Positions 1 through 64,000 of a stretch of DNA of 64,000 bases are shown here, piece after piece (positions within the stretch are counted from its first letter, which is position 1; each line of letters opens with the position of its first letter). The notes beneath the pieces were generated by a model that made no database searches, was not told the origin of the DNA, and was given only the letters and a program-made list of their open reading frames with translations. The position numbers and the translations under genes are program-made. Source of the DNA: Xestospongia bergquistia (Eukaryota > Porifera > Demospongiae > Haplosclerida > Petrosiidae); contig OZ014415.1 in assembly GCA_963965975.1 (NCBI GenBank), positions 6,019,001 to 6,083,000 on the forward strand. Direction: 5' to 3'.

Positions 1-284
1 GTATTTAATACCATGATTTTAAGACAATATCACTTCATCATGATCAGATCAAACATGTTCACATATTAATATTTGGTATAACCACATTCTTATTAGGTAA
101 ACCTTATTATATTTTATACCACGTAATGAGATCATTAGTTGTGTTAAAACAATATCACTTGTGGGAATTGATACTATCTTTATGTATCTTTGATCATTAT
201 AAAATGAGTGATTACAACAAGAAAGATATACTATATAATCATATTTTATATGGTCTGTTTTCATTAATGTTGTAAAAGTAATGG

Positions 285-965
285 ATTTGTATTTTAGTTA
301 TTGTTATTGTAAAGCATTTGTAATAATTATTGTTTTAGTTATTAATTGTTCACAAAAACTCCAAGATTTTTAGTTTTAGTTATAGTAATAGGTTTTTAGT
401 TATTGTTATTATAAATCAATAAACCAAAGAAGATAATAAATTTACTACATGCTAAATATGCAAGTAATCCTTGTTATTTTTGATTAATACTTCTCTTTCA
501 AGGTTATTGCCACTTAGCTGATTTCTTTTTCCAATACATGCATTTCCAGCAATTGAAAAAGTAGCTGTAGCCATCTTGATCAGAATGCCAGATACTGTAT
601 GTCACATGGCAAGCAGCTGTCTCAGAAAGGTGTTTGCAATGTGACATACAATATGGTCAAAAGAAAGTTATGAGACAGCTGGTCTCACAACTTTCTTTTG
701 ACAATTCAGCTTGATCATTGTGTTAATTCACTTAATTGATTGTTATTTTAGTTTGTGTTTAACTGTTTACACATTTGAATGATAACTAATCTGATTGTGT
801 GAAATCTGGAAATGAAATGGTTAAAATTCACAACTTCTTTTGTGCAATTTTAGTTTTGTTATTAATTGTAAATCAATGGTTGGTTAATTTTAGTTATAGT
901 TTGTTATTGTTAACAATAATGATTTGGTCATTACAAAAATAGCTTTAGTTTTAGTTATTGTTAAA
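285..965. repeat. Degenerate TTTTAGTTATTGTT-type word cluster
   Basis: About ten loosely spaced copies of TTTTAGTT(A/T)..GTTATTGTTA occur here and again at 37990-38660. A few more lie at 21340-21490. It looks like degraded low-complexity or old mobile-element sequence. Confidence 0.5.
597..701. repeat. Two-hairpin foldback element
   Basis: Two adjacent inverted repeats. Bases 597-649 begin GTATGTCACA and end TGTGACATAC. Bases 657-701 begin TCAAAAGAAAGTT and end AACTTTCTTTTGA. Both loops contain the AGCTGTCTC / GAGACAGCT word. The copy at 38296-38402 keeps longer perfect arms. No coding capacity; consistent with a small non-autonomous foldback/MITE-like element carried along with the duplicated spacer. 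Confidence 0.65.
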
Positions 966-1888
966 CAATTACAACACTAGTTTTCATGTTAGTATTTTTT
1001 TACAGTTTCATCATTGGCATTGGTACTTTGTCATTTAATTATAACAAATGTCTCAAAAGTTAACTAACTACAATATATTAAATATTAATTGTGGTTACCA
1101 GGAGAGTACATAAAAATGTCAATAATTACAATTAAAACTTATATTACAATACTATTATACAAACAATTTAGATAAACTATAAAAGAGCCATAATATTATG
1201 ATGAGATAACTTGGATCTTTATTGAGAGTCAGATCAATAAGTATTAAATTCTGATGCATGCACATTAGAATCTCCTATAAACTAAGCATAATCAATGCCA
1301 TACACATTTAGGACATCAATACTATGATCTAACATGTTATCATACTCATGCATATAATATACTATATGTATTGTATTCACATATTTGAGCACTGGATTAT
1401 TTAGAATATTTTTGATAACCTTGTACAATGTGAAGTTGGCTTTTGCACATGTCCAACTGATAATTCTTTCAGCAAACAATGGTACTAACTATGGTGGATG
1501 ACTATACACATGTACACAAGTAATAAAAACATTTTGATAGTGAATGTAGAAATAACAATGACAAGATTACAAAAACAAGGTAGGAAGAAAAATACACATG
1601 ACAGATCCATATCACAAACATCTCTACATAAGTGTCAATCAACTTCATATGATGATAGTAAACTATTATACAAATTATATTGTCATGAGATATCATTATG
1701 TTCTCCTGTTTCTACCAAGCAGGACAGAATAGCCCCAGTTGATTTAGAGTTAATTAAATCTATAGAATAACAAACAAAGTATATTTTACCTTTTCTTATA
1801 ATCAGTTTGTGTCATGAGATCACTATCCATATAACACTCTCATGATCAAGTCGGTGCTTATATAGTAAATAAAATTATTTACAGGAGA

Positions 1889-2102
1889 GGAAGTTTACTC
1901 CGTAGAGTGGTACTCCTACAATCAAAACTATGCAATTATGTAGACTATGTATATAGTTACATACGGAACCAAGCCTATGACTAGCACGTAGTGGTCTTGC
2001 AGATAGTCGCCTGGTCCTGATAACTGTTTTACCTAAATTAGTCTACACATCATAATTATAGTCGATCTGATACGTGAACAACAACATCTGTAGTCATCCA
2101 TC
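1889..2102 (+). promoter_or_regulatory. Conserved 5' flank / candidate core promoter of gene A
   Basis: About 210 bases immediately before the start codon are strongly conserved with B (22350-22541) and C (39581-39803). Shared words include GAAGTTTACTCCG, ACGGAACCAAGCCTA, GTCGCCTGGTCCTGATAACTG (in part) and GTCGATCTGATACGTGAAC. Spacing to the ATG is similar. No clear TATA box at a defined distance. The transcription start is not visible from sequence. Confidence 0.5.
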
Positions 2103-5100
2103 ATGGCTAAACCACTGCAAGGAGAATCATTCGGGCAGAAAAGACCCCCGCTGTACCAGATGATTAAAAATATTCTCAGAGAGTATCCCAGCGGACAAGT
2201 ATTCAATGTATAACTGTCTAGATATCAGTGTAGATGGAATGACAAACTATTAAAGATGATTTGAAGTAGTCAAAAGACAACATTAGATGACTAAGAACAT
2301 GCATAAATTGTAAATGTTTATATACCACTAGCTTAGCTTTAATAGTAGATTAGTACATATACCAATCTCTTTAATATCCCAATAACTGATTGTTTTAAAT
2401 GACTTTTCCATATAAGTCTTAATATAAGAGTCTACATAGTTGACCTCTGAAAGTGCACCATCATGGCGTCATCTTTATAAACTATTACAGGAAGTCATTC
2501 AAAATGCTGATGATGCTGGAGCTACTGAGGTCAATTTCTTCCTAGACTGCCGTCAATTACAGACTCTCCCACCTGGACTAGTGACAGATACTGAGAAACA
2601 TATTGAACTATCTCGGTTTTATGGTCCAGCCTTAATGTCTTTTAATAATGCACCTTTTAAGAAAGAAGACTGGGATAGTATACAAAGTCTACACCAGAGT
2701 GGTAAAGCTAAGAATCCACACAAAGTAGGAAAATTTGGAATTGGATTTAACTCTGTCTATCACATTACTGGTAAGTAGAGTTGTTCAAGGAAATATAATA
2801 AGATTCATGAGATTAAATTCCAGTTAAGTTAAAGGTGATGAATATTATTTCATTTGTATTCAGATCTTCCAGTAATTGTCAGTGAGGAGTACTGTGGATT
2901 CCTAGAGCCACAAGAAGATATATGGAAGGGTGAGTCTGGTAAAGGTTATTACTTAAAAGATCTATTAGCAAGTTGTCCAGAATCACTAACTCCTTATAAA
3001 GGAATCTGCGGTTTTTCTAAATCCTTTCATAGGCAAACACTTTTAAGATTTCCACTTCGTAACAAACCATCAAAGCTTTCCAAAGAACTCTATACTATAT
3101 CAAAGCTTCAAGTGTTACTAGAATCTCTTAAAGCTGAATTAAAATACATTTTACTTTTTCTTCGATCAGTTTGTTCCATTGAAGTGATAGAGATTTCTGT
3201 TCATAACACTCTTAATTCAGTGTTTAAAGTATGCGTTACTACTGATACTTACAATCAACACATAACTCAACAACAACAATTACTCAGTGATGTACAATCC
3301 ACTTTTATAATTGATTCACTGAGTAGTATGCGCAAAGTTATTAAAAGTAGTGATCACTTCAATATTGAAGTACATGATGATAGTAGTCACAGTAAACATG
3401 AATGGATAGTAGTTAATCAGGTTGGTAGTGAGGATACAGAGGTAATGCAATTAGCAGAGAAGCAGCATGTTTTGCCCTGGGTGGGAACAGCTTTTGAAGT
3501 CAGTAGTACACCATGTTGTGGTGGTCGTATATTTTGTGTTCTTCCTTTACCCATTGAAGACAGAGCTCCATTTAGTGTTCACATTAATGGAACTTTTGCT
3601 GTGAGTAGTAATCGTCGATCTCTCAAATGGGAAGCACAAGAAAGGAAAGATGAAGAAAGCACTTGGAACAAACTGTTAGTAAAAAAATGTCTGCCTTCTT
3701 GTTATATTGAGTTAATTTCACAGTTAATACAACTGTGTCCTAATAACTATACCCCTGTATATAGTTGTTGGCCAGATATAGTTCAAGTTAAAGGCACGCC
3801 TTGGGATGATATGTTAGAAACTTTTTATAGACAACTTCTCTATAGCAACAAAGTTTTGTACACTCCAGTTTTAGGAGGACAATGGATTAGTATTAGTGAA
3901 TCAATATTTGTAGATGAGAATGAGGTAGTTCCCCAAACTGTCAAAGAGTGTATTTTGAGATGCCAAGTAAAGCTAGTTGAAGTAGACAATTACCAAAGAA
4001 TGGCTTTATACCACTATTATGCCACCTATAAAACCAATTTAAATCCTTCAATAGTAAGAATGGAGCTTAAAAAGAATTCACGTGCCTATGAGTTTATGTC
4101 AAGAGAAGGTAAACTAGCTGTTCTTGACTACTGCCTCAGTGACCACAAGTATAATGACCTTTCTAGTCTTAAACTACTTCCATTGCTCAATGGAGACTTT
4201 GTACAGTTTACACAAACCAGTTATTACTCATATGGTACTACTACATCATATATTTGTAGTAGTAGTAGTCCACATACTCTTCTACCTGGTTTAGAGCATA
4301 TATTAGTCAGTGTTTATTCTGATAACCCAACTACTCATTCAAATTTACTTGAGCTTGCCAAAAGTGGTCAAACACAACTGAAAGTATTGGGTGTTCCTGA
4401 AATAGCTAACTTATTACCACAGTCTAATTCTGAGTCTTGGTCTAATGAACAACTTGCTTCTTTTTGGCAATGGCTACATGATAAAGAATTGCACTTATTC
4501 CATCAAAAGCAGATAGTACCAATAAAGTACTTATCAGGTCAATCTTCAGTAATGCCTTTAGCTAAAGAAGGTGGTGTAGTATATGTTCCTCCTTATTTCC
4601 CTGTATCTTCAATACTATTAACAGCTCTGGAGAAGTGTGGTATTAAACTAGCTAATGCTCGAGACTTTCCATATTTAGTTCATAATCATCTGACTCAATA
4701 TTTATACCAGTTTAATCCAGATGATATACTAGATGCAATGCAAGGCTTTAGTTTGGAAAATGTAAAGTTGTCTAGTAAAGAAGCAGAAACTTTACAAACA
4801 TTTCTATCATCTAGTACATTGTCTACTGTAGCTAGAGTTAATACAGTCTGTACATTACCTATATTTAGTGTTATTCAAGACACTACAGGTTGTCACTCTA
4901 TCAACTCTATTAAAACATCTTACTGTGATCATAAAGCTATTGCAGAAATTGAGTCTTTTGAGTTACAAAAAGACCTGCTTATCCTGGATCCTCTCACAAT
5001 TAGCAGAGATGGTAATGAAGTGAATCTGTTAAAACAGCTTTCTCAGTCTAAGCATGTTACTTTCATGAATGAAATAGAATATCTTGTACAAATTTCCTTT

Positions 5101-8100
5101 AATCAGATTAGAAACAACCAGTTCAATATTAGTAATGTGGTACCTTTTATGACAAGTATACTTGATAGCTTTGATAGTATGAGAAGGAAATATCCCAGCT
5201 TATTTGAGCAATTCAAAAATGCCATATCAACTTTGTCATTTATACCAGTCTCTTCATCAACAGTATTACAAGCTCCATGTAATCTTTTTGATCCTCAAGA
5301 TGTTATGTTAAAAGAGTTATTTAGAGACCAATCAGTATTTCTTGGACCTGAGTTTTCTTCTTATCTCTATGTTTTACGACAGTGTGGTTTAAAGTCTATT
5401 ACATCTATCACAGGGACAGATATATTACAGATTATAACAAGTATTCAGGTGTATTCAGAAACAGGTTTAGCTACATCTAATGATGTAAACATTTCTAGAG
5501 TAGTAGCAGTTTTTCACTATCTGAACAAGTACCCACAAGTCCTTAATGAAACATTACCTAAAAGACACAATAATCTACAAAATGCTTTAGTACTTCAAGC
5601 TCAAAGTTCTTGTTGGTTACCAATAGTTGGTGATCCTCCTGAAAACTATCCTACTTGTTTAAAGTGGAAGGGCTTTTTGTATCCTCAGAATTTAGCATCA
5701 GCTAGATATAACCCATTAGTAGTCTTATTACAAAGCATAAGCTTATCACAATTACCAATGATAGCTGGCTCACAAGCTATTTTTGTAGAAAATATACCAT
5801 CACAAATTGCCCAAACTCTTTGTAGCTCTCTCCAAATTATGGTAGCTGCAGTTGTAGCTCATTTTAAAGAGATTATCAACAATAAGGGTAAAATAGAGTC
5901 TGATGTATTAGATCAGTTATCATATCAGACCTACAGTTACCTTCAAAATAATATAGCATATTGTGACAAGAAGACTTTTGATGATATAGAGAATTGGGTA
6001 TGGGTGGAGAGTGAATCCACATTTATCAGCTCTAGTATGGTAGCTATTAAAAGTAATTCTACCTTCAGACAAAGTCTAGAGCCTTTTGTATTCACTTTAT
6101 CAAACAGATTACAAAAATTTAATGAGCTCTTTTCTAAATGTGGAATTCATCCACAGATTACTACAAATCATATACTTTCTGTACTCCAATCTATTAAAGA
6201 TAGACCAGATCAAATTAGTACAGAAGAAGCATGGTCATTAGTAAAGGCAATATTAGACTGGGTAGTAGATGATCCATCAAGAATGAATGATGGAAAATTA
6301 TTAGTACCAGTACAGAGTGACTCACTATATCCACAGCTTCAACCTATTGAGGATGTTGCCTATACAGATAACACAATGCTTCTTAATATTGCTATGACCT
6401 CAGATGAAGAGTATATGTTAGTTCATGATAGAGTAGCTCATCTTGCTCCACAACTTGGTCTAAGTCCTCTCAGTGATCATCTTGATATCACAGAGGATGT
6501 ATTTGAAGATGCTGGTCAACACGAACCTCTTATTATTCGTCTTAGTAATATCTTGAAGGAATACAAAGATGGTCTGACTATTATTAAAGAAATGATCCAA
6601 AATGCTGATGATGCTGAAGCCACAGAAGTCAACATTCTCTATGATGCTCGTCAACATACAACAGAAAAGCTCTTGTTTAAAGGAATGGCTGATAGTCACG
6701 GTCCAGCTTTAGTTGTTCATAATAACAGCACTTTTAGTGATGAAGATTTTGAAAACATCACCAAATTAGCTGGTGCTACAAAAGCTAACAAACCATTAAA
6801 GATTGGTAAATTTGGTGTTGGTTTTTGTTCAATATATCACATCACTGATGTCCCTTCATTTGTGAGTGGAGAGTGGCTTTATATATTTGATCCTACTCTC
6901 CAGTATCTTAAAGGCATAGTTCATAATGAGAACAGACCAGGTAAGAAGGTGAAGTACCTATCAAAGTTTGTATCTCAGTCTGAACAACTAGTACCATATG
7001 AAGGGTTGTTTGGTTTTAAAGGTTCTACTGTATACAATGGTACTATGTTTCGGTTTCCTTTTAGAAGAAGTCCCAGTCAAATTAGTTCTACACTCTACAA
7101 TGGGGACATAATATCACAACTCAGAAAAGACTTAACTGAAAATGGTTCTAAGTTACTACTGTTTTTACAACATGTAAAAAGAATTACATTTAGTTCAATT
7201 GACAATTATGGTACTGAACTAAAAGAGTCTATTGAAATAAACTCATTAAGTAGTCAAAAAGAAATTAAATTTGTCACAAACAATCAAAAAGATTGGGTAG
7301 AATATTGGTTAGTTTCAAACCACAATGAAGAGCTTCAGACACAAGATTATCAAATCCAATCAAGTACAGCATCTGTAGCCTGTCAACTTATTAAAGCTGA
7401 TGAACCTGATACCTTTAGCTGTAAACAGATAGAAGGGTCTGTATTTTGTTTTCTTCCATTAGCAGTACCTAGTACAGGACTACCTGTACATGTAAGTGCT
7501 AACTTTGCTGTTATGAGTAACAGACGTGGTATCTGGACTGGTTCATCTAGAATAGCTACTGATTCAAGAGAATGGTGGAACCAAAAGTTAATGGAAACTA
7601 CTATACCAAAGGCTTATTGTAGTTTATTGAATAGTCTACAAGTTATGTGTATATCAGGTCAACTTTTGAACTATGAGTTTTATTCTCTTTGGCCTTTGAA
7701 CACTAGATTACAATCAAAACATCCATGGAATATATTGAGTTCAACATTATACAAGATGATATCAGAGAATACTCTGTTTCATTCTGCTTCCATAAACAAA
7801 TGGTTTACATTAACTGAATCAAAGTTCATCTCTTCTAGTATATTCAATAAATTAGGCTTAGCAAATGATGAAATGCTTAGTTGTATTCACAAAGCTGTCT
7901 ATTTGCTCCAAATTTCAGTAGTTTTCTTGCCACACATTTATATGCAACAAATACCCCAGTATGACATAGCAATGATTGATGAAAATGACTTTGCAAGTAT
8001 GTTTTTTCCCAATATTGATTTCTTTAACTCAGAAGTTGATGTTCGAAATGAAATTTTATCACATATGTTATCAACTATTACAGTTGAACAGACGCAATCA

Positions 8101-11100
8101 AAACAAACATCAGTATTAAAACCACACCTTCAACAGTCTCCGTGTATTCCTGTGTCTCCACATGGTAAGAAGTTAAAACTAGCTAGTGAACTTGTTGATC
8201 CATTGGCATTACAAGATTTGTTTGATCCAGAGGATGAGATGTTTCCATTGCCAGATTTTTATAGCAACAGCTTAATTCGTCAAGCTATGTTGGATCTCGG
8301 TTTGATATCATCAAATTTACCTTACTGTATTATCAATGAGAGTGCTAAAACAATTAGTTCTCTCTTTTTTAAGGATAAATCTATTGCTCTTGTCAGAGTT
8401 AAGCTAATCATTAAAACCATTGAGGAAAAATCTGATAGTCCACTATTGTCTGAACAAAGCAACGATGCAGAAATTGAATTACTACAGAACATCCCATTTT
8501 TACCAGTTGTTTCAAAGCCAGAACACTACATATTACTCTGGAAAGGAGCAGGACGAATCTTAAGAAGTCCATCTCAAGTCATATGTATGGATATATCAAA
8601 AGCTGCAGTACTTGTAGGCTCACAGAGAGCCATAGTAAATACTAGAGATGTCAGTAATGGAGGATGTGGACATATTCCTGACAATGTACTTACTGTACTT
8701 GGTATTCCAACCAGACCATCATTAGATGATGTACTGCTACATTTCCAGTGTCTTCTTGATACCTATCAACCAATGATGTGTCAAAATTCTAAAGTAGTTG
8801 ATGAAATATCTCGACTTTGTTGTAACATATATGAATTTATTGATGATGAAATCAGAAAAAGAATGGAGCCTGGAAGTGATGGAAGTCATTCTTCTGTTAT
8901 GAGGAAGGCTCCTTCATCTTCAACAAAAATTGAAGAAAAATTGATGGAATTTCAAACCAAACCATTTGTTTGGACTGAAACTTGTTTTGCTGTACCTGAT
9001 AATGTTGCTAAACACTGGAAGAAGAATGGACCATACCTTTTTAAGCTTCCTGATATACTTTCAGAACGTAAAAATTTACTCAGTGTATTGCAACTTAAAA
9101 ACAGCTTTAATGCAGAAAAATTATTAAATACATTTCGATGCATACTTGATGACCATCACGCAGAACTGCCTTCAGATTATTATGAGCTTGTAGACTGCAT
9201 AATATTAGAACTAAATTCAGCACCTGGAGAGATAACAGAATTTGATGAAGTTATTCTTGTTGATGACCATTATATACTCAGACCAGCTAAAGAACTATCA
9301 TTCAATGATGCATCTTGGCTTCCACCTCCTAAAAATTGTAAGTATGTCCATTCTAAGTTAATAAGAGAAAAAGCTCTTTCTTTCGGTGTAAAACTTACAA
9401 GTAGCAAATATCTTGAAAACTTTGTTTCTCCACTGTCACAACATTTTGCAGGCTTAGAATTTGGTCAAATAGAGGAGCTTAGTCAAAGAATTAAGAATAT
9501 TATACATGATTATCCACTAGATGTCACTTTTCTTAAAGAGTTATTACAAAATGCTGATGATGCTAAGGCTACAAAAATGTGTGTCATACTTGACAAGAGA
9601 ACACATGGGAAAGACCAAATACTTTCTGAAAGATGGGCAGAGCTCCAAGGTCCTGCATTATTAGTCTGGAACGACAAAGACTTCACTGATAAAGATCTAG
9701 AGGGTATACAAAAACTAGGTCTTGGGTCAAAACGAGGTGATACAGAGTCCATTGGTCAGTTTGGTATTGGTTTTAATGTGGTATATCATGTAACAGATTG
9801 TCCTAGCTTTATCACACGAGGTAACATTCTCTGTGTGTTTGATCCTCATTGTTGCTATGTTCCTGGAGCTGATAAAAAGTGTCCTGGAAGAAGATATGAT
9901 GTTGATGACAACTTTTGGAAGAATATGTCTGATCTACAAAGTGCATACTTGCAAGATTCCCTTCCTGAACAATTATCATATGTTAAGAAAGGATCACTCT
10001 TTCGGTTTCCATTGAGATCCACAACCTCTGAAATTTTGGAGGAGGAGATATTAGCAGAGCCTTTAACTGCTATAATCATGGAGAAGAAACTTGTGAACTG
10101 GGTACATCAAATTAAAGATGCCCTCATTTTCTTGAATTGCATTACTCAGCTCGAATTCTATATCATTGATGCTGACACTAATGAATTCCAATGTAAACAT
10201 AAGTACAAAGTACATCTAGATGACTCATCAATTGAAGAACGTAGCAGTTTTTACCAAATTATTAGTAACTTTAAGCACTCAATGCAACCTCGAGTTGTCA
10301 CATATCCTCTGACTATGATAACAAGTAGTGATGAGGAGAAATGGCTAATACAGCAAGGTGTTGGAGACCTCCTAAATCCTTCTAACAAATGGACATACAT
10401 CAATCAGACTTCACCCACACACTGCATAGCAGCTCCAATGCAGTATAATGAATATTTTAGTGGTAAAGTGTTCTGCTTTCTTCCTCTTCCAGTTCAAACT
10501 GGTCTTCCTGTCCACATTAATGGTCAGTTTGTTCTCAGTAGCCATCGCTCTCTCTGGAATAGTGACAATGGAGATGATGATCAAACAAAGTGGAATTTAT
10601 CTCTCTTTCAAGCTATTGCTTCTTCTTATGTCCATTTCTTGTCACAAGCTAGAGACTACTATGTTCATCCAGAAGGTTATCAATCACTTGATGATCTATA
10701 TTCTGCAGTTAATTGTTACTACAATCTATTACCATTTTATTTTAGAGAACCAGCAGAGAAAACAAAGTTAGTCACATCAAACAGGTCTCAAGGTACAATA
10801 TTGGACCAGAGAGTATTTTCCCAAAAACTAATTGCAAGCAATACTGCTCAAACTAATTTAGACAAAAGCAATGAGTTTCACTGCTTAATTTTCCAAAGGT
10901 TATGGTCCACCAATGTTCCTGTACTAGCATCTGAAGTTTTTCCCAGTTCACAAGAAGCTCTGTACTTTGTTAAATGGCATTTACTCCACAATGATGATAA
11001 TCCTATTAACCAAGCGTATTTCAAAACTGAGATGAACAAAGAATTAGAGCAAATCCTAAGAAATATTGGGATGATATTGACTTGTGCTCCACCTGAACTC

Positions 11101-14100
11101 TATAACCATCTGAAAGAATTCAACCCAGCCATAACAAATACTGAGTCTGTTTTCAATTACTACACTACATTTTATTCTCATATCAATAGTAGTTACCCTA
11201 TCTCAATAGAAGAGACTCCTTTTAACTCAATAGAGAATTTCTGTATATTTCTAAAACATCTGCTGAAGGTTTATGTTAAAGACTCAGTAGCACAATGTTT
11301 ATTTCCACGTTGTCCTTTTGGTTATCCACTACTGTTGACAGCTGATGGTAAATTGAGATTGTTTAATGAACACGACAAGGTTTTGTGTAGCAAGTTCTCT
11401 CATCTCTTTACAAAGTCAGCTTCATTGTTTCTACATCCAAAGATATTGGATAAATTTCCCAGCTTATGTATCAATTATTTTCTATCTGCCCAAGATGTGT
11501 CATTCAGTATCATTGATAATATTATGAGAGAAAATTATAGTCCTTTCCTTCAGAATTCTGAGGTAATCAATTACAAATCTGTTCTTGATAACGATGCATT
11601 AAAAGAATTATGGTTATGTATGACAAAAGATCAAATCTTCGAACACCATCAAAATGAACTTCTTAAGTCATGGGCATTAATACTAAGTTCAAGTGAAACT
11701 CTTTACAACACATGTTCTCCAATTCTTCCTCTTGTGATTCCATCAGATGTTACTGAGTTACAATTCACAGAAGCTTTTCAAAAGCTTTTTTCTCTTGGTA
11801 TTCCTATCTTGAACTCAGAAATCAGCAAAAAATATTGTCTTCGGATGACCAATCATGATAGAGTTCTTGCTGTGTTGTTTCATATGCATGTCAGAAAAGA
11901 CATACTGAATGATTTAAAAGATCCAAAGGAGACAATTCACATTTTATTTGAGTACTTCAGCAGGATTAACTTTAGACATGATTATCAGAGTGTTATTCAT
12001 ATCACATCATTACCTTTATTTGAGACCATAAGTGGAGATTTAACAAGTATTTGTGGTAAGAAAGTTTGTCTTTGGCCAGCAGATGGATTTTGTAAAGCTG
12101 GCTATGAAAAGTGGGCGCCAATAGATAGGACAGTCTTTCTTGATCCCAGAGGTACATGGAGAAGCCTTTGCAATGATATTTCAAATCTTGGGGGTGAGGA
12201 ACTAGACAGGAAAAATATTTATGCTGACATAATTTTTCCAATATTTCACCAATTGTTCTCAAAGGAAAGGGAGGAGCACTTGAGGTACATCAAAGATGAA
12301 ATGTATCAAGATATTGTATATGAAAGTGAAAAAGGAGAAAATGGTGCAAGCATATTTTTAAATAAATTAAAAGCATTAAGATGCCTAGAATCAAAGAATG
12401 AAACTCTTTATTCAATTGCAAACTTTTCAGACCATACAGCGTCCATTTTCACATTATTTCCTAGTCATTTTGTGTTTGTTCCTGAGGAATATAAGAAAGA
12501 TGAGTGGTTAGAATTTTTACGTGGACTTGGACTCAGAGTTACCACTACTTGTGAAGAATTCAAAACATTTTGTGAACTTGTTTCACAAGGCCAACACTCT
12601 GATCTTGTGAAAGTATCCGAAGTCCTTGTCAACTATTTATTTTCAAAGTCAGCACAAGAATGGCATGATAATGATAGTTACCTTGCTGAAATTGGCAACA
12701 TCAGTTTTGTTCAAGTAGATCCTTTAAATAGCTTAAAATGGATCAAAGCTCCTTGCCAACCATCTTGTCATATTTCACAACAAAATGTTGGCCTGACTAA
12801 GCTGAATGAAGCTGTTATATATGATAGTGCACCTTTAGTATGGACAGTTAAACCAGTAGTGTCTTTACCAAATATGGATTATCTCAAGCAACAAGAGTAT
12901 GATAACTTCCTCAACAAACTTGGAATTACAACAAATCCAGAAGTTAATGATGTCTACACAAACATTCTCAATGTTTCTAAAACAGGTTTAGCAAATTTCA
13001 AACTTTTCAACAAGTATGACCCAAAGTACATTTGTGATATCAAAGATCAAGACATCCTGGCAATTACTGATGTCATAGTTAAGAGCCTAAAGTATCTCTT
13101 TGAGAGGAAAACTAACGATCTACTACAGAATCTTCAGATGATTCCTTGTATTCCTGTCCACGCTAATATTTCTACTACTGAATGCTATATAATACAGCCA
13201 GTTCTTGTAACACCCATACAAGTGGTGAGGTACCTATCACTAGATGATAAAGACTTGTTTCCATATCTTCATAGTCTACCAACCTGCTTGAATATTATCA
13301 ATGAAGAACTTGACATTATGGGAGTGTGTCAAAATATCAGTATTACAAACATACAACATTTACTGAAAACAATGTATTTACAATTTAATGATAGTGAACT
13401 TGATCCAAATAGTGAAGCTTATGTGCAAAAAGCTGTCACGAAACTTTATGTACTTCTGAAAGAGATATCTAAACCTCAAGTGATTAAGCCTCTATACTTA
13501 CCAGCATTGCTTGCCTCAAGAAATAACCGATATTCTTTGAAAGATTCCACTAGTCTTGTCTTCATTGACTCAAATCGTTATCAAGATCAAGATTTGACTT
13601 TTATTAATACACCTTACTCACTGTTTCAACTTCCATCTGATACTAAAATGTCTGTTGCCTCCAAACAGTCAATGGTCATATTACCTACTATTGCTAATAA
13701 AAAGAATATTTGTCTGCAACTACCAAATGAGGTCAGGCCTAAAGGTCTTTCCCTTTGCTGTACTGAAAAAATCCTTATTCGTTGTGAATGTCAAGATAAT
13801 AGTCCACTCAAATTTCATTTGCAGAAATTAAAAAATCTTGTACCTTCATTAAATGAGGTACTGCCAAAAATATTGTCAGCTCATTATGAAAGTGCTATGA
13901 TGACAGTTGATGACACAATTATTAAATTCACTTTAACTCTTACAGAATTGATCAAATCTGTACCTGTGGTTGTTATTCAAGAACTTTGGTCAAAGATTTT
14001 TCTAATGTCTGAATATCACATTGGCAGTATGAAAGTTCAATTTTTGCTTCAGAATGATGATGATAATTATACTCTTTTTGTTGATGTTGAATCATCTAGT

Positions 14101-14361
14101 GGTTATTCTTTACAAAGAGAACTAGCAAGAACTCTCTGCATTGAAGTGGCTCGTATTCATAAAGTAGATTTAACGACCTACTTAAAGTTTGTAACACCAG
14201 TTTGTGAATGTTTACAAATTCAATGTCTTAATGACTTAAATCCAATTCTTGAAAAGTACATCATAGAAGATCAAGGTAATACTATCTTTGTTGGCAGGAT
14301 GGAAAGAGAGGAATATGTACCTCATGGCATTTTACTTTGTATTAGGAATGCATTAAATTAA
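2103..14361 (+). CDS. Gene A: sacsin-like giant protein, three Hsp90-type ATPase repeat regions (sacsin body)
   Basis: Exons: 2103-2207, 2491-2770 and a giant exon from 2864. Without further splicing the giant exon ends at TAA 14359-14361, giving 3960 residues. Three GHKL/Hsp90-like ATPase units are visible. Unit 1 has NADDA at residues 40-44 and GKFGIGF from 115. Unit 2 has NADDA from 1375 and GKFGVGF from 1443. Unit 3 has NADDA from 2358 and GQFGIGF from 2426. Sacsin is known as a chaperone-like scaffold for filaments and organelles; that role here is inferred. There is no N-terminal ubiquitin-like domain. Unlike B and C, no J or HEPN domain follows. A strong donor at 14276 (CAAG|GTAATA, phase 1) instead joins in frame to the ZU5-CARD exons, so the TAA may be used only in an unspliced isoform. 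The exon 1 donor reads AAT|GTATAA where the paralogs have AAG|GTATAA. Confidence 0.9.
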
Positions 14362-14411
14362 ACACGATGAATGTCTATGTATGATTTAAACAGAAATATA
14401 ATTTAAATTAG

Positions 14412-16295
14412 GTTTACATGATCTACAAGACAAGGTAAAAGTCTCTACTAAATTCATTGATAAGTGTATACAATGTGACTATTGGAATTACACTAACATA
14501 TCAGGTAACCTGTACCTATAATATGTAATACTTTACTAATGAACTGTTAATATTGTATAGACTCATTTGAAGGAATGATGACAGTAGGAAAGAAGCTCTG
14601 TCTGTTCAATGCTCATACTGAACATGAGTTAATATTGGAAGAATGTGGATTAAGACTTGTCATCCCTGGTGAGGTCATTATACCAATAGAGTCTGTATAT
14701 GAAGTAGCTGCTCAAGGTTTGTGGGGAACAGGCAAATTTGTGTTCCCTGAAGGTACCACACTTATCAGTGGAGTATGTTATATATCAGTATCCAGTTTCT
14801 CTGAGCTCAATAAACCAGTTACTGTTGAGTTAATGCATTGTGCTCATATAACTGACGAGAGACAGACACAATATTTGTCCTTTGTTGCTGCTAAATCTGG
14901 TCCACCTTTTAAGTTTGACTACCTACCTGGAGGATCATTCTCCCCTGAGTCTCAATGTGGCACTATATCTCTCAAGCAGTTCTCGTTGTTGGCTATAGTG
15001 CTCATTATTGCTGGCAGTACAGCTGCTGCAGTTGGTGGTGTTGTTGGTGGAGCTGTAGTTGGAGGTGGTGCAACTGCTGTGGTAGTTGGTGCTGCTTTAG
15101 TAGCACATCTTGTAGGAGGTCTTGGTAAGAAATGATCACTTATATTATATTAATTAATTATTCTTATAATATTAGGTGATGATGTCAAATATCCTAACTG
15201 TTACTATCAAGCTTATATCTTCTATAAACGTATGGGTCCTAAGAAATGGCATATGAATTTAGCTGTTACACAAGATACCCAGTATTCCAAAGTAATAAAA
15301 TTATAAAAGATTCATGTATAACTACATACATTGCCTCCATAGTGCCTTCAATATTTGTCATCTAGTGCTGAATTTGGAGAAAAGCATTCTCATTTTCGAT
15401 TTCGTTTTGCCACTAACACACTTCCATCAAGAGAACAAAAGGAAATGTCTGAGAGGGAGAGTGATACAGAAATGGTGTTAAAGCTTTCAGGATTCCCTGC
15501 TGATGATGTAATGTCTACAGGTTGGAGAGTACAACCTCTACATATACCTTCTATAGTAAGTGAATAATGTAATGTTATAATCAAAATACTTGTGATATTT
15601 AATTTATTTATAGATCAACAAAAGAGATGTTGATGATTATAATCAATCAAAGAGTGCTAGTCCTCCATATATTCCTGTACTAATATGTGCTTATCCTAAC
15701 ACAAGTGACTTTGAAGAACAACTACAATGTCCTCTAACTATTGAAGGTATTGAAGTAACTGATAACAAAAGTCAAACATCAGCTAACAACAATCAACCTA
15801 AAGTTGTCCTTGATGTATCACTGGATGACTATGGTAAGTATCTTGAAAATATATCACAATGTAAACATTTAATTCAGGTTCACCCACTACTGACAATGAA
15901 GATACAAGTAGAGGACTAGAGTCAACTACAGGTTTGTTAATAACATTTGAAGGCATTAATTTTTCCTCTTTTCTACAGCAATTGAAGAGTCTGACCCATC
16001 AGAAATATTTCGTACTCACATTTCTGATCTCAGCAAAGCTTTTGCCTCGTGTCTGAATGAAATCACTGATAGTCTTTTCTCTAAGAGGCTAATAGGACAA
16101 AGTGTACTGCAATTAATGACTACAGAAGGTCAATCTAATTATCAGAAAGCTAGCAAAGTAGTCCATGAACTATACAGTCAATTACAAGCTCAAAGATATC
16201 CAGAGCTATATCTTACTAAGATTTGTGATGTACTGTTAAAACAAGATGATCAAAGACTAAAAGATATTGCTAACAATATTAAAGATAAGTTATAA
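14412..16295 (+). CDS. ZU5-like/CARD-like C-terminal tail, predicted to be spliced to gene A
   Basis: Inferred exons: 14412-14504, 14561-15124, 15176-15291, 15343-15555, 15614-15833, 15878-15931, 15979-16295. All have AG/GT borders and compatible phases. Joined to gene A's giant exon cut at 14275, the total is 13374 nt, a multiple of three (4457 residues plus TAA 16293-16295). The second exon carries a ZU5-like module (GLRLVIPG..., then a SGVCYISVSS...KPVTVELMHCA pattern). A 45-residue hydrophobic Gly/Ala-rich stretch and a charged linker follow. The last exon encodes a helical CARD-like domain, with features such as EITDSLFSKRLIGQSVL, ASKVVHELYSQL and KICDVLLKQDDQRL. ZU5 and CARD are typical of animal adaptor and signalling proteins. 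The alternative is an independent gene with its own 5' end, but I find no first exon with an ATG in the 130 bases before it. Confidence 0.72.
14985..15124 (+). other. Hydrophobic glycine/alanine-rich segment in the gene A tail
   Basis: Follows the ZU5-like module directly (fusion residues about 4105-4151). It has an initial LLAIVLIIAG run, then repeated GGVVGG / GGAVVGGG / VVVGAAL motifs with small-xxx-small spacing and no charged residue until the end. It could be a membrane-inserting or glycine-zipper segment, or a low-complexity insertion. The truncated tail copy at 19757-20504 does not include this exon. Confidence 0.6.
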
Positions 16296-16626
16296 TGTGC
16301 TATTTACTTTATAGTTTGTTATAATATACACTCAAACCACATTATTATCTTATTAATATCTTTTAACAATATAGTTATATTTTGTTTTGCTATTTTCCTT
16401 TACAACATGATTACACAATTTATTAACTTTTACAGAATATTACTGAGTTTGATTATTTTAAATATTATATATAGTTTTTTAAGTACATGTGTTTCCTTAT
16501 TAACACATTGTTTGAATCTCACCTTTACAATGCCTATTGTGTAATTATAATAATTTTTACAAAAATGTTTAATTTTCTGAAAATTGACCAAAAATATTCT
16601 AATATCAATAGTTAGTTAATATCTAA
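16296..16626. repeat. 3' flank of the CARD tail, duplicated downstream of the second copy
   Basis: AT-rich, non-coding on the + strand. It matches 20505-20824 almost throughout, including the word ATATACACTCAAACCACATT. It shows that the duplication of the CARD exon extended past the stop codon and into the minus-strand exon candidate that follows. Confidence 0.75.
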
Positions 16627-16869
16627 TTACAAGATCCTGTAATTTGAGGTAATGTTTTCATAAATTGGAGGCTCTGATACCTCCTTCAATAACTTTGTTG
16701 TGTAGTCCTGTAAACAGTCACAGCAGTAAGCATACAGTTGTAGATTCCTGATTAGTCCAGGACATTGCAGATGATGATGATTGACAGTTTGAAGGAAATC
16801 AACTAAACGCTCCTTTCTAGCTCTTTGAAAACAGTAACTGCGAGCAGCAAATACTCCAACTGGTCCCAC
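16627..16869 (-). CDS. Candidate C-terminal exon of an unrecognised minus-strand gene
   Basis: An 80-codon open frame ending at TAA 16629-16627. At its 5' edge there is a possible acceptor (TTCAG before TGGGACC on the minus strand), so it may be an internal-to-terminal exon rather than a complete gene. Its last ~30 codons recur at 20825-20923 with the same frame and stop: the core TTKL.KEVS..PIYENI is kept, while many other residues differ. I do not recognise the family. Because the copy lies inside a DNA duplication, conservation alone does not prove coding. No upstream exon joins convincingly. Confidence 0.3.
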   Translation of the reverse strand: MGPVGVFAARSYCFQRARKERLVDFLQTVNHHHLQCPGLIRNLQLYAYCCDCLQDYTTKLLKEVSEPPIYENITSNYRIL

Positions 16870-16879
16870 TGAACCACTT

Positions 16880-17240
16880 TATAAAATGAATAGATAGATG
16901 ATTGAATGGATGAATGGATTAAATGGATATATCAATGAATAGGTAAGTGTAATGATAAATGTATTAATGTTAATGATGTGAGTTGTCCATTCATCTATCT
17001 ATAATCTATCCATCCATTATCTTTCCATCAAAACATTCATCTATCCATAGACTTAATTACAGATCATTCTTCTATCTATCCATTAATTTGTCCAAATAAT
17101 CACAAGAGATGGAAGAATTTTCTTCTTCACTACCAATAACATGTTTTTTAACAAAATTCTTCAGAATTAACTGAGAGATGAAAGAAGTATGTAAGCTGTC
17201 TGCCATTAATCTATCAATCCATCCATTCATCTATCCATTT
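16880..17240. repeat. Degenerate ATCC/GGAT tetranucleotide repeats, partly inverted
   Basis: Runs of ATGGATGAATGGAT type (16890-16945) and then CATCCATT / CATCTATC type (16990-17070 and 17210-17240) form imperfect inverted arms. Simple-sequence repeat, no gene. From 17241 to 18088 I see only AT-rich sequence without a supportable feature. Confidence 0.6.
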
Positions 17241-18088
17241 AGAGGATATAAACTATATACTATACAAATTACTATTAGGACACACCTACTTAATAGACAA
17301 TTACAATACTTATATAAACTAAAACCTAATTCTTTGACATGTAATGACAAATACTACATATATACTTTAAGTGATGTATTATATAACCTCTATATTGATA
17401 ATGGTAACTTCTATATTAAGGACAGTGTACTTATCTTGTCATGTTTACTATGGTAAGTTCAATAAACAAGATATATGACTTGTCGGATATGATAGCTTAC
17501 TTTACTTGAACTTTAAGTATTTCCAACTACAAAATAGTACAATAATTGATTTATTAATGACAACATATACATTGAATATTAAGGTATATTAAGGATATTT
17601 ATACCAGTAACAGTAAACTAAATTATACTGTAGTAACATCTCTATACTAAGGACACTATGGTATAGTAGGAAATAATGGTAGAATTTTTAAAAAGATAAT
17701 TTTTGTGAATTATTAAAATGAATATCAAACTATATTTAATGTGTCACATGAACCTACATTGAATTGTTTGTTAGAGTCTACAATTGTCAATTTTAATATT
17801 GCTATTAAATGTTTTTCTTTCTTGGTTATTCATTAAATTATCTACCAGGATATACAGGTCTTATACATGTACATATAATAGTATGTGTGATCTGTGGTTA
17901 GAAAACTTATAAAATTAATATATATTATGAGTTTATATTACCAACCACAAATCTTACTAAACTATATACATACAAAGTACATACATGTATTATAGTAAAC
18001 TGTAATAAATGTACTTAGTAATATTGTTAATATGTTTATTAACATATTTTACAATGAACAGTCTTAACGTACAAATATTATCATTTAC

Positions 18089-18200
18089 CTCTCTATATGG
18101 ATCAGCAATGTCTGAGTTTATTGTGTGTTTTTGTTCATTATAAGACTTAAATGCTTGTAGTTGTAGATTACCCAGTAACCTTAGTATCATTTTCTTGCTC
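18089..18200 (-). CDS. Weak candidate internal exon, minus strand
   Basis: On the minus strand an open stretch lies between a possible acceptor (TCTAAG before GAGCAAG) and a possible donor (AGAG|GTAAAT at 18088). It encodes about 37 residues including LLGNLQLQAF and SDIADPYRE. Family not recognised. It does not join in frame to the candidate exon at 16627-16869 by a simple splice. Low confidence. Confidence 0.2.
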
Positions 18201-18364
18201 CTTAGAGATGCATGAGAGCAGAAGAGGAAGACATTCGTGATGAAGTCAGAGGAGAGAGATAATACTTAAATACTTAATAATATAATATAATACATATTTA
18301 ATAATTAATATAATACTTAAAGCACAATACAGTCCATCTTTAGGAGTCACTTTATTCACAGGTT

Positions 18365-18985
18365 TCATGGAATAGCAATATTTTGACTTGTGAAAGAAAA
18401 TCGTCTGTTATCAGATTTTTTAGGCTCAACTGGAACACTCATTCTTATTTCAACTGTATCTTCTTCTTCAACTAACTGTCGTGGTGGTACAGCTGCTTGT
18501 GGTTGACTTGTAATAGGATGGTCATCAAAATTTTGAAATTCTTCAATATTGTGTACATACTTGGAAGATTTAAGATCATACCTCCATTTGTAGTGATTGT
18601 GAGTCTCTTTGTGGAGAAATTTTTTTCCTTGAATCGACTTCGTTTTCCCACTTGAGGTTTATAAACAAATGTTTCAATTTGTCCATTTGTTCTCTCTTCA
18701 TCATCTTCAATTTTATGTAATGCATCCTAACTATGACTTCTTGAAAGAGTACTTGTCTTCTTAACAGAGACATATATTGGGCTCTTAATCTTCTTGGAGA
18801 TAAAATCTGTAATCACATCATCCCAGGAATTTTTTCTGGACACCGTCTTTGTGGGTTTCTTTGATGGAGGTTTAAAAGAATTGTCTGGTTTAATGTTTTA
18901 TAAGGATCACTATAGACCAGAACTGGATACGCTGGTTCATTAGGTTCATGATTGTCATAATCCTCATCATCAGGATGGATAGTGT
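18365..18985 (-). pseudogene. Decayed intronless gene remnant, basic/hydrophilic protein
   Basis: Read on the minus strand, three overlapping open stretches form one coherent hydrophilic, lysine- and acid-rich protein, but the frame is broken. The order is HPDDEDYDNHEPNEPAYPVL, then a frame change near 18900 into KPDNSFKPPSKKPTKTVSR. An in-frame TAG follows near 18734. A second frame change near 18605 leads into HYKWRYDLKSSKYVHNIEEF, and the remnant ends at TGA 18367-18365. No intron is needed, so it could be a processed copy. Family not recognised. The alternative is an intron-containing gene whose splices I have mistaken for lesions. Confidence 0.45.
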
Positions 18986-18998
18986 GTGTGTGTGTGTG
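18982..18998. repeat. GT dinucleotide microsatellite
   Basis: Eight uninterrupted GT units at the 5' side of the minus-strand pseudogene remnant. Confidence 0.9.
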
Positions 18999-19756
18999 AG
19001 TATTATACCATCTAATAGGACGTTACTGAGACTTAACTCTGCCATAATTTGCATGTCTTTATCTCTCTCTGAGTGTGATATATAAATAATACACACAACA
19101 TAATATGGTAATAAAGTTACATTGAACAAGTAAGTTATATATAATTTATTATAGTACTTATATCCAGTAATACAGATACATAGTGACATTAATACAATAC
19201 TTTTACAACATTACACGCTCACTTATAGTAAACTGAGTCATTGCTTTTAAGCTTTCTGCTAACAGCAGCAATGAAAAATTAGGGGAGTGGCTAGTTCATG
19301 GTCATGTGACACTATCAGCCCTACCCAAGTTGGTCCAACAATAATTATAGGATGTGATGACTGACTCCTACAGATATTCTTTCACTGATCTTTTTATTGG
19401 TAAATGGCTACTTCAGGTAATGTTACTAGATGTCGTGTACTATCTTAATTAGTAGTAGTACAATATCTATACTTGTAGGTATTATGTAGTCTCACTAACT
19501 AGACCATCTTTCTCTACAGTGAGTGTCTAACTAGTGAGAGTAGTATAATGTATGGACTACATGTATTATAATATATAGTAGAAGATTAGGGTTAGGTTTG
19601 TGAAGCATATGTCAAGTATATAATTAGTATAGCCTTTGTACAAGTCTTGTAGATGTGATCACATACTGTAGGTATATTACCTTATACTGTAACCTGATCT
19701 CAAGGTATCATTCTCTACAGGACAATACAAACTAGATGATTTATACTGTTCTATAG
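18999..19756. other. AT-rich interval with a possible first exon
   Basis: No supportable gene. A possible start exon ATGGCTACTTCAG|GTAATG lies at 19404-19416, preceded by a TCATGTGA palindrome at about 19302-19309. It ends in phase 1 and so cannot join directly to the phase-0 exon at 19757. Any gene using it would need another exon that I cannot identify. Confidence 0.3.
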
Positions 19757-20504
19757 ATTAACAAGAATGATGTTGATGACTTTCATGCTTCAAAGAGTGC
19801 AAATTCTCCTTATATTCCTGTATTAATAGTTGCTGATCCAGATTGTAGCAATTTTAAAGAACAGCTGCAATATCCTCTTAGCATTGAAGGGATTGAAGTC
19901 ACTACTGCTGATAGTAGTCAACCTAAAATAGTCCTTTATAGAACATATACTCACAGTAAGTCTAATGATCTGGAATAGTAATATATTGAATTCTCAGTTA
20001 TTAGCATATGTTAGGGTTATATCATAGTACTTCTTTTCATGCAGGTCCATCAATTGCTTACAAAGAACAATCAGATAGTATTTCACAGTCAACATCAGAT
20101 CTGTTAAAATGGCATAGATGTATAATTTTAAAAAGAAATATTTTATTTAATATGCTTTGTCATTGTCTTTTATTCTATGCACAGCACTTGACAAAGAACT
20201 CAATTCATCAGAGATATTCCAATCTTACAGTGCTGATCTTATTGCATCTATTGCTTCTGATCTTGAATGGATAACTGACAGACTGTTTGCTGAGAATATA
20301 ATAGGACAATCTATAGTACATTTTACAACTGTGGGAAGTGAGAGTAATTACTCTAAAGCAAGAAAAGTAGTCCATGAACTATATAGTCAGTTACAAGCTC
20401 ACAGTGAACCAAAGCAATATCTTGGTAAGATTTGTCATGTACTATTAAAACAAGATGATCAAAGACTAAAAGAAATTGCTAAAAATATTAAAGAGAAGTT
20501 ATAA
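19757..20504 (+). CDS. 5'-incomplete second copy of the ZU5-CARD tail (linker and CARD-like domain)
   Basis: Exons 19757-19955, 20045-20119 (less certain 3' end) and 20185-20504 correspond to the last three exons of the gene A tail, with the same phases and intact reading frame. The linker keeps the IEGIEVT and SPYIPVL motifs. The CARD-like domain keeps RLFAENIIGQSIV, KARKVVHELYSQLQAH and KICHVLLKQDDQRL and ends at TAA 20502-20504. There is no in-frame ATG in the first exon and a TAG stands just before it. The ZU5-like exon is absent from the preceding 1.5 kb. It is either a truncated duplicate or the 3' part of a gene whose 5' exons I cannot find. Confidence 0.6.
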
Positions 20505-20923
20505 TGTGTTGTTTTCTATTAGAGTTTGTTATAATATACACTCAAACCACATTATCTTATTAATATCTTGTTAACAATATAATTATGTTTTAATATGCTA
20601 TTTTCCTTTACGACATGCCTTCAGAATTTATTAACTTGTACAGAATATTAGTGAGTTTGAGTAGTTTAAATATCATATACAGTTTTTTAAGTACATGTAT
20701 TCTTTGTTTATTAACACATTGTTTGAACTTCACTTTTACAATGTCTATTGTGTAACTATAATACATTTTATAAAAATGTTTAATATAAACCAAAAATATT
20801 CTAATATCAATAGTTAATATCTAATTATAAGTTCTTGTAAACTGAGGCAATGTTCTCATAGATTGGAGACACTGATACCTCTTTAAATAGCTTTGTTGTA
20901 TAGCCCAATGAACAGTCATAAAA
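20505..20923. repeat. Duplicated 3' flank (copy 2) with the end of the minus-strand exon
   Basis: Matches 16296-16720. Bases 20825-20923 on the minus strand keep the final ~30 codons and stop of the exon candidate at 16627-16869; similarity ends around 20925. This marks the right border of the CARD-tail duplication. Confidence 0.7.
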
Positions 20924-20974
20924 ATTTAGCAAGTTAATTTATCTGAAATTGTGAATGAACCAAGTGACTTACAG

Positions 20975-21190
20975 CTGAAGTCATGGAGAAAATACTGGTG
21001 AATGAGCGCATCAATTAAATATGCACTGCTTTATTAAATTACATAATTCAGTTTAAGTTCTACAAAATTGATACTGATTCTTGTGAATTAATATTCCAAT
21101 ATAAGGCTAGCGATAAAGTATGTCCAGATGACTCACCTCTTTATACTCGTAGCAGTCTTCATGACATCTTTGGCATTGCTGCTATGTTAT
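20975..21190 (+). pseudogene. Sacsin relic (third-repeat fragment, A/D type)
   Basis: Matches copy D at about 63495-63700, running from CTGAAGTCATGGAG to AGCAGTCTTCATGACATCTTT, but contains stop codons (for example TAA after ATCAAT near 21018) and small indels. It encodes recognisable scraps such as FKFYKIDTDSCE and SSLHDIF. Not expressible; a leftover of an earlier array member just upstream of the gene B flank. Confidence 0.75.
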
Positions 21191-21204
21191 TCATTACAAC
21201 CAAG

Positions 21205-22541
21205 GTCTCAAAAGCTACAATAATATATAGAATATTAATTGTGGTTACCAGGAGAATATATGGTCGTACTTGAAGATGTCGGTGATTACAACTAAAACTT
21301 GTACTACAATGCTATTTTATAAACAAATTTTATTAGAATAAAAGGATTGTACATAATTATTTTAGTTATAAAATGATTGTAATAGGTATGATAAATAGTG
21401 CTGTTTTAGTTATAGTTTCATTTTGATATACATATGCAAAAATTTTAGCTATTGTTTCAGTTTCAATAATGTCTGAAGAATTCTTTTAGTTTAGTTAATT
21501 TAAGTGAATTTTTTTCAAAAGAGTACTACATGTCTGGATAAATTATTGCCAACCTATCTTTGTCTATTGCAAGTAACTTTGTAAATGTTTATGTGTTTTG
21601 TAAGCATAATATTTAGTATACTAAAATACTTTACTCCTTACTAAGCTATATTTTAGTTTTGGTATACCAAAACAACACTACTGTGATGAGATAATTAAGA
21701 CAATCTCTAAGTTAGTCTCCACTAACTGGTCTTTATTTCATAATGCAGGTAATGAAGTCAGATCTATAAGTTTCAAATTATGACACATGCAAAAACAAAT
21801 CTCATAAAGTAATTGTAATCAATGCTGTCCACTTCTGGGATTTTCATTAACACTGGCTGGATCTATTAGAATGTTTTTGATAACCTTGTACAATGTGAAG
21901 TTAGCTTTTACACACACCCTGCTGATAGTTCTTTCAGCAAACAATGGCACTAACTATGGTGGATGACTATATATACATGTACACAAGTAATAAAAACATT
22001 TGATAGTAAATGTTGAGATGACAATGACGAAAACTACAGAAACAAGGTAGGAAGAAAAATAAACATAACAAATCCATATAACAAACATCTCTACATAAGT
22101 GTCAATCAACTTACCATGCATATGATGATAGTAAATTAGTATACAAATTACAGTGTCATGAGATATCACTATGCTCTCCTGTTTCTTCAAAGTAGGACAG
22201 AATAGCCCCAGTTGATTTAAAGTTATGGAATGACAAACAAAGTATATTTTTACTTTTTTTATAATCAGTTTGTGTCATGAGATCACTATATATATAACAC
22301 TCTCGTGATCAAGTCGGTGTTTATAAAATAAATAAATTATTTACAGGCAGGAAGTTTACTCCGTAGAGTGGTACCCCTACTATGCCTATATATACTCACA
22401 TACGGAACCAAGCCTACGACTAGAACGTAGTGGTCTTGTAAATAGTCGCCTGGTCCTGATAACTGTTTTAGTCTACACATCATAATTATAGTCGATCTGA
22501 TACGTGAACGACAACGTCTGTAGTGTTCCTAGTCATCCGTC
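21205..22541 (+). promoter_or_regulatory. Gene B upstream region, including the conserved proximal block
   Basis: Homologous to 1048-2102 (A) and to the corresponding part of the C flank, with more divergence in the distal part. The proximal block 22350-22541 shares the conserved words described for A and places the ATG at the same point. The distal foldback element and TTTTAGTT cluster found upstream of A and C are largely missing, so B carries only the gene-proximal part of the duplicated unit. Confidence 0.6.
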
Positions 22542-25500
22542 ATGGCTAATCCATTGCAGGGAGAATCATTCGGGCAGAAGAGGCCTCCGCTTTACCAGAT
22601 GATTAAAAATATTCTCAGAGAGTATCCCAGCGGACAAGTATTCAAGGTATAACTGTCTAGATATCAGTGTGGATGGAATGACAAATTATTAAAGATGATT
22701 TGAAGTAGTCAAAAGACAATATTAGATGACTAAGAACGTGCATAAATTGTAAATGTATACATGTCTATTAGTTTAGCTTTAATAGTAGATTAGTACATAT
22801 ACCAATGTCCCAATAATTGAGTCTTTTAAATGACTTTCTATATAAATCTTAATATAAGAGTCTACATAGTTGACCTCTGAAAGTGCACCATTATGGCGTC
22901 ATCTTTATAAACTATATTACAGGAAGTCATTCAAAATGCTGATGATGCTGGAGCTACTGAGGTCAAATTCTTCCTGGACTGCCGTCAATTACAAACCCTC
23001 CCACCTGGACTAGTGACAGATACTGAGAAACATGTTGAACTATCTCGGTTTTATGGTCCAGCCTTAATGTCTTTTAATAATGCACCTTTTAAGAAAGAAG
23101 ACTGGGATAGTATACAAAGTCTACACCAGAGTGGTAAAGCTAAGAATCCACACAAAGTAGGAAAGTTTGGAATTGGATTCAACTCTGTCTATCACATTAC
23201 TGGTAAGTAGAGTTGTTCAAGGAAATATAATGAGATTCATGAGATTAAATTCCAGTTAAGTTAAAGTTCATTAAAATTATTTCATTTGTACTCAGATCTT
23301 CCAGTAATTGTCAGTGAGGACTACTGTGGATTCCTAGAGCCACAAGAACATATATGGAATGGTGAGTCTGGTAAAGGCTATTACTTAAAAAATCTATTAG
23401 CAAATTGTCCAGAAACACTAGCTCCTTATAAAGGCATCTGCGGTTTTTCTGAACCCTTTCATGGACAAACACTTTTGAGATTTCCACTTCGTAACAAACC
23501 ATCAAAGCTTTCCAAAGAACTCTATACTATATCAAAGCTTCAAATGTTACTAGAATCTCTTAAAGCTGAAGCAAAATATATTTTACTTTTTCTTCGATCA
23601 GTTTGTTCCATTGAAGTGATAGAGATTTCTGTCCATAACACTCTTAAGTCAGTGTTTAAAGTAAGTGTTGATACTGATACTTACATTCAACACATAATTC
23701 AACAACAACAATTACTCAGTGATGTACAATCCACTTTTATAATTAATTCACTGAGTAGCGTGCGCAATGTTATTAAAAGTAGTGATCACTTCAATATTGA
23801 AGTACATGATGATAGTAGTCACAGTAAACATGAATGGATAGTAGTTAATCAGGTTGGTAGTGAGGATACAGAGGTAATGCAATTAGCAGAGAAGCAGCAT
23901 GTTTTGCCCTGGGTAGGAACAGCTTTTGAAGTCAGTAGTACACCATGTTGTGGTGGTCGTATATTTTGTATCCTTCCTTTACCCATTGAAGACATAGCTC
24001 CATTTAGTGTTCACATTAATGGAACTTTTGCTGTGAGTAGTAATCGTCGATCTCTCAAATGGGAAGCACAAGAAAGGAAAGACGATGAAGAAAGTAGTTG
24101 GAACAAACTGTTAGTAAAAAAATGTCTGCCTTCTTGTTATGTTGAATTAGTTTCACAGTTAATACAACTATGTCCTAGTAATTATACAGCTGTATATAGT
24201 TGTTGGCCAGATATAGTTCAAGTTAAAGGCACACCTTGGGATGATATGTTAGAGCCTTTTTATAGGCAACTTCTCTATAGCAATAAAGTTTTGTACACTC
24301 CAGTTTTTGGAGGACAATGGATTAGTATTAATGAATCAATATTTGTAGATGAGAGTGAAGTAGTTCCCCAAATTGTCAAAGAGTGTATTTTGAGATGCCA
24401 AGTAAAGCTAGTTGAAGTAGACAATAACCAAATGAGGGCTTTACAGCACTATTATGCCACATATAAAACCATTTTAAATCCTTCAATGGTGAGAAAGGAG
24501 TTTAAAAAGAACTCACGTGCCTATGAGATTATATCAAACCAAGATAAACTAGCTGTTCTTGACTACTGCCTCAGTGACCACAAGTATAATGACCTCTCTG
24601 GTCTTAAACTACTTCCATTGCTCAATGGAGACTTTGTACAGTTTACACAAACCAGTTATTACTCATATGGTACTACTACATTATATATTTGTAGTAGTAG
24701 TACTCCACATACTCTTCTACCTGGTTTAGAGCATATATTAGTCAGTGTCTATTATGATAACCCAAATACTCATTCAAATTTACTTGAGCTTGCCAAAAGT
24801 GGCCAAACACAACTCAAAGTGTTGGGTGTTCCTGAAGTAGCTGACTTATTATCACAGTCTAATCCTGAGTCTTGGTCTGATGAAGAACTTGCTTCTTTTT
24901 GGCAATGGCTACATGATAAAGAATTGCTCTTATTCTTTCAAAAGCAGATTGTACCAATAAAGCAGTTGTCAGGCCTCACTACAATAATGCCTTTAGCCAA
25001 ACAAGGTGGTGTAGTATATGTTCCTCCTTATTTCCCTGTATCTTCAACATTACTCGTAGCCCTGGAGAAGTGTGTGATTAAACTAGCTAATGCTCGAGAC
25101 TTTCCCTATTTAATTCATCATAATCTGACTCAATATTTATACCAGTTTAATCCAGATGATATACTAGATGCAATGCAAGGCTTTAATTTGGAAAATATAA
25201 AGTTGTCTAGTAAAGAAGCAGAAGCTTTACAAACATTTCTATCATCTAGTACATTGTCCACAGTAGCTAGAGTTAATACAGTCTGTACATTACCTATATT
25301 TAGTGTCATTCAAGACACAGGAAGTCGTCACTCTATCAACTCTATTAAGACACTATATTATGGAAATACAGCTATTGCAGAGAGTAGGTCATTTGATTTG
25401 AGAATAGACCTACTTTCCAACACTCCTTTAATTATTAGCAGATATAGCAATGACACAAATATATTAGTAAAACTTTCCAAACATGTTAAGTTAATAAATG

Positions 25501-28500
25501 AAATAGAATATCTCTTACACATTGTTTTTAATCAGATTAGAAACAACCAGTTCAATATTAGTAATGTGGTACCTTTTATGACAAGCATACTTGATAGCTT
25601 TGATAGTATGAGAAGGAAATATCCCAGCTTATTTGAGCAATTCAAAAATGCCATATCAACTTTGCCATTTATACCAGTCTCTTCATCAACAGTATTACAA
25701 GCTCTATGTAATCTTTTTGATCCTCAAGATGCTATGTTAAAAGAGTTATTTAGAGAACAATCAGTGTTTCCTGGACCTAAGTTTTCTTCTTATCTCTATG
25801 TTCTACGACAGTGTGGTTTAAAGTCTATTACCTCTATCACACCTACAGATATATTACAGATTATAACAAGCGTTCAGGTGTATTCAGGAACAGGTTTAGC
25901 TACATCTAATGATGTAAACATTTCTAGAGTAGTAGCAGTTTTTCACTATCTCAGGAAGTACCCACAAGCACTTAATGAAAGAGTTGTTAGTAGTGGAAGA
26001 CATTATAATCTACAAACAGCTTTAATCCATCAGTTCCAAAATTGTTGTTGGTTACCAGTAGTTAGTGATCCTCCTCAAGACTACCCTGGTTGCTTACAAT
26101 GGGTAGGCAGTTCCTTTTGTCAAACATTAGCATCAATGAAATATACTCCATTAATAGTCCTATCACAAAGCACATGCTCATCACAATTACCAATGATAGC
26201 AGGCTCACAAGCAATTTTTGTAGAAAATGTACCATCACAAATTGCCCAAAGCCTTTGTAGTTCTTCTCAAATTATAGTAGGTGCAGCCATAGCTCATTTT
26301 AAAGAGATAATCAAAAATGAGGATAAAATAGAGTCTGATGTATTAAATCAGTTATCATATCAGACCTACATTTACCTTCAAAATAATATAGCTTATTGTG
26401 ACAAGAAGACCTTTGATGATATAGAGAATTGGGTATGGATGGAGAGTGAATCCACATTTATCAGCTCTAGTATGGTAGCTATTAAAAGTAATCCTACCTT
26501 CAGGCAAAATCTAGAGCCTTTTGTATTCACTTTATCAAACAGATTGCAAAAATTTAATGAACTCTTTTCTAAATGTGGAATTCATCCACAAATTACTACA
26601 AATCATATACTTTTTGTACTCCAATCTATTAAAGATAGACCAGATCAAATTAGTACAGAAGAAGCATGGTCATTAGTAAAGGCAATATTAGACTGGGTTG
26701 TAGATGATCTATCAAGAATGAATGATGGAAAATTGTTAGTACCAGTACAGAGTGACTCATCTTATCCACAGCTTCAACCTATTGAGGTAGTTTCATACAC
26801 AGATAACATAATGCTTCTTAACATTGCTATGACTTCAGATGAAGAGTATATGTTAGTTCATGATAGCGTAGCTCATCTTGCTCCACAACTTGGTCTAAGT
26901 CCTCTCAGTGATCATCTTGATATCACAGAGGATATATTTGAAGATGCTGGTCAACATGAACCTCTTATCACTCGTCTTAGTAATATCTTGAAGGAATACA
27001 AAGATGGTCTGACTATTGTTAAAGAAATGATCCAAAATGCTGATGATGCTGAAGCCACAGAAGTCAACATTCTCTATGATGCTCGTCACCACATGACAAA
27101 GAGGCTCTTATTTGATGGAATGGCTGATAGTCATGGTCCAGCTTTAGTAGTTCATAATAATAGTACTTTTACAAATGAAGATTTCGAAAACATTACAAAA
27201 TTAGCTGGTGCTACAAAAGCTAACAAACCATTAAAGATTGGTAAATTTGGTGTTGGTTTTTGTTCAGTATATCACATCACTGATGTCCCTTCATTCGTGA
27301 GTGGAGAGTGGCTTTATATATTTGACCCTACTCTCCAGTATCTTAAAGGCATAGTTCATGATGAGAACAGACCAGGTAAGAAGATGAAGTACCTATCAAA
27401 GTTTGTATCTCAGTCTGAACAACTAGTACCATATGAAGGGTTGTTTGGTTTTAAAGGTTCTACTATATACAAGGGTACTATGTTTCGGTTTCCTTTTAGA
27501 AGAAGTCCCAGTCAAATTAGTTCTACACTCTACAATGGGGACATGATATCAAAACTCAGAAAAGACTTAACAGATAATGGTTCTAAGTTACTACTGTTTT
27601 TACAACATGTAAAAAGAATTACATTTAGTTCAATTGACAGTTATAGTAGTAAGCCAAAACTTCAAGTATTGATTGAAATGAGCTCATTAAGTCGTCAAAA
27701 AGAAATTAAGTGCATTATGACTAAGATATCTGAGCAAAAAGATCTTATGGAATATTGGTTAGTTTCAAACCACAAGGAAGAGCTTCAGACACAATCTTAT
27801 CAAATGAATTCAAGTACAGCATCTGTAGCTTGTCAACTTAATAAAATTGATGAACCTGATACCTTTAGTTGTAAACAGATAGAAGGGTCTGTATTTTGTT
27901 TTCTTCCATTAGCAGTATCTAGTACAGGACTACCTGTACATGTAAGTGCTAACTTTGCTGTTATGAGTAACAGACATGGTATCTGGACTAGTTCGTCTGA
28001 AATGGCTACCGATTCAAGAGAATGGTGGAACCAAAAGTTAATGGAAACTACTATACCAAAGGCTTATTGTAGTTTATTGAATACTCTAAAAGTTATGTGT
28101 ACATCAGGTCAACTTTTGAAGTATGAGTTTTATTCTCTTTGGCCTTTGAACACTAGGTTACAATCAAGATATCCATGGGAGAGTATGAACTCAACATTGT
28201 ATGAGATGATATCAGAGAATACTCTTTTTCATTCTACTTCTACAAACAAGTGGTTAACACTAGCAGAGTCTAAGTTCATATCTCCTGGTCTATTTAACAA
28301 ACCAGGCTTAACAAATGACAACATATTTAGTTGCATTTTTAAAGCTGTTAATATGCTTAAAATTTCAGTAGTTTTCTTGCCTCATCTTTATATGCATCAA
28401 CTACAAAAGCATGACATAGAGATGATTTATGAAAATGACTTTGCAAATATGTTTTTTCCCAATATCAATTCCTTTAACTCAGCAGTTGATGTTCGTAATG

Positions 28501-31500
28501 ACATTTTATCACTTATGTTATCAACTATTGCAGTTGAACAAACACAATCAAAACAAAGCTCAATATTAAAGCCACACCTTCAAAATAATCCATGTATTCC
28601 TGTTTCTCCACAAGGTAAGAAGTTAAAACTAGCTAGTGAACTTGTTGATCCATTAGCATTACAAGATTTGTTTGATCCAGAAGATGAGATGTTTCCATTG
28701 CCAGATTTTTATAGCAACAGCTTAATTCGTCAAGCTATGTGGGATCTTGGTTTGATATCATCAAATTTACCTTACTGTATTATCAATAAGAGTGCTAAAA
28801 CAATTGTTTCTCTCTTTTTTAAGGATAAATCTATTGCTCTTGTCAGAGTTAAGCTAATCATTAAAACCATTGAGGAAAAATCTGATAGTGCACTATTGTC
28901 TCAACAAAGTAAGAAAGCAGAACTTGAAACACTTAAAAATATTCAATTTCTTCCAATTTTTCCAAAGCCAGATCATTACATTTTACCTTGGAAAGGTGAA
29001 CAACATCATTTATTAAGTCCATCTCAAGTCATATGTATGAACATATCTAAAGCTACAGCACTTGTAGGCTCACAGAAAGCTATAGTAAATACCAGTGATG
29101 TCAGTAATGGAGGATGTGGACATATTCCTTACAGTGTACTTACTGTACTGGGTATTCCAACCAAACCATCATTAGATGATGTACTGCTACATTTCCAGTG
29201 TCTTCTTGATACCTTTCAACCAACAATGTGTCAAAACTCTAAAGTAGTTGATGAAATATCTCGACTTTGTCGATACATGTATCAATTTTTAGATGACGAA
29301 ATCAAGTTTGAAAAAAAGCAAACTGAGCCTCCATTAAGCTTTGGTGTAACTCAACGTTTTTCTATTACTACAGAAGTATCTTCAATTTCAACATATGTTG
29401 AAAAAAAATTGACAGAATTTCAAACCAAACCGTTTATTTGGACTGGTACTTGTTTTGCTGTACCTGATAATGTCGCTAAACACTGGAAAAATAATGGACC
29501 ATACCTTTTTAAGCTTCCTGATATACTTTCAGAACGTAAACTTTTAGTCAGTGCATTGCAAGTTAAAGACAACTTTAATGCAGAAAAATTATTAAATAAT
29601 TTTCAATGCATGCTTGATGATCTTCAAGCAGAAGTACCTTTAGAATATTATGAGCTTGTAGACTGCATAATATTAGAACTAAATTCAGCACCTGGAGAGG
29701 TAACACAACTTGATGAAATCATTCTTGTTGATGACCATTATATACTAAGACCAGCTAAAGAACTATCATTCAATGATGCACCTTGGCTTCCCGCTCCTGA
29801 AGACTGTAACTATGTCCATTCTAAGTTAATAAGAGAAAAAGCTCTTTCTTTTGGTGTAAAACCCATAAGAAACAAATTTCTTGAAAAGTTTGTTTCTCCA
29901 CTGTCACAACAATTTGGAGGCTCAGAATTTGGTCAAAAAGAAGAGCTTACTCAAAGAATCAAGAATATTTTACATGATTATCCACTAGATGTCACTTTTC
30001 TTAAAGAATTATTGCAAAATGCTGATGATGCTAAGGCTACAAAAATATGTGTCATACTTGACAAGAGAACACATGGGAAAGACCAAATACTTTCTCCAGA
30101 ATGGGCAGAGCTCCAAGGTCCTGCACTATTAGTCTGGAATGATAAAGACTTCAATGATGAAGATCTAGAGGGTATACAAAAACTAGGTCTTGGGTCAAAA
30201 CGAGGTGACACAGAATCTATTGGTCAGTTTGGTATTGGTTTTAATGTGGTATATCATGTAACAGATTGTCCTAGTTTAATCACACGAGGTAATATCCTCT
30301 GTGTGTTTGATCCTCATTGTCGTTATGTTCCTGGAGCTAATCCATTACATCCTGGACGACGATATGATAATCTTGATAGTAAGTTTTGGAGTAATATGTC
30401 TGACCTTCAAAGTGCATACTTGCAGAATAATTTAACAAATCATCCTTCATATCTTAATGAAGGTTCTCTCTTCCGGTTTCCATTAAGGTCTACAAAACAA
30501 CAAATTATGAACTCAGATATTGTAGAGAAGAAAGTATCACAGGAACCACTCACAGCTGATGTAATGGAAGAGAAATTAAATGAGTGGGTACCTCAAATTG
30601 AAGATGCTCTTCTTTTCCTCAACCACATCACTCAGTTTGACTTCTATGTCATTAGTGATAAACATGAGAGCAGTTTCAAACTTAGAGTTAGTTACAATGT
30701 TTCTATGAATGAGCATGCTTTGGTTAGTCGCAGTGACTATCAGTCTCATTTAAGTCAATTTAAAGAGTCGTATGAGCCACATGTGGTGACATATCCACTG
30801 ACAGTTTCTAGTAAGATAGATAAGAGTGTGGTAGAACTGTCATCATCAAGTCGTAATCCTTTCATTCAGACAAAGAATGAGTGGCTAATTCAACAAGGAG
30901 TGGGAGACTTAGATAACAGCAAACAAAATTGGCAATTTATAAACCAAGTATTGCCAAAACATGGTATAGCAGTGCCTTTAAAACCTTCTCAATTCTTTCA
31001 TTCCAAAGTATTTTGTTTTCTTCCTTTACCAATTGAGTCTAATCTTCCAGTTCATATTAATGGTCAGTTTGTTCTTGGCACTAACCGACGTTCTCTCTGG
31101 AATAGTGATAATGAAGACAGTAAAACAAGATGGAATAATGCACTCATTGAAGCAATAGCATCTTCTTATGTTCACTTTCTAAACGAAGCAAGAGACCATA
31201 TAGTCAAAATAGAAGGTTACAGTTACTTTCACCAATTTTATGATGCTGTGAATTGGTACTATAGTCTTTTTCCTTATTGGATGTCTACAAATGAAAAAGT
31301 ATCGGTGATATCAATGTCTAGACATGATAAAGAGTCAAAACAGTCTATGACTACAAGTTTGAGCTCTAATTGGCTAATGTTGGCAAAGTTGTTTTTTACA
31401 AAGTTATGGAACAAAAACATTCCAGTTCTTATTTCTAAAGTGTATACAAATAATGAGAAAAGACAAGTTATTAGAGGCCAATGGCATCCACTCCACAATG

Positions 31501-34500
31501 ACAATGATCCATTTCATCAGGCTTACTTTCAACCATGGGATAAAGATATTACACCAGTTTTAAGTAAACTTGGTATGATTTTAACATGTGCCCCAAATGA
31601 TCTCTACAAACATTTGAAGGAGTTTAAACCATTGATAGCTAAACGTGAACAGGCTTTTGCTTTCTATACTAACTTTTATTCACACATTTTATCCAAAAGC
31701 TGTCCATCATTTATAAAAGACACTCCTTTTGAATGTATTGAAGCATTTTTTATCTTTTTACAATATCTATTAGAAGGACCTAAACAAGTACAAGACAAAT
31801 TAGTGTATGAATTTCCTAGCTCTCCATTTACCTACCCACTGCTGCTGACAGCAGATGGTTACCTTAGACAATTTGAAGAAGGCAACAAAGTACTATGTAG
31901 TGAATTCACACAGCTCTTTGCCAATAGCTTATGTAGGTTTCTACATCCAGCATTACTAACTCTCAAGATGTCAACCACTTACTTTGTAACAGTTAATGAT
32001 ATTGATTTCCACAAAGTCAATGAAATACTAACAGAAAATCTCTCATCTCAGCTTAATGATCCACAGGTGGATAACAGAAACTGGTGTATCTTATCAAAGA
32101 GTGATTTGAAAATGATGTGGAAGTGTATAATCAATGATCCAAACTTTTGCCCTTATAAGAAAACTATTCTTAATAATTGGGCACTTCTTCCAGCTACAAA
32201 TCAACATTTATATTGTGCCAACTCTCCAGTTATACCAGTGAGAATGTCAAGCAGTGATGATGTTATTTATCAACTACTAACTCGTCTCAGTATACCATTT
32301 CTTGATGAGACTGTACATGAAGATGCTAAACAGTTTTGTCCTGAATTAACAGATTGTAACAAAGTGTTGGCTATTTTATACATGAAACATTCTCAAGATA
32401 GTGTTCTCACTAAAATCAACCTGTCTACTTCTGATATAGATACTCTTATGAAATATTTGAGTCGAACTACCTTTAGACACAACTCAACTATAATGAACCA
32501 AATCAAATGTTTGCCAATTTTTAAAATGGTCATTGGAGAGCTAACTACACTTCTTGGTAAGAGTGTCTACTTGTGGCCTTCAGACAACTTTTGCTTTGCA
32601 GGATATGAAAAATGGGCTCTAATTAATAATGTTGTATTCCTTCACAAACTTGGTTCTTGGAGATATTTGTGTGGTTCAGATTTTACAGTACTAGGTACTA
32701 TTGAAGGTGAAACAAAAATCTACTCTTTTCTTATATTTCCATGCTTTTCCAAATTAACACATCATGAGAGAAAACAACATCTGATGCATATTAGAGATCA
32801 CCTCTTTGATGATGTTAAACATGATGCAAAGTGTAGCAATGACAGACGATTTGTAGCTGCACAATTTATAGCTGACTTAAAGTCTCTTAAATGTTTGCCT
32901 GCCTCTCCCAACAGCAGCAAACTATTAACTATCGGTAGCTTTTGTGACCACAAAGTAGAAATCTTTACTACTTTTCCTGAAAAGTTTTTGTTTCTTGTTA
33001 ATGAATACCAAGATGACTCATGGTTACTTTTTTTTCGTTATTTTGGGCTTCGTACTAAAGTGACTTTTGAGGAGTTTATTCATTTTGCTAATTCTTTGTC
33101 AATATCTAGCCACAAAACATTAGAGAAAGCTTCAGATGTGCTCCTTAATTACTTTTTTTCCAAAAAAGCTGAAGAATGGCATGAAAATCCATACTATTTG
33201 TCTCAAATAGGAGACATATGTTTTGTAAAAGTAGCCAAACTTAATGCCTTTACATGGATTAAAGCAGCTTGCCAACCTCCACAGAGTTTCTCTCATCTTG
33301 ACATAGGTCTTACTAAACTCAATCAAGCTGTTGTATATGACTGTGCCTCTCTTGTGTGGACTGTGAAACCAGTGGTATGCCTTCCAGAACTCAAACTCAT
33401 GACTTTTATTGAAGAAAACAATTCTTTAGAACATCTTGGTGTAGTCACTGGTCCAAGTGTAAATGATGTTCACAAGAATCTCATCAATATATCAAATACT
33501 GGATTAGCTAACTTTCAATTATTCTCAACATATAACCCTGATTATGTCTCAACTGATGATAGTGGTAGAGCTGATCTTGTTGATATAATTGTTGATATTA
33601 TTGAGTATTTACAGAAACGTAAAGCTGATCATATTTTACAACAGCTAACTAGAACACCTTGTGTTCCAGTATCTGCTGAGCCTTTAACTGAAGATAATAA
33701 TGTCATCATAAAACCAGTTTTAGTAAAACCAATACAAGTTGTCCAGTGGTTGTCACAATCTGACACAAATAATTTTGCTCCATATATTCATTCTTTTCCA
33801 CGTTGTCTAAATAAAGTACGTGATGCTTTGGAAATTATGGGAATATCTGATGTCCTTAAGTTATCACACGTTCAATTTGTATTGGAAACAATGCACTTTT
33901 CATTCAAAAGAGCTATTAATCTTCCTAATGAAACATCACTACTACGAAATTTAATCTACAAACTTGATAATCTTTTACTTTGTAATGAAAAGCAAAAAGC
34001 ATCCCAACAACTTCAACCTTTGTATCTTCCTGTTCAAGTTGATGCTCACAGTTGGAAGCTTGCTGAATCATCTTGTGTTCTTTTTGTTGATAGTAGCAGA
34101 TTTAAAAACAAGGAAGTAAAAAAGTTCAATTTGACTGATACATCTTATGGCATGTTCAAAATTCCACCAATTATTCCACAAACAATAAGTAGTGCTCTTG
34201 ACCACACAACTTTTATCAATATACTCCATGAAAAAGATGTGTGTCTTAGACTACCAAAGGAAATTAGACCAAAAGGTTTATCACTTTATTGTATTGAAAA
34301 AATTATTGTTTGTAATCAAAGTGATCAAGAGTGTCCTCTTTCAATGCATTTTAATAAACTTAAAAAGTTGTGCCCTAAGTTCATTCATGCAATGCCCCAG
34401 TATCTAGTTAGCTCTTCACCTTCCCTTGCAGAGCAGGCTACAGACTTTACACAAACTCTCTTGACAATACTTAAGGAAATGGAAGTTGTTGTTATCAGTG

Positions 34501-35981
34501 AACTTCAAGTTAAATTGATCTTACTTCAAAAGTGTATTGGAACAATTTCAGTTGATTATTCCCTCCAAAAAGAAAATGATAAATATATTATGTATGTGAA
34601 TGAATCATCTACACCTAGTCTCACTCTGTGGGAAGAGGTAGCGCAATTTCTATGTATTGAGGTTGGACGTATACGAAATATCAATCCACTGATTTTTTTT
34701 AAATGCAAGCAGCAAATAGCTCGCTTTTTAGCAGTACAGAGAAAAGAAGACCTCCAGTCATTAGCTGTAGGAGTTGAAGACCTGGATTTTGATGATGATG
34801 ATATTAATGATGACTGTGTTCCTAGAATTGGTAAGCCAATTCCACCTCAACTTATTGCAATGTTGGACAGTGATATTAATCATATATATCGTCCACAAGA
34901 ATTCATTGGTTATGAAATGGTAGAGAATTACTTTGTATGGGCTATAGTTTTGTATCCTGTGCAATCATCACAATTTGATGACCCAATAATGAAGAAATAT
35001 GTCGTTGCTTACAATAAACAGGACGAAGAAGGTAAAGTGGTATCTGCTTTAGATATTTACAAGTTTGTAGTCAAAGATACTGAAGTTGAAGGAGAAGGAA
35101 CTGAGTTAGTTCCAATCAATAGTGCTACTGCTGCCCTACAACAGGCTAAGGACAGCAAAAGATTAAGAGACCTGAAAAGAAAAATTTGTAAAGAATTGCT
35201 GTTGATATGGAAGTTGCCAACAGAAGAAGAGAAGAAGAAAGCAATACGAAGAATGTACATTAAATACCATCCAGACAAGGTTAATTCAACTGATAAGGAT
35301 CTCTTTGAAGAGGCATTTAAGTTTATGCTCAGGCAAATTGACCGATTGGAGGCAGGACTACCATTAGAAGAACCTGATGATGAAATATCACCTGATGATG
35401 AGCCTTTCTATGAACGGTCTAGTTGGCGACGATATTATGCAACATGGAATAGGAATATATATACTTGTAGTGGAGGAGGAGTTGGAAGATCTTTTAACTA
35501 TGGTGGTGGTGGTATAAACTGGTCTACATACCTCCATCCTACACCAGACCAAAAAGAAGCAGAACGATGGTTACGTCAGGCTAGTTCTGATCTAAAAGCT
35601 ATGAATATTCTTAAGAATGAGGTCATAAATGACCCTGTATCATGTCAAGTTATGTTCATGGCACATGAAGTAGTTGAAAAGACCCTTAAGGCTGGTATGT
35701 ATGCACTAATTGGCATTAATTCTAATAGCGAAAGTCTAACGAAACATTACCTAACAAGTCATGCACGAGCACTGTCCTCTGTTAAACCTGGTCAGTTAAC
35801 AACACTACCACAACTTGCTACTTCAATGGAACCCTTTTATCTTGAAACTCGGTTCCCTAATCGTTGTCCTTATCCAAAAGCTCCTGTTGATATTCATAAA
35901 TCAGATCAGGCTTTTACAGCAGCTGATTGTGCTGAGAAAATTTTTGAACTAATTGACAAAATAGTTAAGAAAGAATTATGA
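22542..35981 (+). CDS. Gene B: full sacsin-like protein with three ATPase repeats, J domain and HEPN domain
   Basis: Exons 22542-22646, 22923-23202 and 23296-35981 give 4356 residues, close to vertebrate sacsin. The start is the ATG after the conserved 5' block. Exon 1 joins in phase 0 to EVIQNADDAGATEV, completing the first Hsp90-like ATPase. The second and third NADDA boxes lie at about 27038 and 30019. The C-terminus holds an acidic segment, a J domain with HPD at residues 4120-4122, a second acidic stretch, a Ser/Gly-rich linker, and a HEPN domain from residue 4209 to the end. J domains recruit Hsp70, and the sacsin HEPN domain is known to dimerise and bind nucleotide; both functions are inferred here. 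The reading frame is intact throughout, so B is the only complete canonical member in the window. Possible poly(A) signal AATAAA at 36347. Confidence 0.95.
35160..35981 (+). other. Gene B J domain, acidic/Gly linker and HEPN domain
   Basis: The J domain (from about KRLRDLKRKICKELLL) has the HPD tripeptide at 35268-35276. EEPDDEISPDDEPF and a GGGG-containing linker follow. HEPN starts near 35535 (HPTPDQKEAERWLRQA) and includes FMAHEVVEKTLKAGMYAL. The J-domain DNA is nearly identical in copy C (52440-52660), while the Gly linker differs in length and composition. Confidence 0.88.
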
Positions 35982-36037
35982 GCATAATATAATAATTATA
36001 ATTAATAACTTAATTTTTTAATTAACTGTAAGCAAAT

Positions 36038-36138
36038 AGTTTCCTAACTGCTATCCTTGTCCAATGCCTCCTGTTGATAAATATATGCCTGACCAGACTA
36101 TCTTGGCAGCTGATTGTGCTGAGATGACTAATTGTTGA
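36038..36138 (+). pseudogene. Relic of a HEPN C-terminal end
   Basis: Just downstream of gene B, this stretch resembles the last ~35 codons before the end of B (compare 35856-35945): it reads FPNCYPCPMPPVDKYMPDQT, then LAADCAEM and a TGA. It is a partial tandem duplicate of the 3' end of a sacsin gene, not a coding unit. Confidence 0.7.
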
Positions 36139-37079
36139 AGTAGTTTTGAAACAGTTGTCAGCATAGATATTAATTTTTTGGATAACTAATTGTATTTAAA
36201 ACTTCATTTTTAACATGCAATCAAGTTTTTGTTTGTCATTTACACAAGTAAATAATATTAATATATATTTGAAAAGCACTATGATCATTAGTATTGATAA
36301 TTATTATTAATTTTAAGATTTTTGACCTTACATAAATTTAATGATCAATAAAAACGTTTTATCAGACTTTCCTTAACGATTAACTTCATCACAAAATATT
36401 GTGATCTCAAAGATTCCTGCATCTTCCTGCTGAGAGCTCTTATCACTTGAAACATTATAGATATTTCTGGTGCTTGTAATTCTTTTATGTATAGGCTGTG
36501 CCAGCTAACTGGAAGCGTGTGTTATACTGATCCATGCTCAACATGATCAATATACAATAACATATATATCACTACTACTGGTGACTTTCATATGTACGAA
36601 CTTTCAACTACCGGACAACTAACTACCATAACTTCATGTACATAATAAAGTAATTAATGTTCTGCTCCCATTATATATGATCACTGATATTTACATTATG
36701 GCCATACAGTGTTGATAATACAGCTAACTTTTGGAACTGTCAAGTATATTGATTACAGACTTGTACTACATTAAGTGAAAATAATATTAAGTAATTTGGT
36801 ACCATATAATTTGAAATTCAACAAGTAAAGACACTACATAGCAATTCAATGATCATTTGTAATTAATTAACAAGATTGTATTATCTGAAGCAATGAACTT
36901 ACTAATTTAGCTTTAGTAGAAAATATTTGTTCTATACCCCATACAATGATAAAATGTATAGCAAAATAAGAGGATTAAAGATATAAGATCTTTTCTTACA
37001 TTTCTCATTCATTTACATTAACTACATTCTGTTAAAGAAGATCGCTCTACTAGCCAATGACCCAATACCAGTAACCAAT
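36139..37079. other. Spacer between B and C, left part
   Basis: AT-rich. The first ~220 bases resemble the 3' flank of copy C (53330-53520). The rest shows no gene, RNA or clear repeat that I can support. Confidence 0.5.
36347..36352 (+). terminator. Candidate poly(A) signal, gene B
   Basis: AATAAA about 365 bases after the gene B stop. The surrounding 3' flank is conserved after copy C, though there the hexamer sits at a slightly different place. Confidence 0.35.
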
Positions 37080-37380
37080 CTGAGTAATATAATTTGGAGT
37101 ATTCTTGGAGGTAAGGACTAGATAATAAAGATAGTTATGGTGTCAGAAAATCTTTCCAATATTTTGTTAATTGCTGTCAAGTAAAAAGGGTGGAGCATTT
37201 ATAGATATGAAATGTATACATGTACAAATGCTATTTAATTATGAAAGTGAAAAGAGAGAGCATATGCTGCAAACACATAAAATGTTTAGAATCAAAGAAT
37301 TCAACTTTTTGTTTCAATTTCAAACTTTTCAGATCACACATTGTTAATAATTCAAAGTATTCTATAAACGTGTGTGAAAA
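37080..37380 (+). pseudogene. Sacsin relic in the B-C spacer (A type)
   Basis: Matches gene A at about 12170-12570 and, more closely, the relic at 54150-54520. Recognisable words are ATCTTTCCAATATTTTG, GAAAGTGAAAAGAGAGAG and AGAATCAAAGAATTC. Frameshifts and stops make it non-coding. The EREDHL / YESE-type reading resembles A and not B or C. Confidence 0.7.
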
Positions 37381-37479
37381 GACAACATTTTGTAATTAGT
37401 ACCAATAATATAGAATATTAGATTATTAGAACATTAATTGTATTTAACACTAGAACTGGAATATACTCTCCTTTTTGTA

Positions 37480-39580
37480 TAGATGTCAATGATTACTTGT
37501 GCAATTATGTAATGACTGATGTTATGAATAATCATTAGGAGAATCAATTAGAGCTATAATTTCTATATCTTCGATAATCTCTAAATGTAATATTCACTAA
37601 AAGATCTTTGTCTCATGAAATTATATGAATGGATAACAAAGTTAAGTATGGTGAACTTGATCATCAAATTTGATTGATACATGTGTAGCAAAACTAATAT
37701 ATTTAATACTATGATTTTAAGACAATATCACTTCATCATGATCAGATCAAACATGTTCACATATTAATATTTAGTATAACCACATTCTTATTAAGTAAAC
37801 CTTATTATATTTTATACCACATGATGAGATCATTAGTTGTGTTAAAATAATATCACTTGTGGGAATTGATACTATCTTAATGTATCTTTGATCATTATAA
37901 AATGAATGATTACAACAAGAAAGATATACCATATAATCATATTTTATATGGTCTGTTTTCATTAATGTTGTAAAAGTAATGGATTTGTATTTTAGTTATT
38001 GTTATTGTAAAGCATTTGTAATAATTATTGTTTTAGTTATTACTTATTCACAAAAACTCCAAGATTTTTAGTTTTAGTTATAGTAATAGGTTTTTAGTTA
38101 TTATTATTATAAATCAATAAACCAAAGAAAATAATAAATTTACTACATGCTAAATATGCAAGTAATCCTTGTTATTTTTGATTAATACTTCTCTTTCAAG
38201 GTTATTGCCACTTAGCCGATTTCTTTTTCCAATATATGCATTTCCAGCAAATTGAAAAAGTAGCTGTAGCCATCTTGATCAGAATGCCAGATACTGTATG
38301 TCACATGGCAAGCAGCTGTCTCAGAAAGCTGCTTGCAAAGTGACATACAATATGGTCAAAAGAAAGTTATGAGACAGCTTGTCTCACAACTTTCTTTTGA
38401 CCATTCAGCTTGATCATTGTGTTAATTCACTTGATTGTTATTTTAGTTTGTGTTTAACTATTTACACATTTTAATGGTTAACTGATCTGATTGTGTGAAA
38501 TCTGAATGAAATGGCTAAAATTCATAACTACTTTTATGCAATTTTAGTTTTTGTTATTAATTGTAAATCAATGGCTGGTTAATTTTAGTTATAATTTGTT
38601 ATTGTTAACAATAATAATTTGGTCATTACAAAAATAGTTTTAGTTTTAGTTATTGTTAAGCAATTACAACACTAGTTTTCATGTTAGTATTTTTTTACAG
38701 TTTCATCATTAGCATTGCTACTTTGTCATTTAATTATAACAAATGTCTCAAAAGTTAACTAACTACATTATATTAAATATTAATTGTGGTTACTAGGAGA
38801 GTACATAAAAATGTCAATAATTACAATTAAAACTTATATTACAATACTATTATACAAACAATTTAGATAAACTATAAAAGAGCCATAATATTATGATAAG
38901 ATAACTTGGATCTTTATTGAGAGTCAGATCAATAAGTATCAAATTCTGATTCATGCACATTAGAATCTCCTATAAACTAAGGATAATCAATGCCATACAC
39001 ATTTAGGACGTCAATACTATGATCTAACATGTTCATATACTCATCCATATAATATACTATATGTATTGTATTCACATCTTTGAGCACTGGATTATTTAGA
39101 ATATTTTTGATAACCTTGTACAATGTGAAGTTGGTTTTGCACATGTCCAACTGATAATTCTTTCAACAAACAATGGGACTAACTATGGTGGATGACTATA
39201 TACATGTACACAAGTAATAAAAACATTTTGATAGTAAATGTAGAAATGACAATGACAAGACTATAGAAACAAGGTAGGAATAAAAATAAACATGACAAAT
39301 CCATATAACAAACATCTCTACATAAGTGTCAATCAAGTTACCATGCATATGATGATAGTAAACTAGTATATACTAATTACATTGTCATGTGACATCACTA
39401 TGTTCTCCTGTTTCTACCAAGCAGGACAGAATAGCCCCAGTTGATTTAGAGTTAATTAAATCTATGGAATCACAAACAAAGTATATTTTTACTTTTCTTA
39501 TAATCAGTTTGTGTCATGAGATCACTATACATATAACACTCTCATGATGAAGTAAATAAAATTACTATTCACAGGAATGG
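37480..39580. repeat. Duplicated upstream spacer of copy C (copy 2)
   Basis: Bases 37698-39580 match 1-1888 nearly end to end with few indels. Bases 37480-37697 match 54600-54828. It carries the second copy of the foldback element (38296-38402) and of the TTTTAGTT word cluster. No gene seen. Confidence 0.8.
38296..38402. repeat. Two-hairpin foldback element, copy 2
   Basis: The first hairpin has arms GTATGTCACA and TGACATAC plus an inner perfect GCAAGCAGCT / AGCTGCTTGC pair. The second runs from GGTCAAAAGAAAGTT (from 38354) to AACTTTCTTTTGACC. This copy is closer to the presumed ancestral palindrome than the one at 597-701. Confidence 0.65.
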
Positions 39581-39803
39581 GAAGTTTACTCCGCTGACTG
39601 TGTAGAGTGGTACACTCCTACAATCAAAACTATGCATATCTTGTATACTTATATACGGAACCAAGCCTACGACTAGCACGTAGTGGTCTTGTAAACAGTC
39701 GCCTGGTCCTGATAACTGTTTTATCTAAAATAGTCTACACATCATAATTATAGTCGATCTGATACGTGAACAACAACGTCTGTAGTGTTCCTAGTCATCC
39801 GTC
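39581..39803 (+). promoter_or_regulatory. Conserved 5' flank / candidate core promoter of copy C
   Basis: Same conserved words and spacing as upstream of A and B, with a short insertion (GCTGACTG) after GAAGTTTACTCC. It suggests copy C could still be transcribed even if its reading frame is broken. Confidence 0.45.
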
Positions 39804-42800
39804 ATGGCTAGTCCACTACAGGGAGAATCATTCGGGCAGAAGAGGCCTCCGCTTTACCAGATGATTAAAAATATTCTCAGAGAGTATCCCAGCGGACAAG
39901 TATTCAAGGTATAACTGTCTAGATATCAGTGTGGATGGAATGACAAAGTATTAAAAACGATTTGAAGTAGTCAAAAGACGACATTAGATGACTAAGAACA
40001 TGCATAAATTGTAAATGTATACATGTCTATTAGTTTAGCTTTAATAGTAGATTAGTACATATACCAATGTCCCAATAATTGAGTCTTTTAAATGACTTTT
40101 CTATATAAGTCTTAATATAAGAGTCTACATAGTTGATCTCTGAAAGTGCACCATCATGGCGTCATCTTTATAAACTATTACAGGAAGTCATTCAAAATGC
40201 TGATGATGCTGGAGCTACTGAGGTCAAATTCTTCCTGGACTGCCGTCAATTACAAACCCTCCCACCTGGACTAGTGACAGATACTGAGAAACATGTTGAA
40301 CTATCTCGGTTTTATGGTCCAGCCTTAATGTCTTTTAATAATGCACCTTTTAAGAAAGAAGACTGGGATAGTATACAAAGTCTACACCAGAGTGGTAAAG
40401 CTAAGAATCCACACAAAGTAGGAAAATTTGGAATTGGATTCAACTCTGTCTATCACATTACTGGTAAGTACAGTTGTTCATGGAAATATAATAAGATTCA
40501 TAAAGTGAAGTTCCAGTAAAGTTAAACTTCATGATTATTTCATTTGTATTCAGATCTTCCAGTAATTGTCAGTGAGGACTACTGTGGATTCCTAGAGCCA
40601 CAAGAAGATATATGGAAGGGTGAGTCTGGTAAAGGCTATTACTTAAAAAATCTATTAGCAAATTGTCCAGAAACACTAGCTCCTTATAAAGGCATCTGCT
40701 GTTTTTCTAAATCCTTTTATGGACAAACACTTTTAAGATTTCCACTTCGTAACAAACCATCAAAGCTTTCCAAAGAACTCTATACTATATCAAAGCTTCA
40801 AGTGTTACTAGAATCTCTTAAAGCTGAAGCAAAATACATTTTACTTTTTCTTCGATCAGTTTGTTCCATTGAAGTGATAGAGATTTCTGTCCATAACACT
40901 CTTAAGTCAATGTTTAAAGTAAGTGTTGATACTGATACTTACATGCAACGCATAATTCAGCAACAACAATTACTCAGTGATGTACAATCCACTTTTACAA
41001 TTGATTCACTGAGCAGTGTGCGCAAAGTTATTAAAAGTAGTGATCACTTCAACATTGAAGTACATGATGATAGTAGTCACAATAAACATGAATGGATAGT
41101 AGTTAATCAGGTTGGTAGTGAGGACATAGAGGTAATGCAATTAGCAGAGAAGCAGCATGTTTTGCCGTGGGTAGGAACAGCTTTTGAAGTCAGTAGTACA
41201 CCATGTTGTGGTGGTCGTATATTTTGTATTCTTCCTTTACCCATTGAAGACATAGCTCCATTTAGTATTCACATTAATGGAACTTTTGCTGTGAGTAGTA
41301 ATCGTCGATCTCTCAAATGGGAAGCACAAGAAAGGAAAGATGATGAAGAAAGTAGTTGGAACAAATTGCTAGTAAAAAAATGTCTGCCTTCTTGTTATGT
41401 TGAGTTAGTTTCACAGTTAATACAAGTATGTCCTAGTAATAACTATACTACTGTATATAGTTGTTGGCCAGATATAGTTCAAGTTGAAGGCACACCTTGG
41501 GATGATATGTTAGAGCCTTTTTATAGGCAACTTCTCTATAGTAATAAAGTTTTGTACACTCCAGTTTTTGGAGGACAATGGATTAGCATTAGTGAATCAA
41601 TATTTGTAGATGAGAATGAAGTAGTTCCTCAACCTGTCAAAGAGTGTATTTTGAGATGCCAAGTAAAGCTAGTTGAAGTAGACCTTAACCAAATGAGGGC
41701 TTTACAGCACTATTATGCCACATATAAAACTCTTTTAAATCCTTCAATGGTAAGGATGGAGCTTAAGAAGAATTCACGTGCCTATGAGTTTATGTCAAGA
41801 CAAGGTAAACTAGCTGTTCTTGACTACTGCCTCAGTGACCACAAGTATAATGACCTTTCTGGTCTTAAACTACTTCCATTGCTCAATGGAGACTTTGTAC
41901 AGTTTACACAAACCAGTCATTACTCATATGGTACTACTACATTATATATTTGTAGTAGTAGTACTCCACATACACTTCTACCTTGTTTAGAGCATATATT
42001 AGTCAGTGTTTATTCTGATAACCCAATTACTCATTCAAATTTAACAAAGGTTGCCAAAAGTAGTCATACACAACTGAAAGTATTGGGTGTTTCTGAAGTA
42101 GCCATGTTATTACAACAGTCTAATCCTACCTTTTGGTCAGATAAGCAACTTGCTTTTTTTTGGCAATGGCTTCAGAATAAAGAATTGTGCTTATTCTGTC
42201 AAAAGGAGATTGTACCAATAAGGCACTTGTCAGGCCTTACTACAATAATGCCTTTAGCTAAACAAGGTGGTGTAGTATATGTTCCTCCTTACTTCCCTAT
42301 ATCTTCAATATTAGTAACAGCTCTGGAGAAGTGTGGTATTAAACTAGCTAATGCTCGAGACTTTCCCTATTTAGTTCATAATCATCTGACTAAATATTTA
42401 TACCAGTTTAATCCAGATGATATATTAGATGCAATGCAAGACTTTAGTTTGGGAAACGTAAAACTGTCCAGTAAAGAAGCAGAAGCTTTACAAACATTTC
42501 TATCATCTAGTACATTGTCTACAGTAGCTAGAGTTAATACAGTCTGTACATTACCTATATTTAGTGTCATTCAAGACACAGGAAGTCATCACTCTATCAA
42601 CTCTATTAAGACACTATATTATGGAAATACAGCTATTGCAGAGAGTAGGTCATTTGATTTGAGAATAGACCTACTTTCCGCCACTCCTTTAGTTATTAGC
42701 AGATATAGCAATGACACAAATATATTAGTAAAGCTTTCCAAACATGTTAAGTTAATGAATGAAATAGAGTATCTTCTACAGGTATCCTTTAATCAGATTA

Positions 42801-42876
42801 GAAACAGCCAGTTCAATATTAGTAATGTGGTACCTTTTATGACAAGTATACTTGATAGCTTTGATAGTATGAGAAG

Positions 42877-42881
42877 AAAAA
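42877..42881 (+). other. Frameshift lesion in copy C (+1 A)
   Basis: Copy C has AGA AAA A TAT TTC where A and D have AGG AAA TAT CCC. The extra base in a five-A run shifts the frame and ends it 15 bases later. Confidence 0.85.
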
Positions 42882-45800
42882 TATTTCAGCTTATTTGAGC
42901 AATTCAAAAATGCCATATCAACTTTGCCATTTATACCAGTCTCTTCATCAACATTATTACAAGCTCCATGTAATCTTTTTGATCCTCGAGATGTTATGTT
43001 AAAAGAGTTATTTAGAGACCAATCAGTATTTCCTGGCCCTGAGTTTTCTTCTTATCTCTATGTTTTACGACAGTGTGGTTTAAAGTCTATTACCTCTATT
43101 ACAGCAGCAGATATACTACAGATTATAACAAGTGTTCAGGAGTATTCAGGAACAGGTTTAGCTACATCTAGTGATGTAAACATTTCTAGAATAGTAGCAG
43201 TTTTTCACTATCTGAACAAGTACCCACAAGCACTTAATGAAAGAGTTGTTAGTAGTGGAAGACATTATAATCTACAAACAGCTTTAATCCATCAGTTCCA
43301 AAATTGTTGCTGGTTACCAGTAGTTAGTGATCCTCCTCAAGACTACCCTGGTTGCTTACAATGGGTAGGCAGTTCCTTTAGTCAAACATTAACGTCAATG
43401 AAATGTACTCCACTAATAGTCCTATCACAAAGCACATGCTCATCACAATTACCAATGATAGCAGGCTCAAAAGCAATTTTTGTAGAAAATGTACCATCAC
43501 AAATTGCCCAATGCCTTTGTAGTTCTTCTCAAATTATAGTAGGTGAAGTTGTAGCTCATTTTAAAGAGATAATCAAAAATGAGGATAAAATAGAGTCGGA
43601 TGTATTAGATCAGTTATCATATCAGACCTACAGTTACCTTCAAAATAATATAGCTTATTGTGATAAGAAGACCTTTGATGATATAGAGAATTGGGTATGG
43701 GTGGAGAGCAAATCCACATTTATCAGCTCTAGTATGGTAGCTATTAGAAGTAATCCTACCTTCAGACAAAGTCTAGAGCCTTTTGTGTTTACTGTATCAA
43801 ACAGATCTCAAAAATTTAAGAAACTCTTTTCTAAATGTGGAATTCATCCACTAATTACTACAAATCATATACTTTCTGTACTCCAATATATTAAAGATAG
43901 ACCAGATCAAATTAGTACAGAAGAAGCATGGTCATTAGTAAAGGCAATATTAGACTGGGTAGTAGATGATCCATCAAGAATGAATGATGGGGAATTGTTA
44001 GTACCAGTACAGAGTGACTCATCTTATCCACAGCTTCAACCTATTGAGGTGGTTTCATACACAGATAATGAAATGCTTCTTAGCATTGCTATGACCTCAG
44101 ATGAAGAATATATGTTAGTTCATGATAGAGTAGCCCATCTTGCTCCACAACTTGGTCTAAGTCCTCTCAGTGATCATCTTGATATCACAGAGGATGTATT
44201 TGAAGATGCTGGTCAACATGAACCTCTTATCACTCGTCTTAGTAATATCTTGAAGGAATACAAAGATGGTCTGACTATTGTTAAAGAAATGATCCAAAAT
44301 GCTGATGATGCTGAAGCCACAGAAGTCAACATTCTCTATGATGCTCGTCACCATACAACAGAAAAGCTTTTGTTTAAAGGAATGGCTGATAGTCATGGTC
44401 CAGCTTTAGTTGTTCATAACAATAGCACTTTTAGTGATGAAGATTTTGAAAATATCACCAAATTAGCTGGTGCTACAAAAGCTAACAAACCATTAAAGAT
44501 TGGTAAATTTGGTGTTGGTTTTTGTTCAGTATATCACATCACTGATGTCCCTTCATTTGTGAGTGGAGAGTGGCTTTATATATTTGACCCTACTCTCCAG
44601 TATCTTAAAGGCATAGTTCGTAATGAGAACAGACCAGGTAAGAAGGTGAAGTGCTTAGCAAAGTTTGTATCTCAGTCTCAACAACTAGTACCATATGAAG
44701 GTTTGTTTGGTTTTAAAGGTTCTATTGTATACAATGGTACTATGTTTCGTTTTCCTTTTAGAAGAAGTTCCAGTCAAATTAGTTCTACAGTCTACAATGA
44801 GCACATGATATCAAAATTGAGGAGAGAATTAGCTGAAAATGGTTCAAAGCTGTTACTGTTTTTACAGCATGTAAAAAGAATTACATTTAGTTCAATTGAT
44901 AGGTACAGTAGTAAGCCAAAGCTTGAAGTATCAATTGAAATGAGTTCATTAAGTAGTCAAAAAGAAATTAAATACATTGTGACTAAGAAATCCAAGCAAA
45001 AAGATCTTATTGAATATTGGTTAGTTTCAAACCACAAAGAAGAGCTTCAGACACAAGATTATCAAATGCATTCAAGCACAGCATCTGTTGCCTGTCAACT
45101 TATTAAAGCTGATGAACCTGATACCTTTAGCTGTAAACAGATAAAAGGGTCTGTATTTTGTTTTCTTCCATTAGCAGTACCTAGTACAGGTCTACCTGTA
45201 CATGTAAGTGCTAACTTTGCTGTTACGAGTAACAGACGTGGTATCTGGACTGGTTCATCTGAAATGGCTACTGATTCAAGAGAATTTTGGAACCAAAAGT
45301 TAATGGAAACTACTATACCAAAGGCTTATTGTAGTTTATTGAATACTCTACAAGTTATGTGTATATCAGGTCAACTTTTGAACTATGAGTTTTATTCTCT
45401 TTGGCCTTTGAACACTAGATTACAATCAAGATATCCATGGGAGAGTATGAACTCAACATTGTATGAGATGATATCAGAGAATACTCTTGTTCATTCTACT
45501 TCTACAAACAAGTGGTTAACACTAGCAGAGTCTAAGTTCATCTCTCCTGGTCTATTTAATAAACCAGGCTTAACAAATGATGACATATTTAGTTGCATTT
45601 TTAAAGCTGTTAATATGCTCCAAATCTCAGTAGTTTTCTTGCCTCGTCTTTATATGCATCAACTACAACAACAACATGACATAGAGATGATTTATGAAAA
45701 TGACTTTGCAAATATGTTTTTTCCCAATATTGATTTCTTTAACTCAGCAGTTGATGTTCGAAATGACATTTTATCACTTATGTTATCAACTATTGCTGTT

Positions 45801-45926
45801 GAACAAACACAATCAAAACAAATCTCAGTATTAAAAGCACATCTTCAAAATAATCCATGTATTCCTGTTTCTCCACAAGGTAAGAAGTTAAAACTAGCTA
45901 GTGAACTTGTTGATCCATTGGCATTA

Positions 45927-45929
45927 TGA
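45927..45929 (+). other. Nonsense codon in copy C
   Basis: In the block encoding LVDPLALQDLFDPEDEMF in A and B, the Q codon CAA is TGA here. Both sides remain in the same frame. Confidence 0.9.
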
Positions 45930-48900
45930 GATTTGTTTGATCCAGAGGATGAGATGTTTCCATTGTCAGACTTTTATAGCAACAGCTTAATTCGTCAAGC
46001 TATGTTGGATCTTGGTTTGATATCATCAAATTTACCTTACTGTATTATCATTGAGAGTGCTAAAACAATTGCTTTTCTATTTGCTAATGATAACTCTAAT
46101 GCTCTTGCCAGAATTAAGCTAATTATTAAATCCATTGAGAAAAAAACTGATGATGTGTCTGAATATAACAAGAAAGCAGAAATGGAAACACTTACAAATA
46201 TTCATTTTCTTCCAATTGTTTCAAAACCAGATCACTACATTTTGCCTTGGAAAGGAGAAGAACATCATTTATTAAGTCCGTCTCAAGTCATATGTATGAA
46301 TATATCAAAAGCTACAGCACTTGTAGGCTCACAGAAAGCCATAGTAAATACTAGAGATGTCAGACATGGAGGATGTGGACGTATTCCTGACAGTGTACTT
46401 ACTGTACTGGGTATTCCAACCAGACCATCATTAGATGACGTACTGCTACATTTCCAGTGTCTTCTTGATACCTTTCAACCAATGATGTGTCAAAACTCTA
46501 AAGTAGTTGATGAAATATCTCGACTTTGTCGTAACATATATGAATTTTTGGATGATGAAATTAAGTTTGAAAAAAAGCGAACTGAGACTCCATTACACTT
46601 TGTTGCAACTCAACGTTTTTCTATTACTACAAAAGTACCTTCAATGTCAACATATGTTGAAGAAAAATTGACAGAATTTCAAACCAAACCATTTATTTGG
46701 ACTGGTACTTGTTTTGCTGTACCAGATAATGTCGCTAAACACTGGAAGAAGAATGGACCATACCTTTTTAAGCTTCCTGATATACTTTCAGAACGTAAAC
46801 TTTTAGTCAGTGCATTGCAAGTTAAAGACAGCTTTAATGCAGAAAAATTATTAAATACTTTTCAACGCATGCTTGATGACCATCAAGCAGAACTACCTTC
46901 AGAATATTATGAGCTTGTAGACTGTATCATATTAGAACTAAATTCAGCACCTGGAGAGGTAAGAGAACTTGATCAAGTCATTCTTGTTGATAAAGATTAT
47001 ACACTCAGACCAGTTAAAGAACTATCATTCAATGATGCACCTTGGCTTCCCGCTCCTGAAGACTGTAACTATGTCCATTCTAAGTTAATAAGAGAAAAAG
47101 CTCTTTCTTTTGGTGTAGTACCTACAAGTAACAAGTTTCTTGACAAGTTTGTTTCTCCACGGTCACAACACTTTGCAGGCTCAGAATTTGGACAAAGAGA
47201 GGAGCTCACACAGAGGATCAAGAATATTCTACAAGATTATCCACTAGATGTCACTTTTCTTAAAGAATTATTACAAAATGCTGATGATGCTAAGGCTACC
47301 AAAGTGTGTGTCATACTTGACAAGAGAACACATGGAAAAAACCGAATACTTTCTTCTGAATGGGCAAAGCTCCAAGGTCCTGCACTATTGATCTGGAATG
47401 ACAAAGACTTCACTGATAAAGATCTAGAGGGTATACAAAAACTAGGTCTTGGGTCAAAACGAGGTGATACAGAATCCATTGGTCAGTTTGGTATTGGTTT
47501 TAATGTGGTATATCATGTAACAGATTGTCCTAGCTTTATCACACGAGGTAACATCCTCTGTGTGTTTGATCCTCATTGTTGCTATGTTCCTGGAGCTAAT
47601 CCATTACATCCTGGACGACGATATGATAATCTTGATAGCAACTTTTGGACTAATATGTCCGATCTTCAAAGTGCATACTTGCTAGATAACTTACCAAATC
47701 ATCCTTCATATCTTAAAGAAGGTTCTCTCTTTCGTTTCCCATTAAGGTCTACAAAAGAGCAAGTTATGAACTCAGGTATTGTAGAGAAGAAAGTATCAAG
47801 TGAACCACTCACAGCTGATATAATGGAGAAGAAATTGAACAAGTGGGTACCTCAAATTGAAGATGCTCTTCTTTTCCTCAATCACATCACTCAGTTTGAC
47901 TTCTATGTCATTAGTGACAAACACAAGAGCAGTTTCAAACTTAGAGCTAGTTACATTGTTTCTATTAATGAGCATGCTTTGGTTAGTCGCAGTGACTATC
48001 AGTCTCATTTAAGTCAATTTAAAGAGTCATATGAGTCACATGTGGTGACATATCCATTGACAGTTTCTAGTAAGATAGACAAGAGCATGGTAGAATTATC
48101 ACTATCAAGTCGTAATCCTTTCATTCAGACAGAGAAAGAGTGGCTAATTCAACAAGGAGTGGGAGATTTAGATAACAGTGAACAAAATTGGCAATTTATA
48201 AACCAAGTATTACCAAAACATGGTATAGCAGTGCCTTTAAAACCTTCTCAATTCTTTCATTCCAAAGTATTTTGTTTTCTTCCTTTACCAATTGAGTCTA
48301 ATCTTCCAGTTCATATTAATGGTCAATTTGTCCTTGGCACTAACCGACGTTCTCTCTGGAATAGTGATAATGAAGACAGTAAAATGAGATGGAATAATGA
48401 ACTCATTGAAGCAATAGCATCTTCTTATGTTCACTTTCTAAACAAAGCAAGACATTATATAGTCAAAATAGAAGGTTACAGTTGTCCTCAACAATTTTAT
48501 GATGCTGTGAATTGGTACTATAGTCTCTTTCCATATTGGATGGCTGCAAAGGGAAAAACATCAGCAATATCAATGTCTAAACATGATAAAGAATCAAAAC
48601 AGTCTATGACAAGAAGTTTGAGCTCTAATTGGCTAATGTTGGCAAAGTCTTTTTTTATAAAGTTATGGTCCAAAAATGTTGAAGTTCTTATTTCTGAAGT
48701 GTATACAAATGATCAGAAAAGACAGGTTATTAGAGGCCAATGGTATCCTCTCCACAATGACAATAACCCATTTCAACAGGCTTACTTTCAACCATGGGAT
48801 AAAGATATTAAACCAGTTTTAAGTAAACTTGGCATGATTTTAACATGTGCTCCAAATCATCTGCATAAACATTTGAAGGAGTTTAAACCATCAATAGCTA

Positions 48901-51900
48901 AACACGAGGAAGTTTTTGATTTCTATACTAACTTTTATTCACACATCTTATACAAAAGCTGTCCATCATCTATAAAAGACACTCCTTTTGAATGTATTGA
49001 AACTTTTATTATCTTTTTACAATATTTATTGGAAGGACCCAAACAAGTACAAGACAAATTAGTGTATATGTTTCCTAGGTCTCCATTTACCTACCCACTG
49101 CTGCTGACAGCAGATGGTTACCTTAGACAGTTTGAAGAAGGCAACAAAGTACTATATAGTGAATTCACACAGCTCTTTGCCAATAGCTTAAGTAGGTTTG
49201 TACATCCAGCATTACTAACTCTCAAGATGTCAACCTCTTACTTCGCAACAATTAATAATGTTGGTTTCCACAAAGTCAATGAAATACTAACAGAAAATCT
49301 CTCATTTCAACTTACCAATTTACAGGTGGATAACACAAACTGTTGTATATTATCAAAGAATGATTTAAAAATGATATGGGATTGTATTATCAATGATTCC
49401 TACTTCAATCCTCATAAGAAAAATATTCTCAATAATTGGGCACTTCTTCCAGCTAAAAATCAATATCTATATCGAGCAAACTCTCCAGTTATACCAGTGA
49501 GAATGTCAAGCAGTAATGATAGCATCTATCAACTTTTAACTTGCCTCAGTATACCATTTCTTGATGAGACTGTACATGAAGATGCCAAACAGTTTTGTCC
49601 TCAATTAACAGATTATGATAAAGTGTTAGCTATTTTATACATGAAACATTCTCAAGATAGTGTTCTCACTAAAATCAACCTGTATACTTCTGATATAGAT
49701 ACTCTTATGAAATATTTGAGTCGAACTAACTTTAGATACAACTCAATTGTAATGAATCAAATCAAATCTTTGCCAATTTTTAAAACACTCAATGGAGAAC
49801 TAACTACACTTCTTGGTAAGAGTGTCTACTTGTGGCCTTCAGAAAACTTTTGCATTGCAGGATATGAAAAATGGGCTATAATTAATAATGTTGTATTCCT
49901 TGACAGACATGGTTCTTGGAGATATTTATGTGGTTCAGACTTCACATTATTAGGTACTATTGAAGGTGAAACAAGAATCTATTCTTTTCTTATATTTCCT
50001 TGTTTCTCCAAGTTAACACATTATGAGCAAAAGCAACATCTAGAATATATCAGAGATCACCTCTTTGATGATATTAAACATGATGCTGAACGTAGCAATA
50101 AAAGAGGATTATTAGCTGCACAATTTATAGCTGAACTAAAGTCTCTCAAATGTTTGCCTGCCTCTTCCAATAGCAATGAGCTTTTAACTATCAGTAGCTT
50201 CTGTGACCACAAAGTGGAAATCTTCACTACATTTCCTGAAGGATTTTTGTTTCTTGTTAATGAATACCAAGATGACTCATGGTTACCTTTTTTTCATGAT
50301 CTTGGGCTTCGTACTAAAGTGATGTTTGAGGAATTTATTGATTTGGCTAACTCTTTGTCAATACCTCACCACAGAACATTAGAGAAAGCTTCAGATGTGC
50401 TCCTTAATTATTTGTTTTCCAAAAAAGCAGAAGAATGGCATGAAAATCCATACTATTTGTCCCAAATAGGAGATATATGTTTTGTAAAAGTAGCCAAACT
50501 TAATGCCTTTACATGGATTAAAGCAGCTTGCCAACCTCCACAGAGTTTCTCTCATCTTGACATAGGTCTTACTAAACTCAATCAAGCTGTTGTATATGAC
50601 TGTGCTTCTCTAGTGTGGACTGTGAAACCAGTGGTATGCCTTCCAGAACTGAAACTCATGACTTTTATTGAAGAAAACAATTCTTTAGAACATCTTGATG
50701 TAGTCATTGGTCCAAGTGTAAACGATGTTCACAAAAATCTCATCAATATATCAAATACTGGGTTAGCTAACTTTCAATTATTCTCAACATATAACCCAGA
50801 TTATGTCTCAACTGATGGTAGTGATAGAGCTGATCTTGTTGATATAATTGTTGATATTATTGAGTATTTGCAGAAACGCAAAGCTGATCATATTTTACAA
50901 CAGCTAACTAGAACACCTTGTATTCCAGTATCTGCTGAGCCTTTAACTGAGGGTAATAATGTCATCACAAGACCAGTTTTAGTAAAACCAATACAAGTTG
51001 TCCAAAGATTGTCATCATCTGATGCTAAAAATTTTGCTCCATATATTCATTCTTTACCATGTTGTCTAAATAGGTTACGTGATACTTTGGAACTAATGGG
51101 AGTATGTAATAACCTTGAGTTATTACACATTCAATTTGTATTGGAAGTGATGCACTCTTCATTCAAGGAAGCTATTAAACTTCCTAATGATATAGCTTTA
51201 TTGCGGAATATAATCTACAAACTAGCTGATCTTTTACCACATGACATCAAACATGAAGACAAAATGATAGCATCAAAACAGCTTCAACCTTTGTATCTTC
51301 CAGTTCAAATTAATGCTCACAGTTGGAAACTTATTGAATCATCTTGTGTTCTTTTTGTTGATAGTAGCAGATTCAAAAACAAGGAAGTGAAAATGTTCAA
51401 TTTGACTGATACATCTTATGGCATGTTCAAAATTCCACCAATTATTCCACAAACAATAAGTAGTGCTCTTGCCCAAACAACTTTTATCAATATACTCCAT
51501 GAAAAAGATGTGTGTCTTAGACTACCAAAGGAAATTAGACCAAAAGGTTTATCACTTTATTGTATTGAAAAAATTATTGTTTGTAATCAAAGTGATCAAG
51601 AAAGTCCTCTTTCACAACATCTAAAAAAATTAAAAGAGGTGTGTCCAAAGTTTATTGATGCAATGCCACAATATCTAAGTAGAGCTGTACCATTTCTCCA
51701 AGAACAGGCTACAGTGTTTTCACAAACTCTTTTAAAAATACTTAATGATATGAAAGTTGTTGTTATCAGTGGACTTCGAGTTAGAGTAATATTACGTGAA
51801 CAAGAGGTGTGTATTGGAACAATTTCAGCTGATTATTCCCTCCAAAGTAAAAATGGCAAGTACAGTATGTATGTAAATGATGAATCTACACCTAGCCCCA

Positions 51901-53282
51901 GTCTGTGGAAAGAAGTAGCTCAGTCTCTCTGTATTGAGGTTGGACGTATGCTTAATATCAACCCTTTGATCTTCTTTGAGTTCAGACAAATATTAGCATC
52001 AGATTTCTTGGTTGTGCAGAGTACTGAAGACCTCCAATCATTAGCTATAGTTGTTGAAGACCTGGAGCTTCTCGAAGATGAACTCAATGATGACTATGTT
52101 CCTAAAATTGGTCATCCTATTCCATCTCAACTTATTGCAATGTTGGACAGTGATATTAATCATATATATCGTCCACAAGAATTAATTGGTTATGAAGTGG
52201 TAGAGAATTACTTTGTATGGGCTATAGTTCTATATCCTGCCCAAATATCACAATCTGATGATGACCCAATAATGAAGAAATATGTCATTGCTTACAATCA
52301 GCAGGATGAAGAAGGTGAAGTTGTATCTGCTTTAGATATTTACAAGTTTGTAGATAAAGATACTGAAGTTGAAGGAGAAGGAACTGAGTTAGTTCTAATC
52401 AATAGTGCTACTGCTGCCCTACAACAGGCTAAGGACAGCAAAAGATTAAGAGACCTGAAAAGAAAAATTTGTAAAGAATTGCTGTTGATATGGAAGTTGC
52501 CAACAGAAGAAGAGAAGAAGAAAGCAATTCGAAGAATGTACATTAAATACCATCCAGACAAGGTTAATCCAACTGATAAGGATCTCTTTGAAGAGGCATT
52601 TAAGTTTATGCTCAGGCAAATTGACCGATTGGAGGCAGGACTACCATTAGAAGAACCTGATGATGAAATATCTCCCGATGATGAGCCTTTCTATGAACGG
52701 TCTAGTTGGCGACAATATTATGCAGCATGGGATAACAATATACATAGACCAACTACTAGTAGTAGTGGAGGAAGAATGGGAAGATCATATTTTTGTGGTG
52801 GTGGTAGTGGTGGTATAAACTTGTTTACATCACTCCATCCTACACCAAATCAAGTAGAAGCAGAACGATGGTTACGTCAGGCTAATTCTGATCTAAAAGC
52901 TATGTGTGTTCTCAAGAATGAAGTTCATAATGAGCCTATATCATGTCAAATTATGTTCATGGCACATGAAGTAGCTGAAAAGGCCCTAAAGGCTGGTATG
53001 TATGCACTAATTGGCATTAATTCTAATAGTGAAAGTTTAAAGACACATAACCTCACAAATCATGCACGAGCAATCTCCTCTGAAAAGCCAGGTCAGCTAG
53101 TAACACTACCACAACTTGCTACTTCGATGGAGTCCTTCTATCTTAACACTCGGTTCCCTAATCTCTATCCTTGTCCAACAGCTCCTGTTGATATCTATAA
53201 ACCAGACGAGGCAATTGTGGCATTTGATTATGCAAAGACAATTTTTGGACTAGTCGAAAAACTAGTTAATAAACAGTTGTGA

Positions 53283-54029
53283 ACATAATGTAATCTAAAA
53301 ATTATTTTTGCTAACAAATCGTTTTAAAAACTCAGTTTTAATATGCAATCAAAAAATTGTTTGATATTTGTTTGCACAAGTAAATACTGTTAATATATAT
53401 TTGGAATGCATTGTGATCCTTTAATTGAATTAATTTATAACATTATTATTATTACTAATTATTAGACATTTTAAGATTTTTGATCTTGAATAAATTTAAT
53501 GATCTATAAAAACTTTTTTTGTACCTTCACTAAGAATCAACATAATAACAAATTGGTAGAAAATGGAAAATTGGAAATGAGCATTTAATTGGCCATAGAT
53601 ACATCCAAAACTCCAAAATTAAAGGTTGATAACCAACTAGGTTTATTACTAACTGATATATTGAGACATTTTAATATATATAGACACTAAGTAATTCACT
53701 AAAAACAAATACAAATACTATGAAAAAGCATCAAATTATTGTGATTTCAAAGATGGCATCTTCCTGCTGAGAGCTCTTATCAGTCATATAATAGATACTA
53801 AGTCAGTTAACAATTACTACACTAAACTTTCATTTATTTCAGTAGTTATTCCTACTCAATAGCCCAGACTCTTGCTGCATGTAATCTTTTATGTTCCTTA
53901 AACAATCTCAATTTCCCAACAGATTTTAGCAGTAGTGGAAAAGGGGGACTTGGTAATATATATTTTACTACTGAGCCCTCAAAGGAAAACTCCAACACAT
54001 GATCTAGAAAAAAAGCAGAGGTTCTATAT
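53283..54029. other. Spacer between C and D, left part
   Basis: The first ~240 bases match the 3' flank of gene B. Around 53925-54029 a short open stretch (SSSGKGGLGNIYFTTEPS) looks coding-like but has a TGA near 53999 and no recognisable family. Nothing else supportable. Confidence 0.4.
53489..53494 (+). terminator. Candidate poly(A) signal, copy C
   Basis: AATAAA about 207 bases after the copy C stop, within 3' flank conserved with gene B. Confidence 0.35.
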
Positions 54030-54520
54030 TGGGATGATTGTTCTCATGGCAAGAATATCATTAATGCTTGTCTTTGGCCAACAAATGAATCTTATGAAGT
54101 GGGCATCAATAGAGAGGATAGTCTTTCTTTATCTCAGGAGCCTATGGAAAACTATTTGCAGTATTCTTGGAGATGAGGAACTAGATAGTTATGCTGTGAT
54201 ATAATCTTTCCAATATTTTGTCTATTGCTGTCAAAAGAAAGGGAGGATCACTTGAAGTATATGAAATGTATACATGTACAAATGCTATATAATTATGAAA
54301 GTGAAAGAGAGAGCATATGCTGCAAACACATAAAATATTTAGAATCAAAGAGTGGAAATTTTTTGTTCAATTGCAAACTTTTCAGATCACCAGATCACAC
54401 ATCATTCCCTGATCATTTTGATTTTGTTCTCTAGGGATATAGGAAACTTGTGTAGTTAGAATTTTATATGCCATGGGGTTGGGCTTAGAGTTTTGTGAAT
54501 AATTCAAAGTATCTGTAAAC
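54030..54520 (+). pseudogene. Sacsin relic in the C-D spacer (A type)
   Basis: Matches gene A at about 12050-12570, from CTTTGGCCA through GAGGAACTAGA, GAATCAAAGA and TTGCAAACTTTTCAGA. Several frameshifts and stops are present. It is a longer version of the relic at 37080-37380 and resembles A, not the adjacent B/C type. Confidence 0.75.
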
Positions 54521-54599
54521 ATGTGTCAAAAGGCAACATTCTGTAAGTAATACCAATACTATAGAATATTGCATTTAAAACTAGGACTAGAATATGCTC

Positions 54600-54975
54600 T
54601 CCTGTGTGTACTGATTTCAATGATTACTTGTACAGCTATGTAATGACTGATAATATGAATAATCATTAGAAGAATCAATTAGAGCTATAATTTCTATATA
54701 TTCAATAATCTCTAAATGTAATATTCACTAAAAGATCTTTGTCTCATGAAATTATATGAATGGATAACAAAGTCAAGTATGGTGAACTTGATCATCAAAT
54801 TTGATTGATACATATGCAGCAAAACCTAATGTATTTAATACTATGATTTTAAGACAATATCACTTCATCATGATCAGATCAAACATGTTCACATATTAAT
54901 ATTTAGTATAACCACATTCTTATTAGGTAAACCTTGTTATATTTTATACCACATGATGAGATCATTAGTTGTGTA
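54600..54975. repeat. Duplicated spacer segment, copy 3 (truncated)
   Basis: Matches 37480-37845, and from about 54830 also 1-145. Similarity stops abruptly at about 54975, so copy D did not receive the long upstream unit that A and C have. Confidence 0.75.
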
Positions 54976-55541
54976 AACACTGTGGTTGTTTCAGTTCTCT
55001 ATTGAAATGTACTTTGTTTCTATATTCACTTACTCACTTTAAGGCTTAAACAAAGTCCAGTTATTGTCATTTTACCATATCATAATACCACTGACTAAAT
55101 TGTGATTTATATATAACAATATGGAATATGCTAAAACAGCAGAAAAAAGTATAGGAACAAATATGATCAAAAGATTTAATAGGAACCAGATGTAAGGATA
55201 GCAATTGTACACACAAGTCCATACAACATTCCTACCTAAGTAGCCTACTATATCTTTTAGTTACTAAGCTACTTATACAATGTATTATGGCTACTTTGCC
55301 TCTGTACTTTTTGACATTGTCTTCCCTAGCTACATCCATCTTCATTTTTTGAATGATACACATATATATCACTGTCATTCCAAAAATTTAATTCTATAAT
55401 ATATGGCCTGTAAATAACTAACTTCCTACTAGGAGATTTTGTAGCAAAGGGCGGGCTCCACAATTGCAAGAACTAATGAATAAAATTACTGGATTCTACG
55501 CGGACTCGACTAAAGTCTAGTCTACATATTATCCGTCAGGC
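54976..55541 (+). promoter_or_regulatory. Divergent upstream region of copy D
   Basis: Unlike the A/B/C flank, except for a short stretch before the ATG (TAGTCTACATATTATCCGTC resembles their TAGTCTACACATCAT and ATCCGTC words). Includes a GGGCGGGC box at about 55450. Promoter function is inferred only from position. Confidence 0.35.
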
Positions 55542-58500
55542 ATGGCTAATACTCCACTGAAAGGACAAATATTTGGGCAAAAACTACCTCCGTTGTACAA
55601 AGCAATCGAGAACATTCTAAAAGAGTATCCCAGTGGACAAATATTCAAAGTAACATTATACTAAGCAATATTTTAACTATAATATTATATCTATGTCTAG
55701 TCCAAAAGACACCAGTAGCATGTACTCTAGTCTAGTAGCTTTACAGTTAATTTAAATGACAAAGGTTATTTGCTAACAGTGATTTAATTTAATTAGTGGC
55801 ATAATTTTTAATAACTACCTATTATTACATCCATAATCACAAAAAGGTCATTTCATTACAGGAAGTCATTCAAAATGCTGATGATGCTAGAGCTACAGAG
55901 GTTAAATTCTTCCTGGACTGCCGTCAATTACAAACCCTCCCACCTGAACTAGTGACAGATACTGAGAAACATGTTGAACTCTCTCGGTTTTATGGTCCGG
56001 CCTTAATGTCTTTTAATAATGCACCTTTTAAGAAAGAAGACTGGGATAGTATACAAAGTCTACACCTAAGTGGTAAAGCTAAGAATCCACACAGTGTAGG
56101 AAAATTTGGAATTGGATTCAACTCTGTCTATCACATTACTGGTAAGTAGAGTTGTTCATGTAAATGTAATAAGATTCATGAGATGAAGTTCCAATAAATT
56201 TATAGCTCATGAATATTATTTTATTTGTATTCAGATCTTCCAGTAATTGTCAGTGAGGACTACTGTGGATTCCTAGAGCCACAAAAAGATATATGGAAGG
56301 GTGAGTCTGGTAAAGGTTATTACTTAAAAGATCTATTAGCAAGTTGTCCTCAAACATTTAATCCTTATAATGACATATGTGGTTTTTCAAAGAGTGAACC
56401 TTTTTGCAATCGAACGCTTTTCAGATTTCCACTTCGTAGCAAGCCATCGAAGCTTTCCATAGAACTCTATACTATATCAAAGCTTCAAGTGTTACTAGAA
56501 TCTCTTAAAGCTGAAGCAAAATATATTTTACTTTTTCTTCGATCAGTTTGTTCCATTGAAGTGATAGAAATTTCTGTCCATAACACTCTTAAGTCAATGT
56601 TTAAAGTAAGTGTTGATACTGATACTTACATTCAACACATAACTCAACAACAACAATTACTCAGTGATGTACAATCCACTTTTATAATTGATTCACTGAG
56701 TAGTGTGCACAAAGTTATTAAAAGTAGTGATCACTTCAATATTGAAGTACATGATGATAGTAGTCACAGTAAACATGAATGGATAGTAGTTAATCAGGTT
56801 GGTAGCGAGAATACAGAGGTAATGCACTTAGCAGAGAAGCATCATGTTTTGCCCTGGGTGGGAACAGCTTTTGAAGTCAATAGTATACCATGTTATGGTG
56901 GTCGTATACTTTGTGTCCTTCCTTTACCCATTGAAGACAGAGCTCCATTTAGTGTTCACATTAATGGAACTTTTGCTGTGAGTAGTAATCGTCGATCTCT
57001 CAAATGGGAAGCACAAGAAAGGAAAGATGATGAAGAAAGTAGTTGGAACAAATTGTTAGTAAAAAAATGTCTGCCTTCTTGTTATGTTGAGTTAGTTTCA
57101 CAGTTAATACAACTATGTCCTAGTAATTATACAGCTGTATATAGTTGTTGGCCAGATATAGTTCAAGTTAAAGGCACACCTTGGGATGACATGTTAGAGC
57201 CTTTTTATAGGCAACTTCTCTATAGTAATAAAGTTTTGTACACTCTAGTTTTAGGAGGACAATGGATTAGTATTAATGAATCAATATTTGTAGATGAGAA
57301 TGAGGTAGTTTCCCAACCTGTCAAGGAATGTGTTTTAGATTGCCAAGTAAAGCTAGTTGAAGTAGACAATAACCAGATGATGGCTTTACAACACTATTGC
57401 ACATACCCCAATAAATTTCTAAATCCTTCAATGGTAAGAACAGAGCTTAAGGGTAACTCAAATGCTTATGAATTTATATCAAACAAGAATAAACTTGCTG
57501 TTCTTGACTATTGCCTAAGTGACCACAAGTATAATGACCTCTCTGGTCTTAAGCTACTTCCATTGCTCAATGGAGACTTTGTACAGTTTACACAAATCAG
57601 TTATTACTCATATGGTACTACTACATTATATATTTGTAGTAGTAGTACTCCACATACCCTTCTACCTGGTTTAGAGCATATATTAGTTAGTGTTTATTCT
57701 GATAACCCAACTACTCATTCAAATTTACTTGAACTTGCCAAAAGTGGTCAAACACAACTCAAAGTATTGGGTATTCCTGAAGTAGCTGAGTTATTATCAC
57801 AGTCTAATCCTGAGTCTTGGTCTGATGAACAACTTGCTTCTTTTTGGCAATGGCTACATGATAAAGAATTGCACTTATTCTTTCAAAAGCAGATTGTACC
57901 AATAAAGCACTTGTCAGGCCTTACTACAATAATGCCTTTAGCTAAACAAGGTGGTGTAGTATATGTTCCTCCTTATTTCCCTGTATCTTCAATATTAGTA
58001 GCACCTCTGGAGAAGTGTGGTATTAAACTAGCTAATGCGCAAAACTTTCCCTATTTAGTTCATAGTCATCTGACTCAATATTTATACCAGTTTAAGCCAG
58101 ATGATATACTAGATGCAATGCAAGGCCTTAGCTTGGAAAATGTAAAGTTGTCCAATAAAGAAGCAGAAGCTTTACAAACATTTCTATCATCTAGTACATT
58201 GTCTACAGTAGCTAGAGTTAATACAGTCTGTACATTACCTATATTTAGTGTCATTCAAGACACTACAGGTTGTTACTCCATCAACTCTATTAAAACATCT
58301 TACTGTGATCATAAAGCTATTGTAGAAAGTGAGTCTTTTGAGTTACAAAAAGACCTGCTTACTCTAGATCCTCTCACTATTAGCAGAGATGGTAATGAAG
58401 TGAACCTGTTAAGACAGCTTTCTCAGACTAAGCATGCTACTTTCATGAATGAAATAGAGTATCTTGTACAGATTTCCTTTAATCAGATCAGACACAGCCA

Positions 58501-61500
58501 GTTCAATATTAGTAATGTGGTACCTTTTATGACAAGTATACTTGATAGCTTTGATAGTATGAGAAGGAAATATCCCAGCTTATTTGAACAATTCAAAAAT
58601 GCCATATCAACTTTGCCATTTATACCAGTCTCTTCATCAACAGTTTTACAATCTCCATGTAATCTTTTTGATCCTCAAGATGCTATGTTGAAAGAATTAT
58701 TTAGAGACCAATCAGTATTTCCTGGACCAGAGTTTTCTTCTTATCTCTATGTTTTACAACAGTGTGGTTTAAAGTCTATTACATCTATCACAGGGACAGA
58801 TATACTACAGATTATAACAAGTGTTCAGGTGTATTCAGGAACAGGTTTAGTTACATCTAATGATGTAAATATTGCTAGAGTAGCAGCAATTTTTCACTAT
58901 CTCAGCCAATACCCACAAACCCTTGATCAAACATTACCAAAAACTAACGATAATTTAAAAAATGCTTTAGTATTTCAAGCTCAGAGTTCTTGCTGGTTGC
59001 CAGTAGTTAGTAACCCTCCTGTAGACTACCCTACTTGCTTAAATTGGAAAGGCTCTTTATGTCATCAGAGTTTAGTGTCAGCTACATATAGTCCATTAGT
59101 AGTCCTATCACAGAATATAAGCTCATCACAGTTACCAATGATAGCAGGCTCACAAGCTCTTTTCATAGAAAATGTGCCATCACGAATTGCCCAAACTCTT
59201 TGTAGTTCTCTCCAAATTATGGTAGCTGTAGTTTTAGCTCATTTTAAAGAGATTATTAAAAATAAGGGTAAAATAGAGTCTGATGTATTAGATCAGTTAT
59301 CATATCAGACCTACAGTTACCTTCAAAATAATGAAGATTATTGTGACAAGAAGACCTTTGATGATATAGAGAATTGGGTATGGATGGAGAGTAAATCCAC
59401 ATTTATCAGCTCTAGTATGGTAGCTATTAGAAGTAATCCTACCTTCAGACAAAGTCTAGAACCTTTTGTATTCACTGTATCAAACAGATTGCAAAAATTT
59501 AACAAGCTCTTTTCTAAATGTGGAATTCATCCACTAATTACTACAAATCATATACTTTCTGTACTCCAATCTATTAAAGATAGACCAGATCAAATTAGTA
59601 CAGAAGAAGCATGGTCATTAGTAAAGGCAATATTAGACTGGGTAGTAGATGATCCATCAAGAATGAATGATGGAAAATTGTTAGTACCAGTACAAAGTGA
59701 CTCACTATATCCACAGCTTCAACTTATTGAGGTAGTTTCATACACTGATAACATAATGCTTCTTAACATTGCTATGACTTCAGATGAAGAGTATATGTTA
59801 GTTCATGATAGAGTAGCTCATCTTGCTCCACAACTTGGTCTAAGTCCTCTCAGTGATCATCTTGATATCACAGAGGATGTATTTGAAGATGCTGGTCAAC
59901 ATGAACCTCTTATCACTCGTCTTAGTAATATCTTGAAGGAATACAAAGATGGTCTGACTATTATTAAAGAAATGATCCAAAATGCTGATGATGCTGAAGC
60001 CACAGAAGTCAACATTCTCTATGATGTTCGTCAACATACAACAGAAAGGCTCTTGTTTAATGGAATGGCTGATAGTCATGGTCCAGCTTTAGTAGTTCAT
60101 AATAATAGTACTTTTACAAATGAAGATTTTGAAAACATTACAAAATTAGCTGGTGCTACAAAAGCTAACAAACCATTAAAGATTGGTAAATTTGGTGTTG
60201 GTTTTTGTTCAGTATATCACATCACTGATGTTCCTTCATTTGTGAGTGGAGAGTGGCTTTATATATTTGACCCTACTCTCCAGTATCTTAAAGGTATAGT
60301 TCATAATGAGAACAGACCAGGTAAGAAGGTGAAGTACCTATCAAAGTTTGTATCTCAGTCTGATCAACTAGTACCATATGAAGGGTTGTTTGGTTTTAAA
60401 GGTTCTACTGTATACAATGGTACTATGTTTCGGTTTCCTTTTAGAAGAAGTTCCAGTCAAATTAGTTCTACAGTCTACAATGAGCACATGATATCACAAC
60501 TCAGAAAAGATTTAACAGATAATGGTTCCAAGTTACTACTGTTTTTACAACATGTAAAAAGAATTTCATTTAGTTCAATTGATAGTGATAGTAGTGAGCA
60601 GAAAGTTGAAGTGTCAATTGAAATGAGTTCATTAAATAGCAGTGGAGTAATTAACAAATGTATTACTACAAATTACTTGGAACAAACTGATATAACAGAA
60701 TATTGGTTAGTTTCAAATCACAAAGAAGAGCTTCAGACACAAGATTATCAAATGCATTCAAGTACAGCATCTGTAGCCTGTCAACTTATTAAAGCTGATG
60801 AACCTGATACCTTTAGGTGTAAACAGATAGAAGGGTCTGTATTTTGTTTTCTACCATTAGCAGTACCTAGTACAGGACTACCTGTACATGTAAGTGCTAA
60901 CTTTGCTGTTATGAGTAACAGACGTGGTATCTGGACTGTTTCACCTGAAATGGCTACTGATTCAAGAGAATTTTGGAACCAAAAGTTAATGGAAACTACT
61001 ATACCAAAGGCTTATTGTAGTTTATTGAATAGTCTACAAGTTATGTGTACATCAGGTCAACTTTTAAACTATAAGTTTTATTATCTTTGGCCTTTAAACA
61101 ATAGATTACAATCAAAACATCTGTGGGAGGTTTTAAGCTCAGCCTTGTACAAGAAAATATTGGAGAATACACTCTATCATTCTGTTTCTGTAAACAAGTG
61201 GTTGAAATTAGATGAGTGCAAGTTTATTGCTCCTGGTATATTTAATAAATCAGGCTTAACTGAAACTTACATACATAGTTGCATCAATAAAGCTGTTACT
61301 ATACTTCAAATCCCTGTGGTTTTCTTGCCACACCTTTATATGCAACAATTACAACAGCAGCAGGAAATAAAGCTGATAGATGAGGATAACTTTGCAAGTA
61401 TATTTTTTCCTAATGTAGATTCCTTTAACTCAGCAGTTGATGTTCGTAATGACATTTTATCACTTATGTTATCAACTAGTACAGTTGAACTGACGCAATT

Positions 61501-64000
61501 AAAACAAACATCAGTATTAAAAGCACATCTTCAAAATAATTCATGTATTCCAGTTTCTCCACATGGTAAGAAGTTAAAACTAGCTAATGAACTTGTTGAT
61601 CCATCATCATTTGGAGATCTATTTGATCCAGAAGATGAGATGTTTCCATTTCTAGATTTTTATAGCAACAGCTTAATTCATCAAGCTATGTTGGATCTTG
61701 GTTTGATATTATCAAACTTACCTTGGAATATAATTATCGACAGTGCTATGACAATTGGTACTTTATTTACTAGAGATAAACATAAAGCTCTTAACAGAGT
61801 CAAATGTATTACTAAAGGCATTGAGGAAAAAACTCATAACAGTACATCCTCAACTGAAGAAACAATTGAAGTGGAACTTGAAACACTTAAAAATATTAAA
61901 TTTCTTCCAATTGTTTCAAAACCAGATCACTACATTTTGCCTTGGAAAGAAGAACATCATCATTTATTAAGTCCATCTCAAGTCATACGTATGGATATAT
62001 CAAAAGCTGCAGTACTTGTAGGCTCACAGAAAGCCATAGTAAATACTAGAGATGTCAGTTATGGAGGATGTGGACATATTCCTGACAGTGTACTTACTGT
62101 GCTGGGTATTCCAACCAGACCATCATTAGATGATGTACTGCTACATTTTCAGTGTCTTCTTGATACCTTTCAACCAACAATGTGTCAAAACTATACAGTA
62201 GTTGATGAAATATCTCAACTTTGTAGTAACATATATGAATTTATTGATGATGAAATCAAGCAAGTTATTTCACCTTGTATTACATATGATAGTGAAACGT
62301 TTTCTGTCACTGAGGACATACCTCAAATGTCAACAATAATTAAAGAAAGATTGACAGGATTTCAAACCAAGCCATTCATTTGGACTGGTACTTGTTTTGC
62401 TATTCCTGATAATGTTGCTAAACACTGGAAGAAGAATGGGCCATATCTTTACCAACTTCCTGCCATACTGTCTCAATGTAACTTATTACTTAAAGCTTTA
62501 GAGATTAAAGATGTTTTTACCCAGCAAAAACTATTAGATACTTTTCAATTAATGTTCAATGACTTCAAAGCAGAGCAATTACCATCTGAGTACCATGAAC
62601 TTGTAGACTGTATCATATTAGAACTAAATTCAGCACCTGGAGAGATAACAGAACTTGATGAAGTCATTCTTGTTGATGAACACTATATACTCAGACTAGC
62701 TAAAGAACTATCATTTAATGATGCACCTTGGCTTCCAGCTGCTGAAGACTGCAACTATGTCCATTCTAAGTTAATAAGAGAAAAAGCTCTTGCCTTTGGT
62801 GTAAAACTTACAAGAAGTAAATATCTTGAAAACTTTGTTTCTCCACTGTCACAACACTTTGCAGGCTTAGAATTTGGTCAAAGAGAGGAACTTACTCAAA
62901 GAATCAAGAATATTCTACATGATTATCCACTAGATGTCACTTTTCTTAAAGAGCTATTACAAAATGCTGATGATGCTAAGGCTACAAAAATGTGTGTCAT
63001 ACTTGACAAGAGAACACATGGAAAAGACCAAATACTTTCTGAAAGGTGGGCAGAGCTCCAAGGTCCTGCATTATTTGTCTGGAATGACAGTGACTTCACT
63101 GATAAAGATCTGGAGGGTATACAAAAACTAGGTCTTGGGTCAAAACGAGATGAAACTGAGTCCATTGGTCAATTTGGTATTGGTTTTAATGTGGTATATC
63201 ATGTAACAGATTGTCCTAGCTTTATCACACGAGGTAACATCCTCTGTGTGTTTGATCCTCATTGTCGCTATGTTCCTGGAGCTAATAAAGATTGTCCTGG
63301 AAGACGATATGATGTTGATGACAACTTTTGGAAGAATATGTCTGATCTTCAAACATCATACTTGCAAGATTCCCTTCCTGAACAATTATCATATCTTAAG
63401 AAAGGCTCACTCTTTCGGTTTCCATTGAGGTGTACAATTGAACAGATTGAGACCTCTGAGATAATAGATACAAAGAAGTCTATTGAACCACTCACTCCTG
63501 AAGTCATGGAGGGAAAAGTTATGAATTGGGTGTGTCAAATTAAGGATGCCCTACTCTTTTTGAATCATTTAACTCAGTTTGAGTTCTACGCAATTGATGC
63601 TACTTCTTGTGAATTCCAATGTAAGGCTAGCTATAGCATGCATCTAGATAACTCAGCTCTTCATGCTCGCTGCAGTCTTCATGACATCTTTAATAACTTT
63701 AAGGACTCAAAACAATCTCATGTTGTTACATATCCTTTGACTATCAAAACTGAAACCAGTGAAGAAAAATGGCTAATACAGCAAGGTGTTGGAGACCTCC
63801 AAAATCATTCTCAGAATTGGTCATATATTGATCAAACCCTTCCTAAACATGGCATAGCAGCACCAATGCAGCATCATGAGCATTTTATTGGTAAATTGTT
63901 TTGCTTTCTTCCTCTCACAGTCCATACTGGTCTTCCTGTCCACATTAATGGTCAGTTTGCTCTCAGTAGTAATCGTCGCTCTCTATGGAGTAGTGACAGT
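55542..64000 (+). CDS. Copy D: sacsin-like protein, truncated by the window edge
   Basis: Exons 55542-55649 (36 codons), 55862-56141, and a giant exon from 56235 that stays open to the last base: 2718 codons in all, no stop seen. Exon 1 is clearly divergent (MANTPLKGQIFGQKLPPLYK) with one more codon than A/B/C, while exon 2 is nearly identical. Three NADDA boxes are present, the last at about 62964. In the variable blocks D follows gene A (for example the SRDGNEVNLL and CPGRRYDVDD blocks) and not B/C. Whether its C-terminus is J-HEPN or ZU5-CARD cannot be seen. A shadow frame is offset from the main frame exactly as in gene A, so I see no net frameshift. Confidence 0.88.

What the first reader, a model, noticed from the sequence alone, without database searches (positions are those of the whole stretch)
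2103..16295. Predicted sacsin-ZU5-CARD fusion gene
Seen: gene A's giant exon has a strong donor at 14276 (phase 1). The AG-bounded segments 14412-14504 and 14561-15124, and five more, join in frame to a CARD-like end. The total of 13374 nt is exactly divisible by three, and the segments downstream of 14275 have no workable first exon of their own. Known: sacsin normally ends in J and HEPN domains, while ZU5 and CARD belong to death-fold signalling adaptors. Inference: an Hsp90-type ATPase scaffold has been wired to a CARD signalling output, an architecture reminiscent of large NTPase-CARD innate sensors such as NLRs. I know of no described sacsin of this kind.
Basis: partly seen in the sequence, partly recalled or inferred. 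Interest (0 to 1): 0.9.

Follow-up and report, generated by a model that had tools for sequence, protein, structure and literature searches.

The report
Sacsin fused to ZU5-CARD signalling tail
In what is probably a sponge genome, a giant chaperone-like gene (sacsin) appears to have lost its usual end and gained, through a DNA rearrangement, an end that resembles that of animal immune-sensor proteins, although no RNA evidence was available to prove that the two parts are made as one protein.

Summary
Gene A keeps sacsin repeats but shows no J or HEPN domain. Its tail holds ZU5, a Gly/Ala-rich stretch, a UPA-like region and a CARD-like fold. A Kelch-Death-ZU5-CARD gene of the same genome has a 92% identical ZU5. 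The first tail intron is chimeric: about 20 nt like sacsin, then that gene's intron, which holds the TAA at 14361. A second locus, A2, has the same junction. Among 21 listed sacsin 3' ends, ZU5 follows closely only these two; 18 have HEPN. Between A and A2 the 28 codons after the donor look unconstrained, ZU5 constrained. The kind is not wholly new: sponge sacsin-DEATH fusions are in print (PMC3710099) and two Amphimedon gene models carry sacsin-HEPN-ZU5. Those use another ZU5 branch and another join, so sponges probably made such fusions at least twice. Transcription and function are untested.

The parts
2103..2207 (+). exon 1: start of sacsin (MAKPLQGESFGQKRPPLYQ...)
   Evidence: in-frame join; a similar start in gene B at 22542 read directly
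2491..2770 (+). exon 2: first sacsin ATPase region
   Evidence: SACS match of the own genome at C5:6021479-6021769, i.e. window 2479-2769
2864..14275 (+). giant exon 3: three SACS stretches; no J or HEPN
   Evidence: PF25794 6.5e-165, three stretches; no DnaJ or HEPN at E<=0.01; neighbours B and C show HEPN and a weak DnaJ match
14276..14411 (+). chimeric intron: about 14276-14295 sacsin-like, about 14296-14411 like the intron of a Kelch-Death-ZU5-CARD gene (L034); holds TAA 14359-14361
   Evidence: score 104 against L034, best of 300 letter shuffles 54; against sacsin P0012 62 (best shuffle 59)
14412..14504 (+). tail exon 1 (LHDLQDK...KCIQCDYWNYTNIS), an internal exon in the parent family
   Evidence: 27 of 31 residues in A2
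14561..15124 (+). tail exon 2: ZU5 domain, F-S pair at 14980-14985, then Gly/Ala-rich hydrophobic stretch (about 14986-15124)
15176..15291 (+). tail exon 3, UPA-like region
   Evidence: aligned to the P0029 C-terminus by BLASTP
15343..15555 (+). tail exon 4, UPA-like region
15614..15833 (+). tail exon 5, UPA-like region
   Evidence: 77% in A2
15878..15931 (+). tail exon 6, linker
15979..16295 (+). tail exon 7, CARD-like domain and stop
19757..20501 (+). second, partial tail copy (UPA-like part and CARD, no ZU5 match) upstream of gene B
   Evidence: 62% and 59% identity; 80% DNA identity over 730 columns including 3' flank

Best explanation
Gene A is a chimeric gene. A recombination joined the giant exon of a tandem-array sacsin, ahead of its J domain, to a phase-1 intron of a Kelch-coiled coil-Death-ZU5-UPA-CARD gene. 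The sacsin side supplies a phase-1 donor (14276) that can be spliced to the borrowed acceptor (14412), so that J-HEPN is replaced by ZU5-UPA-CARD. Shown: the joined frame, the likeness of tail and intron to the Kelch-Death-ZU5-CARD gene, a second locus with the same junction, and constraint on ZU5. Inferred: that the spliced transcript is made. Inferred further, by analogy with NLRP1 and CARD8: the sacsin ATPase scaffold senses misfolded or foreign protein, ZU5-UPA holds the CARD in check, and release lets the CARD nucleate a death-fold signalling complex.
For: Joined frame 13,374 nt. A close tail relative in the own genome is a Kelch-Death-ZU5-CARD gene (Death 2.3e-8, Kelch 1.2e-5; ZU5 92%) in which tail exon 1 is internal. 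Intron 14276-14411 matches that gene's intron from about 14296. A2 at C5:6158000 keeps donor, tail exon 1, ZU5, the UPA-like exons and linker, in frame, with its own last exon. Of 21 sacsin 3' ends, 2 have a ZU5 hit about 200 bp downstream and both lack HEPN; 18 have HEPN within 3 kb and no listed same-strand ZU5 within 14 kb downstream; 1 (C5:5939669) has neither (from hits). dN/dS between A and A2: ZU5 0.052/0.333, tail exons 1-6 0.170/0.482, 28 codons after the donor 0.224/0.069. CARD and ZU5 folds.
Confidence: 0.78

Rival explanations
1. Two units side by side: a J-less sacsin ending at TAA 14361, and an orphan ZU5-CARD fragment without promoter or first exon that is decaying or not expressed.
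For: Open reading runs to TAA 14361; the database ORFs end there; a partial tail copy exists at 19757-20501.
Against: TAA lies in borrowed intron DNA; codons before it lack constraint between A and A2, while ZU5 has it; tail exons are open in A and A2.
Confidence: 0.15
2. Both forms are made: a truncated sacsin by intron retention or early polyadenylation, and the full fusion, regulated by splicing.
For: Post-donor reading open in five of five A-type proteins; intron of 136 nt against 44-58 nt for the other tail introns (coordinates); ATTAAA at 14352 and 14357.
Against: No constraint seen on the post-donor codons between A and A2.
Confidence: 0.3
3. Inherited from a common sponge ancestor with the Amphimedon sacsin-HEPN-ZU5 proteins, followed by deletion of J-HEPN.
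For: Same domain set in Amphimedon P0029 and P0020.
Against: ZU5 of A is 92% like L034 and about 65% like Amphimedon Kelch-family proteins but 35% like the Amphimedon sacsin ZU5s, which group with another branch, L006, at support 1.000 (nine sequences); intron DNA still matches L034.
Confidence: 0.07

Closest known systems
Amphimedon queenslandica sacsin-like isoform X2 (P0029, 4979 aa) and sacsin-like, partial (P0020), both predicted gene models
   Same: Sacsin repeats joined C-terminally to ZU5 (Pfam 17.1 and 17.8 bits, under cut-off 21; phmmer with the tail 2.7e-21 and 2.4e-19 among 101 proteins); P0029 also has a further C-terminal stretch alignable to the UPA-CARD part of gene A (23% over 527 columns) and an N-terminal Death domain (2.9e-5)
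   Different: HEPN kept in both, ZU5 follows it; different ZU5 branch; gene A joins before J
Sponge sacsin-DEATH fusions of the HEPN survey of 2013 (PMC3710099, passages)
   Same: Sacsin with a death-fold adaptor in a sponge
   Different: N-terminal DEATH is described for certain animals; a ZU5 or CARD tail is not mentioned in the passages seen
NLRP1 and CARD8 (FIIND-CARD; PMC3210808, passages)
   Same: ZU5-UPA then CARD at the C-terminus; F-S at the ZU5 end
   Different: Sacsin in place of their N-terminal parts; no counterpart of CARD8 His-270 seen; hydrophobic Gly/Ala-rich stretch between ZU5 and UPA-like region
Kelch-coiled coil-Death-ZU5-UPA-CARD gene of this genome (L034) and Kelch-ZU5 proteins of Amphimedon (P0104 by its listed Pfam domains)
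   Same: Likely parent family of the tail; ZU5 92% and 66% identical
   Different: Kelch front instead of sacsin

Membership tests
canonical sacsin | SACS (Hsp90-type ATPase) repeats | tested here: met
   PF25794 6.5e-165, three stretches
canonical sacsin | J domain | tested here: not met
   no DnaJ match in gene A at E<=0.01, weak matches in B and C; the A-B alignment ends at residue 3830 of B, DnaJ match begins at 3981
canonical sacsin | C-terminal HEPN | tested here: not met
   none in gene A; no HEPN hit within 3 kb downstream
canonical sacsin | N-terminal ubiquitin-like domain (vertebrates) | not tested
   -
FIIND-CARD proteins (NLRP1, CARD8) | ZU5 fold | tested here: met
FIIND-CARD proteins (NLRP1, CARD8) | UPA after ZU5 | tested here: inconclusive
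   no Pfam match; position and alignment to P0029 only; no model made
FIIND-CARD proteins (NLRP1, CARD8) | C-terminal CARD | tested here: met
FIIND-CARD proteins (NLRP1, CARD8) | F/S pair at the ZU5 end (SF/S in CARD8 and NLRP1, HF/S in PIDD) | tested here: met
   F144 and S145 of the exon ORF are each kept in 90% or more of 61 sequences; residue before them is Q in gene A; cleavage itself untested
FIIND-CARD proteins (NLRP1, CARD8) | histidine needed for cleavage (CARD8 His-270) | tested here: inconclusive
   no His seen at a similar distance before F144 in gene A; judged by eye, no residue superposition
NLR | NACHT-LRR | tested here: not met
   no NACHT or LRR match in gene A

The most novel reading that the evidence does not exclude
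Sponges have turned sacsin chaperones into CARD-signalling sensors at least twice, by independent fusions of ZU5-UPA-CARD cassettes drawn from a large Kelch-Death-ZU5-CARD receptor-like family; gene A works like NLRP1 or CARD8, with an Hsp90-type protein-quality scaffold as the sensing part.
Probability: 0.35. Interest if true: 0.8.

Novelty: new variant of a known kind. Interest (0 to 1): 0.58.

Why it matters
It catches domain shuffling with the breakpoint still visible in an intron, links a giant chaperone to an inflammasome-type output, and, with the Amphimedon proteins, suggests that sponges repeatedly wire protein-quality scaffolds to death-fold signalling. [quoted passage not shown]

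Tried and rejected
Rejected: that 14276-14361 is decayed pre-J sacsin coding (my first reading of the alignment); the L034 intron fits better (104 against 62), though the first 20 or so bases do look like sacsin. Rejected: the acceptor at 15366. Rejected: taking the J-less locus at C5:5939669 for A2; it matches P0012, is truncated, and has no ZU5 hit nearby. The value -6.04 for the P0012 site comes from a mis-registered 9-mer and is not used. Sequence profiles for the CARD and a profile search of PDB sequences with the ZU5 alignment (2 matches, E 0.12 and 0.19, neither a ZU5 entry by name) gave nothing useful. BLASTP of the A and A2 last exons against five Amphimedon proteins gave E 0.11 and more. 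Self-cleavage stays open. Contigs matched by length (672981, 456529, 223266 each list an A-type sacsin and at least one ZU5 ORF) are suggestive only; adjacency there was not seen. Paper searches bearing on 'not in print': (CC-licensed PMC papers only; I saw listings, and passages of four papers: PMC3710099, PMC8195603, PMC3210808, PMC6208332, the last without sacsin or ZU5). One search scored 150 of 292 candidates, and searches list matches above a threshold, so a distant ZU5 beside a HEPN sacsin could be missed.

Full report
Observation. Ten segments join to 13,374 nt with one terminal stop. The 3,839-codon open frame carries three SACS stretches but neither DnaJ nor HEPN at E<=0.01; genes B and C in the same window carry HEPN and a weak DnaJ match. 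The local alignment of A with B ends at residue 3799 of the A frame, 12 residues before the donor, and 3830 of B, about 150 residues before the DnaJ match of B.

Origin of the tail. The genome (146 Mb, 21 contigs) holds a large ZU5 family: 150 matches from 150 scored of 292 candidates, some of them pieces of one exon. One of the closest copies, C5:6648079, was read with its surroundings (L034). Its exons read as Kelch, coiled coil, Death, ZU5, UPA-like, CARD on the minus strand; Death 2.3e-8, Kelch 1.2e-5. Its ZU5 is 92% identical to that of gene A over 146 residues. The exon before ZU5, which in gene A is the first tail exon, lies there downstream of the Death exon. In Amphimedon the same motif (KSIQCDYW) sits at the end of a coiled-coil-like stretch. 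The tail therefore looks like the 3' part of a larger gene, cut inside an intron.

The junction. The intron 14276-14411 aligns from about 14296 nearly to its end with the intron of L034, score 104, best of 300 letter shuffles 54; the A2 intron scores 112, without shuffles of its own. Against sacsin P0012 the A intron scores 62 (best shuffle 59), which reflects mainly its first 20 or so bases. TAA 14359-14361, the alternative end of the sacsin, lies in the borrowed part.

Second locus. A2 (C5:6158000, L033) has an identical donor region, tail exon 1 (27 of 31 residues), ZU5 (90%), the UPA-like exons and linker, with one acceptor moved by six bases and the frame kept. Its last exon differs from that of A and was not modelled. 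Among 21 sacsin 3' ends found in the genome, a ZU5 hit lies 193 and 201 bp downstream of A and A2 only; 18 have HEPN within 3 kb; one has neither. This table rests on the listed hits and could miss distant ZU5s.

Constraint. Between A and A2 (Nei-Gojobori): ZU5 0.052/0.333; tail exons 1-6 0.170/0.482; sacsin 3' end 0.070/0.130; the 28 codons after the donor 0.224/0.069 (nine amino-acid changes, one silent). The last is small, and P0001 and P0002 do not differ there at all (28 of 28).

Mechanism. By the logic of NLRP1 and CARD8 (PMC3210808, passages; release of the CARD part by degradation of the front is recalled) ZU5-UPA would hold the CARD until release. The F-S pair at the end of ZU5 is kept in 90% or more of 61 sequences. 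The residue before F is Q in gene A; the same paper reports that S295Q did not impair CARD8 cleavage. A counterpart of His-270 is not apparent by eye. So restraint and release are plausible, self-cleavage is open, and the input sensed by sacsin is conjecture.

Known things. Sacsin-DEATH in Amphimedon: PMC3710099 (passages). Sacsin with TRADD-N, and UPA-ZU5 with TRADD-N: PMC8195603 (passages). Amphimedon gene models P0029 and P0020 put ZU5 after HEPN. Their ZU5s are 35% identical to that of A and group with another own-genome gene, L006 (support 1.000), whereas A, A2 and L034 group with the Amphimedon Kelch family (nine sequences). Two separate fusions is the simplest reading. Nothing that I saw in the listings or in the passages of four papers describes a sacsin whose J-HEPN is replaced by ZU5-CARD; only CC-licensed PMC papers are held. 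The host is inferred to be a sponge because the named relatives of the tail are all Amphimedon (5 of 5); no species name was established.

Noticed in passing
window 40133-53282: Gene C is broken: the sacsin frame shifts near 42880 and meets a stop at 45927-45929; pseudogene or sequence error.
   Followed up: no
window 19757-20501: Partial tail copy (UPA-like part and CARD, no ZU5 match) between A and B, with 80% identical 3' flank.
   Followed up: partly
G000:C5 about 5.93-6.20 Mb: Tandem array of sacsin genes in one orientation, some truncated; four more on C13 with frames of 4441-4490 codons.
   Followed up: partly
G000: About 150 ZU5-family matches in the genome (some are pieces of one exon, and only 150 of 292 candidates were scored): a large expansion to which the Kelch-Death-ZU5-CARD gene belongs.
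   Followed up: partly
L033:2476-2804: A2 ends in a last exon unlike that of A but of similar length (329 against 317 nt), as if the CARD had been exchanged.
   Followed up: partly
window 14986-15124: Gly/Ala-rich hydrophobic stretch between ZU5 and the UPA-like region, variable among family members; possible membrane segment.
   Followed up: no
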